59,195 bases of DNA from Syntrophaceae bacterium (GTDB lineage Bacteria; Desulfobacterota; Syntrophia; Syntrophales; Smithellaceae), in contig WRPE01000016.1 in the NCBI GenBank assembly GCA_009773315.1, forward strand, positions 1-59,195, in the 5' to 3' direction. The notes under the pieces were generated by a model that saw only the letters and a program-made list of their open reading frames with translations, searched no databases and was not told where the DNA came from. Below are positions 1-59,195 of this stretch, piece by piece. The translations under genes were made by a program, and so were the position numbers. The number at the start of each line of letters is the position of its first letter. Within the stretch, counting starts at the first letter, position 1.

Positions 1-21
1 AAAGCCAGCGTCGCTTCGCTC

Positions 22-99
22 CGACAGGGTGGCTGATTTGCATCAGAACAGCCGGCCGTTTTCACCCGGAACAGGTGGCCGATTTCATCGGAATGTGCA
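22..99 (+). mobile_element. right end of an IS21-family insertion sequence (terminal repeat cluster)
   Basis: Three consecutive imperfect repeats of 22-23 bases start at about 28, 51 and 74. Each has the pattern GG(T/C)GGC(C/T)G-TTT-CGGAA or a close variant. Multiple short terminal repeats of this kind are typical of IS21-family ends, downstream of the istA/istB genes. The element appears to end in the dinucleotide CA at 98-99, because the reading frame of a truncated chromate transporter begins at 100. The transposase genes would lie left of the window. Whether the element is complete cannot be seen. Confidence 0.6.
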
Positions 100-351
100 G
101 CCATCATCCTGGTTGGACGCGCTCATGCAAAAATTAAAAACTATAAAGTCGTTAAGGTGATCATCAAAGGATTTTTATCCGGTTTCATCGGTCTTTTACT
201 TGCCGTTGTTTATCAATTTAGTGTTCACTCGCTCATCAGTTGGCAGACGTGGGCGATCTTTGCCATTTCCTCTGTTTACTTGATCGGTTGGAAAAAGGAT
301 GCCATCTGGCTTATCCTGAGCATTATTTGTGTTTCATTGTTGCTGTTTTAA
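100..351 (+). pseudogene. C-terminal remnant of a chromate transporter (ChrA/CHR domain), cut by the IS
   Basis: An open frame runs without a stop from the IS border at 100 to the stop at 349-351. It encodes about 83 residues. The end has two hydrophobic segments, including the stretch 'KGFLSGFIGLLLAVVYQF' and a final 'AIWLILSIICVSLLLF', which resemble the last two helices of a CHR half-domain. A GTG at 157 could start a 64-residue product, but no good ribosome-binding site precedes it and the coding pattern continues upstream to the IS end. The simplest reading is a transporter gene whose 5' part was removed or displaced by the IS21-type element. A real small membrane protein is less likely. 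Confidence 0.5.
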
Positions 352-399
352 GGTGATTATCCGATCAACAAATGTTATCAAAAGAATGGGAAAGTTGTA

Positions 400-418
400 T
401 GCGGTAAATATTACCGCA
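400..418. promoter_or_regulatory. perfect 8-bp inverted repeat upstream of marC-like gene
   Basis: Arms TGCGGTAA and TTACCGCA are separated by three bases and end 29 bases before the ATG of the MarC-family gene. It could be an operator or a weak hairpin. No T-run follows on the plus strand, so it is not a standard terminator. Confidence 0.3.
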
Positions 419-447
419 ATAAGTCATTCCGGGGAGTTTAGAAGAAG

Positions 448-1035
448 ATGAAATCGTTCTGGCTGTGTTTTGTTCCTCTTTTTGTAGCTTTTAACGCCAT
501 TGGTGTTTTGCCGGTATTTATCAATCTGACCGAAGGCCTGGAAAAAAAGAAGGTCAGGAAAATCATCCTGCAATCGATGGTCACGGCGCTGCTGGTAGCA
601 ATCGCTTTCGTTGTCGTGGGCATGGGTCTATTCAGGTTTTTGAATATCACGGTTGCCGACTTTATGATCGCGGGCGGTACGCTTCTGTTTATCATTTCCA
701 TCCGGGATATTCTTGTTACCGAGACCAAGACTTATATGATTGATCAGGATAGCGTCGGCGCCGTGCCGATCGGCGTGCCTCTCATCACCGGTCCGGCCGT
801 TTTAACGACGTCGCTTTTGTTGATTAACGAGCACAGTGCCGTAATCACGTCGCTGGCCATTGCCACGAATATTCTCATTGTAGGCGGCATTTTTTTCATG
901 GCGCCGCTGATTAACCGGATGCTCGGCAAGACGGGCTCCAAGGCCATATCCAAAATTATCAGCCTGCTTCTGGCGGCCATTGGCGTGATGATTGTGCGCC
1001 GGGGTATTGCGATGTTTATCGCCGGCGGGATTTAA
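448..1035 (+). CDS. MarC family integral membrane protein
   Basis: This 195-residue protein has about six hydrophobic segments and the family's usual length. Features of MarC/UPF0056 proteins visible here are an N-terminal 'FNAIGVLPVFINLT' segment and the mid-protein 'GVPLITGPAVLTT' loop, where family members carry a conserved P-L-x-x-GP pattern. It ends with a helix near 'LLLAAIGVMIVRRGI'. The molecular role is not established for the family; some members were once linked to antibiotic resistance. A GA-rich Shine-Dalgarno stretch lies just ahead of the ATG at 448. The gene stands alone, convergent with the downstream FmdB-type gene. Confidence 0.85.
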   Translation: MKSFWLCFVPLFVAFNAIGVLPVFINLTEGLEKKKVRKIILQSMVTALLVAIAFVVVGMGLFRFLNITVADFMIAGGTLLFIISIRDILVTETKTYMIDQDSVGAVPIGVPLITGPAVLTTSLLLINEHSAVITSLAIATNILIVGGIFFMAPLINRMLGKTGSKAISKIISLLLAAIGVMIVRRGIAMFIAGGI

Positions 1036-1055
1036 TCTAAGTTTATCCAATAAAC

Positions 1056-1304
1056 TTAATGTCCGCACGACGAACAGTTCGATGACGAGCATGACGAGCA
1101 ACTGGAGCTGCTCGAAGAGCTGCTACCTGCGGAACTACCCGAACCCATTGAGGAGTATTTGCCTTTTCCGACTCTGGACATCATTTTGCTGGTTTTTTTG
1201 GATTTGCACTTGGGGCAGACGGCTTTCGGCTTTTCGCTAAGGCTCAGCGTGACCACTTCGAATTGTTTTTTGCATTTATCGCATTGATATTCGTAAATCG
1301 GCAT
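1056..1304 (-). CDS. FmdB-family zinc ribbon protein with Ser/Cys-rich tail
   Basis: The product has 82 residues. It starts 'MPIYEYQCDKCKKQFEV', the diagnostic start of FmdB-type zinc ribbons, and has a second CPKC knuckle around residue 33, giving a CxxC...CxxC zinc site. The C-terminal 30 residues are almost only Ser, Gly and Cys, with repeated CSSC units ending in CSSCGH. I chose the ATG at 1304 because the family always begins there and AAGGGA lies about 9 bases upstream; a longer in-frame extension to 1445 is not family-like. Members are small putative regulatory or metal-binding proteins, but the function is unknown. The tail may bind extra metal. It is divergent from the PLP enzyme at 1486. 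Confidence 0.8.
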   Translation of the reverse strand: MPIYEYQCDKCKKQFEVVTLSLSEKPKAVCPKCKSKKTSKMMSRVGKGKYSSMGSGSSAGSSSSSSSSCSSCSSSNCSSCGH

Positions 1305-1485
1305 ACCTTCATATCCCTTGCATGTATTTGCCTTCAATCTAGAGATTAAAAAGGAAAATGTCAATAGCTGTGAAGGTAATTCGTCCTGAAATTGTCCATT
1401 GACATACCAGAGCCTTATTCTTATACTGCGCGGCATTGAAAGCAAATTTTATCCATAAAACATTTTGTTTTATTGAAAGGAAGCC

Positions 1486-2673
1486 ATGAGCCAAAAAGAT
1501 AAATCACAATCTATTTTTACAAAGTCCATCCATGCGGGAGAGGATCGGGTGCGCTACGCCGATTCCATCACCACGCCCATTGTTCAGTCCTCTACTTATT
1601 CCTTTAAGGACAGCAAGGAAATTGAAGCCTACACGAAGAATGATAAAAAACGTTACGAATACGGAAGATACGGAAATCCGACGGAGAAGGTCGCGGAACG
1701 GCGTCTGGCAGAGCTGGACGGCGCCGAGGAAGCGTTGATGTTTTCTTCGGGCATGATGGCCATTACCACGACGATCCTGGCGCTGGTGCAGTCTGGGGAT
1801 CATATCGTGATTACCGACGATTGTTATGGTAAAACGCTCGAATTCTGCAGGTCGTATCTCAAACGGTTCGGTATTGAATGCACCATCGTGCCTTTTGGAA
1901 ATTATGAAGTGCTGGATGCTTCCGTCAAAAAGAATACGCGTTTTATTTTTTCGGAATCTCCGACCAATCCGTATCTGAATGTGTTTGATATGGTTAAATT
2001 CAAACAAATCGGCGACAAGCACAAGGTCATCACCATTATCGATTCCACGTTTGCCACCCCGTTCAACCAGCGGCCGCTCGATTACGGTATCGACCTGGTC
2101 ATCCACAGCGCAACTAAATATCTTGCCGGTCATAACGATATTCTGGCCGGCGTGCTTCTGGGGAAAAAAGAGCTGGTCAGCAAAGTGCGCGAGCTTCACA
2201 AATCCATGGGTGGCGTGATTGATCCGCATTGTTGTTATCTGCTCTTGCGCGGACTGAAAACATTTCCGCTGAGAGTGAAGGTGCAAAACGAAACCGCCTT
2301 GAGGATCGCTGAATATCTGGAAGGCCATCCGAAAATTGAAAAAGCGTATTACCCCTTTTTGAAAAGTCACGCCCATTATCAGATCGCTCAGGAGCAGATG
2401 AAAGGCGGAGGCGGCGTGGTCACCTTCACCGTCAAAGGCGATCTGGATGCGGCCAAACGTTTTATGGATGCGCTCGAAATGATCTACATCGCGCCGAGTC
2501 TGGGCGGCGTGGAGACGCTCATCACGCATCCCGCCACTGTGACCTATTACCGCTACACCAGGGAACAGCGCTACGAACTCGGCGTTGTGGATAATCTCTT
2601 CCGGCTGGCTGTCGGCATTGAAGACATTGAGGATATTATTGCCGATCTGGAAAGAGGATTTGCCAACATCTGA
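1486..2673 (+). CDS. Cys/Met metabolism PLP-dependent enzyme (cystathionine gamma-synthase-like)
   Basis: This is a full-length, 395-residue cytoplasmic enzyme of the trans-sulfuration fold. The substrate/PLP motif 'YGRYGNPT' is at residues 59-66, the glycine-rich 'SSGMMA' at about 87-92, the cofactor aspartate region 'IIDSTFATP' near 184-192, and the Schiff-base lysine in 'SATKYLAGH' at K211. The family includes cystathionine gamma-synthase (O-acyl-homoserine plus cysteine to cystathionine), cystathionine lyases and methionine gamma-lyase. The N-terminus most recalls plant/cyanobacterial-type cystathionine gamma-synthases, so a role in methionine synthesis is likely, but sequence reading alone does not separate the substrates. 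GAAAGGAAG precedes the ATG. The gene appears monocistronic. Confidence 0.8.
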   Translation: MSQKDKSQSIFTKSIHAGEDRVRYADSITTPIVQSSTYSFKDSKEIEAYTKNDKKRYEYGRYGNPTEKVAERRLAELDGAEEALMFSSGMMAITTTILALVQSGDHIVITDDCYGKTLEFCRSYLKRFGIECTIVPFGNYEVLDASVKKNTRFIFSESPTNPYLNVFDMVKFKQIGDKHKVITIIDSTFATPFNQRPLDYGIDLVIHSATKYLAGHNDILAGVLLGKKELVSKVRELHKSMGGVIDPHCCYLLLRGLKTFPLRVKVQNETALRIAEYLEGHPKIEKAYYPFLKSHAHYQIAQEQMKGGGGVVTFTVKGDLDAAKRFMDALEMIYIAPSLGGVETLITHPATVTYYRYTREQRYELGVVDNLFRLAVGIEDIEDIIADLERGFANI

Positions 2674-2812
2674 TCGAATCATCAATCTCCGTCTAAAATC
2701 TGTTTCAAACCGGGAAGGACAGAGATGCAACATCATCCGGAGACATCCATATCGGAAAGGTCCGCTTTGAAAAGATGCTAAAATTTACACATTCATCATG
2801 TTGGAGGGCTTT

Positions 2813-4102
2813 ATGGCGGATGTGGTCATTATCGGAACGGGTTACGCCGGAATGAGCGCTGCGGCGCTTCTGACTCACGCCGGCAGAAAAGTCGTTGTTC
2901 TGGAAGAATCAGGCATGGTCGGCGGCCGGGCGTGTTCCTACAGAGATGAAAAGGGTTACACCCGCGAATACGGGGCGCATTCGCACAGGCTTGCGCATAA
3001 GGGTATTGCCAATGAGGTGTTCAAAAGACTTGGAGAAGAGATTGATTTTCTGCCCGAGGCAAAAGATGCAAAACTGATTTTTAAAGGTAGACTCTGGGAA
3101 AGACCCGAAGGCCCCATGGGTTTTTTGAAAACGCCTATGCTTTCATTTCGGGCAAGACTTGTGCTCCTTGCTCTGCTGGTCAAAATCAAAAAGGCCGATC
3201 CCGCAGCATGGTATGACAAAACCCTGCTCGATTTTTATCAAACATCTTTTCAACATCCCGAAATCGATACATTTTTGCCGTTTCTTGGTATGACCATTAT
3301 GTGTCCGTCACCAGATAAGGTCAGTGCCGGTGAGGTGATCGACTTTTTGCAAAGGGCGCTTGCAGCCGGTGTTGGCGTTGGCGAGCCCCGGGGCGGTTCC
3401 TCCCGAATTTTTTTCACTTTGAGGAAATATATTGAAAAAAATGGCTCGATTCATCTTCATGAAAAAGCCGAAAAGATTATCGTCGAAAACAGCCGGACGA
3501 CAGGCGTCAAAACAAGTAAGACAACCTACACAGCCCCCGACATCATCTTTGCCGGCAGACTGCCGCAGGTTCTTGAACTGATAGACAATTCTTTCCTGCC
3601 TGCGGCTACTATCGATTACATAAAAAATATCGAGAACAGCTCCAGCTTGGTTATCGACTTTATCACGGAAAAACCGGTTACCGGCATTTGTTCCGGCATC
3701 CTTGGCGTTGATATTCCGATCTGGGCGCGCTTCCAGTCTAATGCCGATCCTTCGTTTACGCCTGACGGAAAATATATGTCAACCTGGGGAATGATGCTGC
3801 CGTGGCATTTTGACGGCGATAAGAAAATTGTCGAGCAGGCGGAAAAAAGGCTAAAAAGTGCAATATCGGCCATCTTCCCGAATTTTATGCCCATGGTTGT
3901 CGAAGAAAGAAAAATTGTTGTGCCTGTGATGAACGGCAACGTCCTTACTCCGGCGCAGTCCAAACCTTACCGGCCGGATATCCAATGTTCCTCGATTCAA
4001 GGCCTTTACTTTATCGGCGACACGGTTAGAGGCGACGGTTGTTCCGGCGACATCAGCTTTTCTTCAGCGATGAAAGCAGTGGATAAAATACTGAGCGCAT
4101 AG
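2813..4102 (+). CDS. NAD(P)/FAD-dependent oxidoreductase, phytoene desaturase/protoporphyrinogen oxidase-like
   Basis: This 429-residue flavoprotein has an N-terminal Rossmann dinucleotide motif 'GTGYAGMSAA' at residues 8-17, and the acidic end of the second strand followed by 'GGRACSY', typical of the amine oxidase/phytoene desaturase superfamily. A C-terminal FAD-contact motif 'GLYFIGDTVRGDGCSGDI' binds the flavin and closes the active site. I use the ATG at 2813 because TTGGAGGG lies just ahead of it; an upstream ATG at 2798 is in frame but poorly spaced. The substrate is unknown; no carotenoid or heme genes are adjacent. The downstream hydrolase begins five bases after the stop, so the two probably form an operon. 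Confidence 0.75.
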   Translation: MADVVIIGTGYAGMSAAALLTHAGRKVVVLEESGMVGGRACSYRDEKGYTREYGAHSHRLAHKGIANEVFKRLGEEIDFLPEAKDAKLIFKGRLWERPEGPMGFLKTPMLSFRARLVLLALLVKIKKADPAAWYDKTLLDFYQTSFQHPEIDTFLPFLGMTIMCPSPDKVSAGEVIDFLQRALAAGVGVGEPRGGSSRIFFTLRKYIEKNGSIHLHEKAEKIIVENSRTTGVKTSKTTYTAPDIIFAGRLPQVLELIDNSFLPAATIDYIKNIENSSSLVIDFITEKPVTGICSGILGVDIPIWARFQSNADPSFTPDGKYMSTWGMMLPWHFDGDKKIVEQAEKRLKSAISAIFPNFMPMVVEERKIVVPVMNGNVLTPAQSKPYRPDIQCSSIQGLYFIGDTVRGDGCSGDISFSSAMKAVDKILSA

Positions 4103-4107
4103 ATTTA

Positions 4108-5163
4108 ATGACAATGGATCTGGAAAACATATCAGCTATACTGGTTGCTGCTTTGACCGCATTCGAAAAGGGGCTGCGTAAATTAAATCCCCTGGCCATT
4201 TCGGCCATCCGGGATGAGCTTACAGTCCAGGTGCCGACGCTTGCGGCCTCTCGGGCATTTTTATCGGCAGTCGATCAAAATGCCCGAGAGGAAGACGGAT
4301 GTCAGGGACTTTTGCGTGCCTGTGATTTTATCCTCAGCGCCATCAGAAATTTTGCCAATGAGGAGGATATCCAGGCTGCCTATATTTCAGCGCTGCGAGC
4401 GGCACGAAAATCCTGCCGGGCGCAGGAGGCCCTGTTTCCCCTGTGTGGCGTTTTCCTTGAAGTGAACCGATACTTTCTGGAACCGGGAGTGACTTCTCCG
4501 TTACCACCCAAGCAGAAAGCGCATTGTGATTCAACCGGCATTATCCATGCTGGTTCGTCTCAGCATCCGCATGCCCGGGGCGGTTACTCTCTCTACATTC
4601 CGGAAACCTATTCATCGGAGCGTGCCTGGCCGCTGGTGGTAGCCCTGCATGGCGGGTACAGCCACGGACGTGATTTCATCTGGTCATGGCTCCGCGAGGC
4701 CCGCAGCAGAGGCTTTGTTCTTTTCGCGCCCACATCGCAGGCTATGACATGGTCTATTGCCCATGTCGAAGTTGATGGACAAACGTTAATCCGTCATCTG
4801 GAAGAGGTTTGCTCTCGTGTCCATATTGATCGAAACCGAATTTTACTCACCGGAATGTCCGACGGCGGAACCTTTGCCCTTGCCATGGGAATGTCTGGGG
4901 AGAGTTCCTATCCGCTCATCGCGCCGGTTTCCTGCGCGCTTCCCCCTGTGGATATGAGACAGGCACGAGGGAAGCGCATCTTGTGGGTGCACGGCGCGCA
5001 GGATTGGATATTTCCGGTGAGCTGGGCAGTCCAGGCGTGCAGAGATCTGCTGCAATCAGGAGCGGACATTAAATTGAAGGTTGTTGAGGATCTCTCTCAT
5101 ACCTACCCGCGGGAAACGAATGATTCGATTCTGACGTGGTTTGGAATGGGCAGCATCCGGTAG
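4108..5163 (+). CDS. alpha/beta hydrolase (phospholipase/carboxylesterase-type esterase)
   Basis: In this 351-residue protein the first 150 residues show no recognised domain and the rest is an alpha/beta hydrolase. The oxyanion-hole 'ALHGGYSHGRD' is near 179-189. The nucleophile serine is S251 in 'GMSDGG', the acid D299 in 'HGAQDW', and the histidine H331 in 'LSHTYP'. This order and spacing match the phospholipase/carboxylesterase and PHB-depolymerase-like esterases. No signal peptide is seen, so it is likely cytoplasmic. It starts five bases after the FAD oxidoreductase with no clear ribosome-binding site, suggesting translational coupling. An ATG two codons later is an alternative start. 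The substrate is unknown. Confidence 0.75.
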   Translation: MTMDLENISAILVAALTAFEKGLRKLNPLAISAIRDELTVQVPTLAASRAFLSAVDQNAREEDGCQGLLRACDFILSAIRNFANEEDIQAAYISALRAARKSCRAQEALFPLCGVFLEVNRYFLEPGVTSPLPPKQKAHCDSTGIIHAGSSQHPHARGGYSLYIPETYSSERAWPLVVALHGGYSHGRDFIWSWLREARSRGFVLFAPTSQAMTWSIAHVEVDGQTLIRHLEEVCSRVHIDRNRILLTGMSDGGTFALAMGMSGESSYPLIAPVSCALPPVDMRQARGKRILWVHGAQDWIFPVSWAVQACRDLLQSGADIKLKVVEDLSHTYPRETNDSILTWFGMGSIR

Positions 5164-5273
5164 CAGATTACCCGACCCGAGAAGATGATAGCGGACAATG
5201 GGGAAAACAGATATTTATGCTATGATTCAGAATGGGAATTAGGGTGTCGACAACACCTATTCGAAAGGAACTA

Positions 5274-6434
5274 TTAAATCGGGAGTCCGAGGGCTGTCAC
5301 CAGTGTCGACCAGATATAATCTGCCCCGTTATGCACACCCTCAATTGGGTTTGGTGGGGAGGCATTGGTCTGCACAATAAACATCCACCCATTATACCCA
5401 TAGAGGGATGCCTGTCCACCGAATATGAAGTCACCCGAATGCCCGAGCCAGCCGGGGGAGAAATAATACAAGCCGAGACCGTATATGGCATCATCCCCCT
5501 GTGTAACCACGCCATGGTCATTGACAAACGTAAACATGTCTGTATTGCGCTGCTGGTCCAGCAAGGATCCATTGATCACGGCAGTGAGGAAAACAGCGAG
5601 GTCATCGTTATTGGAGATGGCATTGCCTGCCGACCATCCAAAGGATGGGTCTGCCTTCGTTGAGTTATACCGTGTACCGGCGTACCAAAAGTATCCCTGG
5701 GTCGAGCCTGGAGGCATGTCTGAAGAAGTGGGTATGGAGGTGTTATTCAGTCCGAGGTGGTTGATAATCCTCGATGTGACCTCCTGGGTGAAGGTATTCC
5801 CCGTAACTTTCTCAATGATAAGTCCGAGGAGGATATAATTTGTATTACTGTAATGCCAACCCTCTCCGGGTGCAAAATACACCGGATGAGCATTGGCTAT
5901 GGCCAATAGATCTGAGGGTGCCCAGTTGTGGAGCACCCCACTTGTGATTTCAGTCGTCATGAAGATGGGGACATCATCAGTATAATTAAAGAGACCGCTT
6001 GTCATGTTCAGCAACTGGCGGACGGTGATGTTCGCCCCGTTGGGGACAACGCCGGGAAGAATCGATTCGACGCTGGCATCGAGGGACAATGGGCCTTCCT
6101 GAACGAGCTGGAGGGCCACTACTGCCGTCATCGTTTTGGTTAAGCTTCCTATCCTGAACTTGAGGCCGGGGACCATGGGAGTATTGTTCTCGATACTAGA
6201 AAGCCCGCTTACTCCGACCCATTTGGCTCCATCGGGCCGGATGATCGTCACCGCCGCTCCCGGCACCCCTAGCGTAGCCAAACTGGTATCGAGTGTATTT
6301 TGTAACAGTTGACTTGTGTGCGAATCGAATGTTGGTGGATTGGAACCGTCGGAGCAAGCCCCAATCAACAAGATTATCATAAGGAAGAAATTCGCAAGTA
6401 AAGGTCCTCGAAAGGACCAGAAGATATTTGACAT
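5274..6434 (-). CDS. beta-lactamase-fold serine hydrolase, putative lipoprotein
   Basis: This 386-residue protein belongs to the class C beta-lactamase/D-alanyl-D-alanine carboxypeptidase/esterase superfamily. The catalytic S-x-x-K is 'SLTK' (S97, K100), the Y-x-N is 'YSN' (Y195-N197), and the third motif is 'HSG' (H332-G334) in place of KTG. The N-terminus has a hydrophobic segment ending in a lipobox, 'LLIGACS' with the lipidated Cys at 27, so it is probably anchored in a membrane facing the periplasm. The start at 6434 is supported by CCGGAGG seven bases upstream; a longer in-frame extension exists but lacks a binding site. It may hydrolyse peptidoglycan peptides or esters; resistance to beta-lactams cannot be assumed. 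Confidence 0.85.
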   Translation of the reverse strand: MSNIFWSFRGPLLANFFLMIILLIGACSDGSNPPTFDSHTSQLLQNTLDTSLATLGVPGAAVTIIRPDGAKWVGVSGLSSIENNTPMVPGLKFRIGSLTKTMTAVVALQLVQEGPLSLDASVESILPGVVPNGANITVRQLLNMTSGLFNYTDDVPIFMTTEITSGVLHNWAPSDLLAIANAHPVYFAPGEGWHYSNTNYILLGLIIEKVTGNTFTQEVTSRIINHLGLNNTSIPTSSDMPPGSTQGYFWYAGTRYNSTKADPSFGWSAGNAISNNDDLAVFLTAVINGSLLDQQRNTDMFTFVNDHGVVTQGDDAIYGLGLYYFSPGWLGHSGDFIFGGQASLYGYNGWMFIVQTNASPPNPIEGVHNGADYIWSTLVTALGLPI

Positions 6435-6858
6435 GATTAGCCTCCGGAAATATTTTGCCGAATGATACGGCAAACCCGGTCTCATGAATCTGTCTTATCA
6501 ACGGGTGTATGGTTATAAGAGGTATTGTTCCTTCTTATATGGAAACCATATAAGACTCTTCCTGGTCGCTTCAGTCACAAACAAGAAAACCCCTCTACCT
6601 TTTGAAAGCAAAGGGTTCAGCAACAGTCCATATTTCCCTCCAGCGCAGTTAGACAGAGTGGAACGTGCAAATGCTTTTCAATTTTGTTTGACGCTTATCA
6701 TTATTTTCGATTGAAGTCCAGTATGTGACTAATATTAAACGGCCTACCGCTTTCAGGAAGCACATCACGGGAAAAAAGCCATCATCGATATTTTTATTTT
6801 CAGCCACTCGCAAATCTTGTACCATCCAGGGAAGTGAGGATTACCCGTTGAACTTCGG
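6435..6858. other. intergenic region with one perfect inverted repeat
   Basis: No credible gene is present in this 424-base stretch. At 6534-6554 there is a perfect inverted repeat, CTTATATGG and CCATATAAG around AAA, about 100 bases upstream of the lipoprotein hydrolase start. It may be an operator for that gene. The rest shows nothing recognisable. Confidence 0.4.
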
Positions 6859-8226
6859 TTATGACTCAGAATAAACCCTGTCTTTCCCGTTCTTTTTCCC
6901 CTGATACATGAGTTGGTCAACCCGATGAACGAAGACCTTCATGTCTTCCTGTGGCTTGTACTGTCCAAGCCCGATGCTCACCGTCACATGGACGTCGTGG
7001 CCCGGCGCCGGAGAAAAGATCTCATCCTTGAATTCCATCCGGATTCTTTCCGCGGTAACGGCGCCGTCTGCACTTGTCGTCATGGGTAAGAGGATGGTGA
7101 ATTCCTCGCCGCCATAGCGATAGGCGGAATCGGTCTGGCGCAGGCATCGTTTGACCACCTGGCCAAGTCGCGACAAGACTTGGTCTCCCTCGATGTGACC
7201 GTAGGTGTCGTTGAACCGTTTGAAATCGTCGAGATCGAGAAGCAGCAGAGTTAAGGGCTGTCCATAGCGGTCAACCCGATCAATCTCCATCCTGAGCTGA
7301 TGATAAAAATGCCGGGAATTGTAAAGCTGGGTGAGGTCATCGACGATACTGAGTTCTCGGTATCTTTTTTCACTCTCCTGGAGCGCCTCCTCCGCCTCCT
7401 TACGATCGGTGATATCACTGACGATATGAACGGCGCCGGAATACCGGCCGGCCTCATCCAGCATGGGATCAGCGGTCACCTCAAACCAACGATCTCCCAC
7501 TTGCAGTTCCATAGTCTCCCGGTGCAGGCTCTTTCGCATAAGGAGGATAGGACATCCGGGAATCGGCTGCTCCGTCCCGTGAACGATCTCCCAGCAGTGT
7601 TTGCCGATCATTTCGCCAACTGGGCGATGAAAGAACAGCTCCGCAGTTTTGTTTGACCGCAACACCCGCTGGCCTTGATCCAGAATCCAGATGGCATCGT
7701 TTGTTGCGTCGAAAGTCTTTTGCCACTCCCGCGCTCCCTGGACCAATGCATTCTCCGCCTTTCTGCTTTCGCTGATGTCTTCAATAATACCAACACCGCT
7801 AACAACCTCACCCTTTTCAGAAGCAATTGGCGCAAACAGAATATGCACCGGCGTGACTTTGTCTGCGGTTACGGAATGGTAATTATCGTCATAATAGGCC
7901 GGTTTCCCATCGAGGGCTAGCTTGACGGCCGCAACAAGAGGCTGATCCGGAAGAGTAAGCATATTCAGACCCACGAGCACCTCTCGTGATGACCCGATGA
8001 TTTCAACAAATTTATCGTTGCATGACGTAATGATTCCTTTTTCGTTAAAGTGCAGGATGCCCAACGGAGCGTTATCGAATATCAAACGATATTCTTCCTC
8101 GCTCTTCCGTAGTGCCTCCTCCGCTTGCTTGCGGTCGGTTTCCAATTGTTCAAGTTCCCGGATTCTCCGTTTCAGGGACTCCGGTTCTTTTATGAGTGTC
8201 TGGTTGTTTCGCGATAGATCTTTCAT
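6859..8226 (-). CDS. PAS-PAS-GGDEF diguanylate cyclase
   Basis: This 455-residue soluble signalling protein begins with a short coiled coil (residues 1-40), then has two PAS domains at roughly 45-165 and 170-290, each ending in the usual D-I-(S/T)-x-R-K linker, and a GGDEF domain. The active-site signature is GGEEF at 372-376, a catalytically competent variant. An RxxD inhibitory site (RQTD) lies exactly five residues before it, implying product inhibition by cyclic di-GMP. The reaction is 2 GTP to cyclic di-GMP. I place the start at 8226, where GAGGG lies six bases upstream. No transmembrane segment is seen, so the PAS domains likely sense a cytoplasmic ligand or redox state. Confidence 0.9.
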   Translation of the reverse strand: MKDLSRNNQTLIKEPESLKRRIRELEQLETDRKQAEEALRKSEEEYRLIFDNAPLGILHFNEKGIITSCNDKFVEIIGSSREVLVGLNMLTLPDQPLVAAVKLALDGKPAYYDDNYHSVTADKVTPVHILFAPIASEKGEVVSGVGIIEDISESRKAENALVQGAREWQKTFDATNDAIWILDQGQRVLRSNKTAELFFHRPVGEMIGKHCWEIVHGTEQPIPGCPILLMRKSLHRETMELQVGDRWFEVTADPMLDEAGRYSGAVHIVSDITDRKEAEEALQESEKRYRELSIVDDLTQLYNSRHFYHQLRMEIDRVDRYGQPLTLLLLDLDDFKRFNDTYGHIEGDQVLSRLGQVVKRCLRQTDSAYRYGGEEFTILLPMTTSADGAVTAERIRMEFKDEIFSPAPGHDVHVTVSIGLGQYKPQEDMKVFVHRVDQLMYQGKKNGKDRVYSES

Positions 8227-8420
8227 TCGATGCCCTCTGCCGCGATGAACGATGCCTGCTGGAAACAAAAATGGACAGTATTTGTTGCGTGCGTGAATAA
8301 AGCCTTCTGTTGGCCACCGGATACCCATTGATGAACAGGCTTTATTTCTTATCGCCTTTCATCTGATTCATCACCATTTTGAAACAGGTTCAAGAAGAAT
8401 AGTCTTATATGTCAATGAAA

Positions 8421-8618
8421 TCATTGATTGAACAAGGGGAGGAGGATGGCCAGAAGAATTACGAGGACGGCCAATGCAATCATCCCCATCAGCTGCCAGT
8501 GAGGAACGAAGGTTGGCCGTTGTGGCTTGTTGCCGGCAATCCGGTCATAAAGCCAGGGGAATCTCCTCTTGGTCAACATTTTTTCAATTACCGCCTCCGG
8601 GTTAAAGGGTAAAAGCAC
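8421..8618 (-). CDS. small hypothetical protein with C-terminal membrane helix
   Basis: A 65-residue reading frame starts with GTG, preceded by AAGGGA five bases upstream. The first 43 residues are hydrophilic and rich in Trp, Pro, Arg and Lys. The last 22 form one strongly hydrophobic segment, 'GMIALAVLVILLAILLPLF'. That pattern suggests a tail-anchored inner-membrane protein. I do not recognise a family. An ATG 13 codons in could also be the start. Confidence 0.45.
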   Translation of the reverse strand: MLLPFNPEAVIEKMLTKRRFPWLYDRIAGNKPQRPTFVPHWQLMGMIALAVLVILLAILLPLFNQ

Positions 8619-8915
8619 TTATGTCCCTTGATTCGAGTCGATGTTGAGATCGAAATGCGGTACAAGAAGTTTTTAGATGGAGAGTTCCCAATTCATGCAC
8701 CCTTTCAGTATGCGCAGGGGGTTCCTGATTCCACCATGCCCGCGTTTTCGCAAGTCCTCTTCTCATCCAACGGTCAACATCTGCGTCCTGCATATCATAA
8801 CTATGGAAGAAAAAGCATTATTAATTAACGATTGAAATCAAGCGTTTTCTTCAAGGAACGACAGATCATTTTCTGTAACCCTTTCTTATTCTGGTTTACC
8901 ACCTTGGAAAAGATA
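8619..8915. other. intergenic region without recognised features
   Basis: About 300 bases lie between two minus-strand genes. A possible 63-codon minus frame at 8602-8793 overlaps the start of the small membrane protein but shows no protein-like features. I see no terminator or promoter worth calling. Confidence 0.3.
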
Positions 8916-10046
8916 TCATAAGGGTTTCCCGAAAAGCAGCTTCAGCATGTTGACGATCATCTTTTTCCTGCCGGCTCTTTCCATCAGGATGCTTAAATAT
9001 AAAATCTCGGTGTTCATTGGCGGCACGGTCACCTCATCTTTCTTGATCAGCTTGGCGGCTTCGGGCTTACACGTGGTTACGCAAAGGCCGCACCCGATGC
9101 ACCGGTCCGAATCCACCCGGAAGGTTTTGCCGCCCACGATGATCGCGTCCATCTGACAGCGTTTTACGCAGACACCGCATCCCGTACAGGAAGTCGCGTC
9201 GATGCGGACGTAATAATTTGTGGCAAAAAACCGGGCGGGCCGGGGTTGCTTTTTGGCGGTGGTCAAAACCCCGCAGCAGCAGCCGCAGCAGATGCAGATG
9301 CAGTTGGGCTTTTTGGAATTTCCGGGTTGCAGCACCATCCCTTTTTCTTCGGCCATTTTCAGAATGTGCAGGCACTCCTCTTTGGAGACCTGTCTGGCTC
9401 TATTGCGCGCCGCGTAGCTGGTTGAACCGATAAGTATGCAGACTTCATAATGATCCGTTTGCTTGCAGAGTTTTCCCATCAGGGCCTCGCCCTGTTTGCA
9501 AACGCAGTTGGTCACATGGAGCGTTTCTTCGGTATGCGTGATGAAGTGCCGCATGTTGTCATACGTATCGACAATGTATTCCGGAACAATCGCCTTCAGA
9601 TGCGGGCTGGTTCTCAACTGGGGCAGAGAGGAGCGGAAGAATTCCGCACCGAAAGCTTCGTCAAAATACTGATGGATCATTTCCACCAGGTCGCGGGTGA
9701 GATCATCCACGTGATATTCAAACATGCCGATGGCCAGCATGGCGATGCTATAGCGTGGTGGCCCGGTTCTGCCGGAGCGGCTGATGACGCCTTTCATAAA
9801 CATTTCATTGAGCATCGCAGACAGATCATTATGGGATAATTCAATATGAAATTTATTTTTGAGCCTTTTGTGGATGGGAGGGATGCCGATGGATCGCAGC
9901 GTCAGGCACAAAGCAATCTTTGCCTGAAGCGGGGTGAAAAAATATTTCAGAATATGAATTTCTACACCGCTTTTTGTTGCGGGATATCCAATCGGATACT
10001 GGTCTAATTGAATCTGAAGCTGTCTGTATATTGGGTCGTCTGTCAT
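8916..10046 (-). CDS. winged-helix/4Fe-4S ferredoxin fusion protein
   Basis: This is a 376-residue protein. Residues 1-110 look like a winged-helix domain ('LHSIGIPP'-like helices and a wing before 'GPPRYSIAMLA'). The middle part (about 110-250) holds conserved helices, a Cys pair in 'TNCVCKQGE' and a dense cluster 'CICICCGCCCG'. The C-terminal part has two canonical ferredoxin motifs, 'CTGCGVCVKRC' and 'CIGCGLCVTTC', each able to bind a [4Fe-4S] cluster. Related proteins occur widely in anaerobic deltaproteobacteria, but the role is not known to me; a redox-sensing regulator or an electron carrier are both possible. A broken relative lies at 16990-17318. Confidence 0.75.
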   Translation of the reverse strand: MTDDPIYRQLQIQLDQYPIGYPATKSGVEIHILKYFFTPLQAKIALCLTLRSIGIPPIHKRLKNKFHIELSHNDLSAMLNEMFMKGVISRSGRTGPPRYSIAMLAIGMFEYHVDDLTRDLVEMIHQYFDEAFGAEFFRSSLPQLRTSPHLKAIVPEYIVDTYDNMRHFITHTEETLHVTNCVCKQGEALMGKLCKQTDHYEVCILIGSTSYAARNRARQVSKEECLHILKMAEEKGMVLQPGNSKKPNCICICCGCCCGVLTTAKKQPRPARFFATNYYVRIDATSCTGCGVCVKRCQMDAIIVGGKTFRVDSDRCIGCGLCVTTCKPEAAKLIKKDEVTVPPMNTEILYLSILMERAGRKKMIVNMLKLLFGKPL

Positions 10047-10273
10047 GAAATGGGTTTTCTCCTCGTGGCCTTACTGTCCAATCATAACCCATCAACGAAA
10101 TTAAAACTATCGGAAAGCAAGCCGGTTGTCCATCCTCATTCCCGCCATTTTTATCTATTTTCAATCTTTTCAAGCGATAGGATTATTGATAAATATATGC
10201 TATAGCCAGTCCGCCGGTTGGTCTGCCGATCTGCAGATGATCCGCAAAGTCCTGATGTGATGAGGTGTTTTTT

Positions 10274-10612
10274 ATGCAAGAAATTCTGATTGTGGCTGCG
10301 ATTGGCGCGGCGATTTTTTTCCTTCCCCGGTTGATGGGGCGCAAATCCTCATCGGAGAGAGAGCAGCAGCCCAGGATCCAACCTCAGCCCCAGCCCCAGC
10401 CTCAGTCCAATAAGCGTGTCCTTAAAATTAATCTGACGGGACGAGTACGTCTTGCCATCCTGGTCACTATCTTATGGATTGCCGGTTGCACCGGCTTTCT
10501 GAAGCCCTGGGAGGGTAACAAATTTCTATTCTTCTGTATGACTTTGGGGCCGACACTTGTTTTCTGGGGTGGCGTCTGGGTGTGGTTCGGCTATAAAAAA
10601 TACAGGCGCTGA
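10274..10612 (+). CDS. hypothetical membrane protein with Gln-Pro linker
   Basis: The product has 112 residues. It has an N-terminal hydrophobic helix, then a polar linker with a (Pro-Gln) repeat 'PQPQPQPQ' at about residues 36-46, then two further hydrophobic segments. I choose the ATG at 10274, which has GAGG eight bases upstream; an in-frame GTG at 10265 is less likely. No family is recognised. It is [11 protein letters not shown] alone and is convergent with the gene at 10671. Confidence 0.55.
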   Translation: MQEILIVAAIGAAIFFLPRLMGRKSSSEREQQPRIQPQPQPQPQSNKRVLKINLTGRVRLAILVTILWIAGCTGFLKPWEGNKFLFFCMTLGPTLVFWGGVWVWFGYKKYRR

Positions 10613-10670
10613 GTACTTCGCCTGATTTATCCCGTATGACTACTCCGATAATAACTTATCGCAATAGTTG

Positions 10671-11060
10671 TCATTTAATCTTTTGTAGCATGTCGCCCAT
10701 CATTTTGTGGACCAGGTTGACGGCTTTTAACGGGCGGAGCATGACCTTAAAGTCGGTGATTCTGCCGTCTTCGCCCCAGGTGATCATATCCACGCCGTTG
10801 ATGGTGATTCCGTCAATCACGGTCTGAAACTCCAACACGGCATGGTTGCCGGAAATGACTTCCCGCAGATATTTAAATGTGTCGTTGTTGAGGACGTGCA
10901 TCGCTGCCGTCAGGTATAATGTGGTGATCGGCTTACCCGTCTGCGGCGTGTGCACCACCGGGGAATGGAAAACCACATTTTCAGCAAGGATATTGTCCAA
11001 TCCTTCTGCATCCCTCGCTTCAATCAATTTGTGCCATGCTGCGATCGTGTTTTCAATCAT
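10671..11060 (-). CDS. SnoaL/NTF2-like domain protein
   Basis: The product has 129 residues. The N-terminal helix 'ENTIAAWHKLIEARDAEGLD' and the following 'VVFHSPVVHTP' strand, then beta-rich segments ending 'DGRITDFKVMLRP', are the typical course of SnoaL-like NTF2-fold proteins, which bind small hydrophobic molecules or act as isomerases/hydrolases. The substrate is unknown. GAGG lies seven bases before the ATG at 11060; a TTG two codons upstream is possible. It follows the gene at 11076 by 15 bases and is probably [13 protein letters not shown] with it. Confidence 0.7.
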   Translation of the reverse strand: MIENTIAAWHKLIEARDAEGLDNILAENVVFHSPVVHTPQTGKPITTLYLTAAMHVLNNDTFKYLREVISGNHAVLEFQTVIDGITINGVDMITWGEDGRITDFKVMLRPLKAVNLVHKMMGDMLQKIK

Positions 11061-11075
11061 AGTCAAACCTCGTGC

Positions 11076-11426
11076 TTATTGGCCGGGGATAACGATTCGG
11101 GACGATTCCTGACGTTGCATTGCCTCGGCCTCGGCAATCATCGCTTGAACCGATTTTTCAATGGCGTCGGGTAATTTAGCCGCTGCCTCGCTGAGCGTTT
11201 TGGCGCCCTCAATAACGCACTGAACCGGAATCGGTCCGTTGGGGGACATCAGCTGGGCCATTCCGGCAAACACGGGCTCCCGGTTCTCATCAATCGAGCC
11301 GTCAATCTTGACGGGTGTGAGGCGCCGGATTGTGGCATATGTCAGATCCGTGAAGGACTCTTCCTTGTAAAGGTTATCAGGATTAATTTTGATATTCGTT
11401 ATTTTGGGTCCGCTAGCGTTACTCAT
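11076..11426 (-). CDS. conserved hypothetical cytoplasmic protein
   Basis: A 116-residue soluble protein that I cannot assign. The first 65 residues are predicted beta-rich ('ATIRRLTPVKIDGSID', 'PVQCVIEGAKT'), and the end is a long charged helix ('KSVQAMIAEAEAMQRQE'). There is no signal peptide, membrane segment or Cys motif. It is first in a two-gene unit with the SnoaL-like protein, so it may share that pathway. Confidence 0.55.
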   Translation of the reverse strand: MSNASGPKITNIKINPDNLYKEESFTDLTYATIRRLTPVKIDGSIDENREPVFAGMAQLMSPNGPIPVQCVIEGAKTLSEAAAKLPDAIEKSVQAMIAEAEAMQRQESSRIVIPGQ

Positions 11427-11598
11427 GAGTTGTTTCCTTCTGTATAGCGTGTTGTTTGTCTACCCCGAAAAATTACGGAAACTGTAAGTTCAACAGCCCC
11501 TCTTTTTTCGGAGCATTGCGAATCTCCCTACACTGAAAAAACCGAAGGGTCAAATAATATTCAATGACCATGCATAGCAGACTTTTTACTTATCTTTT

Positions 11599-11637
11599 GC
11601 TTGCCTTCCTATTCTATCCGACAGCGGGAAGGCAAGC
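11599..11637. other. 11-bp perfect hairpin between two minus-strand genes
   Basis: The arms GCTTGCCTTCC and GGAAGGCAAGC are separated by 17 bases, just past the stop of the exported nitroreductase. No T-run follows on the minus strand, so it is a stable stem-loop that may protect or end the [16 protein letters not shown] than a classical intrinsic terminator. Confidence 0.4.
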
Positions 11638-11654
11638 TATGTTCTATGTTCCGC

Positions 11655-12332
11655 TTACCAGGTTTCGTTATGAATCTTAGCCGGGTTGAATCGATCCTGA
11701 TACGTGCCTTTCTCTACAGGGTAACCCAGGGGAATGATGTTGAGAGGCATGATGTGATCCGGAAGGTTGAGCAGTTTTCGGATGCCCGCTGTTCTATCCG
11801 CATAAGGATAGAAAGTTGTCCATACCCCGCCCAGGCCCAGGGAATGAGCCGCCAGTAATATGTTCATGGATGCATTGGATCCATCGGGAATCCAGTGACC
11901 CGGCGCCGCTTCTAATTTTGTGTTGCCGCAGACCACAATCGCAACCTGAGCGCCGGGGACGTGCTTGGAAAACGGATGAAAGCTGGGAATCTGTTCAAGG
12001 GTTTTTTTGTCCCGGATGACGATGAACTCCCAGGACTGGGTGTTTTTTGCCGATGGCGCCGCCATGGCCGCCTGAAGAAGGAGTTTGATTGTCGCGTCGG
12101 AAACCGGTTTGTCTGAGTATTTGCGGACGCTGCGTCGCGTAAAGATAGCCGTTAATACATCCATGTCAGATGTTGCAGGGATTCCCGCCTTCACGATCGT
12201 GCCCTTGGAAGATGCGGCTGTTGATGGCTCTGTGGCGGCAAAGGCCAGGGATGATCCAAACAAAAGGCAGACACAGGTAAAACAAAACACTTTTACGGTC
12301 CTTCTAAAAACATTTCTCTTTTTGTGGTTCAT
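11655..12332 (-). CDS. exported nitroreductase-family flavoprotein
   Basis: The product has 225 residues. After a 30-residue signal peptide ('FRRTVKVF', hydrophobic core, 'SLAFA' cleavage site) comes a nitroreductase domain. It has the FMN-phosphate-binding start 'RRSVRKYSDKPV', the 'AMAAPSAKNTQSWEFIVI' segment and the late 'ILLAAHSLGLGGVW' helix, all hallmarks of NfsA/NfnB-like enzymes that reduce nitro compounds, quinones or flavins with NAD(P)H. The twin arginine followed by V-K suggests Tat export of the folded, FMN-loaded protein. The start at 12332 is secured by AAGGAGG six bases upstream. A periplasmic location would be unusual for an NAD(P)H-dependent enzyme, so the electron donor may differ. 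Confidence 0.85.
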   Translation of the reverse strand: MNHKKRNVFRRTVKVFCFTCVCLLFGSSLAFAATEPSTAASSKGTIVKAGIPATSDMDVLTAIFTRRSVRKYSDKPVSDATIKLLLQAAMAAPSAKNTQSWEFIVIRDKKTLEQIPSFHPFSKHVPGAQVAIVVCGNTKLEAAPGHWIPDGSNASMNILLAAHSLGLGGVWTTFYPYADRTAGIRKLLNLPDHIMPLNIIPLGYPVEKGTYQDRFNPAKIHNETW

Positions 12333-12758
12333 GATGATCCTCCTTATTTTTTTAGTCATATAAAAACAGGTATAGGGCCGGGCAGGTTATTGATAGAAAG
12401 ACGGGTAGCGCTTAGCTCTGTTTTGCCTGCCGCATGAGGCTCTGAAAACTGCTTTATTCATTTGTGCAATAGTTTACACATTTTTAAACGAACAATGCAA
12501 TTAAAAAAAATCGGAGAGATGAATAAACGGAAGATATCCACAGTACTCCAGGAGGGTGAGGGAGAGGGTACAGGGAAGGCATGTTGGACATACCTTATGT
12601 CTCTGAAATCCTCCCCCTCGTTGGCAGGAAAAAAGGGGATCTGTGACAGCTCATGGGGATGAACTGTATATTTTAATAGTTTGTCTCACGGGCCGCTTCC
12701 TTTCTTTCATCATGATATGAAGCATAAAAGAATTGGGAGAGCGGCTTCTTCACGAATA
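12333..12758. other. intergenic region without recognised gene
   Basis: This 426-base stretch separates two minus-strand genes. It contains G/A-rich runs ('GGAGGGTGAGGGAGAGGG') and C-rich counterparts but no frame with protein-like composition. I see no clear terminator for the acyl-CoA ligase and no strong promoter. Confidence 0.3.
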
Positions 12759-14417
12759 TTATTTTTTAAGTTTGGCAATTTCCTCCTCGCGAAGAATCTT
12801 GCGCAAGATCTTGCCTACGGCTGATTTCGGAATACTCTCCCGGAATTCCACCAGCTTGGGAACCTTGTAGGCGGCAAGCTTGGTGCGGCAGAATTCAGAA
12901 ATCTCCTTATCCGTGGCTGTTTTCCCCGGCTTAAGAACAACAAAGGCTTTTACGGTTTCACCCCGGTATTCATGGGGCACACCCACAGTCACCGCCTCGG
13001 CGATTTTGGGATGCTGATAAAGCACTTCGTCCACTTCGCGCGGATAAATGTTGAAGCCGCCGGCGATGATCATATCCTTTTTGCGATCCACGATGTAAAT
13101 ATAGCCGTCTTCGTCAGCCTGTCCCACATCGCCGGTATGCAGCCAGCCGTCGGTGAGCTGAATTTTTGTTTCTTCTGGATTATTCCAGTAGCCCTGCATG
13201 ACGGAAGGGCCTTTGATGAGAATTTCGCCCGGATCGCCCGGTTTAACATCTTCAACGCCATTTTCAATGTCAACGAGACGGACGTCGTTTTCCATCAGGG
13301 GAACGCCGATGGCGCCGGTGCGGCAGGCCAGGATCGGATTGCTGATGCCCAGCGACGCGGTCTCGCTCATGCCCCAGCCCTCACCGAAGAAAATGCCGAG
13401 ATCTTTCACTTTCTGGATGAGTTCCAGGGGCATGGGTGCGCCGCCGGAATTAAAGAAACGGAAGCGTTGGTCGAGGTTCATTTCTACTGCTTTGGCGTGA
13501 TTGACAATTGCCGTGATCATCGTGGGAACCGCCGGGAAGTAGGTGATCTGGTCGACGCGTTTGATGGTGCCCAGAACCTCATCAATGTCGAAACGGGGCA
13601 TTATTACCTGTGTGGCCGCGTTAAGCATGCCCCAGTTCATGGAGCAAGTGTTGCCGTAAATATGAAAGTAGGGAATGATGCTGAGGACGTTGCGCTTTTC
13701 ATAAGGTGTAAAGTTTGTGATCGAGCTGCCCCATGCGGAGCATTGGAGCGTTGCCGCGACGACATTGCCGTGGGTCAGCAGCGCACCCTTGGGCAGGCCG
13801 GTTGTCCCGCCGGTAAACTGAATGAGGGCGGCATCCGACGGGGTGAAGTCGATGCGGGGGATCTGGGTTTTGGAACAGCCTTCGATCAGTTCTGAAAAAT
13901 GATGCCAACCCCCTTCCAGTTCCAGTCCTTTAGCCGTGCTGACGCCCAGTCCGGTGATGTAATCCGTCACCCGTGTTACGATCAGGACGATATCCAACTC
14001 TTTGGCCAGCGGGCTCATGGTAGGCAAGGCACTGTCGAAGGTCACCAGCACTTTGACTGCCGTATTTTCCAGCATGAATTTGAGTTCATCATGCGTGTAC
14101 ATGGGATTCATATTCACAACGATGGCGCCTGCCGACAGGATGGCGTAGTAGGCGATGATATACTGAGGACAATTAGGAAGCGCAAGCCCGATGCGGTCGC
14201 CTTTTTTTACGCCCATTTGCGTAAGCGCGTTGGCCATGCGCAGCATCTGCGTCCGCAGTTGCGAGAAAGTCATTTCCGATCCGTAGAAATCAGTGACGGT
14301 TTTAAAAGGAAATTGCGCCGCCGCGAGATGCAGGAAATTCTGCACGGGGAATTTCGGGAAGCGAATCGAGGTGGGGACGATATAATCATAATTTTTCTGC
14401 CAGGGTCTTGCTTGCAA
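12759..14417 (-). CDS. long-chain acyl-CoA synthetase / AMP-dependent ligase
   Basis: This 552-residue member of the ANL superfamily activates a carboxylic acid with ATP to the acyl-adenylate and then the CoA thioester. The P-loop-like motif is 'FTGGTTGLPKGALLTH' (around 211-226). Further motifs are 'GWGMSETAS', 'GWLHTGDVGQADEDGY' with the conserved adenosine-binding Asp, 'DRKKDMIIAGGFNIYP', and the C-terminal catalytic Lys region 'PKSAVGKILRKILRE'. This layout is FadD-like; medium/long-chain fatty acids or aryl acids are likely substrates. The start is TTG at 14417, supported by AGGAGG nine bases upstream. A sigma-54 promoter and operator array upstream imply control by the divergent activator. 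Confidence 0.88.
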   Translation of the reverse strand: MQARPWQKNYDYIVPTSIRFPKFPVQNFLHLAAAQFPFKTVTDFYGSEMTFSQLRTQMLRMANALTQMGVKKGDRIGLALPNCPQYIIAYYAILSAGAIVVNMNPMYTHDELKFMLENTAVKVLVTFDSALPTMSPLAKELDIVLIVTRVTDYITGLGVSTAKGLELEGGWHHFSELIEGCSKTQIPRIDFTPSDAALIQFTGGTTGLPKGALLTHGNVVAATLQCSAWGSSITNFTPYEKRNVLSIIPYFHIYGNTCSMNWGMLNAATQVIMPRFDIDEVLGTIKRVDQITYFPAVPTMITAIVNHAKAVEMNLDQRFRFFNSGGAPMPLELIQKVKDLGIFFGEGWGMSETASLGISNPILACRTGAIGVPLMENDVRLVDIENGVEDVKPGDPGEILIKGPSVMQGYWNNPEETKIQLTDGWLHTGDVGQADEDGYIYIVDRKKDMIIAGGFNIYPREVDEVLYQHPKIAEAVTVGVPHEYRGETVKAFVVLKPGKTATDKEISEFCRTKLAAYKVPKLVEFRESIPKSAVGKILRKILREEEIAKLKK

Positions 14418-14550
14418 TACGGTATTCCTCCTTCTTGAACAATGTTTTTAAAATCAGAGTGTTGATGGCTTCCTGCGGATGCAGCCGGTGACGGACGGCG
14501 ACCAAAAGATTTCTGCATCAGCAGGAGGTCAATATTTCTTCTTTGATATT

Positions 14551-14567
14551 AGCATTCATCATGCCAA
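14551..14567 (-). promoter_or_regulatory. sigma-54 (-24/-12) promoter of the acyl-CoA ligase gene
   Basis: On the minus strand the sequence reads TTGGCATG, four bases, ATGCT. The GG and GC doublets are spaced as the sigma-54 consensus TGGCAC-N5-TTGCW requires; the mismatches are T for C at position 6 and A for the first T of the -12 element. [13 protein letters not shown] would start near 14540, leaving a leader of about 120 bases before the TTG at 14417. Confidence 0.6.
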
Positions 14568-14649
14568 TCGTTGAATATATTTATGTTGTTGATTTGTTTT
14601 GGTATTTTATTTTATGCTGGATTTTTGTATCAATAAATGATTCATTGCC

Positions 14650-14684
14650 GTCTCAATGAGACGATATTGAGACATTTGTGAGAC
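14650..14684. promoter_or_regulatory. phased operator array (candidate upstream activating sequence)
   Basis: A palindrome GTCTCA-A-TGAGAC at 14650-14662 is followed by two more TGAGAC copies at 14668 and 14679, so the three direct copies start exactly 11 bases apart, about one helical turn. The array lies roughly 85-120 bases upstream of the -24 element of the acyl-CoA ligase promoter and 37-71 bases before the activator ATG, the usual place for a sigma-54 activator to bind and also autoregulate. Confidence 0.55.
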
Positions 14685-14720
14685 AATATTTTGTTCTTGC
14701 TGCAATAGCGGGGAGATAAA

Positions 14721-16745
14721 ATGACTGATGAGTCCAAGCCAAAAAAAAGGCGGCTGCTTAGAGACAACAATCTGATGGATGTCGATTATAATGAGCGATA
14801 TTACCAACAGACTTTGCTGGAGTGGAGAAAATTTACTTCAGGCGATCCCATCATTGCCCTATCCATTATTCCCCAAGAGGTTTTCGATTCCTGGGCGCGC
14901 TGTGCCCAGCTTGGCGTCGATCCACTCGGCAAGCCGAATAATGAGATACTGACCGGGGGAACCCTTGAAACGCTGCTTGCGAAGAATAAGGAATTCATCG
15001 ATGTCAGTCGTCCCTTCATGGCAAATCTCTATAGGTTTCTGGAAGGTTCGGGCTTCATGGTCAGCCTGTTTGACCCCAGAGGGTTTGTGCTGGAAATTCT
15101 GGGCGATCCGGAAGAAGACAAGCTCGTCCGCGCATCCGGAGGATTTGTCGGTGCGTGCTGGGACATGAAAAGCGCGGGCAATAATGCCGTCAGCGCCGTT
15201 ATCACCTATGGGAAGCCCATGCAGGTCTTCGGTGCGCAGCACTATGTAAGGATTTACCATGGAGCGACGGGGTCCAGTTCGCCGATTTTCGGTCCCGAGG
15301 GAGACCTGCTCGGAGGCATTGTGCTTTTCGGGCGCTACTACCGCGCCAATCCGCATACCCTGGGCATGGCCGTGGCGGCGGCAGGCGCCATTGAAAACGA
15401 ATTGCGGATGCGCAAGGCGCTGGCCGAAAGCCGGATAGCCGCAAGCTATCAGCAAACGGTGATTTCTTCAATTCAGGAGGCGCTCATTGCGGTGGATTCT
15501 GCAAGCCGTGTCACGCTGATCAACGAAAACGCGCGCAAAATAGTCGGCCTCAACACCACAAAGGTTGAAGGGCGGCGAATCCGCGACATCTTCAATCATG
15601 AAAACGCGCAGTTTTTCACGCTGATTGAAAACAACGAGATTATCACCGATACGGAAGTCCGGATCTTTTCCAAAAACATTTCGGGCGACTACACGCTCAC
15701 CTGCAACCCGATTCTATCTCCCGATCAAAACGTCATCGGCAAGATTATCATCCTCAATGAGATTCAACGGGCAAAGTTTATGGTTGCCAAAATGACGGGC
15801 GCCAATGCCAATCTCCGTTTTGAAGATATTTACGGTCAGAATTCCCGGTTCCTGATGACGGTGGATCAGGCCAAGATGGTTTCCCAAAGCAGCTCCAATG
15901 TGCTGCTTTTAGGAAAGAGCGGGACGGGCAAGGACATCTTTGCCCAGGCTATTCATAACTTGAGTGACCGCCGCAATGGCCCCTACGTCGCCATCAACTG
16001 CGGCGCCATCCCCCGGGATCTGATCGCCAGTGAACTTTTCGGCCACGAGGAAGGAGCATTTACCGGTTCGCGCCGGGGTGGCAATCAGGGCAAATTTGAA
16101 CTGGCCGACGGCGGAACGCTTTTTCTCGATGAAATCGCTGAAACGCCTCTGGAACTGCAGACTGCGCTCTTGCGGGTGATTGAGGACAAATCCGTTTTGC
16201 GCATCGGCGGCACCCGTGTCCGGCCGGTGGATGTGCGCATCATCGCCGCCACCAACAAGGATCTGCGGGAAGAAGTCCGCAAGGGAAATTTCCGTGAAGA
16301 CCTCTATTACCGCGCCAATGTCTTTGCCATTGAAATGGTTCCGCTCAAAGACAGGCTCGATGATATTCCGCTTCTAGCGGACTATTTCATCAAACGTTAC
16401 GCCAGCACAATGAAAAAGAGAATCGCGCGAGTGGATAAGAAAGTGATCGAGGCCTTCATGAACTATCCCTGGCCCGGTAATATCCGGGAGTTGCAAAACG
16501 CCATCGAACGGATGATCAATTTTCTCAAGACGTCGGAGTTGACGGTTGAACTCATTCCCGATCATATCCGACGCTCCGGCCAGGCCGCAGAAATCCGGGA
16601 AGACCCTGTCGCGCCACAGGAGGCCGAGCGTCTGATGATCTCCAAAATGCTGAATCAGAAGATCCGCAAAAACCGCATCGCTGAAAAACTGAACATCTCC
16701 CGCGCAACACTTTACCGGAAGATGAAACAGTTGGAACTGGGGTAG
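14721..16745 (+). CDS. sigma-54-dependent [15 protein letters not shown] activator, AcoR-like (GAF-PAS-AAA-HTH)
   Basis: The product has 674 residues. An N-terminal sensory region (about 40-235) resembles AcoR/DhaR-type GAF domains and starts with '[15 protein letters not shown]'. A PAS domain lies near 245-355. The AAA+ domain has Walker A 'GKSGTGKD' (398-405), the sigma-54-contacting loop as 'GAFTGS' (445-450; usually GAFTGA), and Walker B near '[10 protein letters not shown]'. A Fis-type helix-turn-helix ends the protein ('[19 protein letters not shown]'). It hydrolyses ATP to open sigma-54 promoters; the acyl-CoA ligase, divergently [11 protein letters not shown], is the obvious target. 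GGGGAGA lies seven bases before the ATG. The effector is unknown. Confidence 0.9.
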
Positions 16746-16989
16746 GGAATCAGGTTCACGGTTCAAGGTGCTTTACATCAATGCGATCTTTATTTGTTCT
16801 CATTTTTCAACTCCTATGTGTATAAATTAGACACATTGTACCCATTCCAAATTTAAAAGATATTTTACGTGCAGATGACGAAGAAATTAACAGGAGCATA
16901 GCGAACGTCTGTATTGATTTTGTTATCAATATTGAAATAGGATAATAGAATAGCCATGTCTTTAGAATATCGGAGTAGATGAGCGTTAT

Positions 16990-17318
16990 ATGGCACATCA
17001 CAATACGATCAAGGCTAACAGTTACAGCAGTCTGGCTCAGAGATTAAACATATTTCCACAGGGTGCTCCGCCCACAGAGCTACTATTCAAAATCCTCAAA
17101 GTTTTTTTTCCGAAAGGGAAGCCAAGCTTGTTTCTCTCCTTCCCATCAAATCTTTCACCGATAAGAAAGCCGCCGCAATCTGGAAACTTAACCTCAGTGA
17201 TGCCAGGACTATCTTAAACGATCTCGCCGACCGTGGAATTCTTCTTGATTACGAGGAAGAGGGGAACACCGCCTATGTTTTGCCTCCTCCCATGGTGGTT
17301 TTTTTTGAATTCTTTTAG
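16990..17318 (+). pseudogene. frameshifted, truncated winged-helix/4Fe-4S protein
   Basis: Translation from the ATG at 16990 gives 'LAQRLNIFPQGAPPTELLFK' and then breaks at an eight-T run at 17102-17109. Adding one base restores a frame that continues 'SEREAKLVSLLPIKSFTDKK' and 'AAAIWKLNLSDARTILNDLA' to 'AYVLPPPMVVFFEFF' and a stop at 17316-17318. That course matches my recollection of the N-terminal winged-helix half of deltaproteobacterial proteins that go on to ferredoxin motifs. The Cys-rich C-terminal half is absent. So the gene carries both a homopolymer frameshift and a loss of its 3' part. An intact distant relative is at 8916-10046. Confidence 0.55.
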
Positions 17319-17458
17319 CTTTGATAAAATATTCGTGTTGATAGTATAGTGCATCTTACTGTACGGCTTATGAGAGGGTATCCGGGAAAAAGGCCCATGA
17401 GGCTTAGGCGCATTAGCCTGGTCGCATCTTTAATTTTGAAAAGTAAAGGAGGCAAAAA

Positions 17459-18133
17459 ATGTGGAAGCATCTTTGTTTCAAACTCTCTTTCTTTCTGGTT
17501 TTGTTCCTTTTACTGGGGGCTGCTAATCCTTCCGACGATCGCCGGGAAACCGGCGAATTGAAAAGCTATCAGGGCAAGGAGCTGGGATCGGTCAATGATT
17601 TCCGTGAAAACTCCATTGGCGGTGTCCGAAAAGTCGATCTGAAAAAATACCGGCTGCGCATCGACGGTCTGGTCAAAAAACCGCTCTCCTACAGCTATCA
17701 GGAACTGAAAACTTTTCCGCGCCAGAAAAAATTAGTTACGACTCATTGCGTCGAAGGATGGCAGGTCACCGTTTTGTGGGAAGGCATTCCCTTCAGTGAA
17801 TTGATCAGCCGCGTCGGCGTAGATCCAAAAGTGAATACAATTATATTTCACGGTGTGGACGGCTATACCACTTCATTGGAATTTAAAACCGTGGCCGACA
17901 AAAACATGCTGCTTGCGGATTCGGCCAACGGCATTTCTCTTCCGGCAAAGCTCGGGTTTCCTTTTATTCTGGTGGCCGAGGACAAATGGGGTTACAAATG
18001 GGCCCGCTGGATAGAACGAGTTCAGTTTTCCGATAAGGCTAATTTCCGCGGTTACTGGGAGCAGAGGGGCTATAATCAAAAAGGCGATATTTCCGGCCCG
18101 GAACTGGAAGACGATATCCGTAAGAAAAAATAA
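17459..18133 (+). CDS. exported sulfite-oxidase-fold molybdopterin protein (YedY/MsrP-like)
   Basis: This 224-residue protein begins with a Sec-type signal peptide ('KLSFFLVLFLLLGAAN'). The mature part is an oxidoreductase molybdopterin-binding domain: 'YRLRIDGLVKKPLSYSYQEL', then 'THCVEGW' with the conserved Cys that ligates molybdenum (about C99), 'GVDGYTTS', and 'LPAKLGFPFILVAEDKWGYK' that contacts the pterin. It is a minimal single-domain form without the dimerisation domain of sulfite oxidases. The substrate is unknown. No membrane heme partner (MsrQ-like) is adjacent. GGAGG lies seven bases before the ATG. Confidence 0.85.
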   Translation: MWKHLCFKLSFFLVLFLLLGAANPSDDRRETGELKSYQGKELGSVNDFRENSIGGVRKVDLKKYRLRIDGLVKKPLSYSYQELKTFPRQKKLVTTHCVEGWQVTVLWEGIPFSELISRVGVDPKVNTIIFHGVDGYTTSLEFKTVADKNMLLADSANGISLPAKLGFPFILVAEDKWGYKWARWIERVQFSDKANFRGYWEQRGYNQKGDISGPELEDDIRKKK

Positions 18134-18164
18134 GGAAGTGGTTATAAAGTATTGATTAATGTTC

Positions 18165-18193
18165 TTGACACATTTAGAGCATTCTCATATATA
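18165..18193 (+). promoter_or_regulatory. sigma-70-type promoter for the PilT-like gene
   Basis: The -35 is TTGACA at 18165-18170 and the -10 is TATATA at 18188-18193, with a 17-base spacer. [13 protein letters not shown] would start near 18200, about 80 bases ahead of the ATG at 18282. Confidence 0.55.
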
Positions 18194-18281
18194 CTACTAA
18201 TTAAATAGAGTGCTTATGAATATTAGCCCTCCTGATATTCCAAGCAATCATCATTACAGAATGAATATTTGAGCAGTATAT

Positions 18282-19529
18282 ATGAATCAGCAATTTACCG
18301 ATTTGATCCTTGTCGCCATCAAACAAAGATTCTCCGACCTGCACATTACCGGTGGATTCCCGCTGATTTTCCGCAGGGACGGGCTTATCCACTTTGATAA
18401 CAGCATCAAATGGTCGTACTCGCAAATAGATGCTATGATCAAAGACATGCTGAGCGAAAGACAACTCCAGACTCTCCGGAAGAGATGGTCTGTCGATTTC
18501 GCCCTTTCTTTTAATCAAGTGCGTGTAAGAATCAATGCATTTTATACCACACGTGGACTGAGCATGGCCATCCGCCTTTTGCCGGCAACCATTCCCGAGG
18601 TTGTCTCCCTCAATCTTCATCCTTCCCTTAATCAGATTATGGAACTGGATGCCGGGCTCATCCTTGTCTGCGGCAGCACCGGTTCCGGCAAAACGACCAC
18701 CATTGCGGCCATTCTCGAAGGCATAAACCGCAACAGAGCCTCACACATCATAACGATAGAAGATCCCATTGAATACCGCTTCAAATCTAAAAAGTCTTTT
18801 ATCGAGCAGCGTGAAGTGGGAGTCCATGTGCCTTCTTTCAATCAGGGGCTTCTTGATTCCCTGAGAGAAAATCCCGATGTCATTTTCGTAGGGGAGCTCA
18901 GAGAACCGGATACCATTCGGCTGACTCTCGACGCAGCCGCGTCCGGACACCTTGTCTTTGCCACAATGCATGCCACTGACGCGGAAGATGCGATATACCG
19001 CATCAACAACTGTGTCGTCGCTGAAAACCAGGATGTTATTCGATATCAGTTTGCTTCTGCGCTTTCCTGGTTGATTGTTCAGCAACTCACCTTTGTCAAA
19101 AAAGCCGGTTTTCGTGTTCCCATGCTTTCCATCCTGAAGTCAGTACCTTCCGTCCAGAGCACTATCCGCGACAACAAACTGACTCAACTGGAAACAATCA
19201 TGCTGACCAGCCGCAATGATGGTATGTTCACGATGAAACTATATGAAAATGAATTTCTCAATAACCGTGCCTCGTTTGTTCATCCGCATAAAAGTTTTGG
19301 GACGGGGGCGGATTCATCCAACGAGCCCGACTATGTATCATCTTTAATCGACCAGAATGCCGTGCAGGACGTAGTTTACAGGTCCTCTGTGGCCGACGCA
19401 CTTAAACCATCGGCTGCCAATCAGAACCTGCACGCCGCAGACGAAAATGATCTCAGTTACGTGATTCTGGAAGATCAAGACGTGGACCTCAAAGACGTTC
19501 TTGCCCAATTCGATGAATCAAAGGAATAA
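18282..19529 (+). CDS. PilT-like type IV pilus retraction ATPase
   Basis: The product has 415 residues. The N-terminal PAS-like domain includes 'SDLHITGGFPLIFRRDG'. The core shows Walker A 'GSTGSGKTTT' (about 131-140), the Asp box 'HIITIEDPIEY', Walker B region 'NPDVIFVGELREPDT' (GELRE where PilT usually has GEMRD), and the His box 'ATMHATDAEDAIYR'. The C-terminal 70 residues extend past the usual PilT end and are acidic and low in motifs. PilT hexamers power pilus retraction at the inner membrane. No other pilus genes are nearby, so it is an orphan copy, perhaps a PilT/PilU-like accessory motor. It has its own strong promoter. Confidence 0.85.
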   Translation: MNQQFTDLILVAIKQRFSDLHITGGFPLIFRRDGLIHFDNSIKWSYSQIDAMIKDMLSERQLQTLRKRWSVDFALSFNQVRVRINAFYTTRGLSMAIRLLPATIPEVVSLNLHPSLNQIMELDAGLILVCGSTGSGKTTTIAAILEGINRNRASHIITIEDPIEYRFKSKKSFIEQREVGVHVPSFNQGLLDSLRENPDVIFVGELREPDTIRLTLDAAASGHLVFATMHATDAEDAIYRINNCVVAENQDVIRYQFASALSWLIVQQLTFVKKAGFRVPMLSILKSVPSVQSTIRDNKLTQLETIMLTSRNDGMFTMKLYENEFLNNRASFVHPHKSFGTGADSSNEPDYVSSLIDQNAVQDVVYRSSVADALKPSAANQNLHAADENDLSYVILEDQDVDLKDVLAQFDESKE

Positions 19530-19568
19530 TCCAAAGAAAAAATGGCCGGAAATAAGCCTGGCTTTATA

Positions 19569-20489
19569 TCATTTCAGGCCCTGCTCATCGCCGGATGCGC
19601 GCGGTAAATAGATGTTGAAGGTTGTTCCACGTTCCGTTTCACTGTAAGCATTGATAAAACCATTGTTTTGCTTGACGATGCCGTAAACGGTGGCCAGCCC
19701 CAATCCCCTGCCTTTGCCCACCTCTTTGGTGGTGAAAAAAGGTTCAAAAATATGTTGCAGGGTTTCTTTATCCATGCCCACCCCGTTGTCTCTGAAAGAC
19801 AGGCGGACGTACTGGCCGGGTGTGGAACCGATGTTGTTTTCACAGGAGGAGGTGTCCAGAACGGCATTGGTAGTTTCAATAGTAATATTGCCTCCGCCGG
19901 GCATCGCGTCGCGGGCGTTCACCGCCAGATTGATCAGAATCTGTGTAATCTGTGATGGATCGAACATGATCGTCCAGAGATTTTCTTCCTGAAGAACCTT
20001 CAGATCGATATCCTCACCAATGAGACTGATCAGCGCTTTTTGGGCATGGGAGACCAGTTCATTGAGGTCAATGATTTTAGGCTCGATGATCTGTTTGCGG
20101 GAAAAAGTCAGCAGTTGGGCGGTGATGTCGCGGGAGCGGATGGCAGCTTTTTCAATTTCCGCAATATCCTTCAAGACGGGATGCTGTTTGTCCAGACGCA
20201 ATTTGGCCAGGTCCGCATATCCCAGGATGACGCTGAGCATATTGTTAAAATCATGCGCCACGCCGCCGGCCAGGCGTCCAACGGTCTCCGTCAGATTGAC
20301 TGATCTTTGACTGACCGATGAGAGTCTTTCATCAGTTTTCTGCAATAGAGTATTGATGGCGTCTGCGATGAGGCCCAGATCGTCGTCTTTTGATGCAAAA
20401 TCAAGTTTTTTGGAATAATTGCCGGCAGCGGCCTTTTTAAGGGAGTCCAGAATTTTTTCAACGCGATCTTTCTCAGGTTTTGAAGTCAT
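19569..20489 (-). CDS. soluble sensor histidine kinase
   Basis: The product has 306 residues. An N-terminal HAMP-like helical segment (about 15-70) is followed by the dimerisation/phosphoacceptor box '[17 protein letters not shown]' with H79. The HATPase domain has N box '[14 protein letters not shown]', G1 'DNGVGMD', F box 'FEPFFTTK' and G2 '[13 protein letters not shown]'. No membrane segments or receiver domain are present, so it is cytoplasmic and needs a separate response regulator. The H-D-F-N-N form is typical of hybrid-type kinases. The ATG at 20489 has GGAGG seven bases upstream; an in-frame extension to 20543 lacks one. Signal and partner are unknown. Confidence 0.85.
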
Positions 20490-20658
20490 CGTTTGGCCTC
20501 CATTTTGCAATTCAATCCTACCTGATTTATAGCGCCGGCTCAAGTTTTAAATAATATTTTATATCGGCTGAAAATGGTTGAAATATAAACGGCCGATTGC
20601 ATCGCCTGCCCGACTGTGGTAAGCCTCCCGCTCCATTTAAATCTGCAAAGGAATAGAC

Positions 20659-22965
20659 ATGAACTCACTCCGACATGAAAAGATTGCCTGGGAACTCAAT
20701 ATTACGGCTAAGCAAGTAGCGGATACCGCCGCGATGATTACCGAAGGGGCGACGGTGCCCTTCATTGCCCGCTATCGCAAGGAAGTTACCGGAACGCTGG
20801 ATGAAGTTGTCATCACGGCCATTCGCGACCGGTTGCGTGAACTGGAGGAACTGGAGAATCGGCGCGACGCCATTGTGAAATCCCTGACCCAACGCAATTT
20901 GCTGACTCCGGAATTGGAAACCAAAGTTGCCGCCGCTGAAACGTTATCTATTCTGGAAGATATTTATTTACCTTTTCGCCCCAAGCGACGAACGCGGGCA
21001 ACCATTGCCCGGGAGAAGGGGCTGGAAGATCTGGCGGCCAAAATATTTACTCAGGAAGACCTTGATCTTGCCATTGAAGCCGCCTTGTTTATCAGCGAAG
21101 AAAAAGGCGTGGCGATGGTGGATGATGCTCTGGCTGGGGCGCGGGATATTATCGCCGAATGGGTGAACGAAGATGCGGGCGCGCGGTCGAAAATGCGTGA
21201 TCTGTTTTGGAACAAAGGCGTTATCCGGTCAAAGGTCTTGCCGGATAAACTTGCGTCAGGCATCAAATACAAAGACTATTATGATTGGGAAGAGCCGGTC
21301 GCGACTGCGCCATCCCACCGGGTGTTGGCGATGCGCCGCGGTGAACGCGAAGAGTTTCTGACGCTACGCATGACGCCGCCGGATGAAGAGGCTCTGCGAA
21401 TATTGGAAGAGTTGTTTGTTCACGAGACAAACGAAGCGGCCAATCAGGTAAGGCTTGCGGTGCAGGACAGTTACAAACGCCTGCTTTCGCTTTCCATGGA
21501 AACGGAAACACGGATGGAGACCAGGAAACGGGCCGATGAAACTGCCATCCGCGTGTTTGCTGATAACTTACGTCAGTTGCTGCTGGCGCCGCCCATGGGA
21601 CAAAAAGCCGTGCTGGCCATTGATCCCGGTTTCCGCACCGGCTGCAAGACGGTTTGTCTGGACGCCCAAGGAAAGCTTCTCCATCACGAAACTATTTTTC
21701 CACTCATGTCGGAAAAAGCGCGAGAAGAGGCCGGCCGGACGATTGGGACCTTGTGCGAGAGGTTCAAGGTCGAAGCTATTGCCGTCGGCAATGGCACGGC
21801 GGGGCGCGAGACGGAAAGTTTTCTGCGGGGTCTTGATCTGCCCAAAGAAATTAGAGTGGTCATGGTTAATGAAAGCGGGGCGTCAGTTTATTCCGCGTCG
21901 GAAGCGGCAAGGGCCGAATTCCCCGACCAGGATATCACCGTTCGCGGGGCTGTTTCCATTGGCCGGCGTCTGATGGATCCGCTGGCGGAACTGGTTAAAA
22001 TCGAGCCGAAAGCCATTGGCGTGGGCCAGTATCAACATGATGTGGATCAGGGGTTATTGCAACAGTGTCTGGATGATGTCGTGGTCAGTTGCGTCAATGC
22101 CGTAGGCGTTGAGGTGAATACAGCCAGCGTCCAGCTTCTGTCGTATGTGTCCGGTCTGGGTGCAGCGCTTGCTGAAAATATCGTCAAACACCGTGACGAA
22201 AACGGTCCCTTCCTAACACGCGACGCGCTCAAAGGCGTGAAACGTCTCGGGGCCAAGACCTTTGAACAGGCCGCCGGTTTTCTGCGTATTCGCGACAGTG
22301 TAAATCCCCTGGATGCCGGTGCCGTTCATCCGGAAAGCTATGTTCTTGTCGAAAAAATGGCGGCGGATCAGGGCTGCTCTGTTTTAAACCTGATAGCGGA
22401 TGAAGCGAGGAGACAGAAGGTTGTTCTGACCGATTATGTGACCGATAAGGTCGGCCTGCCCACTTTAAAAGATATTATGTCGGAACTGGCCAAGCCGGGG
22501 CGCGACCCGAGGCGGCAATTTGAAAATGTTGTTTTTGCCGAAGGCATCGACAAGGTCACGGATTTAATTCCCGGCATGAGGCTGACCGGCGTTGTTACCA
22601 ATATCACGGCGTTTGGCGCTTTTGTCGATATCGGGGTTCACCAGGACGGCCTGGTTCATTTAAGCGAGATGGCTGACCGGTATGTGAAAACGCCGGCGGA
22701 TGTGGTGAAGGTCAGCCAGAAAGTCGAAGTGACGGTGCTGGCGGTGGATGCCGAGCGCAAGCGGATTTCTCTGTCCATGAAGAAAATACCGGGTGAAAAA
22801 AACAAGCAGGAGCAAACCGAACCGGCCAAACCCATCGCCGGAGAACAAAAAATAACACCGCAGCGGCCCGAAAAGCGGCAGGAACAAAGGCGGGGCAGGG
22901 AAGCGCCCAAGCCTTTTAATAATCCCTTTGCCGAAGCGCTGAAAACAAGGCCACAAAAAACTTAA
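20659..22965 (+). CDS. tex: Tex family RNA-binding [13 protein letters not shown] accessory protein
   Basis: This 768-residue protein has full Tex architecture. The N-terminal helical region has 'VPFIARYRKEVTG' (residues 34-46). The central YqgF/RuvX-like fold has 'VLAIDPGFRTGCKTV', followed by 'GVGQYQHDVDQ' and helix-hairpin-helix segments near 'ASVQLLSYVSGLGAALAENI'. A C-terminal S1 RNA-binding domain runs from 'GVVTNITAFGAFVDIGVHQDG' to 'RISLSMKK'. The last 60 residues form a charged Lys/Arg/Gln/Pro tail. Tex proteins bind nucleic acid and affect [13 protein letters not shown] and translation fidelity, but the exact reaction is unsettled. AAAGGAA precedes the ATG. It ends at a bidirectional terminator. 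Confidence 0.93.
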   Translation: MNSLRHEKIAWELNITAKQVADTAAMITEGATVPFIARYRKEVTGTLDEVVITAIRDRLRELEELENRRDAIVKSLTQRNLLTPELETKVAAAETLSILEDIYLPFRPKRRTRATIAREKGLEDLAAKIFTQEDLDLAIEAALFISEEKGVAMVDDALAGARDIIAEWVNEDAGARSKMRDLFWNKGVIRSKVLPDKLASGIKYKDYYDWEEPVATAPSHRVLAMRRGEREEFLTLRMTPPDEEALRILEELFVHETNEAANQVRLAVQDSYKRLLSLSMETETRMETRKRADETAIRVFADNLRQLLLAPPMGQKAVLAIDPGFRTGCKTVCLDAQGKLLHHETIFPLMSEKAREEAGRTIGTLCERFKVEAIAVGNGTAGRETESFLRGLDLPKEIRVVMVNESGASVYSASEAARAEFPDQDITVRGAVSIGRRLMDPLAELVKIEPKAIGVGQYQHDVDQGLLQQCLDDVVVSCVNAVGVEVNTASVQLLSYVSGLGAALAENIVKHRDENGPFLTRDALKGVKRLGAKTFEQAAGFLRIRDSVNPLDAGAVHPESYVLVEKMAADQGCSVLNLIADEARRQKVVLTDYVTDKVGLPTLKDIMSELAKPGRDPRRQFENVVFAEGIDKVTDLIPGMRLTGVVTNITAFGAFVDIGVHQDGLVHLSEMADRYVKTPADVVKVSQKVEVTVLAVDAERKRISLSMKKIPGEKNKQEQTEPAKPIAGEQKITPQRPEKRQEQRRGREAPKPFNNPFAEALKTRPQKT

Positions 22966-22977
22966 ATCTTAAAACTT

Positions 22978-23009
22978 AAAAAAGCCGGAGCTTTTGCTCC
23001 GGCTTTTTT
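22978..23009. terminator. bidirectional intrinsic terminator between tex and ppdK
   Basis: The stem has arms AAAAAAGCCGGAG and CTCCGGCTTTTTT around a CTTTTG loop. A-rich and T-rich flanks serve both strands, placed between convergent genes 12 bases after tex and 6 bases from the ppdK stop. Confidence 0.9.
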
Positions 23010-23015
23010 AAAAGA

Positions 23016-26009
23016 TTATTTCTTCTTTGCGGCCTTTTTCGGTGCGACTGTCTTCACGGCAACTTTCTTCGCCGCCGCCTTTTTGGGAACGGCTTTCTTT
23101 ACGGCAGCCTTCTTAACGGTGGGTTTCTTCGCGACAGCTTTTTTCGGAGCCGCTTTCTTCACTGCTACCTTCTTGTTCGCCGGTTTGGCTGTGGGTTTTG
23201 TTGCAATAGTTTTCTTTACTGCCTTAGCGACTGCTTTAACCACAGTGACTGCCTTAATCACTTTCTTTACCGCTTTCGTGACTGCCTTTTTCACAGGCGC
23301 TGCATGTCTTAGCGCAGCCTGAGCTGCGGCAAGCCTTGCAATGGGCACCCGGAAAGGAGAGCAGCTGACATAATTCAATCCGCATAAATGGCAGAACTCG
23401 ATGGAGCTTGGATCACCGCCGTGTTCGCCGCAGATGCCAATCTTCAATTTGGGATTGACGCCTCTGCCTTTGGCGACGGCCATCTGAACTAATTGGCCCA
23501 CGCCGTCGCGATCCAAAACGCGGAAGGGATCGACAGGCAGGATTTTCTTGTCCACGTAATCCGGCAGGAATTTGCCCGCGTCGTCACGGCTGTAGCCGAA
23601 GGTCATCTGGGTCAGGTCGTTGGTGCCGAAGGAGAAAAATTCCGCTTCTTTCGCGATTTCATCGGCGGTGACGGCGGCGCGCGGCACTTCAATCATTGTG
23701 CCTACGGAATAATTAACTTTCACGCCTGTTTCCGCCATAACTTTTTCGGCGGTGGCGACAATGATTTCTTTTTGTGAAACCAATTCCTTCACAATACCGA
23801 CCAGGGGAACCATGACTTCGGGACGGGCATCCACGCCTTCTTTGGTCAGTTGGCAGGCCGCTTCAAAAATTGCGCGTGCCTGCATTTCGGTGATTTCGGG
23901 ATAGGTGATGCCCAGACGGCAACCGCGATGCCCCAGCATGGGGTTGAATTCATGCAGTGAATTAACTTTGGCTTTAACGGCATCAACAGAAATGCCCATC
24001 TCGGCGGCCATGGCGCGCTGACTTTCTTCTTCGTGCGGGACAAATTCGTGCAGTGGCGGATCAAGCAGGCGGATGGTGACGCCGTATCCTTCCATTGCTT
24101 TGAGAATGCCGTAAAAATCTTCACGCTGTATCGGGAGGAGTTTGGCGAGGGCGTTTTTCCGGCCTTCAACGTTATCGGACAGAATCATTTCGCGCACGGC
24201 TTTGATGCGGTCGCCCTCAAAGAACATATGTTCCGTGCGGCAAAGACCGATGCCTTGTGCGCCGAAGTTGCGGGCGACGGCGGCATCGTGCGGTGAATCG
24301 GCGTTGGTGCGCACGGCCAGTTTTTTGGCTTCATCCGCCCATTGCATGATGGTTCCGAAATAGCCGGAGAGTTCCGCAGCCCGAGTCTTTACTTCGCCCA
24401 GCATCACTTCTCCGGTGGAGCCGTCCAGAGAGATGTAGTCTCCTTCTTTCACGAGGGCATCTTTAAATATGATTTCTTTTCGGGCATAGCTGATTTCAAT
24501 TTCTCCACAGCCGGAAACGCAGCATTTGCCCATGCCCCGGGCGACAACCGCTGCATGCGAGGTCATGCCGCCGCGCTGGGTGAGGATGCCCTGAGCCGCA
24601 CTCATGCCTTTGAGGTCTTCGGGAGATGTTTCAATGCGCACAAGAACAACTTTATCGCCGCGCAGATTCCAATTTTCCGCGTCGTCCGCGTTGAATACGA
24701 CTCTGCCGGTTCCCGCGCCGGGAGATGCCGGAAGGCCTTTGGCGATGACGCTTCGGGCGGCCTCGGGATCAAAGGTCGGGTGCAGCAGTTGGTCCAGAGA
24801 TGCCGGATCAATGCGCAGGAGAGCCGTCTTTTTATCGATTAATTTTTCAGCAACCATATCGACAGCAATTTTCACAGCGGCGGCTGCGGTGCGCTTGCCG
24901 TTTCTGGTTTGCAGCATCCAGAGTTTTTCATCTTGAATGGTGAATTCGATATCCTGCATGTCTTTGTAATGATGCTCAAGCTTGGTATAGACGTTGACCA
25001 GATCTTTGTAGGCGGCGGGCATGTATTCTTCGAGAGACGGGAAGGACGTTGCACGGTCGTTCTCCGCTACGTTGTTGTCGTTAGCCCAACGGCGTGATCC
25101 TTCAACAGTCACTTGCTGGGGTGTACGAATGCCGGCGACAACGTCTTCGCCCTGTGCGTTGATCAGGTATTCGCCGTAAAATGCATTTTCGCCTGTGGCC
25201 GGATCGCGCGTGAAGGCAACGCCCGTTGAGCATCGTTCGCCCATGTTGCCGAAAACCATGGCCTGGACGTTGACGGCTGTACCCCAGTTATCATCGTAGC
25301 CGTTCATTTTACGGTAGAGGACGGCGCGCGCTGTGTCCCAGGACATGAATACCGCACCGATTGCGCCCCAGAGCTGTTCTTTGGGATCGGAGGGAAATTC
25401 TTTGCCAAGTTTGGAAACGATCAGTTGCTTGTAGCGGCTGACCAGTTCTTTCAAGTCGGCCACGGTCAGGTCGAGGTCGGCTTTGGCGCCTTTTTCTGCT
25501 TTGAGTTCGTCCATGACTTCTTCGAACGGATCATGCGCATCTTTGTCTTCCGGTTTTAAGCCCATCACGACGTCGCCGTACATCTGCACGAAACGGCGGT
25601 AGGAATCCCAACCGAATCTTTCGTTGCCGGATTTGCGAATGATGCCCAGGACGGTTTCATCGTTCAAACCAAGGTTAAGAACAGTGTCCATCATGCCTGG
25701 CATCGAAACGCGAGCGCCGGATCGAACAGACAACAACAGGGGATTGGCCGGATCGCCGAATTTAGCGCCCATAGAGCTCTGGACTTTTTTCAAAGCCGCT
25801 TCGACTTCTTTTTCCAGGCCTGCGGGATAATGCTTGTTGTTTTTGTAAAATTCGTTGCAGACTTCGGTGGTGATCGTGAATCCCGAAGGGACCGGAATTC
25901 CCAGATTTGACATTACGGCCAGGTTTGCCCCTTTGCCGCCGAGGAGGTTTTTCATATCGGCTTTGCCTTCATTGATTCCCTTCCCGAATGTGTAAACACG
26001 TTTTGCCAT
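23016..26009 (-). CDS. ppdK: pyruvate, phosphate dikinase with histone-like Lys/Ala-rich tail
   Basis: The product has 997 residues; the family is usually about 870-900. It interconverts pyruvate, ATP and phosphate with PEP, AMP and pyrophosphate. N-terminal ATP-grasp ('[20 protein letters not shown]'), the phosphohistidine segment '[16 protein letters not shown]', and the C-terminal PEP barrel with '[20 protein letters not shown]' and '[10 protein letters not shown]' are all present, so the enzyme should be active. Residues about 902-997 are an added tail, 34 of 96 residues lysine, otherwise mainly Ala, Val, Pro and Thr, with repeats of the (A/V)KKA(A/V)PKK type and no acidic residue. This resembles histone H1/AlgP-like tails. 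AAAGGAGA precedes the ATG. Confidence 0.92.
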
Positions 26010-26068
26010 ATTTTATATCTCCTTTAGAAATAATTTCTTTTCGTTGGCTGGAAACACAAGCGGTCTGT

Positions 26069-26097
26069 TTAATAAATGAAATATGGGGTGCTGTAAA
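26069..26097 (-). promoter_or_regulatory. possible sigma-70 promoter of ppdK
   Basis: On the minus strand TTTACA (26092-26097) and TATTAA (26069-26074) are 17 bases apart, about 60 bases upstream of the ppdK ATG. Both hexamers are imperfect. Confidence 0.35.
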
Positions 26098-26117
26098 GTA
26101 TTTTTTCTTAGCAGAAG

Positions 26118-26150
26118 GAAAAACCCCTGCCGAGGGAATGCACAGGGGCT
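26118..26150 (-). terminator. intrinsic terminator after the small membrane protein gene
   Basis: On the minus strand a CCCCTG/CAGGGG stem (extended by an A-T pair) with a 13-base loop is followed by TTTTTCC. It lies 34 bases past the stop of the gene at 26184. Confidence 0.7.
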
Positions 26151-26183
26151 TTTACTTCTGACACTATCTGAAGAGGGAAGGGT

Positions 26184-26459
26184 TTAGCTGATCAAAGTTT
26201 TAAGTGCATCGACAACCGGCGCCGTGAAAAGAGCAACCAGAATTGTATAAAGAGCAAAAGAACCAATCGCTTCACTTAAGTATAGTTTATCGTATTTACG
26301 TTTCAAAGACACAATAATTAATCCACCGATAATCAGGCAACCAAAATGGAAGAAGGGGAAACCAGCATCTCCGGTGGCGCTGAACTGGGCAAAGCTGAAA
26401 GTAGCTGTGATCAGAACAATAAAACCAACCAAAAGTCCTGTCTGCATAATTTTTTTCAT
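26184..26459 (-). CDS. small hypothetical membrane protein
   Basis: This 91-residue protein has a cleavable-looking N-terminal signal ('TGLLVGFIVLITATFSFAQ') and two further hydrophobic segments: 'HFGCLIIGGLIIVSL', and 'GSFALYTILVALFTAPVVDAL' after a short charged stretch 'KRKYDKLYLSE'. No family is recognised. GGAGG lies eight bases before the ATG, and an intrinsic terminator follows, so it is a well-defined single-gene unit. Confidence 0.65.
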   Translation of the reverse strand: MKKIMQTGLLVGFIVLITATFSFAQFSATGDAGFPFFHFGCLIIGGLIIVSLKRKYDKLYLSEAIGSFALYTILVALFTAPVVDALKTLIS

Positions 26460-26843
26460 GATGATTATCCTCCCTATCTTTGAAAGCTTAGTTGCTATTT
26501 GAAAGTAAAATAATGAAATAAGTATGCCAAATGATACGGTTATGAAAAAAATTTATGAAGTATTTGAAATCATGAGCAAATTATCAAACATTCCAACATT
26601 TGATTGCGACGGACAGGATTTAAAGGAATGGATGATTTAAAGAAACGTTAAATTATGATCAAGAAACGAATAAAATATTTAATCCCGCTGTTGCGGGACG
26701 AGCGTCAATTCTCCGTGAGCTTGCTCGCGATATCATGACGTTCATTTCATACCTCGACAGCTTGCTCGCGAGGTGGTTGATTCACTGGCTAAAATTGACC
26801 GGTGCTTTACCATTAATTAGCATTATGCTACAAGTAAACAATC
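26460..26843. repeat. intergenic region with short hairpins and a 13-bp direct repeat
   Basis: A 6-bp GC-rich hairpin (TCCCGC/GCGGGA) is at 26683-26698. The 13-mer AGCTTGCTCGCGA occurs at 26718-26730 and 26759-26771. ACCTCG/CGAGGT form another stem at 26751-26774. The cluster looks like a degenerate REP-type extragenic repeat. No gene is seen in the 384 bases. Confidence 0.4.
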
Positions 26844-28931
26844 ATGAAAGAGAAGATGAACCGCAAAAACATACCTTTCCAGCACAAACATTCGTTGTCT
26901 AGTCGGAAATCCAAGAGGCCGGAGCCGACATCTCATTTGAAACCGGAAATCGCCTCTTCGCTCAAAAGCGTTCTGGCGCAGATTGGCAAACCGCATCCCG
27001 CCCCATTTGTGCCGGATGATTATCAGGTGCAGGCCCTCGCGGCCATTAAGCAAAATGATTGCCTGGTGATTGCGCCCACCGGCGCCGGTAAAACCTGGAT
27101 CGCGCGCGAGGCCATTTTGTCGGTGATGCAAAAGGGCGGACGCGCCTGGTACGCCTCCCCGCTCAAAGCGCTTTCCAATTCCAAGTGGGTGGAGTTCGGT
27201 TTGCATTTTGATCCCGAAAACGTCGGGATTATCACCGGCGACACCAAGGAAAATACCGAAGCCCCGATTATTGTCGGCACAACGGAGATTCTGCGCAATC
27301 AGCTCTATGACGCCATGCAAAAGGGTTGTGATCTAAATTGTGATCTGGTTATTCTGGACGAAGCCCATTTTCTGGGCGATGCCGACCGCGGCGTGGTCTG
27401 GGAAGAAATCATGATCTATCTGCCGGTGCGGGTGAACCTCCTTTTGTTGTCGGCGACCATCGGCAACGGCGACGAGATTGCTGCGTGGCTTTCCTCCATC
27501 CGTAAAAAAAACTGCACGATAGTTCGCGAAGAAAAACGCCCCGTGCCGCTTTATCCGCTGTTTCTGCATCCGTCCGGCTGCCTGCACCCTTTTCTGGATG
27601 GCAAGAAAACCGCGCACATTGTTTCGGGGTTTTTGAAAAAAGAAAAATTCAGCCACCAGGGAAGCCGTCGACCGCCGGATTACGCAGGGATTATCAGGGT
27701 GCTGGAGCGATTTGATTTGTTACCGGCCATTTTCTTTTTGAAGTCACGCTCAGAATGCGATGCAGCGCTTACGTCCCGGACGGCGCTTACACCCCTGAAA
27801 AATTCCCAAGCGTATGCCGATGATTTATACGATCTGCTGGATCGTTTCCCTTCGCTTGGCAGCCATCGTCAGATTAAAGCGCTGCGGTCTGCAGGGTTGG
27901 CCGCGCATCACGGTGGACAATTACCGGCATGGAAACTGCTGGTTGAGGAAATGATGAACCGGGGACATCTGCGGGTAATTTTTGCCACCTCCACTATTGC
28001 AGCAGGAGTGAACTTCCCCGCCCGCACCATCGTCTTGTTTAATTCCGACTTATTCAACGGTCATGATTTTGCGCCGCTCTCCACGACCGCATTCCGGCAG
28101 ATGACAGGTCGGGCAGGAAGGCGCGGTCAGGATAAAATTGGCTTTATGCTGGCGGTGAGTGGCCGGTTTATGGATTTGGGACACATCAGGAAAATGCTGT
28201 TTGGCGCTCCGGAAGATATTTTAAGTCAGCTGAAAAATGACTTTGCGATGGTTCTTAATCTATTATTGTCCCAGACGCCGGCCGATGTGAAGAAAATATA
28301 TGAAAGATCATTTGCCGCCTGGCAGCAAAACAGTACGGACGGACACACCTCTTCCGCCGCAGCGTTGTTGTGGAAGGATTTTGTCCTGCATCTGGAATTT
28401 TTGCAGCGGGAAGGCTTTGTTGACCCTGCGGGCAAACTGACTGAGGATGGCCGTTGGGCGGCGCGCCTGCGGCTGGATCATCCGTTACTGGTCGCTTGCT
28501 GCCTCCGAGAAAATGCGTTTCCCGAGGACAATGACAGGTTGCTTGCGGCAGTCGTTGCAGTATTTGCCTATGATCGTGACGATGAAATACAATTGGCCAC
28601 CAAAGACCTACCGCACAAGCTGATGGCGGCGTTGCGCAAAATGCTTCTGGCCGTGAAGCCGCTTTCACGTCGATTAGAGGCGGCGGGTTTTATCAGCGCG
28701 AAGCTTTTTACGTCGGCGGGCGTGGCGATGTACAACTGGGCGCAGGGACGCAACTGGGATGATGTCATCAAGACCACCGGCATTGCTGAAGGCGACATGG
28801 CTTCGCTCATTATGCGCACAGCGGATAATTTGCGCCAGATCGCGTCGCTCAAAGATACGCATCCGGAAGTAGCCGCCTGCGCGTACCGCGCAAGGGAGGC
28901 GATATTGAGGGAGCCAGTGTTGTTTTTGTAA
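26844..28931 (+). CDS. Ski2-like DEAD/DEAH-box helicase
   Basis: The product has 695 residues. Superfamily 2 motifs appear in order: Q-like 'DDYQVQALAAIKQND', motif I 'APTGAGKT' (77-84), Ia 'SPLKALSNSKW', Ib 'GTTEILRNQL', motif II 'LDEAH', motif III 'SATIGN', then in the second RecA domain 'HHGGQLPAWKLLVEEMM', 'FATSTIAAGVNFPA' and motif VI 'QMTGRAGRRGQDK'. This set is typical of Ski2/Mtr4/Hel308-type helicases. The remaining C-terminal 200 residues are helical with no named domain. It likely unwinds RNA or structured nucleic acid. No clear ribosome-binding site precedes the ATG at 26844; an ATG four codons later is also possible. Confidence 0.85.
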   Translation: MKEKMNRKNIPFQHKHSLSSRKSKRPEPTSHLKPEIASSLKSVLAQIGKPHPAPFVPDDYQVQALAAIKQNDCLVIAPTGAGKTWIAREAILSVMQKGGRAWYASPLKALSNSKWVEFGLHFDPENVGIITGDTKENTEAPIIVGTTEILRNQLYDAMQKGCDLNCDLVILDEAHFLGDADRGVVWEEIMIYLPVRVNLLLLSATIGNGDEIAAWLSSIRKKNCTIVREEKRPVPLYPLFLHPSGCLHPFLDGKKTAHIVSGFLKKEKFSHQGSRRPPDYAGIIRVLERFDLLPAIFFLKSRSECDAALTSRTALTPLKNSQAYADDLYDLLDRFPSLGSHRQIKALRSAGLAAHHGGQLPAWKLLVEEMMNRGHLRVIFATSTIAAGVNFPARTIVLFNSDLFNGHDFAPLSTTAFRQMTGRAGRRGQDKIGFMLAVSGRFMDLGHIRKMLFGAPEDILSQLKNDFAMVLNLLLSQTPADVKKIYERSFAAWQQNSTDGHTSSAAALLWKDFVLHLEFLQREGFVDPAGKLTEDGRWAARLRLDHPLLVACCLRENAFPEDNDRLLAAVVAVFAYDRDDEIQLATKDLPHKLMAALRKMLLAVKPLSRRLEAAGFISAKLFTSAGVAMYNWAQGRNWDDVIKTTGIAEGDMASLIMRTADNLRQIASLKDTHPEVAACAYRAREAILREPVLFL

Positions 28932-28936
28932 GAGTC

Positions 28937-29076
28937 GGGCTGTTGAAATACCCTGAAGGGCACGCGAACGCCCATCTGCGGCGCTGCGCTACACCCTGTG
29001 CCGTTCAACGTACATCAATGTACGCCTCACGGCCCAGGTCTTGCGCGCCTTGCATCTGGACATTTTTGAACAGCCC
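28937..29076. repeat. 140-bp palindromic, MITE-like repeat element
   Basis: The ends are inverted copies, GGGCTGTTGAAA on the left and GGGCTGTTCAAA read on the opposite strand on the right. Inside lies a perfect palindrome CGTACAT-CA-ATGTACG at 29009-29023. I recall similar sequences in many copies in deltaproteobacterial genomes, but only one copy is in this window. It begins six bases after the helicase stop and reaches to 25 bases before the TPR gene start. Confidence 0.55.
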
Positions 29077-29100
29077 TTAACAAGTGAGTGCATAATTATA

Positions 29101-30279
29101 TTGAAAAAAATATTATTTATTATTGTTTTTCTTACATCCTGTCTATTTGCAGCAACTTTTGTTTTTGCAGCCGACACGCGGTTGACGGAGCTTCGTGTCG
29201 GCAGCTTTCAATCCAATCTTCTGCAAGGGATCAATAAAACTTTTTACAGCGATCAGAGCGGCGCCGAGGCCTGTCTGAAAAAGGCCGTGGAGTTGGAACC
29301 TGATAATCCGACCGGATATGCCTTGGAAGCGATGCTGCATTTATTTGCTTACGAAATGTGTTTCACGCTTGAACAACGTCAAAAAGAAAAAGATGCGATT
29401 TTGTATTTTTCAGAAGAAGCGCTTGCCCGGGGAGAAAAAAGAATTACCAAACACCCTAAAGACAGCCAGGCCTATCTCGCCATGGCCTTGGCCAAGATCG
29501 CCAAAGTTTACTGGGCCATTAAAGAAAAACGATATCTGGTCATGGCTCAGGAAACGGCGAATATCTGGAGCTATCTGGAGACGGCCAAATCCATTGATCC
29601 CAATAATTATGATGTCGATTTTCTCATGGGCCTTCTTCATTATCATATTGATCATTTTCCCGGCATGACCGGTTTCTTGTCTTCTCTGTTGATTACGGAG
29701 GGCAACAGGGAAAAGGGCCTTCAGGAAATACAGACAGCGGCGCAAAAAGGATATCTTCTGCGTGAAATGGCTCGGGCCGAACTGGTTTCGGTTTATCTGA
29801 ACTATGAAAAACAACCAACCAAAGCGTTGCCCATTCTTCAGGACATGAGGAATAAATTTCCAAATAATTATAATTTCCATTTTACCTATGGTGTGGCCAT
29901 GCTGGAGATGCGCCGGTTTGCCGAGGCCGAGGCCATTGCCTCACAAATAGAGAAGAATATCCGTGCCGGGACGCCACCCTTTGTTCCTCAGCTTCAACCA
30001 CGCTATTATCAACTGGTAGGACGAATACATTTTAAACGGGGTGAATATGGAAGAGCAGAGTCATATTTTCAGAAAGCTATTCAGGACAAATCTTTTTATA
30101 ATATGCGCACGCAGGCTCGGTCCCTGCTGTATTTAGGGATGATTCATGACATCCGTCAGGAACGCAGCTACGCAGCGGACTATTATCAGCGGGTGTTGAA
30201 ACTTGAAGGCGCCGAGGGGTCGGCAAAGGTTGATGCCAAAGAATATCTTAAAACTGCTTACCGAGTAAACGGGAAGTGA
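29101..30279 (+). CDS. exported TPR-repeat protein
   Basis: The product has 392 residues. The TTG at 29101 gives a good signal peptide ('KKILFIIVFLTSCLFAATFV', then FAAD), so I prefer it to an upstream TTG inside the repeat element. The mature part is helical with several tetratricopeptide-like units: about 40-70 ('ACLKKAVELEPDNPTGYALE'), 150-185, 230-262 ('ALPILQDMRNKFPNNYNFHF'), and a clear unit near 310-340 ('GRIHFKRGEYGRAESYFQKA'). TPRs act as protein-binding scaffolds; here probably in the periplasm or at the outer membrane. Partner unknown. Confidence 0.7.
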   Translation: MKKILFIIVFLTSCLFAATFVFAADTRLTELRVGSFQSNLLQGINKTFYSDQSGAEACLKKAVELEPDNPTGYALEAMLHLFAYEMCFTLEQRQKEKDAILYFSEEALARGEKRITKHPKDSQAYLAMALAKIAKVYWAIKEKRYLVMAQETANIWSYLETAKSIDPNNYDVDFLMGLLHYHIDHFPGMTGFLSSLLITEGNREKGLQEIQTAAQKGYLLREMARAELVSVYLNYEKQPTKALPILQDMRNKFPNNYNFHFTYGVAMLEMRRFAEAEAIASQIEKNIRAGTPPFVPQLQPRYYQLVGRIHFKRGEYGRAESYFQKAIQDKSFYNMRTQARSLLYLGMIHDIRQERSYAADYYQRVLKLEGAEGSAKVDAKEYLKTAYRVNGK

Positions 30280-30282
30280 AGA

Positions 30283-30330
30283 GTGAAGTGTGAAGTGTGA
30301 AGTGTGAAGTGTGAAGTGTGAAGTGTGAAG
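30283..30330. repeat. 7-bp tandem repeat (GTGAAGT), about 6.9 copies
   Basis: The unit GTGAAGT is repeated without interruption over 48 bases, four bases after the TPR gene stop and about 85 bases before the uvrB ATG. Repeat length could change by slippage. Confidence 0.85.
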
Positions 30331-30414
30331 CGTCAGGGGGCGCTGTGTGTAACAACATGTCATTGCCCGGCTAGACCGGGTAATCTAGAAATCATTTATG
30401 GTTATCAGAATTTT

Positions 30415-32409
30415 ATGGAAAAATTTTCGTTGATTACAGATTTCATTCCCTCCGGCGATCAGCCGCAGGCTATTCATGAATTGTCGCACGGATTGCAAGA
30501 GGGCCGACAACATCAGGTGCTTCTGGGCGTTACCGGTTCCGGTAAAACCTTTACCATTGCCAATGTCATTGAGCGCGCCGGACGTTCAGCGCTGGTTATT
30601 GCGCATAATAAAACGCTGGCTGCGCAACTGTATGAAGAATTCAAAGGCCTCTTTCCCGATAATGCCGTGGAATACTTTGTTAGCTATTACGACTACTATC
30701 AGCCCGAAGCTTATCTGCCGACCACCGATACCTACATTGAAAAGGATTCCGCGATTAACGAGGAAATCGACAAGCTGCGCCATGCGGCGACGCACGCGCT
30801 TCTGACGCGCCGGGATGTCATTATTGTGGCCAGTGTTTCCTGCATCTACGGTCTGGGTTCACCCGAATCTTATCTGGGCATGATTGTGCAACTGGAAGTG
30901 GGGAAGGATATTTCCCGCGAGGACATGCTGCACCGGCTGATTGAAATCCAGTATGAACGAAACGATATTGACTTTCATCGCGGTACATTCCGAGTGCGAG
31001 GCGATGTCGTGGAAATCTTTCCACCTTACGAAGACGAGCAGGCACTGCGTGTGGAATTTTTTGGCGATACGATTGAGGCCATTCATTGGATTGACCCGTT
31101 GCGCGGCAAGAAGCTCGGTTCGCTTACCAAAACCGCGGTTTATCCCGGCAGCCATTATGTGACCACCAAGGATAATCTCAAAAGAGCGACGGCCGACATC
31201 CGCGCGGAACTGGCCTTGACATTGGCCAGATATAAGGAACAGAATATGTTGCTGGAAGCGCAACGCCTGGAGCAGCGCACAAACTTTGATCTGGAGATGA
31301 TGGAAGAGATGGGCTACTGCCAGGGCATTGAAAATTATTCGCGCCATCTGACCGGCCGCAATCCTGGCGAGCCGCCGCCGACGCTCATGGAATATCTGCC
31401 CAAAGACGCTTTAATCATTATTGATGAAAGCCACGCCACGCTGCCGCAACTGGGTGGCATGTATCGTGGCGATCGTTCACGCAAGGAAACGCTGGTCAAA
31501 TATGGTTTCCGGCTGCCTTCTGCATTAGATAACCGTCCATTGCGCTTTGAAGAGTACGAAGCGCTGCCCAATCAGAGAATCTATATCTCGGCAACACCGG
31601 CCGTCTATGAAATGGAAAAGGCGCACGGCATCCGCGTGGAACAAATTATTCGTCCCACAGGGTTGATGGACCCCGAAATAGAAATCAAACCCGCGCAGCA
31701 TCAGGTGGATGATCTGCTTGAAGAAATACGCCTGCGGGTTAAGAAAGAGGAAAGAGTTCTAGTGACCACGCTGACCAAGCGCATGGCGGAAAATTTAACC
31801 GATTATTACAGCGGCCTCGGCATCCGCGTGCGCTATCTGCATTCCGATATTCACACGCTGGAGCGAGTCAGCATTATTCGTGATTTACGCCTGGGCGAGT
31901 TCGACGTGCTGGTCGGCGTCAATCTTCTGCGTGAAGGTCTGGATATACCCGAAGTGTCGCTGGTAGCGATACTCGACGCGGACAAGGAAGGATTCCTGCG
32001 ATCTGAACGATCGCTTATCCAGACCAGCGGCCGCGCCGCGCGTAACGTCGGCGGCAAGGTCATCATGTATGCCGATAAAATCACCAAATCCATTCAGGCT
32101 TGTCTCACTGAAACCAAACGCCGCCGCATCATTCAGGCCGGATATAACGAAGAAAACAAGATCACGCCCGAAACCATCAAAAAATCGATCAGTAATATTC
32201 TGGGTTCTATATACGAAGCCGATTATATGACCGTGCCTAAGGATGCCAAAGGGATGGCCATTCCGGCCAGAGAGGAAGATCTGCCGGCGCTCATTAAAAA
32301 TCTGACGGTGGCAATGAAGCAGGCGGCTAAGAATCTGGAATTCGAAAAAGCCGCCGGTCTCCGCGATGAAATTAAAGAGCTGAATAAGATTTTACTGGAA
32401 ATGGGGTAG
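30415..32409 (+). CDS. uvrB: UvrB, excinuclease ABC subunit B
   Basis: The product has 664 residues, normal for the family. Motifs include 'PSGDQPQAI', Walker A 'GVTGSGKT', the beta-hairpin region '[12 protein letters not shown]' that inserts between DNA strands, 'IIDESH', the second RecA-domain motifs '[20 protein letters not shown]' and 'QTSGRAARN', and a C-terminal UVR domain ('[20 protein letters not shown]') that contacts UvrC. It verifies damage handed over by UvrA and loads UvrC in nucleotide excision repair. I start at the ATG at 30415, where the family sequence begins; the upstream frame is repeat DNA. The ribosome-binding site is weak. No uvrA or uvrC lies nearby. Confidence 0.95.
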
Positions 32410-32490
32410 TAAAATAAATATTCAACAAATTTAAAGAATTGCGGTAAATTCCCCCCGTAAATCAGAGAGACAAGCAGGGAGAGTTTTTTT

Positions 32491-32700
32491 ATGAAACAAT
32501 ATACGGCAGTCATTGAAAAATGTTTCGATACAGGTTTGTATGTCGGTTTTGTTCCAGGCTTTCCCGGAGCGCACACACAGGCTGAAACCCTGGATGAATT
32601 GCAAAAAAATCTCCAGGAAGTGATTGAGATGCTACTGGAAGATGGTGAACCAACGCTAGAGGCTGAATTTATCGGGACGCAAATCGTCAAGGTGAATTGA
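32491..32700 (+). CDS. HicB-family antitoxin, solitary
   Basis: The product has 69 residues. It shows the HicB partial RNase-H fold: 'YTAVIEKCFDTGLYVGFVPG', 'PGAHTQAETLDELQKNLQEV', and a final strand 'EFIGTQIVKVN'. HicB neutralises the HicA mRNA-cleaving toxin. No HicA-like frame is seen on either side within a few hundred bases, so it is an orphan antitoxin or acts elsewhere. GGGAGAG lies seven bases before the ATG. It sits at the left edge of the restriction/toxin-antitoxin block. Confidence 0.75.
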   Translation: MKQYTAVIEKCFDTGLYVGFVPGFPGAHTQAETLDELQKNLQEVIEMLLEDGEPTLEAEFIGTQIVKVN

Positions 32701-32744
32701 TAGAGTCTGCCAAAGATATTCATCTAACCATCGAAGAATTCTTA

Positions 32745-32909
32745 TTACATAAATAGTCCATAGCGCTTTGCCAGATTAACAATTTTCAATTTCATTTCCT
32801 TTGCCAGCCATTTCGGTTGTATCAATCGAGCCTCATCAATTGCGTTTCTCCCTCTGCGCATCAGGCATTTTCCCTTGCAATGTTTTGGGGAAGTAGTATT
32901 ATTCGCCAC
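32745..32909 (-). CDS. possible small basic protein (54 residues)
   Basis: A minus-strand frame from GTG at 32909 to TAA at 32745 encodes a Lys/Arg-rich peptide with two Cys near the start ('HCKGKCLMRRGRN') and a helical end ('WLAKEMKLKIVNLAKRYGLF'). Composition looks protein-like, but there is no clear ribosome-binding site and I recognise no family. It may be a remnant of a longer gene lost when the hsd block arrived. Confidence 0.3.
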   Translation of the reverse strand: MANNTTSPKHCKGKCLMRRGRNAIDEARLIQPKWLAKEMKLKIVNLAKRYGLFM

Positions 32910-32986
32910 GATAAATATGCTGGAATCTAAAAATCATATTCAAGATCAACTAAAGACTAAGGCAATTGTTCAAGGAAGAATTACCA

Positions 32987-35395
32987 ATGAGCTTAAATGA
33001 AGCTGAAACCCGTTTTCACCTCATCGATCCAGTTTTGCGTGAAAAAGGATACCACGATCATCAAAGGCTGAAGTTGGAAACCCCCGCCCCGGTTGAACCC
33101 ATAGGCCCCAAAGGCAGAAGGCGCAAAGGGCCGGGCCGCACGGATTATCTGCTGTGCGTGCAGGTGGGTGACATGCCCCGTCCTCTTCCCGTTGCCGTCC
33201 TGGAAGCAAAAAAGGAAGCGGAAGATCCTCTCAAAGGAATGCAGCAGGCCAAGGACTATGCCGATTGTCTGCGCTTTGATGTGAAATATGTATTTGCCAC
33301 AAACGGCCATCTCTATGGTGAGTATGACAAATTTTCGGGCCTGCAAAGCGGAACTTTCCCCTTCCCGGATTTTTCCCGGCATGAAGACCTGACGGCCCGC
33401 TATGCCAAAGACACGGGGATCAACGTCACGAGGCCCGAATCAGCCATGCTTTTTATGGCGGACAGCCCGGCCTATCCGCAATCCCGTTATTATCAGGATG
33501 CGGCCATTCGCGCCGCCTTTGAAAAGATTCTCCTTTGCGAGCAAAACGGGGTGCCTGCCCGTGTCCTGCTCAGTATGGCTACAGGTTCAGGAAAAACCAT
33601 CATTGCCGCCAATCTCTTATGGCGGCTCCATGAAGCCTGCCGTCTTCCCAAACCGGCGCTCTTTTTGTGCGACCGTGATGAACTGCGCGAACAGGCCTAC
33701 AATAAACTCAAAGCCGTCTTCGGCGACAATGCCCGCATTGTCGAAACCAAAAGAGGCGAAAATGCCGCCAAGAACGCCCGAATTCATATCGCCACCTATC
33801 AGACCCTTGGCCTGGATAATGAAGAAGAGGATTTTGCCAGCTTCCTCACGGAGCATTATGCCAATGATGCCTTCAGCGTCATTATCATTGACGAGTGCCA
33901 CCGTTCCGCATGGGGAAAGTGGTCGGAAGTGCTCAAGCGCAATCCCAACGCCATTCATATCGGCCTTACCGCCACCCCGCGTCAATTGCGTGAATCCAAA
34001 AAGAAGACGCCGGAAGATGCCGAAATCACGGCCAACAATCACAAATATTTTGGCGAACCCGTTTACGAATACACGTTGATTGAAGCGCAGGAAGACGGCT
34101 ATCTGGCCGCCTGTGAAATCGTCAAGCGCCAGGCCACCATCGACAACAAGGTATTTACCCGGGAAGAAATTCTGGAATTTAATCCCGTTAATATTCGCAC
34201 CGGAAAACCAATAACCGCTGATGACCTGAAAAAAGAAACCTACACATGCAAAGTATTTGATGATGAACTGTTTATTGATGTGCGCACCCCCGCCATGTGC
34301 AAAGACCTCTTCGAGCAGCTTTGCCAAAATGGCGGACCGGAACAGAAAGTGATTGTTTTTTGCAATCGAGAGATACATGCCGACCGCGTAGCCATGCAGC
34401 TCAATAATTTATATGTAAAATGGTGCAAGGCGCAAAATCGGACGCCCAAGGACCGCTATGCCTTCAAGTGCATGGGCGGCAAGAACAATGGCAGCGACAT
34501 GATCGAACCCATGCGCGGCTCCGGCGAGCGGGCCTTTATTGCCTGTACGGTGGATCTTCTGGAAGCGGGCGTGGATATTGAACGCCTCAATGCCGTCGTC
34601 TTTTTCCGTTACCTGGAATCGTCCATCAAGTTCTATCAGATGATGGGGCGCGGCTCCCGGATTCATGAGGAAACGGGCAAATACAAATTCTGGCTTTATG
34701 ACTATACTGGCGTGACGGACCTGTTCGGCACCGATTTTATTACAGCCCCGACCGGTCCCGGAAAGTCCGGCAAAGATTATGACGATGGGAATGGCGGTGA
34801 TGGCGGGGGCGGTGAGGAAAATCATCCACCGGTAGCGGAGATAGCCGGTCAAAGCACAGACGTCATCGGAAAGGGCCATTATATCGCCGTTCGCCGTGAT
34901 GGCCACGATGTCATGATTCCGGTCGATGAATACCGCCGGGAAATGGTGCAGCGGGTTTTGCGGGAAGCAAATAATCTGGATGAATTTCGTCAGCTCTGGA
35001 TTGAAACCGGCAAGCGCCGCCAGTTGATCAGCCATCTTCTCCAAGACAATTTCAGCCCCGAACTGCTTCGTGACATTGAAAACATGAACGAATTTGACAT
35101 CTACGATCTCTTTGCCCACCATGGTTACAAAGCCCGCGCCTTCAAGCGTCCCGAACGCAATTTGGCTTATGTGACGGCCAATAAAAATTGGTTTGATGCC
35201 GTGGACCCCAAGGCAGCCGTTGTGCTGAAAGGCATCGGCCATCAGTTTGAAGTCGGCGGCACCGAAGCGTTGGAGACGCCCACGCTCTGGGAAGTCCCGG
35301 AAATTAGAATGGCCGGTGGATTGGCGGCGTTGTCGCAGATCGGGAATCCGGCCACAGTGATGCATGACGCCAAGGGAAGGTTGTTTGCGGGATGA
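32987..35395 (+). CDS. hsdR: type I restriction endonuclease subunit HsdR
   Basis: The product has 802 residues. The N-terminal nuclease domain has the PD-(D/E)xK pattern as 'GRTDYLL' and 'AVLEAKKE'. The translocase has motif I 'ATGSGKT' (about 198-204), motif II 'DECH' (302-305), motif III 'GLTATPR', and motif VI 'QMMGRGSRI'. A glycine/aspartate-rich linker follows ('DDGNGGDGGGGEE'), then the C-terminal subunit-assembly region. With HsdM and HsdS it cuts unmethylated foreign DNA after ATP-driven translocation. The ATG at 32987 has AAGGAAG eight bases upstream; a TTG at 32966 is unlikely. The stop overlaps the hsdS start (ATGA), so translation is coupled. Confidence 0.93.
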   Translation: MSLNEAETRFHLIDPVLREKGYHDHQRLKLETPAPVEPIGPKGRRRKGPGRTDYLLCVQVGDMPRPLPVAVLEAKKEAEDPLKGMQQAKDYADCLRFDVKYVFATNGHLYGEYDKFSGLQSGTFPFPDFSRHEDLTARYAKDTGINVTRPESAMLFMADSPAYPQSRYYQDAAIRAAFEKILLCEQNGVPARVLLSMATGSGKTIIAANLLWRLHEACRLPKPALFLCDRDELREQAYNKLKAVFGDNARIVETKRGENAAKNARIHIATYQTLGLDNEEEDFASFLTEHYANDAFSVIIIDECHRSAWGKWSEVLKRNPNAIHIGLTATPRQLRESKKKTPEDAEITANNHKYFGEPVYEYTLIEAQEDGYLAACEIVKRQATIDNKVFTREEILEFNPVNIRTGKPITADDLKKETYTCKVFDDELFIDVRTPAMCKDLFEQLCQNGGPEQKVIVFCNREIHADRVAMQLNNLYVKWCKAQNRTPKDRYAFKCMGGKNNGSDMIEPMRGSGERAFIACTVDLLEAGVDIERLNAVVFFRYLESSIKFYQMMGRGSRIHEETGKYKFWLYDYTGVTDLFGTDFITAPTGPGKSGKDYDDGNGGDGGGGEENHPPVAEIAGQSTDVIGKGHYIAVRRDGHDVMIPVDEYRREMVQRVLREANNLDEFRQLWIETGKRRQLISHLLQDNFSPELLRDIENMNEFDIYDLFAHHGYKARAFKRPERNLAYVTANKNWFDAVDPKAAVVLKGIGHQFEVGGTEALETPTLWEVPEIRMAGGLAALSQIGNPATVMHDAKGRLFAG

Positions 35396-36501
35396 TCCAA
35401 ACCGATAGAAAGCCGTTGAATGACGTTGCAACAATAATCATGGGGCAATCACCTTCAAGTGATACATATAATAAGACAGGCAAAGGGCTTCCCTTTTATC
35501 AAGGTAAAGCTGACTTTGGTGATATTTATCCTACGGCGAGAACGTGGTGTGTCGAGCCTAAGAAAATTGCCGAAGAAGACGACATATTAATTTCAGTAAG
35601 AGCACCAGTCGGACCGACAAACCTTGCGAATGCAAGATGCTGTATAGGTCGAGGCTTAGCTGCAATTCGGCCTTTAAATAAAATAAGCGACAGAGATTAT
35701 CTTTGGTATTACCTGTGTTTTGCGAAAGCAGTGTTAGAGGAAAAAGGCCAAGGTTCAACGTTTGAATCTATCAGCACAGATGATTTGAATGCACTGAGTG
35801 TGCCTATTCCAACAATAAATGAACAACGTCGCATTGCGGCCCGCCTCAAAGCCCAACTGGCCGAAGTGGAGAAGGCCCGGCAAGCAGTGAAGGAACAATT
35901 GAGCGAAGCAAACAAACTTGCGGAGGTCATCATTTTTGATAGCCTCAACAATAAGCAAGTTGTGAACCATAAGCTTGGTGACGTTCTTGAGGAAGTAAAA
36001 TTGGGTATTGGAAAGAATTGGGCAAAATATCCCGTGCTGGGTGCAACGCGTGAGGGCCTCGCCCCGGCGAAAGAGCCACCGGGGAAAAAACCGGAACGAT
36101 ACAAGCCCGCATTTCCGGGAACTGTATTTTACAATCCCATGCGTATTCTCATTGGGTCAATCGCCTTCGTTGATGACGATAACGCACCCGGCATTACAAG
36201 CCCGGATTACGTCGTCTTGAAAGGCAAAGAAGGCCTTATCGATTCCCGCTGGTTTTACTACTGGCTGAGATCGCCCTTGGGTAAGCAGTGCATCAATTCG
36301 CTTGCGCGTGGAGCGGTAAGAGAGAGAATGCTTTTCAACCGTCTGGCCGAGGGAAAAATCACATTACCCGGTTACGGCATTCAAAAAATGGCTTCACAAG
36401 CGCTAGCCGAACTCAAACCTTTGCGGTTAGCCCTTCAACACAAGCTCGATGAAATTACTTTACTGCCCCAGCAAATCCTGGCGCGGGCCTTTGGGGGTTA
36501 A
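35392..36501 (+). CDS. hsdS: type I restriction specificity subunit HsdS
   Basis: The product has 369 residues. Two target-recognition domains are visible: residues about 5-140 ('LNDVATIIMGQSPSSDTYN' to 'LNALSVPIPTINEQRRIAAR') and about 190-345, each followed by a conserved helical spacer ('AEVEKARQAVKEQLSEANKL'; 'LKPLRLALQHKLDEITLL'). Each domain reads one half of a bipartite site and directs both methylation and restriction. The DNA for the first recognition domain is visibly richer in A+T than the spacer and neighbours, consistent with domain swapping. The target cannot be predicted from the sequence alone. Confidence 0.9.
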   Translation: MIQTDRKPLNDVATIIMGQSPSSDTYNKTGKGLPFYQGKADFGDIYPTARTWCVEPKKIAEEDDILISVRAPVGPTNLANARCCIGRGLAAIRPLNKISDRDYLWYYLCFAKAVLEEKGQGSTFESISTDDLNALSVPIPTINEQRRIAARLKAQLAEVEKARQAVKEQLSEANKLAEVIIFDSLNNKQVVNHKLGDVLEEVKLGIGKNWAKYPVLGATREGLAPAKEPPGKKPERYKPAFPGTVFYNPMRILIGSIAFVDDDNAPGITSPDYVVLKGKEGLIDSRWFYYWLRSPLGKQCINSLARGAVRERMLFNRLAEGKITLPGYGIQKMASQALAELKPLRLALQHKLDEITLLPQQILARAFGG

Positions 36502-36503
36502 TC

Positions 36504-36987
36504 ATGACAAAGAAGAAAACCGGAGAGATATCTCAAGAAACTGCACCCTCCACCGGCCGGTTGCTGGTGTACCAGTCCGATAACGGTCAGGTGAGGGTGG
36601 ATGTGCGGTTGGAGGGGGAAACGGTCTGGCTGACTCAGCAGCAGATGGTTGATCTATTTCAAACCACGAAGCAAAACATCAGCCTTCACGTTCAAAACAT
36701 CTTTGCGGAAGGAGAGTTGGCGCCTCAGGCAACTGTCAAGAAATACTTGACGGTTCGTCAGGAGGGCGGACGCCTTGTGCAACGCGAGCTTGAATATTAC
36801 AATCTCGACATGATCATTTCCGTCGGTTACCGGGTAAAAAGTGCGGTGGCTACCAGTGAAACGGCAGCGGCAATTAGAGGAACCGACCGAGGTGGAAGGA
36901 CATTTTATCAAAGCCGAAGAAGAGCTCAAACAGATCGAATCTTCACGGAGCAAACCATCAAATAAAAAATCAATCAGGAAGTCATAG
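36504..36987 (+). pseudogene. RhuM-family protein with internal deletion and frame change
   Basis: From the ATG at 36504 the product follows RhuM proteins: 'VRVDVRLEGETVWLTQQQMV', 'NISLHVQNIFAEGEL', 'YYNLDMIISVGYRVKS'. After the last motif (about residue 112) the frame leaves the family and stops at 36965. In the +1 frame the DNA encodes 'KRQRQLEEPTEVEGHFIKAE' and 'EELKQIESS' to a stop at 36987, which resembles the C-terminal end of RhuM proteins as I recall it. Most of the central 150-200 codons are therefore missing and the two ends are out of frame. RhuM genes often sit inside hsd operons; the role is unknown. Confidence 0.6.
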
Positions 36988-36995
36988 CCCGTATC

Positions 36996-38912
36996 ATGCA
37001 AAAAAAACAAAAGAAACAAGCCCAACCCAAAGCCATCGGTTCGACAAAATCGCTGTCGTCCTTTGTCAAATCAATTTGTGACATCATGCGCCGGTCCAAC
37101 TGCGCCAGCGCCCTGCAATATGTTCCGGAACTGACCTGGATTCTCTTTTTGCGCATTCTGGACGCACAGGAAGAACGAGACAGAAAAGCTGCCGAAGCCG
37201 TTGGCAGCACTTTTACCCCGGCGCTGGCCAGCCCTTACCGCTGGCGGGATTGGGCCTCGCCGTTTAAGGATCATCCCGACCATCCGAAAACCGCAGAAGG
37301 CAAACCCTTCGGCTGGAAAAGGCAGGAACTGTTCGCCAGAGGTGACGGTAAGTTGTTCGATTTTATCAATGGCGAGCTTTTAGCCCACCTGCATGGGTTG
37401 GATATCGATAAGCGCACCGGCCTTCCCAATCCGGCGGCATCGCGCAAACAGCGGATTATTGGACGCATCATGACCGCGGTGGAGCGTGTCCGCGTGGATA
37501 GCGAAACCAACCTGCGCGACATCCTCGACAAGGTGCATGAAATCAGCATTGATCATATCGAAGACCAGCACTTTTTTACGCTTTCGCAAGTCTATGAAGA
37601 CCTCCTGCTCAAAATGGGCGAAAAGAATTCCGACGGCGGTCAGTTTTTCACCCCCCGCGAAGTCATCCGCGCCATGGTGCACACCATCGATCCGCAATTG
37701 GGCGAAACGGTCTATGATCCCTGCTGCGGCACCGGCGGTTTTTTGGCGATTGCCTACGAACACATTGCCCGCAATTTAGGCAACGCCCCGGCCAGCACCG
37801 ACATTGATGAGCTAAAGCACGACACTTTCTTTGGCCGGGAAAAGGAAAATTTAGTTTTTCCGATAGCACTGGCCAATCTGGTTTTGCACGGCATTGATCA
37901 ACCCAATCTCTGGCATGGCAATACCCTGACCAAACGCACCACTTACGGCGCACTCTTTGAAAGCGCGCCGCCGACATTCAAGGTAATTCTGACCAACCCG
38001 CCCTTTGGCGGCAAGGAAGGCAAAGACGCCCAGAAAAACTTCGCCTTTGAAACCGGTTCCACGCAAACGCTGTTCGTGCAAAATATCCTGGGCGAACTTG
38101 CGCAGAAGGGACGCTGTGGCATTGTTCTCGACGAAGGGCTTCTCTTTCGTACCAATGAAACCGCCTTCGTGGAAACCAAGCGCAAGCTCGTTGATGAATG
38201 CGAACTTTGGGCAATCATCAGCCTGCCCGGTGGCGTTTTCTCTCAGGCAGGCGCGGGCGTCAAAACCAATCTACTGTTTTTCACCAAAGGTAAAACCACG
38301 GGGAAAATCTGGTACTACGATTTGACCCACGTTAAAGTCGGCAAGAAAACCCCAGTGACGCTGGCCCATTTTGGCTTCGGTAAAAACGGAGAGATATTGG
38401 ATGACAGCGGATTGCCCGCAAGTCTCACCGCTGGTTGGAAAGATGATGAAAATAATCAGGGGAAGCCGTTTCCAAGCTTTGCCCGACTGCTGCCGAAGCG
38501 CGGCACAGTGAAGGGTGAAAGCCCTTATTCCTGGACCATCGATTTTGCCGCCCGCCGCGCGCAAGCCCGCAAGGACATGCAGCCGCATCACGATGAAGCG
38601 GAACGTATTAAAGCCGTGGTTGTCTCCCTTAAGGAAGAACTGAAAGGCCTCAAGAAAGACAAAGAGGGCAACAAAAAGATTGCAGCCCTTGAAGCCAGAA
38701 TCAGGGAACAGGAAAAAGCCGCCCGAGACGCCCAGAACAAAGCCGATGATATCGATGCCGCCTGCTTCGATCTGAAAGCGGTTAACCCCAACGCCATCGT
38801 TAAAACAGATGATCGCACACCGGCAGACATCATTGAGAATATCGAAGCGCAAGGAAAAATTGTCACAACAGCTTTAGAGAAATTGAAGGTGCTGCTGGAA
38901 GAGCCGCTATAA
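36996..38912 (+). CDS. hsdM: type I restriction DNA methyltransferase subunit HsdM
   Basis: The product has 638 residues. A helical N-terminal domain ('LSSFVKSICDIMRRS') precedes the N6-adenine methyltransferase domain. It has 'GQFFTPREVIRAMV', the SAM-binding 'DPCCGTGGFL' (near residue 241-250) and the catalytic 'NPPF' (334-337). A C-terminal coiled coil ('KEELKGLKKDKEGNKKIAAL') probably contacts HsdS. It methylates adenine at the HsdS-defined site, protecting host DNA. The gene order hsdR-hsdS-rhuM remnant-hsdM is unusual, with the methylase last. The start is 30 bases after the first rhuM stop, with AGGAAG upstream at a long spacing. Confidence 0.92.
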   Translation: MQKKQKKQAQPKAIGSTKSLSSFVKSICDIMRRSNCASALQYVPELTWILFLRILDAQEERDRKAAEAVGSTFTPALASPYRWRDWASPFKDHPDHPKTAEGKPFGWKRQELFARGDGKLFDFINGELLAHLHGLDIDKRTGLPNPAASRKQRIIGRIMTAVERVRVDSETNLRDILDKVHEISIDHIEDQHFFTLSQVYEDLLLKMGEKNSDGGQFFTPREVIRAMVHTIDPQLGETVYDPCCGTGGFLAIAYEHIARNLGNAPASTDIDELKHDTFFGREKENLVFPIALANLVLHGIDQPNLWHGNTLTKRTTYGALFESAPPTFKVILTNPPFGGKEGKDAQKNFAFETGSTQTLFVQNILGELAQKGRCGIVLDEGLLFRTNETAFVETKRKLVDECELWAIISLPGGVFSQAGAGVKTNLLFFTKGKTTGKIWYYDLTHVKVGKKTPVTLAHFGFGKNGEILDDSGLPASLTAGWKDDENNQGKPFPSFARLLPKRGTVKGESPYSWTIDFAARRAQARKDMQPHHDEAERIKAVVVSLKEELKGLKKDKEGNKKIAALEARIREQEKAARDAQNKADDIDAACFDLKAVNPNAIVKTDDRTPADIIENIEAQGKIVTTALEKLKVLLEEPL

Positions 38913-38954
38913 AAGTGGCGCAATAAGCGACTCGGTTCTAAATGTTCGGATATT

Positions 38955-39413
38955 TCACTTTGGTTTTTTCAAACCGGTAATGCCTGAGTTGTTAAAACTG
39001 CTATGAAGGTCAAGCATTTCCATTTTGGATAGTAGGCCTGACTCAAGGAATCGATTGTAAATCATGCGTAATGTCTGTTCATTAAGCTTTCCTTTTTCGA
39101 CAATACTAGCCTGATTTTTCAGTAAATTGTTTTTTTCGATCGAATAAGGTTTTTCGTCAAAATCGATAATGCAATCATCGTCAAACATACTGAATTGGCG
39201 TTTTTCAAATTTAAAATGAATGTGGCCGGCGCGTGTTCCACCAAGTTGAAAATGATCTAGTTGGGTAGTTGTCGTCGCGAGGTAAACATACGCCGTTTGT
39301 GTAAAAGATCCAGTTTCACCAAGGTAGATGAACCAGCGTGGTTTTATTTCGGTGCCATATTTTGGTGCAGGAAAATGATCCCACCTCAACAACGTACCGA
39401 TTTCAAGATTCAA
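38955..39413 (-). CDS. putative toxin paired with a Panacea-domain antitoxin
   Basis: A 152-residue protein not directly recognised. The first 65 residues read like a small beta-barrel ('GTLLRWDHFPAPKYGTEIKP', 'RWFIYLGETGSF', 'TAYVYLATTTTQL'), reminiscent of PemK/MazF-type barrels, in which a loop before 'KPR' lies near the active site. The second half is helical and charged. The start codon overlaps the stop of the Panacea-domain gene (ATGA, 39410-39413), the usual arrangement where antitoxin precedes toxin. Its base composition is much richer in A+T than hsdM. If it is a toxin, mRNA cleavage is one guess, from fold impression only. Confidence 0.5.
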   Translation of the reverse strand: MNLEIGTLLRWDHFPAPKYGTEIKPRWFIYLGETGSFTQTAYVYLATTTTQLDHFQLGGTRAGHIHFKFEKRQFSMFDDDCIIDFDEKPYSIEKNNLLKNQASIVEKGKLNEQTLRMIYNRFLESGLLSKMEMLDLHSSFNNSGITGLKKPK

Positions 39414-39967
39414 GTCCCCAATGCTCTGTAAATCAGATAACTTTCTTCAGGATATGTCAGTTCTTCTTCTTTCTTTTTCAAAAGGTTATCATTGAATTCT
39501 GCGCTGTAATCGATCATGCCATTGTGGCATTTGTTCCAGGTCTTTCTCCAGGCAATGATGTCTTGATGGCTGGCATCGCTTATCAATCTGGCCGGTATGT
39601 AATTTTTTGCGTAAATTTCTATGAGCCGATGCATCTGCTTAATTTCTTTTTGAGAAAAATAATCAAGATTCGGCTTGCCCTTCGGTTGGATCGTTTTTTT
39701 GTTTTCCTGCCCTTCCGTGTAAGCAAAACAAGGTGATTTCCATTCATGGAGCTTGCCGTATATTTCCATTGGAACAGGTCCATGCTCCATGGCTTTATAT
39801 GATAACCCCAAGCTAGGTCTTCCAGTTTCCTTCAGTATCTCAAAATCAAGAAATGCTAAATACTTATACAAGAACGTCTGATACAATGGCTGCCTAGTCT
39901 TCTTCATGTGTTCATAGGCGAAGAAGCAGATGGCATTTTCGATTTTTTCTTTTTGATAGGGAATCAT
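39410..39967 (-). CDS. Panacea (SocA/DUF4065) domain antitoxin
   Basis: This 185-residue protein resembles the Panacea/SocA antitoxin domain: N-terminal 'KIENAICFFAYEH', then 'LYKYLAFLDFEILKETGRPS', 'SYKAMEHGPVPMEIYGKL', and a late 'LIEIYAKNYIPARLISDASH'. The G-P-V-P turn after a Y-x-A-x-x-(H/Y) is the family hallmark. Panacea domains neutralise many unrelated toxins encoded next to them, as part of PanA/PanT pairs. It is first in a two-gene unit with the 38955 gene. No clear ribosome-binding site precedes the ATG. AT-rich inverted repeats upstream (40061-40095) may be its operator. Confidence 0.75.
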   Translation of the reverse strand: MIPYQKEKIENAICFFAYEHMKKTRQPLYQTFLYKYLAFLDFEILKETGRPSLGLSYKAMEHGPVPMEIYGKLHEWKSPCFAYTEGQENKKTIQPKGKPNLDYFSQKEIKQMHRLIEIYAKNYIPARLISDASHQDIIAWRKTWNKCHNGMIDYSAEFNDNLLKKKEEELTYPEESYLIYRALGT

Positions 39968-40060
39968 AGTTTGAACCGAATCTTTTAATGTCTTTAAATT
40001 ATCTTTAACTGTTCAATAAGACAAATCCTGTGAGCTGTCAACTTGTATTTATTGAAATAT

Positions 40061-40095
40061 TAACAACATGTTATATGTTACATGAATCAGTTCAT
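40061..40095. promoter_or_regulatory. AT-rich inverted repeats upstream of the toxin-antitoxin pair
   Basis: TAACA-ACA-TGTTA (40061-40073) and ATGAA-TCAG-TTCAT (40082-40095) lie about 95-130 bases upstream of the antitoxin ATG. Toxin-antitoxin units usually bind their own promoter, so these are candidate operators. Confidence 0.35.
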
Positions 40096-40230
40096 ATATA
40101 AAAACAACATCAACATCATATATTTATCATATCGGTTTTCATTCTATAAAAGTTGAATAAGAGCTGACCGGGACGACCTTTAATGGGATGATTGGGATCA
40201 CCCGCATAGCTCGGTGTATGCCCATCACCC

Positions 40231-42702
40231 TCAAGCCAGAATGGTTTTTGTTTTAATCACATAAACCTGCTGCGTCTGATTGGCTGGAAAGCCCAGGATG
40301 TGCTGGATAATGTCAATGGGGCGGACGGAACCGGCCTGGGCATGGCGCAGGGTCATGGCGACTTTTTTCTCTGGGGCGTTTAATGTCAGTGCCTCGACAA
40401 AGGGGCGGACGTCCCGGGTTACGGTTTTCCCCTTGGATTGCCTGGAAATGGGGAATGACTTTGTACCCAGAAATTTGTCGATGCTGCCTGCGATATATTT
40501 CAGCTTTTGTTCGTCCGTATCCTCAGGTAGCATCAGGTCGTAGGTAAAACCATGAAGGGTCTGGGCCAGATCCTTTGCAATATAGGAAAGCAATTGTATG
40601 TCCGTTATCTCCATGCCTTCGGGCAGAGTGGCGTTGATTTCGTTTTTCAATGCATTCAAGTCACCCGGATGCTCAAAGGCGGTGACGTCCATATATTCTT
40701 CCCGGCTGGCCATTCCCACCGAGGTGGCGGTGGCAAACGATATTTTCGGATGCGGATGAAAACCCGCCGAGTAGCAAAGCGAAAGGGAACTGCGGCGCAG
40801 GGCGCGGGTGAGCGCCATCGCCAGTTCCAGATGAGATAAAAATCGGGCGCGGCCGGTCTTGGTGAAGGTCAGACGATAGACTTTTTCAATGGTTGTCATG
40901 GGCTTGTGTTTTGCCTCTGTCGCCGCGGTTCTAATATCTGTGTCTGAAAAAATGTTTTTTGTGTCCGCCGAATCGCAGACGCCGCAGTCCTGGCAGGCGT
41001 CGTAGCGGCAATCCGGCGTGGCTTTTTGTTCACCGGCTTTTTGTCTTTCCTCACTGAGAAAATCGCGGTTCACACCGCAGTCGATGTTGTCCCAGGGCAG
41101 GGGCTCTGTGGTAGATCGTTCACGCAAATAATCTTCAACATTAATCCCTGTTTCTGAAATGGCTTCCTGCCAAAGATCAAAGCGCAGTATTTCGATCCAG
41201 CCATCAAAACGGCAGCCTTTTTGGTAGGCGCACAAAAGCAGGTCTCCGATTTTTTCATCGCCTCTGGAAAACAGGCCTTCGAGCAGACTCATCCGGGCGT
41301 CATGCCATTTGACGGTGATATTACGGTTCTTCATTCTTTGACGGATAAAATGCTGCTTGTCGTATGTTTCCTCAAGCGTTAGCTGTTTTTCCCACTGGAA
41401 GGGCGTGTGCGGTTTGGGAACAAAGGTCGAAAGGCTGATGGTGACCTGGCCGCGGTGACGGGCTGCGCGCAGCGCCTGATAGCCCAGATCAATGATGCCG
41501 GCCAGGTCGCTTTCTTCTTCATGCGGCAGACCGATCATGAAATATAACTTGATGGATTTCCAGCCGGCGGCAAAGACTTTATCAACCGACGCCAGCAAAT
41601 CGTCGGCGGTGTTGCCTTTGTTAATCACCTGACGCATTTTATCCGTTCCCGCTTCCGGCGCCAGGGTGAAACTGGTTTTGCGTGTGCGCTTAATTTCTTC
41701 GATCAGTGTTTCGCTCAGCGACTCGACGCGTAGCGACGGCAAGGCGAGGGCGACTCTTTCGGCATAATGTTTTCGCATGAGGTTTTGTATCAGGGGCTCG
41801 ATGCAGCTGTAATCGCCCGAACTGAGCGACAAAAGCGATATTTCGTCATGGCCGGTCGCCGCGAGCGCCTGATCGGCCATATCCGTAATAAGCTGCGCGT
41901 TTCTTTCACGGTAAGGACGCCAGAGCATGCCCGCCTGGCAAAACCGGCAGCCCCTTGTGCAACCCCGGGCGATTTCCAGAACGATTCGGTCATGGATGGT
42001 TTGCATGAGCGGCACAACCGGTGAGACAGGATGAGGCCAGGCGTTAAGGTCAATTGCTTTTCGCTTTTTGATAATTGTATTTTTGCCGTGCACACAGGGA
42101 ACGTAAATGCCGTCGATGCCCGCAAGCTTCGCAATCATTGCGTTTCTGGATAGTTTTTGTTTTTTACTTCCAGCTATGGCGGCGGTAATTTCTGCGACCA
42201 CTTCTTCGCCTTCGCCAATGACGAAGGCATCGATGAAAGCGCTAAGCGGTGTGGGGTTAAATGAGCAGGGACCGCCCGCGATGATCAGGGGGTCATGGCC
42301 CCGGCGATCACTTGATCTGAGCGGGATCGCACCCATATCCAGCATATTGAGCATATTGGTGTAGGACAATTCATACTGAAGCGAAAAACCGATGATGTCA
42401 AAATCGGCCATTGCGCTTGCGGATTCGAGCGACGTCAGCGGAAGATGGTGTAAGCGCATTTGCTGTTCTCGGTCGGGCCAGGGTGCATAACAGCGTTCGG
42501 CTGCCACGTGGGGAAGCTTGTTTAAAACCGCATACAGGATCTGCAATCCCAGATGCGACATGCCTACTTCATAGGTGTCGGGAAAGGCCAGCAAAAAGCG
42601 CACGTCGGGCTTTGCCTTGTGAATGGAGTTGACTTCCGCGCCGATGTAGCGGCTGGGCTTTTCGGCGCCGGCTAACAGCGCATCGAGGATGTCTTGGGTC
42701 AT
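40231..42702 (-). CDS. B12-binding radical SAM protein fused to a DUF2344 domain (TIGR03960/TIGR03936 type)
   Basis: The product has 823 residues. An N-terminal cobalamin-binding-like region (1-210) contains 'EVGMSHLGLQILYAVLN' and 'GGPCSFNPTPLSAFID'. The radical SAM core has 'CTRGCRFCQAG' (C-x3-C-x2-C binding the [4Fe-4S] cluster, about 255-265) and 'TLAPEAGTDKMRQVINKG'. A Cys-rich insert 'YDACQDCGVCDS' follows near 590-600. From about 625 a DUF2344-type domain starts ('YRLTFTKTGRARFLSHLELA'). In many bacteria the two parts are separate genes. The substrate is not known to me; RNA or tRNA modification has been suggested for such proteins. The ATG at 42702 is clear; the ribosome-binding site is weak. 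Confidence 0.85.
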   Translation of the reverse strand: MTQDILDALLAGAEKPSRYIGAEVNSIHKAKPDVRFLLAFPDTYEVGMSHLGLQILYAVLNKLPHVAAERCYAPWPDREQQMRLHHLPLTSLESASAMADFDIIGFSLQYELSYTNMLNMLDMGAIPLRSSDRRGHDPLIIAGGPCSFNPTPLSAFIDAFVIGEGEEVVAEITAAIAGSKKQKLSRNAMIAKLAGIDGIYVPCVHGKNTIIKKRKAIDLNAWPHPVSPVVPLMQTIHDRIVLEIARGCTRGCRFCQAGMLWRPYRERNAQLITDMADQALAATGHDEISLLSLSSGDYSCIEPLIQNLMRKHYAERVALALPSLRVESLSETLIEEIKRTRKTSFTLAPEAGTDKMRQVINKGNTADDLLASVDKVFAAGWKSIKLYFMIGLPHEEESDLAGIIDLGYQALRAARHRGQVTISLSTFVPKPHTPFQWEKQLTLEETYDKQHFIRQRMKNRNITVKWHDARMSLLEGLFSRGDEKIGDLLLCAYQKGCRFDGWIEILRFDLWQEAISETGINVEDYLRERSTTEPLPWDNIDCGVNRDFLSEERQKAGEQKATPDCRYDACQDCGVCDSADTKNIFSDTDIRTAATEAKHKPMTTIEKVYRLTFTKTGRARFLSHLELAMALTRALRRSSLSLCYSAGFHPHPKISFATATSVGMASREEYMDVTAFEHPGDLNALKNEINATLPEGMEITDIQLLSYIAKDLAQTLHGFTYDLMLPEDTDEQKLKYIAGSIDKFLGTKSFPISRQSKGKTVTRDVRPFVEALTLNAPEKKVAMTLRHAQAGSVRPIDIIQHILGFPANQTQQVYVIKTKTILA

Positions 42703-42737
42703 TATTTACTTTCCGTTTTGGGTTTGTGCCGCCCTGA

Positions 42738-43136
42738 TTATTCTGCTCGTTCCGGATAGGGAAAAGCCTGATACTTGAAGGGGTTGAGTCTAATGTCCTT
42801 GAGTTGCGACAATACCATTTTTTTTGCGAAATTTGGTGAGGAAAGATAATTCAAGGAGTTATTCTTAAAAGTGTCCAAAAGTGCGACGCGGACAGACACT
42901 TCATCTCTGTCGTAAACAAAAGACCGCTCCATTTTGTGTTCGTAAGTCAACTCATTGCCCAAAGCGTTTTTTACTGCAAAATAGTCGTCAGGCGAGGTAA
43001 AATAAGATTCCAGAACCTCGACTTTTACCTGAAAAGTCAATTCGACTTTCGTTGTGTCGGCGGCAATGCGCCGGGATGAATCAGTAACCGTTATTTTCAG
43101 GCCGTTAGGCAGATTGATTACTTCAATTAATTCCAT
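42738..43136 (-). CDS. conserved hypothetical protein
   Basis: A soluble 132-residue protein. The first 60 residues are beta-rich ('KITVTDSSRRIAADTTKVEL', 'TFQVKVEVLESYF'), the middle contains 'YEHKMERSFVYDRDEVSV', and the end is helical ('NFAKKMVLSQLKDIRLNPFK'). No catalytic motif, Cys or signal is seen, and I know no function. AGGAAA precedes the ATG. It lies 35 bases upstream of the radical SAM gene in the same direction and is probably [13 protein letters not shown] with it. Confidence 0.55.
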   Translation of the reverse strand: MELIEVINLPNGLKITVTDSSRRIAADTTKVELTFQVKVEVLESYFTSPDDYFAVKNALGNELTYEHKMERSFVYDRDEVSVRVALLDTFKNNSLNYLSSPNFAKKMVLSQLKDIRLNPFKYQAFPYPERAE

Positions 43137-43264
43137 CGATTTTTTGTTTCCTGCTTTTTTATTTTCTTCAAGTTGTGATGCTTAACATTTTTATTCTTGA
43201 CCTGCAACGTCTATCCTTCTATAAGTAACCTATTGATTTCTGTGGTCGTGAAAGATTGAATGTT

Positions 43265-44122
43265 ATGGAAGAATCCAATGCCATTTTATTGTTATCCTGC
43301 CCGGATCGCAAGGGGTTAGTCGCGAGGCTTTCCAATTTTATTTTTCTAAACAATGGCAATATTGTCGCTGCCGATCAATATACCTCGAAATGGGGGGAGT
43401 ATTTTTTCATGCGCATTGAATGGGAGCTGAATGGTTTCGCGCTCAGCCGGGAGGAAATTCCCATCGTGTTTGCTCCTCTAGCCCGCCAATACGACATGAA
43501 ATGGACGTTGCACTTTACCGATTACAGACCCCGAATGGCAATTTTTGTTTCGAGACACCTGCATTGTCTGCATGATTTGATCCTGCGCCGGCACATGGGA
43601 GAACTGGACGCCAGTATTGAGACAGTGATCAGCAATCATACCGACGCGAGGGCCCTGGTTGAACAGTTTGGAATCAAATTCTTCCATTTCCCCATCACAG
43701 CGGACAGTAAAAATGAGCAGGAAAATAGGCAGTTGACCCTTTTACGGGACATGAATATAGACTTGGTGGTACTGGCGCGCTATATGCAAATTTTGACGGG
43801 GGGCTTTATTGGAGAGTATGTTAATCGGATGATCAATATCCACCATTCCTTTCTGCCAGCATTTTCGGGGAGCAATCCTTATCAACAGGCTTACGATCGA
43901 GGTGTGAAGATTATCGGGGCGACGGCGCATTATACGACTGAACAGTTGGATGATGGTCCCATCATCGCTCAGGATGTTGTTAAAATAAGCCACCGCGACA
44001 CCGTTACTGATATCCAGACCAAGAGCAAGGATCTGGAGCGAATTGTGCTGGCGCGTGCGTTGCGCCTGCACCTGGACAATAAAATCATCGTGTATGGCGC
44101 CAAGACGGTGGTGTTTGAATAA
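43265..44122 (+). CDS. purU: formyltetrahydrofolate deformylase PurU
   Basis: The product has 285 residues. The N-terminal ACT domain ('NAILLLSCPDRKGLVARLSN', 1-80) is typical of PurU. The C-terminal formyltransferase-like domain has 'NIHHSFLPAFSGSNPYQQAY', 'GATAHYTTEQLDDGPIIAQ' (catalytic Asp) and the conserved Asn-His pair. The enzyme hydrolyses 10-formyltetrahydrofolate to formate and tetrahydrofolate, balancing one-carbon pools and giving formate for purine synthesis. The ATG at 43265 is preferred over a TTG at 43256. The next gene starts 14 bases after the stop, so they may be [13 protein letters not shown]. Confidence 0.93.
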   Translation: MEESNAILLLSCPDRKGLVARLSNFIFLNNGNIVAADQYTSKWGEYFFMRIEWELNGFALSREEIPIVFAPLARQYDMKWTLHFTDYRPRMAIFVSRHLHCLHDLILRRHMGELDASIETVISNHTDARALVEQFGIKFFHFPITADSKNEQENRQLTLLRDMNIDLVVLARYMQILTGGFIGEYVNRMINIHHSFLPAFSGSNPYQQAYDRGVKIIGATAHYTTEQLDDGPIIAQDVVKISHRDTVTDIQTKSKDLERIVLARALRLHLDNKIIVYGAKTVVFE

Positions 44123-44136
44123 GAGAAATTGTTTTC

Positions 44137-44955
44137 ATGTCCATGGAATTTCCCATGATGGTGTTATGTCAACCGGATGCCGGTAAGTCCTGCGGCGCAT
44201 GCTGCGGTCTTTACAATTATGTGGACAGTTCGCGCGAGGCGCTGACGAAGCGTCTCTCCGCCCGCACGAAACGATTCCGCGAACTGGTCCACACGCCGGA
44301 TGATATCCAGCGTTACGCGGAGGCGACTTTTGCTGTTGAAGATTTCAGGAAAAGATACGAGGTAATTTACTGCTGCGAGTATCTCGGTTTTCTGGATTGC
44401 GGCGAAAAAAAAGTCGGATGTCTTGTGCATCCCATGCAGAACGACGGCGTCGATATGCGGACAGTATCGTTTTACGGGCAGGACGTCTGCGCGGGGCATC
44501 TGTGCCCCAGTCACCATTTTATTCCCCGTTCCCAGCAGCTCATCTTGTTGAAAATTATCGATGACTGGTATCTTTACGGTTTGTGTCTGACGGACATCGA
44601 TCTGGTTGTTACGTATTTTCGTCTGATTGCCGACCGGATCGGACAAGAGCTCAAACCGGACGTGTTTGATGAGCCTGCACTGAAGGATGTTGCGCTGGAA
44701 TATTTGCACTGGAAAACGACGTGGCCTTTCCGTTCACCTACGGCCAACCGGCTGGGCAAATATTATTTTGATGGATCGCAGTACATGATCAGCCATATCA
44801 ACTACGAAAAATTCGGCAGGGAGATTTCACCGCTCAATGCCATATTTCTCAGCCTGTCATCGGAATTTCATGACGTGGCTGAACTTGAAGCAGCGGAAAA
44901 TATGGTTTGGAACAACATAGCGACCTTCCTATCCTTGTATGACGACATCTTTTGA
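44137..44955 (+). CDS. conserved Cys-rich hypothetical protein (YkgJ-like cysteine cluster)
   Basis: The product has 272 residues. Near the N-terminus is 'SCGACCGLY', a C-x2-CC cluster as in YkgJ-type zinc/iron-chelating proteins. More cysteines follow in 'YCCEYLGFLDC', 'GCLVHP' and 'DVCAGHLCPSHHF', with His residues close by, so a metal or Fe-S site is likely. The second half is helical with no named domain. The biochemical role is unknown. Several ATGs within the first 8 codons make the exact start uncertain. It follows purU closely. Confidence 0.6.
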   Translation: MSMEFPMMVLCQPDAGKSCGACCGLYNYVDSSREALTKRLSARTKRFRELVHTPDDIQRYAEATFAVEDFRKRYEVIYCCEYLGFLDCGEKKVGCLVHPMQNDGVDMRTVSFYGQDVCAGHLCPSHHFIPRSQQLILLKIIDDWYLYGLCLTDIDLVVTYFRLIADRIGQELKPDVFDEPALKDVALEYLHWKTTWPFRSPTANRLGKYYFDGSQYMISHINYEKFGREISPLNAIFLSLSSEFHDVAELEAAENMVWNNIATFLSLYDDIF

Positions 44956-44961
44956 TTTCTA

Positions 44962-45010
44962 TTGACAGACAGAAGACAACTTGAGTAATATCCGATATCA
45001 ACTATATCGG
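44962..45010 (+). promoter_or_regulatory. promoter and hairpin ahead of hpt
   Basis: TTGACA (44962-44967) and TAATAT (44986-44991) are 18 bases apart, a fair sigma-70 promoter. Immediately after, a perfect 7-bp hairpin CCGATAT-CAACT-ATATCGG (44992-45010) covers the likely start of [13 protein letters not shown] and ends just before the AAGGAGG ribosome-binding site, so it could be an operator or a leader stem-loop. Confidence 0.45.
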
Positions 45011-45029
45011 CAAGGAGGAGCGTTCTAAT

Positions 45030-45584
45030 ATGGCAGAGTTATCGAAGGAAATTCTCATCCATCGGTCTGATATAGCCAAACGCGTGCAGGAATTAGCCGA
45101 TGAAATTTCCCGCGATTACGCCGGGAACGAAATCCTGATAGTCGGCGTTCTCAAGGGCGCTTTTATTTTTATGGCGGACTTGGTGCGGGCGATCTCCACT
45201 CCCTGTCATATGGATTTTATCCGGGCTGCCAGTTACGGCGCCGGATCTGAAAGTTCTGGCCATATTGTGATTACCAAGAATGTGGAACTGGCCATTGAAG
45301 GCCGGGATGTTCTGATCGTTGAGGACATTGTCGATACTGGTTTGACGCTGCGGCATATCGTTGATACTTTAAGCATTAGAAATCCGAAATCAATAAAAGT
45401 CTGCGCTTTTCTGGACAAACGAAAAAGAAGAAAAGTTTCCTTTGAAGCGGAGTATGTCGGTTTTACTATGGATGATGGTTTTATCGTCGGATATGGATTG
45501 GATTACAGCGAACAGTATCGCTTTTTCCCCGATATTTATGTGATTCAAACCGGAGTTGACCAGGAAGAAGAGGGTAATCAGTGA
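45030..45584 (+). CDS. hpt: hypoxanthine phosphoribosyltransferase
   Basis: The product has 184 residues. The PRPP-binding loop 'VLIVEDIVDTGLTL' (about 91-104) and 'VGVLKGAFIFMADLVRAI' (the first loop) are diagnostic. The C-terminal 'FIVGYGLDYSEQYR' binds the purine. It converts hypoxanthine (and guanine) with PRPP to IMP (GMP), a purine salvage step. A strong AAGGAGG precedes the ATG. The stop overlaps the GTG start of the next gene by four bases. Confidence 0.95.
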   Translation: MAELSKEILIHRSDIAKRVQELADEISRDYAGNEILIVGVLKGAFIFMADLVRAISTPCHMDFIRAASYGAGSESSGHIVITKNVELAIEGRDVLIVEDIVDTGLTLRHIVDTLSIRNPKSIKVCAFLDKRKRRKVSFEAEYVGFTMDDGFIVGYGLDYSEQYRFFPDIYVIQTGVDQEEEGNQ

Positions 45585-46585
45585 TTATACAATGCAAGCA
45601 GTGCCGGACAAAATTCCGTTTTGATGATGCTGAAATGGAAGGTAACGGTTTATGGATGCGTTGCAGCCTTTGCCAGCATGTTTTCTTTCAAGATAATCCA
45701 TTAGAAATAAATGTGTCAACCGTCACGCCGCAATCGTCTCCTGCATTTTCACAGAGAACCCCGCCGGAAAAAACAGACGGCCGATTGTCTTTTGAACCGG
45801 CAGGCGCTGCGCTTGGCGGAAGTACTCTGGATGAAGATATAACCAGCTTTCTTGAGGAAGTCATGGCTCCCGAAAAGTCCGCAAGCGACAAATTGCGACC
45901 AAAATCCAAATCGGCGAAACAAGTGGGCATGAACCTTACGGAAATTGAGTTTTCACCGGCTTCTGAAAGCCTTGATGAGACAGGCGAATTCCAGAGGGCC
46001 TCTGCGGAAAAACCCATGCCCCCGGCTCGCAAAAAAAGCAGGTTGTGGAAGATTGCGCTCTGGACTTTGACGATTCTGGCTATTATCGTGATACCGGTCA
46101 TCGTATGTTTTATCGTTTTTCCGCAGTTGAGCGAACGTTATGTACAGCTTGCCCGTAAGTATGTCGGCGTTTCCCAATATAAGGACGGTCAGTCTGTGGC
46201 AGGGCAAGTCAAGCTTCAGGATATCCGGCAGCGGGTGATTAATAACTATATTCTGGGTAATATCCGAATTGTCGAAGGGACAGCGGTCAATCAGGCGAAT
46301 TTCTCCATCGCCCGCATACAGGTTAAGGCGGAGATAATGGATGCCTATGCGATTGTCCTGGGCGAGCGGGCAAACTATGCGGGAAATGTTCTGACCGATG
46401 AAGATCTCACCAACCTGCCCGAAGAAGAGATTTTAAAAAGACTATCCTTACCGGGTGGCCGGGACAATTCCAATGAGCGGGTGATTCCTAACGGGCGAAT
46501 CCCTTTTATGATTGTTTTCACCCGGGAACCGCCGGGTTCCATCAAAACAACGGTTATGATCTCCGGCGCGGAGCGGTTGCTTTAA
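45581..46585 (+). CDS. zinc-ribbon membrane protein with DUF3426-like domain
   Basis: The product has 334 residues. It begins 'IIQCKQCRTKFRFDDAEM' and 'MRCSLCQHVFF', an MJ0042-type zinc ribbon with two CxxC knuckles. A long low-complexity region (40-160) follows, then one hydrophobic helix ('LWTLTILAIIVIPVIVCFIV', about 168-188) and a C-terminal extracytoplasmic beta domain of the DUF3426 kind ('NNYILGNIRIVEGTAVNQAN', 'PFMIVFTREPPG'). The function is unknown. It starts with GTG in a GTGA overlap with hpt, so it is translationally coupled. The radical SAM gene follows by three bases. Confidence 0.75.
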   Translation: MIIQCKQCRTKFRFDDAEMEGNGLWMRCSLCQHVFFQDNPLEINVSTVTPQSSPAFSQRTPPEKTDGRLSFEPAGAALGGSTLDEDITSFLEEVMAPEKSASDKLRPKSKSAKQVGMNLTEIEFSPASESLDETGEFQRASAEKPMPPARKKSRLWKIALWTLTILAIIVIPVIVCFIVFPQLSERYVQLARKYVGVSQYKDGQSVAGQVKLQDIRQRVINNYILGNIRIVEGTAVNQANFSIARIQVKAEIMDAYAIVLGERANYAGNVLTDEDLTNLPEEEILKRLSLPGGRDNSNERVIPNGRIPFMIVFTREPPGSIKTTVMISGAERLL

Positions 46586-46588
46586 AAG

Positions 46589-47467
46589 ATGAGATACGAA
46601 GGTAATATTTTCCGGCCCTTCAGCGAGGCCGCGAGCTACCTGCTTCAGTGCACTATCGGTTGTTCCCACAATCAATGCACATTTTGCGGCATGTATAAAG
46701 ACGCGAAGTATCGCGTGCGTGAGACTGCCGAGATTCTGGAAGATATCCGCATGGCCAAGGATTACTACGGCGATGTGGAAAAAGTATTCCTATGCGACGG
46801 TGATGCGATTGCCATCGAGACGGAGACACTGCTTACAATTATCGATACGCTTTATTCGACTTTCCCTTCGCTGCGCCATATCGGCAGCTATGTGGGTCCG
46901 CAAAGCACTTTAACGAAATCAAAAGAGGAATTGCGCGCGCTAAGGAGAGCCGGTTTGACAAAAGCCTATATCGGTGTGGAAACCGGCGATGACGATCTGC
47001 TCAGGAAAATAAAAAAAGGCGTTGGGTATGATAAGATGCTTCAGGCCGGCCGACGGCTGGTAGAAGCCGATATTAATTTATCCGTCATGGTTCTGCTGGG
47101 CCTGGCTGGCCCGGGCGGGGCCTCCGTTCTTCACGCGCTCGCCACAGCCAAAATCTGTAATGAGATAAAACCCCAGTATCTGGCTGCCCTGACCGTCACG
47201 CCTGTGCCGGGCACGGTTCTCTACCGTCAGGTACAGAAAGGTGAATTTCAGTTGCTGGATCCTTTTGAAACTCTGGCCGAGATGAAACAGATTTTTGAAA
47301 ATATAACCATGGACAATCTGAAATTTGTCGGCACTCATGCTTCAAATTATCTACCCATTACCGGCACACTTCAAAAAGATAAACAAAAAATGATCGCTCT
47401 GGTGGATAAAGTTCTGGCCGGTCGGGATGAAAGACTGCTCCGGCCGGATCATCTGCGCGGTCTTTAA
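46589..47467 (+). CDS. radical SAM protein (Elp3/B12-independent type, unknown substrate)
   Basis: The product has 292 residues. The cluster-binding motif reads 'CSHNQCTFCGMY', C-x4-C-x2-C rather than the standard C-x3-C-x2-C, with one more Cys four residues before. 'FLCDGDAIAIETETLL' and 'AYIGVETGDDDLLRKIKKGV' are the usual SAM-barrel strands of the Elp3/MiaB superfamily. There is no TRAM or B12 domain. The substrate is unknown. It starts three bases after the DUF3426 gene and belongs to the hpt operon by spacing, but has no ribosome-binding site of its own. Confidence 0.8.
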   Translation: MRYEGNIFRPFSEAASYLLQCTIGCSHNQCTFCGMYKDAKYRVRETAEILEDIRMAKDYYGDVEKVFLCDGDAIAIETETLLTIIDTLYSTFPSLRHIGSYVGPQSTLTKSKEELRALRRAGLTKAYIGVETGDDDLLRKIKKGVGYDKMLQAGRRLVEADINLSVMVLLGLAGPGGASVLHALATAKICNEIKPQYLAALTVTPVPGTVLYRQVQKGEFQLLDPFETLAEMKQIFENITMDNLKFVGTHASNYLPITGTLQKDKQKMIALVDKVLAGRDERLLRPDHLRGL

Positions 47468-47496
47468 TTTAATTTAAGAAATGAAAGGAGAATTAT

Positions 47497-48018
47497 ATGA
47501 TCAAAAAAATGTGTTTATCCGTTATTTTCATTTTCATCCTTGTCGTTCATGTTTTTGCCGCCGGTTTTGAGCCCGGGGTCAATGTGCGCGCAATCGAAAA
47601 GGACGGCACGGAGATTGTAGGTGTTATTGCTAATTACGAAAATGCTCCCGAAATATCATGCATTGATAAGTCCGGCTCATATTTCAAGTTGCCTTTAAGG
47701 GACATCAAGAGAATTTCTCCCGTTCCCGGGCAGGCCTATATGACAGGGGGAGGAACTAAGCTTGCAGTCTTAAGTTTTGAAATGACCAATGGACAAACAA
47801 TACTTGGTGGCATCAACTCTCATGGAATCGTTAAAATCGATATGGGCTATAAAGGCAAACGGAATCTATGGTTGACAGAGACCCGATATAAAGTGGTCGA
47901 AGTGGTTCAAGATGGAAAAACGGATTCCGATGGACAGATGAAAGTAAGGCTGATCAATGGGAAAATCATTTCAGTCCCTGTTCGGAAAGCTGAAGTCCAC
48001 AGCATTATATTTGAATAA
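47497..48018 (+). CDS. exported hypothetical protein with three beta-rich repeats
   Basis: The product has 173 residues. A signal peptide ('CLSVIFIFILVVHVFAAG') is followed by three similar segments that each start with a (D/N)G-(T/K)-x-(I/L) turn: 'DGTEIVGVIANYENAPEIS', 'NGQTILGGINSHGIVKIDM' and 'NGKIISVPVRKAEVHSIIF'. This looks like a repeated small beta barrel. No family is recognised. AAGGAG lies six bases before the ATG. Confidence 0.6.
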   Translation: MIKKMCLSVIFIFILVVHVFAAGFEPGVNVRAIEKDGTEIVGVIANYENAPEISCIDKSGSYFKLPLRDIKRISPVPGQAYMTGGGTKLAVLSFEMTNGQTILGGINSHGIVKIDMGYKGKRNLWLTETRYKVVEVVQDGKTDSDGQMKVRLINGKIISVPVRKAEVHSIIFE

Positions 48019-48170
48019 TTAAGATGTCTTGCCGTTACTAGCCGCGAGACAGAATCGAATATTGAGACAAGCGCCCTATTAATCCGATAAAGTGTCCATG
48101 TAAAAGCTTATTTGCTGGAAGGCATTGAACTGTTTACTTCAGAATCGCGATTGAGAATTGGAATTACCAG

Positions 48171-49418
48171 CTAATTCCCTTTGGTTTTAAGTAATGTTGT
48201 GTCTCCCTGTCCGTCAGTTCCTGCAGTCTGATCAGCATCAGGTTTGATGAACAGATAATAAAGCCGCCCTTCTCGGTATGTTCCGCCGGCAAGTTCGCCA
48301 GCACGGTCGCCAACGCCCATATACACATCGCATCTGCCCGCGGCCCGGATAGCGCCTCCTGTATCCTGATCCAAAGCAAATCCTACGGGCCTTTCCAGAT
48401 CAACCGCGGCAAAGGTAAACATCGCCCTGGGATAAATACTCTTATCCGTTGCAATCGTTCTAAATGGCGTGACCGGCTCGTTAATAGAACCTTTGGGGTC
48501 GCCTTTTTCGAACCTGAAGAAAACAAATCGGGGATTCTTGTTAATATACAGATCGACTTCATCAGGATGGGCCTGAAAATAATCAATCATGGCTTTAAGA
48601 TTGATATTTTTTGAGGCAAGCTTTCCATCCGCTATCATTTTATGCACGATACTTTCGTACTCCCAGCCATTATGAGCGTCATAGCCGATCGTATCGATCT
48701 GTCCGCCCGGCATCCGAATTTTGGCCGAACCCTGCACATGCACGATGTAAACCTCAAACGCGTTGTCCAGCCATAGAAGCTCATTACCGGCAAGGATATT
48801 GGAATTTTGTAAATCCTGCCTGCTTGGGTATTTTCGGATCCGGCCGTCGGGTCCCTTTTGGCCCAGAATCGTCCCGTCAGGACCTTTTATCAAACCATCA
48901 GGCGACTTGTATAAAGGATACTTGAAACGGTCTGTGCGTGTGAGCGAACCATCAAGAATCGGCGTATAGTATCCTGTAAATAATACCGTTCCCTGATTAT
49001 CGCAGCCGACCGAAATATACGTATCGAATCTTTCCTGCAAAACCTTGTTCAACTGCCTGGGCGATAACCCCGAAGCAACAAGTATTTTCAGTTCCTGTAA
49101 GCTTCTTACCGCATGTTCATGGGTGATGTTGCCATAAGGATAGTACTTTTTGCTCGATGGTTTGGCCATGAAGTTCAGACTATTGTTAATGGCTGCAAGC
49201 AGTCCGTCCAGATCAGAGAAAGCCTGTGTATAGTCGGGAATCTGGCTGGGATCAGTGATTTTTCGGAGTGCCAGTTCGCCTGGCGGCAATGGACGAGTAT
49301 AATCTTTTTGATATTCCTTGTGGTCAATCACAACAGCACTGCGCTTTTGTTGGCAGCCCGACAAAATGAAAAAAGCAATGACCAATAACAAGCCGATAAA
49401 AATAATTCTGATTTTCAT
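48171..49418 (-). CDS. mltA: membrane-bound lytic murein transglycosylase A, lipoprotein
   Basis: The product has 415 residues. The N-terminal lipoprotein signal ends in 'FILSGCQ', placing the protein on the outer membrane. The MltA domain shows 'GCDNQGTVLFTGYYTPILDG', followed by 'DIDTIGYDAHNGW'-like strands. The 3D domain has 'GFALDQDTGGAIRAAGRCDV' with the catalytic Asp in the conserved D-x-G-x-x-I pattern and 'DVYMGVGDRAGELAG'. It cleaves the glycan strand of peptidoglycan to form 1,6-anhydro-muropeptides. A consensus promoter sits so close to the ATG that the mRNA may be leaderless. Confidence 0.93.
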   Translation of the reverse strand: MKIRIIFIGLLLVIAFFILSGCQQKRSAVVIDHKEYQKDYTRPLPPGELALRKITDPSQIPDYTQAFSDLDGLLAAINNSLNFMAKPSSKKYYPYGNITHEHAVRSLQELKILVASGLSPRQLNKVLQERFDTYISVGCDNQGTVLFTGYYTPILDGSLTRTDRFKYPLYKSPDGLIKGPDGTILGQKGPDGRIRKYPSRQDLQNSNILAGNELLWLDNAFEVYIVHVQGSAKIRMPGGQIDTIGYDAHNGWEYESIVHKMIADGKLASKNINLKAMIDYFQAHPDEVDLYINKNPRFVFFRFEKGDPKGSINEPVTPFRTIATDKSIYPRAMFTFAAVDLERPVGFALDQDTGGAIRAAGRCDVYMGVGDRAGELAGGTYREGRLYYLFIKPDADQTAGTDGQGDTTLLKTKGN

Positions 49419-49424
49419 GAAGGC

Positions 49425-49453
49425 AGCATAAGACAGTGAGACGTGTATGTCAA
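49425..49453 (-). promoter_or_regulatory. sigma-70 promoter of mltA, leaderless spacing
   Basis: On the minus strand TTGACA (49448-49453), a 17-base spacer and TATGCT (49425-49430) form a near-consensus promoter. Only six bases lie between the -10 and the ATG at 49418, and no ribosome-binding site is present, so [13 protein letters not shown] would start at or next to the start codon. Confidence 0.6.
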
Positions 49454-49565
49454 AAGAAATTTAAATACAATCTAAGTCGGGAAGTGATGAACAGCCCCTT
49501 TGGAAACACCCATCCTTAAAGACAAGCTTATGCAGGCGGGACTTGTTTGGATAGAGGTGCAGACA

Positions 49566-51614
49566 TCAAACTATCTCGTGATGCCCTTCGCTGTCCGCCA
49601 GTTCGATCGAGATATTCCGGAACTCTTCCTGAACTTCGAGAAACGCAACCACCACATCAGGATCAAAGAGCACACCCTTCAATTGAACAATCAGGGCGAT
49701 GGACTCTTCATGGGTGAAGGGAGGTTTATATACGCGCTGGCAGATCAGGGCATCATAAACATCTGCCAGAGCCATGATTCTTCCGGGAAGGGGGATGTCC
49801 TCCCCTTTTAGCTTTTTCGGGTACCCGGTGCCGTCCCATTTCTCATGATGGGTATAGGCAATCTCTTTGGCAAGCCGGAGAAATTCACTGTTTTTGCCGG
49901 TCCCGAATTTCTCTTCCGCTCGCTGAATTGCATCGCGGCCGTATGTGGTGTGTTTTTTCATCTCTTCAAATTCTTCCGGGGTCAGTTTGCCGGGTTTGAG
50001 GAGAATATGGTCCGGCACGCCTACCTTGCCGATATCATGAAGGGTTGAAGATTTGTAGAGGTGTTCGATCGTCTCGCTGTCCAGGGCGGCGCTGTACTTG
50101 GGATGATCTGCCAGTTGACCGCATATGGCGGCAACATAGCGCTGGGTGCGGAGGATGTGTCCGCCGGTCTCACTGTCTCTGCATTCGGTCAAGGAAGCGA
50201 GGCACCGGATTGTGAAGTCCTGGGTGAGCATCAGTTCTTTGGCTCGCGCCCTTTTTTCCCGCTCTTCGCGCCAGTACTTAAGCAATGTAACAAAGGAAAA
50301 ATTGCTTCCCAGGGCAATAAGGGGGACGACCGGGGAGATGAAGATGCCCAGATCATGGAGTGCCCACCGAGAACCCTGCCAGAGACCTACAGCGCCGAGA
50401 CCGAGAAAAAAAAGACTCCAGAGGGCGTCTGTCCGGAGGAGCAGGAGGGCGGAGAATAGTCCTGCGGTGATGACCAGCATCAGCTCCAACCCGGGAATCC
50501 AACTGGGTCGGGAGAAAAAGTCTTTTTTGAGGATGTTGTCGATCACGGTGGCATGGACTTCAACACCGGGAAAGACGGTATCGAAAGGAGTCGCGTGAAA
50601 ATCCGTAATTCCTGCCGCTGATGTTCCGAGAAGAACGATTCGCCCCTGTATCTGATCTTTCTTTACTCTCCCTTCAAGAATGTCTGCCGCCGAAAAATAT
50701 TGAAATGTCTTGCCTTTGCCCCGGTAATGGATCAGCAGATTGCCTTTGGCGTCCAAAGGGACAACCGTATTATTCAGGCTGAGGGATTCAACGCCGCCGG
50801 AGGTGATTTTTAGATAGGCCTGTTTGGCCCCCTTTGCCTGGATCAGTGTTGCCAGGGCGAGGCTGGGGTAGGTTTTTCCGTTGTACTCAATGAGCAGCGG
50901 AACACGCCTTAAAACGCCGTCATCATCGGGGATCACGTTGAAGAATCCAGAAGAAACCGCATTTTCTGCAAGGGGGCGGAGGTTGCAGATTACATCATGA
51001 GCCTGGAAGAGAGCATGGCCCCTGCTCGTTTCCGCAGCGTCATTCCTGATGACCGCAACGTTTAGAGGATGCAGAAGGCAGTCGTTGGAAGAGAATTTTT
51101 GTTCGGGAAAGGTAAACTTGTATCCCAATACGCAAGGGCCCCGTGTAAGGGTTGCGGCAAGGGTCTTGTCATTGTCCATCAGCGCAAGCGGCACATGTTC
51201 CGTCGGCACGGTGATGTTGAGATCGCGATAGATCTCCTTCTGTAGGACCGCAAAAGAGGTCCGGTCCGGTTCGGCGAATACCGTGTCGAGACCAATGCTT
51301 GCGGGCCCCAACGCAATCAGTCTGTCCAGCAGCAGGGCGACACGATACCGGGGCCATGGCCATTGGCCGTATTTGGCCAGACTTTTTTCATCAATGTCGA
51401 TGATGGCGGGTGTATCGGACGTCCCGGCCGTATCCGGCGGGACGGATATCAGGATTGTATCGTAGGATTTACCGTCCAGGAAGCGAAAAAAAACGGGCTG
51501 ATACAAATAGAGCAGGGCCAGCAGGATGGTGAAAAGGGCGCTCGCGATTGCGATGGCGGGACGGCCCTTTTCGGGTCTGTGGAGGATCGTTTTCCAGGTT
51601 GCGGGAATCGTCAA
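49566..51614 (-). CDS. CHASE2-HD-GYP membrane sensor (cyclic-di-GMP phosphodiesterase type)
   Basis: The product has 682 residues. One membrane helix (about 23-42) leads into a periplasmic CHASE2 domain (45-350), with 'PAIIDIDEKSLAKYGQWPWP' and 'LLGTSAAGITDFHATPFDTV'. Two or three further helices follow ('LMLVITAGLFSALLLL', 'ISPVVPLIALGSNFSFVTLL'), then a linker and a cytoplasmic HD-GYP domain. It has 'LHDIGKVGVPDHIL' and 'HHEKWDGTGYPKKLKG', the metal-binding HD and the GYP signature for hydrolysis of cyclic di-GMP. The usual CHASE2 output is adenylate cyclase or kinase. It is third in an operon with FecR and OmpA-type proteins. Confidence 0.9.
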   Translation of the reverse strand: MTIPATWKTILHRPEKGRPAIAIASALFTILLALLYLYQPVFFRFLDGKSYDTILISVPPDTAGTSDTPAIIDIDEKSLAKYGQWPWPRYRVALLLDRLIALGPASIGLDTVFAEPDRTSFAVLQKEIYRDLNITVPTEHVPLALMDNDKTLAATLTRGPCVLGYKFTFPEQKFSSNDCLLHPLNVAVIRNDAAETSRGHALFQAHDVICNLRPLAENAVSSGFFNVIPDDDGVLRRVPLLIEYNGKTYPSLALATLIQAKGAKQAYLKITSGGVESLSLNNTVVPLDAKGNLLIHYRGKGKTFQYFSAADILEGRVKKDQIQGRIVLLGTSAAGITDFHATPFDTVFPGVEVHATVIDNILKKDFFSRPSWIPGLELMLVITAGLFSALLLLRTDALWSLFFLGLGAVGLWQGSRWALHDLGIFISPVVPLIALGSNFSFVTLLKYWREEREKRARAKELMLTQDFTIRCLASLTECRDSETGGHILRTQRYVAAICGQLADHPKYSAALDSETIEHLYKSSTLHDIGKVGVPDHILLKPGKLTPEEFEEMKKHTTYGRDAIQRAEEKFGTGKNSEFLRLAKEIAYTHHEKWDGTGYPKKLKGEDIPLPGRIMALADVYDALICQRVYKPPFTHEESIALIVQLKGVLFDPDVVVAFLEVQEEFRNISIELADSEGHHEIV

Positions 51615-51633
51615 CAGCGTGGTCTCCTCAGAG

Positions 51634-52242
51634 CTATCGTATCGTCACCTCGACCCGGCGATTTTTCGGTTCGGCAACCTCGTCAGGGGTTTTGACAAGC
51701 AGATTGTCTTCCCCGTGTGAATCGGTCGAAATGAGAATGGGATCAGCGCCCATTCCAATAAGGATCTCTTTTACCCGTTGCGCCCGCTTGAAGGAAATAT
51801 TATAGTTTATCTCTTTTGTGCCCACGGTGTCGGAGTGTCCGACGACACTGATATCGGATGATTTTCTGTTGGTTACGGTTGCGAGTATCTCCGGCAGCTT
51901 TTTTTCGGACTCTTCCGTCAAATCCGCACCGCCGGTTTTGAAGTTGAGGATATACGTGACCGGCTGTAACGGCTGCGCCGATAGGGCTGCTCCGAAAATA
52001 TTTTGAATCTCTTTTTCTTCCATCAGCCGGGACGGCGCCGGCGGCGTTGCCGGATCTTTGACCTCCGACACATGCCACGGTTTGTCAATCAAAATGGTTC
52101 CCCCTTGATTTTCGACCGTGATTTGACCTGTTTTGCCGTCCGGGTCGGGCACCAGGACGAAGAGGTTTTTCTTCGGTGCGGAACAGGCCGTGAGGAAAAG
52201 CATCATCAAAATGGTGATGATGAAAATCTCTTTTGATTTCAT
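51634..52242 (-). CDS. OmpA-family lipoprotein
   Basis: The product has 202 residues. The signal 'MMLFLTACS' has a lipobox at Cys 20. The C-terminal OmpA-like peptidoglycan-binding domain (about 95-200) shows 'VVGHSDTVGTKEINYNISFK', 'RAQRVKEILIGMG' and 'DEVAEPKNRRVEV', with the Asp and Arg that hold diaminopimelate. It probably tethers the envelope sensor system to peptidoglycan. Its start overlaps the FecR gene stop by four bases (ATGA), and the CHASE2 gene starts 19 bases after its end. Confidence 0.9.
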   Translation of the reverse strand: MKSKEIFIITILMMLFLTACSAPKKNLFVLVPDPDGKTGQITVENQGGTILIDKPWHVSEVKDPATPPAPSRLMEEKEIQNIFGAALSAQPLQPVTYILNFKTGGADLTEESEKKLPEILATVTNRKSSDISVVGHSDTVGTKEINYNISFKRAQRVKEILIGMGADPILISTDSHGEDNLLVKTPDEVAEPKNRRVEVTIR

Positions 52243-52949
52243 GGCTTTTCCTCCGCATCACCCCTCAGGAGGGGTTTTGTACCGGATGGTTCCTCTCCAT
52301 CAATTCTTACGAGGAACTTTGTCCCGCGAAAACCCACATTGCCCACGGGGGTGAGAAACCGCACCGACTTAGGGGAGAGTTTCGCAATCACACCGGAAAG
52401 ATAGGCCGCCGTGCCTTTGAGCATCCTGGTCACAATGGAAAGCTTTCCCTGGGCCGGAGAGAAGAGAAATTCCTCAATGATCACGGCGCTATTTGGACCG
52501 AGCGACAGGAGGGTGTTGTCCCGGAAAATGATACCAAGCGATCCGTCCTTGCCGGTCCTTAAGGCGTCGCCCTGATAGAGCTTCGCATCCTTGTTTACGG
52601 GAATTACTTTATTTGCCCTCACAATCGATGCTGTTCCTGTGAAGGTCTTGACCCTGGCAACATCACCGTCAGGTGCGGCGATAACGGGCTTTTCTACGAC
52701 AGGCAGCGGATGCTCGGCCATGTACTTCCGGGCGATTTCGCTGTCGGATTCTTTCGCTACGGTCTTATGGACCGCAGGGTACTCCTCCATATACTTTCTT
52801 GCGATTTCACTATCAGATGCGGCCATCGCGGACGTACTTGCGAAAAGAAGCAATACGGATAACCACATGACGCGCCCAAGGGGCGCGCCCTTTCGCCTGG
52901 ACGGCTGTCCGGGATGGAATATATTCCTCAAGGATTGTTTAAGTTTCAT
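52239..52949 (-). CDS. FecR-domain exported protein
   Basis: The product has 236 residues. A signal segment ('VMWLSVLLLFASTSAMAAS') is followed by a duplicated motif, 'SDSEIARKYMEEYP' and 'SDSEIARKYMAEHP'. A FecR domain follows: 'VNKDAKLYQGDALRTGKDGS', 'GIIFRDNTLLSLGPNSAVII', 'LTPVGNVGFRGTKFLVRI'. FecR-type domains sense or transmit signals at the periplasmic face. The ATG at 52949 is used; a GTG four codons upstream is possible. It is the first gene of a FecR-OmpA-CHASE2/HD-GYP operon with its own consensus promoter. Confidence 0.85.
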   Translation of the reverse strand: MKLKQSLRNIFHPGQPSRRKGAPLGRVMWLSVLLLFASTSAMAASDSEIARKYMEEYPAVHKTVAKESDSEIARKYMAEHPLPVVEKPVIAAPDGDVARVKTFTGTASIVRANKVIPVNKDAKLYQGDALRTGKDGSLGIIFRDNTLLSLGPNSAVIIEEFLFSPAQGKLSIVTRMLKGTAAYLSGVIAKLSPKSVRFLTPVGNVGFRGTKFLVRIDGEEPSGTKPLLRGDAEEKP

Positions 52950-53020
52950 TGTTCTGCTCACTTTAAATTAATTTTTCGCAAATATCATGGAGAACAAACC
53001 TTCTTGTTTTTCGTGGAAGT

Positions 53021-53049
53021 AGTATAGGCATTCCGGACTTGTATGTCAA
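53021..53049 (-). promoter_or_regulatory. consensus sigma-70 promoter of the FecR/OmpA/CHASE2 operon
   Basis: On the minus strand TTGACA (53044-53049), a 17-base spacer and TATACT (53021-53026). [13 protein letters not shown] should begin near 53014, about 65 bases before the FecR ATG. Confidence 0.75.
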
Positions 53050-53115
53050 CTAAAACGGCACTAAAGCTGTACAGGCATATTCATAAGATTTTGGATTAAA
53101 AGAGAAAGCTTTGTT

Positions 53116-53754
53116 CTATTTTAAATGGATATACTTCTGAATGATTTCTCTGGAAATAACGCCCGGTCTCAAGATTTCAGCAGGTTCGCAAGAGGCATCA
53201 ATAATCGTGGAAGCAAGCAGACTGCTTGTTTTCTCCAGATCAACCACGGCATCGATTTTGTCGCCGATTTGCTGGATGACCTGATCCGCATCCATGCATT
53301 CCGATGCGCCGGACAGATTCGCGCTGGTTGCGGTCAGAGGTTTCCTTGTCGCTTTAGCGATTTTACGGGCGGCGTTATGGCTGGACAGCCGAATGCCGAT
53401 CTTGCCGGTGTTGGCCGTGAGGAGCGGTGATACGGAATCGGCGGATTCAAAAACGATGGTGAGCGGACCCGGCCAGAAAGCGTCCATCAACTTTCGGGCG
53501 GTGTCGGTGATTTTACGAACTAGTGCTTAAACGTCTTGGGCATTGCCGATGATTACGGAGATGGGGTTGTTAAAATTCCGGCCTTTGATTTCGAAAATCC
53601 TGCGGATGGCTTGGTCGTTTGTGGCATCCACGCCCAGGCCGTAAATGGTTTCGGTGGGATAAGCAATAACGCCGCCGCGGGAAACGATCGCGGCGGCGCT
53701 GGTTATAACGTATTCTTCCGAATGATCCGCGCTGACTTTCAGGATTTGAGGCAT
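53116..53754 (-). pseudogene. tsaC: L-threonylcarbamoyladenylate synthase (TsaC/Sua5) with in-frame TAA
   Basis: Two same-frame pieces form one TsaC-length protein of about 211 codons. The first (53754 down to 53527) carries 'VIAYPTETIYGLGVDA' and 'KGRNFNNPISVII'. The second carries 'LMDAFWPGPLTIVF', 'IGIRLSSHNAA' and 'PLTATSANLSGA', the nucleotide- and threonine-binding segments. Between them, after 'NAQDV', is a TAA at 53527-53529, then 'ALVRKITDTARK'. A single C-to-T change in a CAA codon would explain it. The enzyme makes the precursor of the t6A tRNA modification from Thr, bicarbonate and ATP. It is a pseudogene, a readthrough case or a sequencing error. It overlaps purE by 16 bases. Confidence 0.8.
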
Positions 53755-54260
53755 GAAAGAGTATCCTGTTTTTTCTCCACGTCTTTGGCCATTTTCGCTA
53801 CATAAGCGGCGAGTTTGGCATTCAAGGCTTTATCCTCCAGCGCCAGAAAACGTATGGCAAAAAGGGCGGCGTTTTTCGCCCCGGCTTTGCCGATGGCCAT
53901 CGTCGCCACGGGAATGCCTCCCGGCATCTGGACCGTGGAGAGTAAAGCGTCAAGGCCATGCAGAGATGTGGCGTCAATAGGAACGCCGATCACCGGTAAA
54001 AGTGTTTGCGAAGCAATCACACCGGCCAGATGTGCGGCTGCGCCCGCGCCCACAATGATGACTTTCACGCCACGCGAGGCGGCCGCTTTGGTAAATTTGG
54101 TTGTCCGTTCCGGTGTACGATGCGCCGATGTCAGCATCAGCTCATAGCCGATGCCGAACTTTTCCAGAATTTTTGCCGCTTCGGTCATGATTGGCAAATC
54201 CGAGTCGCTGCCCATGACCACGCTGACCAACACACTCTTTTTGGCGCTTTTTGCTTTCAT
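53739..54260 (-). CDS. purE: N5-carboxyaminoimidazole ribonucleotide mutase PurE
   Basis: The product has 173 residues. The signature 'VVMGSDSDLPIMTEAAKIL' and 'SAHRTPERT', with the catalytic Ser/Asp and His, mark class I PurE. 'GAGAAAHLAGVIAS' and 'PVIGVPIDATSLHGLDALLS' complete the active site. It converts N5-CAIR to CAIR in de novo purine synthesis and would need PurK elsewhere. AAGGAG lies before the ATG. It runs into tsaC on the same strand with a 16-base overlap. Confidence 0.95.
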   Translation of the reverse strand: MKAKSAKKSVLVSVVMGSDSDLPIMTEAAKILEKFGIGYELMLTSAHRTPERTTKFTKAAASRGVKVIIVGAGAAAHLAGVIASQTLLPVIGVPIDATSLHGLDALLSTVQMPGGIPVATMAIGKAGAKNAALFAIRFLALEDKALNAKLAAYVAKMAKDVEKKQDTLSCLKS

Positions 54261-54445
54261 GCAAGCTCCTTATTTTCACCCGTATATGTTATTGCTTAAT
54301 AATTTTTTCCGTCCTTAACGCATTGGATCGTACTTTGCAAGATGGTTTTTGCTTTGAAATATCAGCCGACAATCTTTAAAGTTTATCTCATCTGCCCCGA
54401 TAAAATTAATATTTCACCCAAATTCACAGTCCCGTCCAAATCCAG

Positions 54446-54474
54446 TTGACATATGAATCTTCTCTTCATATACT
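54446..54474 (+). promoter_or_regulatory. consensus sigma-70 promoter for the IMP synthesis pair
   Basis: TTGACA (54446-54451), a 17-base spacer and TATACT (54469-54474) lie about 50 bases ahead of the ATG at 54526. [13 protein letters not shown] would start near 54481. Confidence 0.75.
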
Positions 54475-54525
54475 CCCGCAACAAAAAAATTGATGCCTTA
54501 TCCATCACAAGGAGAGAAGTAAAAA

Positions 54526-55257
54526 ATGGAAGAGAACTTATACGAATATCTGGCCGGCAACGAGTATCCGGGCCGCGGCATATGCATCGGGAAAGAACCT
54601 AGCGGAAACAAAGCCATGATTGCCTACTTTATCATGGGCCGCAGCGTCAACAGCCGTAACCGCGTGTTTGACCGCATTGAAGGCGGCATCCGCACCCTGG
54701 CTGCCGACCCTTCCAAAATGACGGACCCGCACTTGATTATTTACAACCCCGTGCTGACTCTGAACAACACGACGATTGTGACCAACGGCGACCAGACCGA
54801 CACCATCCGGAGTTTTATGGCCCGCAACGATTTTCCAGGTCACAGCTTTGAAGCCGCGCTCTCGACCCGCACCTTTGAGGACGACGGTCCCAACTGGACG
54901 CCCCGCATTTCCGCCGTGGTGGATATGCGCGCAGGCGCTTACAAGCTAAGTATTTTGAAGAGCGATAATGGCGATGAGAAGAGTGTGCAGCGCTTTACCT
55001 TCGAATATTCAAAACCCCTGGCAGGCATTGGCCACTTTATCAGTACCTACAAGTGCAACGGCAACCCGATTCCCAGTTTTGCGGGTGAGCCTATTCGTGT
55101 CACCATCGATGAGGAAAATCCCAATGAATATGCAGGCAAATTGTGGGAAGCCCTGAACGAGGACAATAAAGTGAGTCTATTTGTGCGCGCCATCGATCTT
55201 AAGACCGGAGGCTACGAAGACGTCATCATCAACAAATATAAAACGGTGGAGGAATAA
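54526..55257 (+). CDS. IMP cyclohydrolase, PurO-like family
   Basis: The product has 243 residues. It is not the PurH cyclohydrolase domain but the separate IMP cyclohydrolase family known from archaeal PurO: 'YLAGNEYPGRGICIGKEPSG', 'AYFIMGRSVNSRNRVF', 'NPVLTLNNTTIVTNGDQTD', and a final beta-rich part. It closes the second purine ring, FAICAR to IMP. The gene lies three bases before the AICAR formyltransferase gene, so together they do what bifunctional PurH does. AAGGAGAG lies before the ATG, and a consensus promoter is upstream. Confidence 0.85.
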   Translation: MEENLYEYLAGNEYPGRGICIGKEPSGNKAMIAYFIMGRSVNSRNRVFDRIEGGIRTLAADPSKMTDPHLIIYNPVLTLNNTTIVTNGDQTDTIRSFMARNDFPGHSFEAALSTRTFEDDGPNWTPRISAVVDMRAGAYKLSILKSDNGDEKSVQRFTFEYSKPLAGIGHFISTYKCNGNPIPSFAGEPIRVTIDEENPNEYAGKLWEALNEDNKVSLFVRAIDLKTGGYEDVIINKYKTVEE

Positions 55258-55260
55258 GGA

Positions 55261-56439
55261 ATGAACGAAATAGCACTGAAATACGGCTGCAACCCCAACC
55301 AGAAGCCTTCCCGGATCTTTATGGCGGACGGTGGCAATCTGCCGGTTGTCGTGTTAAACGGCAAGCCCGGCTACATCAACTTTTTGGACGCCTTAAACAG
55401 CTGGCAACTGGTAAAAGAGCTCAAAGAGAATACCGGCATGGTTGCAGCGGCTTCCTTTAAACATGTCTCTCCCGCCGGCGCTGCTCTGGGCTTTCCTTTA
55501 GACGACGTCCTGCGCAAGATGTATCACATCGGTCCCGGCATACAACTCTCTGCGCTGGCCTGTGCCTACGCGCGCGCCCGCGGCGCCGATCGCATGAGCA
55601 GCTTCGGCGACTGGATTGCGCTTTCCGACGTGTGCGACGTGCCCACAGCGAAAATCATCAAGTCCGAGGTCACCGACGGTATCATTGCCCCGGGCTATGA
55701 GCCGGAAGCTCTGGAAATTCTGAAGTCCAAGAAGAGTGGCAACTATAACGTGGTCTCCATTGACACCAACTATGTGCCCGTTTCCCTGGAGCACAAGCAG
55801 GTGTTCGGTATCACTTTTGAGCAGGGCCGCAACGACCTGAAGATCGACAACCGCATGCTGGAAAACATGGTGACTAAGAATAAAACCCTGACGGACGCGC
55901 AGAAGCGCGACATGGTGCTCGCTTTGATTACCCTGAAATACACGCAATCAAACAGCGTCTGCTACGTGCAGGACGGCCAGGTCATAGGCGTGGGCGCAGG
56001 CCAGCAGAGCCGCATCCACTGCACCCGCCTGGCCGGCCAGAAGGCCGACAACTGGCAGCTGCGCCATATGCCCAAGGTGCTGGATCTGCCCTTCCGCGAC
56101 GATGTTTCCAAACCCAACCGAGACAATGCCACCGACGTTTACCTGGGCGATACCCCGGAAGATGCCATCGGCGAGGACGTATGGGCTGAAACATTCACTC
56201 GTAAGCCCGAGCCACTGACTGCGGCCGAGAAGAAGGCATGGCTTGCCAGGGTTACCGGTGTTGCCCTCGGCAGCGACGCGTTCTTTCCCTTCGGCGACAA
56301 CATTGAGCGCGCGCACCGCAGCGGCGTGACCGCCATTGTCCAAGCCGGTGGTTCCATCCGCGACCAGCAGGTGATTGACACCTGCGATAAATACGCTATC
56401 GCCATGGCGTTTTGCGGCTTGCGCCTGTTCCATCATTAA
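55261..56439 (+). CDS. AICAR formyltransferase (stand-alone PurH transformylase domain)
   Basis: The product has 392 residues. It corresponds to the AICARFT domain of PurH without the cyclohydrolase domain: 'LKYGCNPNQKPSRIF', 'AASFKHVSPAGAALG' (with the Lys-His pair that handles the formyl group), 'YTQSNSVCYVQDGQVIGVGA', 'QQSRIHCTRLAG' and 'SDAFFPFGDNIERAHRSGVT'. It transfers formyl from 10-formyltetrahydrofolate to AICAR, forming FAICAR for the neighbouring cyclohydrolase. It starts three bases after that gene, with GGAGG upstream. Confidence 0.9.
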   Translation: MNEIALKYGCNPNQKPSRIFMADGGNLPVVVLNGKPGYINFLDALNSWQLVKELKENTGMVAAASFKHVSPAGAALGFPLDDVLRKMYHIGPGIQLSALACAYARARGADRMSSFGDWIALSDVCDVPTAKIIKSEVTDGIIAPGYEPEALEILKSKKSGNYNVVSIDTNYVPVSLEHKQVFGITFEQGRNDLKIDNRMLENMVTKNKTLTDAQKRDMVLALITLKYTQSNSVCYVQDGQVIGVGAGQQSRIHCTRLAGQKADNWQLRHMPKVLDLPFRDDVSKPNRDNATDVYLGDTPEDAIGEDVWAETFTRKPEPLTAAEKKAWLARVTGVALGSDAFFPFGDNIERAHRSGVTAIVQAGGSIRDQQVIDTCDKYAIAMAFCGLRLFHH

Positions 56440-56571
56440 ACATACCAGGTCAAGGCAAAGAAGATCGGTCCTACTCAGATCGTTGAAGAGTAGTGCCATT
56501 TTTAAAGGATATAATGCTTGACATATTAATGAATATTGTGAAAATATTGAGTGTCCTTTAAGGAGACCTTT

Positions 56572-58074
56572 ATGTTTGCACGAATCAAAAAGTCAGGCCG
56601 CAACGAATACCTCCAACTCGTCGAAAACCGGCGGGACAATAAAAAAATCAGCCAGCGGGTTGTCGCCACTATCGGCCGAATGGACGAACTTCAGGCAAAC
56701 GGTAGTATAGAGACCATCATCCGATCCCTCTCCCGGTTTGCCGGAAAGAATCTGCTGAATATTTCCACCGGAGAAAGTAGCAATGTCCGGGCCACGGCAG
56801 AGAAGACCGGTTCCGTTCAGAACTTCAAAGGAAATAAAGGCAATTTCTCTCTCGAAGAAGAAAGCCGTCAGGGGGAAGAGCTGAAACACTCAATCGGGGA
56901 GAATGCACATATTTATAAAACGATATGGGAAAGTTCTCTGGCGGGCATTTATATCTCGCAGAATGGAATTTTTCAGGCCGTCAGTCCCCTTGCAGCGTCA
57001 TTTACAGGTTTTAGTTTGAAGGAACTGATTGGGAAAAATTCCGATAGTATGATCTTCCCCGAAGACATGGATAACGTAAAGAGAAATGCAGAGGATATGC
57101 TCAGCGGCAAACATTTTTCTCCTTATGAATTCAGGATTGTCACGAAGCAGGGGGATATTTGTTGGGTGATGGAGACGGTCACCTCTACTCTGTTTAAAGG
57201 AAAACCGGCGGTATTGGGAAATTTAACGAATATTACGAAGAGAAAACTCGTCGAAAATAAATTGCAGGAATCCGAGAATTTCTATCGGGCCATCTTTGAA
57301 ACAACGGGGACGGCAACCATCATTGTCGAGGATGATATGACGGTCTCACTCCTCAATTCCGAATTTGAAAGAATGACGGGATACCGAAGAGAAGAGTGGG
57401 AAGGGAAGAAAAAGTGGCCGGATTATATCCCGGCGTACGAGCTTCCGAGGATGAAAGAGACCCATCGTCTCAGGCGGCTTGACCCAAGTTTCGGACCAAG
57501 AAATTTCGAACATGACTTAATTGACAGTGAGGGGAGAATCAGACACATTTTCCTCACCGTAGATATGATTCCGGGAACGAAAAAGAGCGTCAACTCCTCT
57601 CTGGATATCACAATATGGAAAGAAGCGGAACAGGAATTACAGAACAAATCCCGCAATCTGGAGGAATTGAACACGACATTGAGAGTCCTGCTGAAGCAAC
57701 GCGAGCAGGACCGGGAAGAACTCGAAGAAAAGGTGCTTTCCAATGTGAAGGAATTCGTTCTGCCTTATGTGGAAAAAATCAAAAAAAGCAGGATGGACGC
57801 GAAAGCGCTGGTCTATGCCGATATCCTGGAGTTAAACCTGAAAGACATCATCTCCCCATTTTCCCGTAAATTGTCTTCCAAGTATATGAACCTTACGCCC
57901 AAAGAAGTTCAGATTGCCAACTTTATCAGGGAAGGTAAAACCAGCAAGGAGATCGCCGATATCATGAATGTATCCAAGAGCGCCGTCGATATTCACCGGT
58001 ATCGGTTGAGAAACAAGGTGGGACTGAATAATCAGAAAGCCAACCTGAAATCTTATTTCACCCATTATCTGTAG
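56572..58074 (+). CDS. chimeric regulator: IS1634-type transposase N-terminus fused to PAS-PAS-LuxR
   Basis: The product has 500 residues. Residues 1 to about 66 ('ARIKKSGRNEYLQLVENRR', 'ISQRVVATIGRMDELQA', 'IRSLSRF') match the N-terminus of IS1634-family transposases. No catalytic DDE part follows. A linker then leads to PAS domains at about 115-225 and 245-350, a coiled coil (350-395) and a LuxR-type helix-turn-helix from about 435 ('LTPKEVQIANFIREGKTSKE', 'AVDIHRYRLRNKVGL'). The start and ribosome-binding site (AAGGAG) are those of the transposase part. It may activate the nearby TRAP transporter gene, by inference. The fusion reads as one open frame with no frameshift. Confidence 0.8.
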   Translation: MFARIKKSGRNEYLQLVENRRDNKKISQRVVATIGRMDELQANGSIETIIRSLSRFAGKNLLNISTGESSNVRATAEKTGSVQNFKGNKGNFSLEEESRQGEELKHSIGENAHIYKTIWESSLAGIYISQNGIFQAVSPLAASFTGFSLKELIGKNSDSMIFPEDMDNVKRNAEDMLSGKHFSPYEFRIVTKQGDICWVMETVTSTLFKGKPAVLGNLTNITKRKLVENKLQESENFYRAIFETTGTATIIVEDDMTVSLLNSEFERMTGYRREEWEGKKKWPDYIPAYELPRMKETHRLRRLDPSFGPRNFEHDLIDSEGRIRHIFLTVDMIPGTKKSVNSSLDITIWKEAEQELQNKSRNLEELNTTLRVLLKQREQDREELEEKVLSNVKEFVLPYVEKIKKSRMDAKALVYADILELNLKDIISPFSRKLSSKYMNLTPKEVQIANFIREGKTSKEIADIMNVSKSAVDIHRYRLRNKVGLNNQKANLKSYFTHYL

Positions 58075-58075
58075 A

Positions 58076-58107
58076 ATATTACATTTAGTATCCAATAAAT
58101 GTAATAT
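58076..58107. terminator. 12-bp perfect AT-rich inverted repeat after the chimeric regulator
   Basis: ATATTACATTTA and TAAATGTAATAT flank eight bases, beginning one base past the stop. It contains almost no G or C, so it may be an operator rather than a terminator. Confidence 0.4.
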
Positions 58108-58409
58108 ATATTTCGTATTGCCTTTTACGCCCGCTTGGCTTAGCTTTTTTCCATACTTTTGCTGATTGCTCAACTTCTTTGTGAGTTTCTTTGTGAGTGA
58201 ACCGGCGGATACCGCATGGAACCCTGTATCATGAAGAAGCATAGGCTGTTGTCATGGATTGTGTTTCATCGGTTGCGTAAATATTGGCTCTCCCGCATAT
58301 ACACGGGGAAGAGTCGCGTCGCGGCAAGGGCAGGGGATATCGCACTCTCCATGATCAGCCATGCTGCCAAACCATTAATTTAAGTAGAAATGAAGAGGAG
58401 GGCCGTATT
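58108..58409. other. intergenic region before the TRAP gene
   Basis: A 12-bp tandem duplication (TTCTTTGTGAGT, 58175-58198) is present. A 50-codon frame at 58231-58383 is basic in composition but has no ribosome-binding site and no known family. No consensus promoter is visible. Confidence 0.3.
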
Positions 58410-59195
58410 TTGAAGACTAAGATTATGAAAGTATTGATGATCATTTTGATGTTCGCCTTTGCTGTCACCATCGCCGGGACCGGGCCGAGAGACGCCGGCG
58501 CCGCCATGACCATTCGTGTCGCCGCCACCGTATCTCCCACCCATTCCTATTCGGTGGTCGTCAAAACATTCAAGCAGGAAATAGAGTCCAAGACCAATGG
58601 CGCTATAAAGATCACTTACCACGGCGGCGGCGTCATGGGCGGAGAACGCCAGATGGTGGAAGCCGTCGTACGCGGCGATCTCGATATGACCTGGAGTTCC
58701 GACATCGGTGTGGCAGCCGTGTTTCCCGAGTTGGGATTTGTCAATCTGCCCTACCTGTTTAAGAACTACACCGAAGTGGATGCCAAGTACCGCCATGGCT
58801 GGATTGGCCAGTACGTCATTAACCATTTGGACGGCAAAGGCGTCAAGGTTCTTGCCATCGGTGAAAACGATTACCGCGGCCTGACCAATTCCAAACGCCC
58901 CATCACCAAGGGTGAGGACTTAAAGGGCCTGAAGCTGAGAGTGCCGGAAGTGCCCATGTATATCGATTTCTATAAAACCATGGGCGTACTTCCCACCCCC
59001 ATGGCCGTTACCGAACTGACCACGGCCCTGCAGCAGGGGACCGTCGATGGTCAGGACAACGGCGCCATCATCACCTATGACTTCGGCATGCACACGTTTC
59101 AAAAGTATGCCACCAAGGCCAATCAGATCTACTCCGGGATGCAAATGTGCCTGTCTAAAAAGACCTGGGACAAGCTGACGCCGGAACAGCAGAAG
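58410..59195 (+). CDS. TRAP transporter solute-binding protein DctP family (5' part, runs off the window)
   Basis: 262 codons are visible, with no stop before the window ends. The signal peptide is 'VLMIILMFAFAVTIAGTG'. The mature part follows DctP proteins: 'HSYSVVVKTFKQEIESKTNG', 'GERQMVEAVVRGDLDM', 'LKGLKLRVPEVPMYIDFYKT' with the conserved Arg that binds the substrate carboxylate, then 'TALQQGTVDGQDNG'. It captures a small organic acid in the periplasm and delivers it to DctQ/DctM membrane subunits that should lie right of the window. The TTG at 58410 has GGAGG eight bases upstream; an ATG at 58425 is the alternative start. Confidence 0.9.
   Translation, partial: MKTKIMKVLMIILMFAFAVTIAGTGPRDAGAAMTIRVAATVSPTHSYSVVVKTFKQEIESKTNGAIKITYHGGGVMGGERQMVEAVVRGDLDMTWSSDIGVAAVFPELGFVNLPYLFKNYTEVDAKYRHGWIGQYVINHLDGKGVKVLAIGENDYRGLTNSKRPITKGEDLKGLKLRVPEVPMYIDFYKTMGVLPTPMAVTELTTALQQGTVDGQDNGAIITYDFGMHTFQKYATKANQIYSGMQMCLSKKTWDKLTPEQQK

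What the first reader, a model, noticed from the sequence alone, without database searches (positions are those of the whole stretch)
56572..58074. Transposase N-terminal domain fused in frame to a PAS-PAS-LuxR regulator
The first ~66 residues carry the IS1634-transposase N-terminal pattern ('YLQLVENRR', 'QRVVATIGRMDELQA', 'IRSLSRF') with its own ribosome-binding site, and then one frame continues into sensor and LuxR-type domains. The chimera may have captured the promoter and a DNA- or dimer-binding module of an IS, making a new regulator next to a TRAP transporter. That the first part is of IS1634 type is from recalled family features; that it is functional is inference.
Basis: partly seen in the sequence, partly recalled or inferred. 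Interest (0 to 1): 0.85.

Follow-up and report, generated by a model that had tools for sequence, protein, structure and literature searches.

The report
Transposase head captured by gene regulator
In two related bacteria a sensor gene has lost its own start and now begins with the promoter, start signal and first folded piece of a jumping gene's enzyme, so a transposon part has been built into a regulator, although what the piece does there is untested.

Summary
Confirmed. Frame 56572-58074 (500 codons) is a true fusion. Codons 1-85 are the start of an IS1634-family transposase: the nearest, 74% identical, scores 385 bits (cut-off 100) on the NCBIfam IS1634 model. From about codon 94 it is a PAS-PAS-LuxR regulator; matches at E 1e-40 in related genomes begin at codon 83 or later. 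The same fusion (84% identical) lies at the same place in a second Smithellaceae species, so it is no assembly join. A third species with the same neighbours keeps only remains of the regulator.

More than a domain was taken: the IS box GTAGTGCCA (exact in 27 of 30 IS rows), the promoter and a start-masking RNA hairpin came along. With no in-frame start between codons 37 and 142, an intact first PAS needs the IS start. A second copy of the IS tail (56445-56488) precedes the box. Catalytic domain and terminal repeats are gone.

Codons 1-56 are predicted to fold as one unit and keep all 19 positions conserved in IS heads (dN/dS to the nearest IS 0.10; tail 0.57). Nucleic-acid binding, and control of the TRAP genes, are inference. 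Of 38 other long frames with this head, all are transposases.

The parts
56572..58074 (+). Whole fusion gene, 500 codons and stop: IS1634 transposase head plus PAS-PAS-LuxR regulator
   Evidence: same fusion 84% identical in G007 = L051
56445..56488 (+). Upstream partial copy of the IS transposase tail, direct repeat of 56787-56830, spacing 342
   Evidence: also in L051 at 4874-4917
56490..56498 (+). Box GTAGTGCCA, conserved in IS1634-type elements upstream of the transposase and again after its stop codon
56518..56545 (+). Promoter-like site TTGACA-16-GAAAAT at the place of the IS promoter; best-scoring of 5 in 56300-58450
56536..56583 (+). Predicted RNA hairpin over ribosome-binding site and ATG, as in most IS copies
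56572..56739 (+). IS1634 transposase head, codons 1-56: predicted three strands and two helices
56740..56826 (+). IS transposase tail, codons 57-85, less constrained; homology to the IS ends about here
56827..56850 (+). Linker of unknown origin between the IS part and the first residues matched by most unfused regulators
56944..57240 (+). First PAS domain (residues 125-223)
   Evidence: PAS_9, PAS_3
57280..57558 (+). Second PAS domain (residues 237-329)
   Evidence: PAS, PAS_4
57889..58035 (+). LuxR-type (GerE) helix-turn-helix, residues 440-488
55261..56439 (+). Upstream neighbour: AICAR formyltransferase (PF01808)
58425..59195 (+). Downstream neighbour: TRAP transporter binding protein DctP, cut by the window end

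Best explanation
An IS1634-type element next to or inside an ordinary PAS-PAS-LuxR regulator gene lost its catalytic body and both ends, leaving its box, promoter, masked start and first 85 codons joined in frame to the regulator, whose own start codon is gone (shown by comparison). An intact product must therefore start in the IS part (shown by the absence of another start; [13 protein letters not shown] and translation themselves not shown). It is most likely a cytoplasmic PAS-sensing, LuxR-type [13 protein letters not shown] factor of the neighbouring TRAP transporter (inferred from domains and position). The folded IS head, kept while the adjoining IS tail drifted, most likely still does what it did in the transposase, that is bind nucleic acid or help the protein pair (inferred).
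For: Head to codon 85 in IS1634 transposases. Nested among IS heads as sister of L052, support 100/99 (midpoint root). Regulator part without the head in other genomes. Same fusion and place in a second species. No ATG/GTG/TTG in frame between codons 37 and 149 (window) or 37 and 142 (L051). IS promoter, box and hairpin kept. Constraint: 51 of 56 head residues equal L052; all 19 head positions shared by at least 90% of 28 IS heads are kept; against L052 pS is alike in head and tail (0.51, 0.48) but dN/dS is 0.10 and 0.57. Regulator part between the two species: dN/dS 0.16.
Against: Expression has not been seen. G015 lost nearly all of the regulator, so it is dispensable there. The head's low dN/dS may date from its life in the IS: 1 of 91 IS-IS pairs shows a tail-to-head ratio as high as the fusion's 3.98, and 3 of 91 reach 3.5. 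Between the two fusion species the head has too few changes to measure selection. No significant fold match for the head. The box is rarer in the genome than the reversed control (14 against 50), so no wider regulon by that box is visible. The hairpin's z-score depends on the stretch folded (-4.3; -1.4 and -1.5).
Confidence: 0.6

Rival explanations
1. Promoter and start capture only: the IS supplies expression signals, and the head is a passive leader that stays because the gene has no other start.
For: No other start codon; the hairpin pairs the leader with codons 1-5, so some of the DNA would be kept anyway; activation of host genes by promoters inside IS elements is known (PMC2753651, abstract start in a search listing).
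Against: Would not by itself keep residues 6-56 while the tail drifts at the same synonymous distance; but that constraint could be older than the fusion.
Confidence: 0.3
2. A decaying chimera without function, kept by chance in two close species.
For: Regulator lost in G015; fusion found in only 2 of the 155 genomes of the order; head shows only 2 differences in 60 codons between the species, too few to measure selection there.
Against: Frame open for 500 codons in both species while dS in codons 86-500 is 0.62 and dN/dS 0.16; HTH and PAS domains score well.
Confidence: 0.09
3. Assembly artefact or frameshift join.
For: The genome is in 86 contigs.
Against: Same junction in another genome assembly, with sequence differences on both sides of it.
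Confidence: 0.01

Closest known systems
IS1634-family insertion sequences
   Same: Head, tail, box, promoter and start hairpin; nearest copy L052/L031 74% identical over the head; IS1634 model NF033559 385 bits for L052
   Different: No DDE domain, no terminal repeats; only the first 85 of about 550 codons
PAS-PAS-LuxR (GerE) regulators of the same order
   Same: Codons from about 94 to the end, 48-54% identical to the best unfused relatives
   Different: Those carry no IS head, and the nine loci read have no TRAP genes beside them
Eukaryotic genes that captured a transposase domain (F-box genes with a Tc1/Mariner HTH, PMC12062965, abstract start in listing)
   Same: A transposase domain joined to a host domain
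   Different: Eukaryotic multicopy families; here a single bacterial gene in which promoter and start codon were taken as well
TldR, RNA-guided [13 protein letters not shown] factors (PMC13418256, abstract start in listing; descent from TnpB is recalled)
   Same: Transposon protein turned into a bacterial [13 protein letters not shown] factor
   Different: By recall a whole inactivated nuclease, not a head fused to a sensor regulator
IS200 5'tnpA RNA (PMC12594629, passages)
   Same: IS leader with a stem-loop that hides the ribosome site, reused by the host
   Different: Reused as a small RNA, not as part of a protein

Membership tests
IS1634-family element | Transposase passes the IS1634 model (NF033559) and has a DDE domain | tested here: not met
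   Met by the relative L052; the fusion itself has no such match
IS1634-family element | Terminal inverted repeats at both ends | tested here: not met
   No site with 3 or fewer mismatches to TCTTTAACAGTTG, either orientation, in 56201-58700
IS1634-family element | Target duplication of 5-6 bp (PMC2266710, passages) | not testable with these tools
   Ends are lost
IS1634-derived fragment | Sequence descent from IS1634 transposases | tested here: met
   E 1.9e-32; next to L052 with 100/99; in plasmids 14 of 21 matched records carry an IS1634 annotation at the match, the other 7 none
LuxR/GerE-type regulator with PAS sensors | GerE HTH and PAS domains above curated cut-offs | tested here: met
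Host-transposase fusion gene | Both parts exist apart, are joined in frame, and the joint frame occurs in more than one species | tested here: met
Host-transposase fusion gene | Expressed, with a function of the transposase part | not testable with these tools
   No expression or binding data at hand
Arm-type integrase or PC4-like DNA-binding fold (for the head) | Significant structural match | tested here: inconclusive
   Foldseek best E 1.1; VIA-align Z 3.4, rmsd 3.6, 53 residues to 3jtz and Z 2.6, rmsd 3.0, 48 residues to 6ycs, tied with unrelated rows

The most novel reading that the evidence does not exclude
The captured head is the IS1634 element's own operator-binding module: it still recognises the GTRGTGCCA box that came along with the promoter, so that the fusion is a [13 protein letters not shown] factor with two DNA-binding ends, a transposase-derived one that governs its own gene (and perhaps silences invading IS1634 copies; no second head was found in either genome) and a LuxR one for host targets, switched by the PAS domains.
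Probability: 0.17. Interest if true: 0.85.

Novelty: new variant of a known kind. Interest (0 to 1): 0.62.

Why it matters
Transposase domains built into [13 protein letters not shown] factors are well known in animals and plants; as far as I recall, clear bacterial cases are few. Here both parents, the junction, a sister species and a species that lost the regulator are in hand, and the donor's promoter, start hairpin and box came with the coding part. It also gives a handle on the conserved first 56 residues of these IS1634 transposases, for which I found no described fold or function, and on the conserved box that flanks their gene.

Tried and rejected
DNA-level selection or a mobile cassette as the cause of the near-identity of 56509-56776 between the two species (2 differences in 268 bases): rejected as special, because 8 other non-overlapping windows of that length among 34,426 aligned bases have 2 or fewer.

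A regulon marked by the box: the genome has 14 GTRGTGCCA, fewer than the 50 of the reversed control.

Covariation of the start hairpin: RNAalifold on 26 rows gave no pairs; by eye the loops were not lined up. before it held one row (L043) on the wrong strand and was not used. Single-sequence folding with shuffles was used instead (21 of 27 IS rows below z = -1.5; the six others are L034, L047, L059, L060, L062, L069). With other borders the signal is weaker: one search gave z -1.4 (33 bases) and -1.5 (106 bases) for the fusion, -2.7 (36 bases) and -1.4 (106 bases) for L052.

Fold relatives of the head: none significant; the full-length model (pTM 0.38) was not searched. Rfam: none at E up to 1 in 54000-59195. 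PHROGs: nothing better than E 0.06 for the first 100 residues. Viral contigs: no relative of the head. Solved structures by sequence: four chains, matching residues 436-488 only. (class) covered as many genomes as the order search, 155, and added nothing.

Other fusions: 78 loci given, 77 rows carry the head (duplicates between collections and loci included); 41 have a frame of 300 codons or more: 3 are this fusion (2 genomes) and 38 run into the transposase body; of the other 36, 12 have a transposase body nearby and 24 not; these 36 were not scanned for other domains.

Papers searched: IS1634 with fusion and regulator, exaptation and domestication, transposase with LuxR and PAS, IS1634 with hairpin, host-transposase fusion, domesticated regulator (none), in-frame chimeras (none), TnpB exaptation. 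I saw no report of this fusion in the listings; the library is open-access only and most papers were seen as listings.

Full report
OBSERVATION. The frame 56572-58074 encodes 500 residues. Pfam finds PAS domains and a GerE (LuxR) helix-turn-helix from residue 125 on. The first 100 residues alone match no Pfam or NCBIfam model at E up to 1, and in PHROGs nothing better than E 0.06.

THE HEAD IS FROM IS1634. The first 85 residues match in 17 of 155 genomes of the order (the two fusion genomes included) and in 26 of 395 drawn from the phylum, at E 0.001 or better. The best foreign match (G154/L031; L052 is the same contig end by its coordinates and first 60 bases) is 74% identical and continues into a 550-aa protein with a DDE domain that scores 385 bits on the IS1634 model, cut-off 100. 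In plasmid records the same stretch lies under an IS1634 annotation in 14 of 21 records; in 7 nothing is annotated there. A tree of 28 IS heads and the two fusion heads puts the fusions next to L052 with support 100/99, inside the IS heads under a midpoint root. Base by base, identity to L052 drops from 8 of 15 (codons 81-85) to 2 of 15 (codons 86-90).

THE REST IS AN ORDINARY REGULATOR. Of 59 related genomes 35 hold a match at E 1e-40 or better; apart from the two fusions every listed match begins at residue 83 or later (in most genomes only 26 candidates were scored). In the own genome, at a laxer limit, one 28% identical match begins at residue 49, inside the head (E 1e-14, C73); the head alone finds no second place there even at E 10. 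The best unfused relatives are 48-54% identical. Where their frames are short (L011, L013, L014, L017, L018) candidate starts lie up to about 35 residues before the match; L012, L015 and L016 sit in longer frames. In the nine such loci read (L109-L117, 7.5-15 kb, some cut by contig ends) none has TRAP or AICAR formyltransferase genes.

THE FUSION IS REAL AND SHARED. G007 (contig JAUYFM010000059.1, a Smithellaceae MAG) has the same junction between the same neighbours, 84% identical over all 500 residues. Codons 86-500 differ with dS 0.62 and dN 0.10, dN/dS 0.16; codons 1-85 with dS 0.05 and dN 0.02. G015 has the same neighbours on both sides, but between them only remains of the regulator's 3' half: 40 bases at 90% (57974-58013) and, weakly, 27 bases at 81% (E 0.05); similarity resumes after the stop codon. 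I infer that it had the regulator and lost it; whether it had the head cannot be seen. Close DctP relatives (E 1e-80) occur only in these three of 155 genomes. No second copy of the head was found in G000 (E up to 10) or G007 (E 0.001); assemblies in many contigs can miss repeats.

WHAT ELSE CAME ALONG. Upstream DNA is IS too. A nine-base box, GTRGTGCCA, lies 80-89 bases before the transposase start; 27 of 30 IS rows have it exactly, 3 with one change (rows partly close relatives; L064 left out for lack of upstream DNA, L072 and L074 because their box, with one change, lies at -127). A second box in the same orientation follows the stop codon by 4-37 bases in 18 of 19 complete copies, with at most one change from GTGGTGCCA (in the 19th, L067, the contig ends 29 bases after the stop; L043 and L073 are one sequence). 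The fusion keeps the upstream box at 56490-56498. The -35 hexamer TTGACA is kept; 17 of 30 IS rows have it exactly, 27 at 5 or 6 of 6, and 56518-56545 is the best promoter-like site of the region (5 found, 3.3 expected by chance). Around the start (40 bases before to 15 after), 21 of 27 IS rows fold with z below -1.5; the fusion's leader folds with z -4.3 (L051 -4.0), ribosome site 82% and ATG 97% paired. Against that, with other borders the fusion gives z -1.4 and -1.5, and no consensus structure came from the alignment. Hiding of the ribosome site is known for IS200 (PMC12594629, passages). Both terminal repeats are missing.

A SECOND TAIL. The 44 bases 56445-56488, right after the upstream gene's stop and before the box, repeat 56787-56830 at 70% (77% in L051), spacing 342 in both species. 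They match the tail of IS transposases: against the whole L052 element 0 of 1500 shuffles reach the score of the window copy, 6 of 1500 that of the L051 copy; against 12 single IS tails the window copy is at p 0.002 or less for 7 (L052, L032, L054, L057, L036, L059, L066) and not for 5. One frame reads KKIGPTQIVEE then stop, like KIGPxxIFE of the IS. So the IS remnant is a partial tandem: tail, box, promoter, head, tail. A tandem duplication of about 342 bases, later cut on its left, would explain it; IS1634 and IS1549 are reported to make direct repeats of 8-514 bases on insertion (PMC2266710, passages), which is only a lead.

THE IS START IS OBLIGATORY. In frame, ATG/GTG/TTG occur at codons 1 and 37 and then not before 149 (window) or 142 (L051), while the first PAS begins near 112-125. 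An intact regulator can only start in the IS part.

THE HEAD IS A FOLDED, CONSERVED UNIT. AlphaFold2 gives residues 1-56 as three strands and two helices, pLDDT near 90 for residues 1-50 and under 50 from 64 on (mean 70, pTM 0.53). In the full model the head scores 79-85 for residues 1-40 and 68 for 41-50, with low confidence at 57-61, 66-70 and 76-110. The head is basic (12 K/R, 6 D/E). The 19 positions in 1-56 that at least 90% of 28 IS heads share are all kept, while P81 and R87 of the IS are changed. Against L052 the head has 51 of 56 residues equal and the tail 12 of 27; IS pairs with head identity 0.85-0.95 have tails at 0.56 or more, mean 0.74 (n = 10). Synonymous distance is alike in head and tail (pS 0.51, 0.48), dN/dS 0.10 and 0.57. 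The tail-to-head ratio of amino-acid changes, 3.98, is reached by 1 of 91 IS pairs (14 rows; median 1.62, maximum 4.0), so the pattern is extreme but not outside the family, and some of it may predate the fusion. No fold match is significant; arm-type integrase domains and PC4 among the weak rows are a lead only.

MECHANISM. Shown: origin, borders, shared expression signals, lack of another start. Inferred: PAS-controlled DNA binding by the LuxR end; the TRAP genes as target; the head as a nucleic-acid-binding or pairing module. Against a box-based regulon: 14 boxes in the genome, control 50.

UNIQUENESS. Of 41 frames of 300 codons or more that begin with the head, 3 rows are this fusion and 38 are transposases. 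Bacterial reuse of a transposon protein as regulator is known (TldR, PMC13418256, abstract start in listing; its descent is recalled). A review of reuse of mobile elements in prokaryotes (PMC8987985, passages) has no occurrence of 'fusion' or 'insertion sequence' in its main text. My searches are listed under Tried and rejected.

VERDICT. A genuine IS1634-regulator fusion: new variant of a known kind (reuse of transposon parts). Its architecture is secure; the role of the head is open.

Noticed in passing
L052, L054, L059, L060 and others: IS1634-type elements of this group carry the same box GTRGTGCCA before and after the transposase gene, in direct orientation inside the terminal repeats. 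I know no explanation.
   Followed up: partly
IS copies, 40 bases before to 15 after the transposase ATG: A predicted hairpin over ribosome site and ATG is found in most copies of this IS group (21 of 27 with z below -1.5).
   Followed up: partly
window 23016-26009, minus strand: A 997-residue protein that looks like pyruvate phosphate dikinase (recalled, not scanned) ends in a long Lys/Ala/Pro-rich tail like histone H1.
   Followed up: no
window 54526-56439: A stand-alone IMP cyclohydrolase-like protein (PF07826) next to a separate AICAR formyltransferase-type protein (PF01808).
   Followed up: no
window 32966-38912: Apparent type I restriction-modification genes (recalled from the sequence) in a stretch (32703-40229) that has no aligned counterpart over 300 bases in G007's contig.
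   Followed up: no
L118 1710-2480 and 6638-7408: G015 has two DctP copies around DctQ and DctM while it lost the regulator.
   Followed up: no
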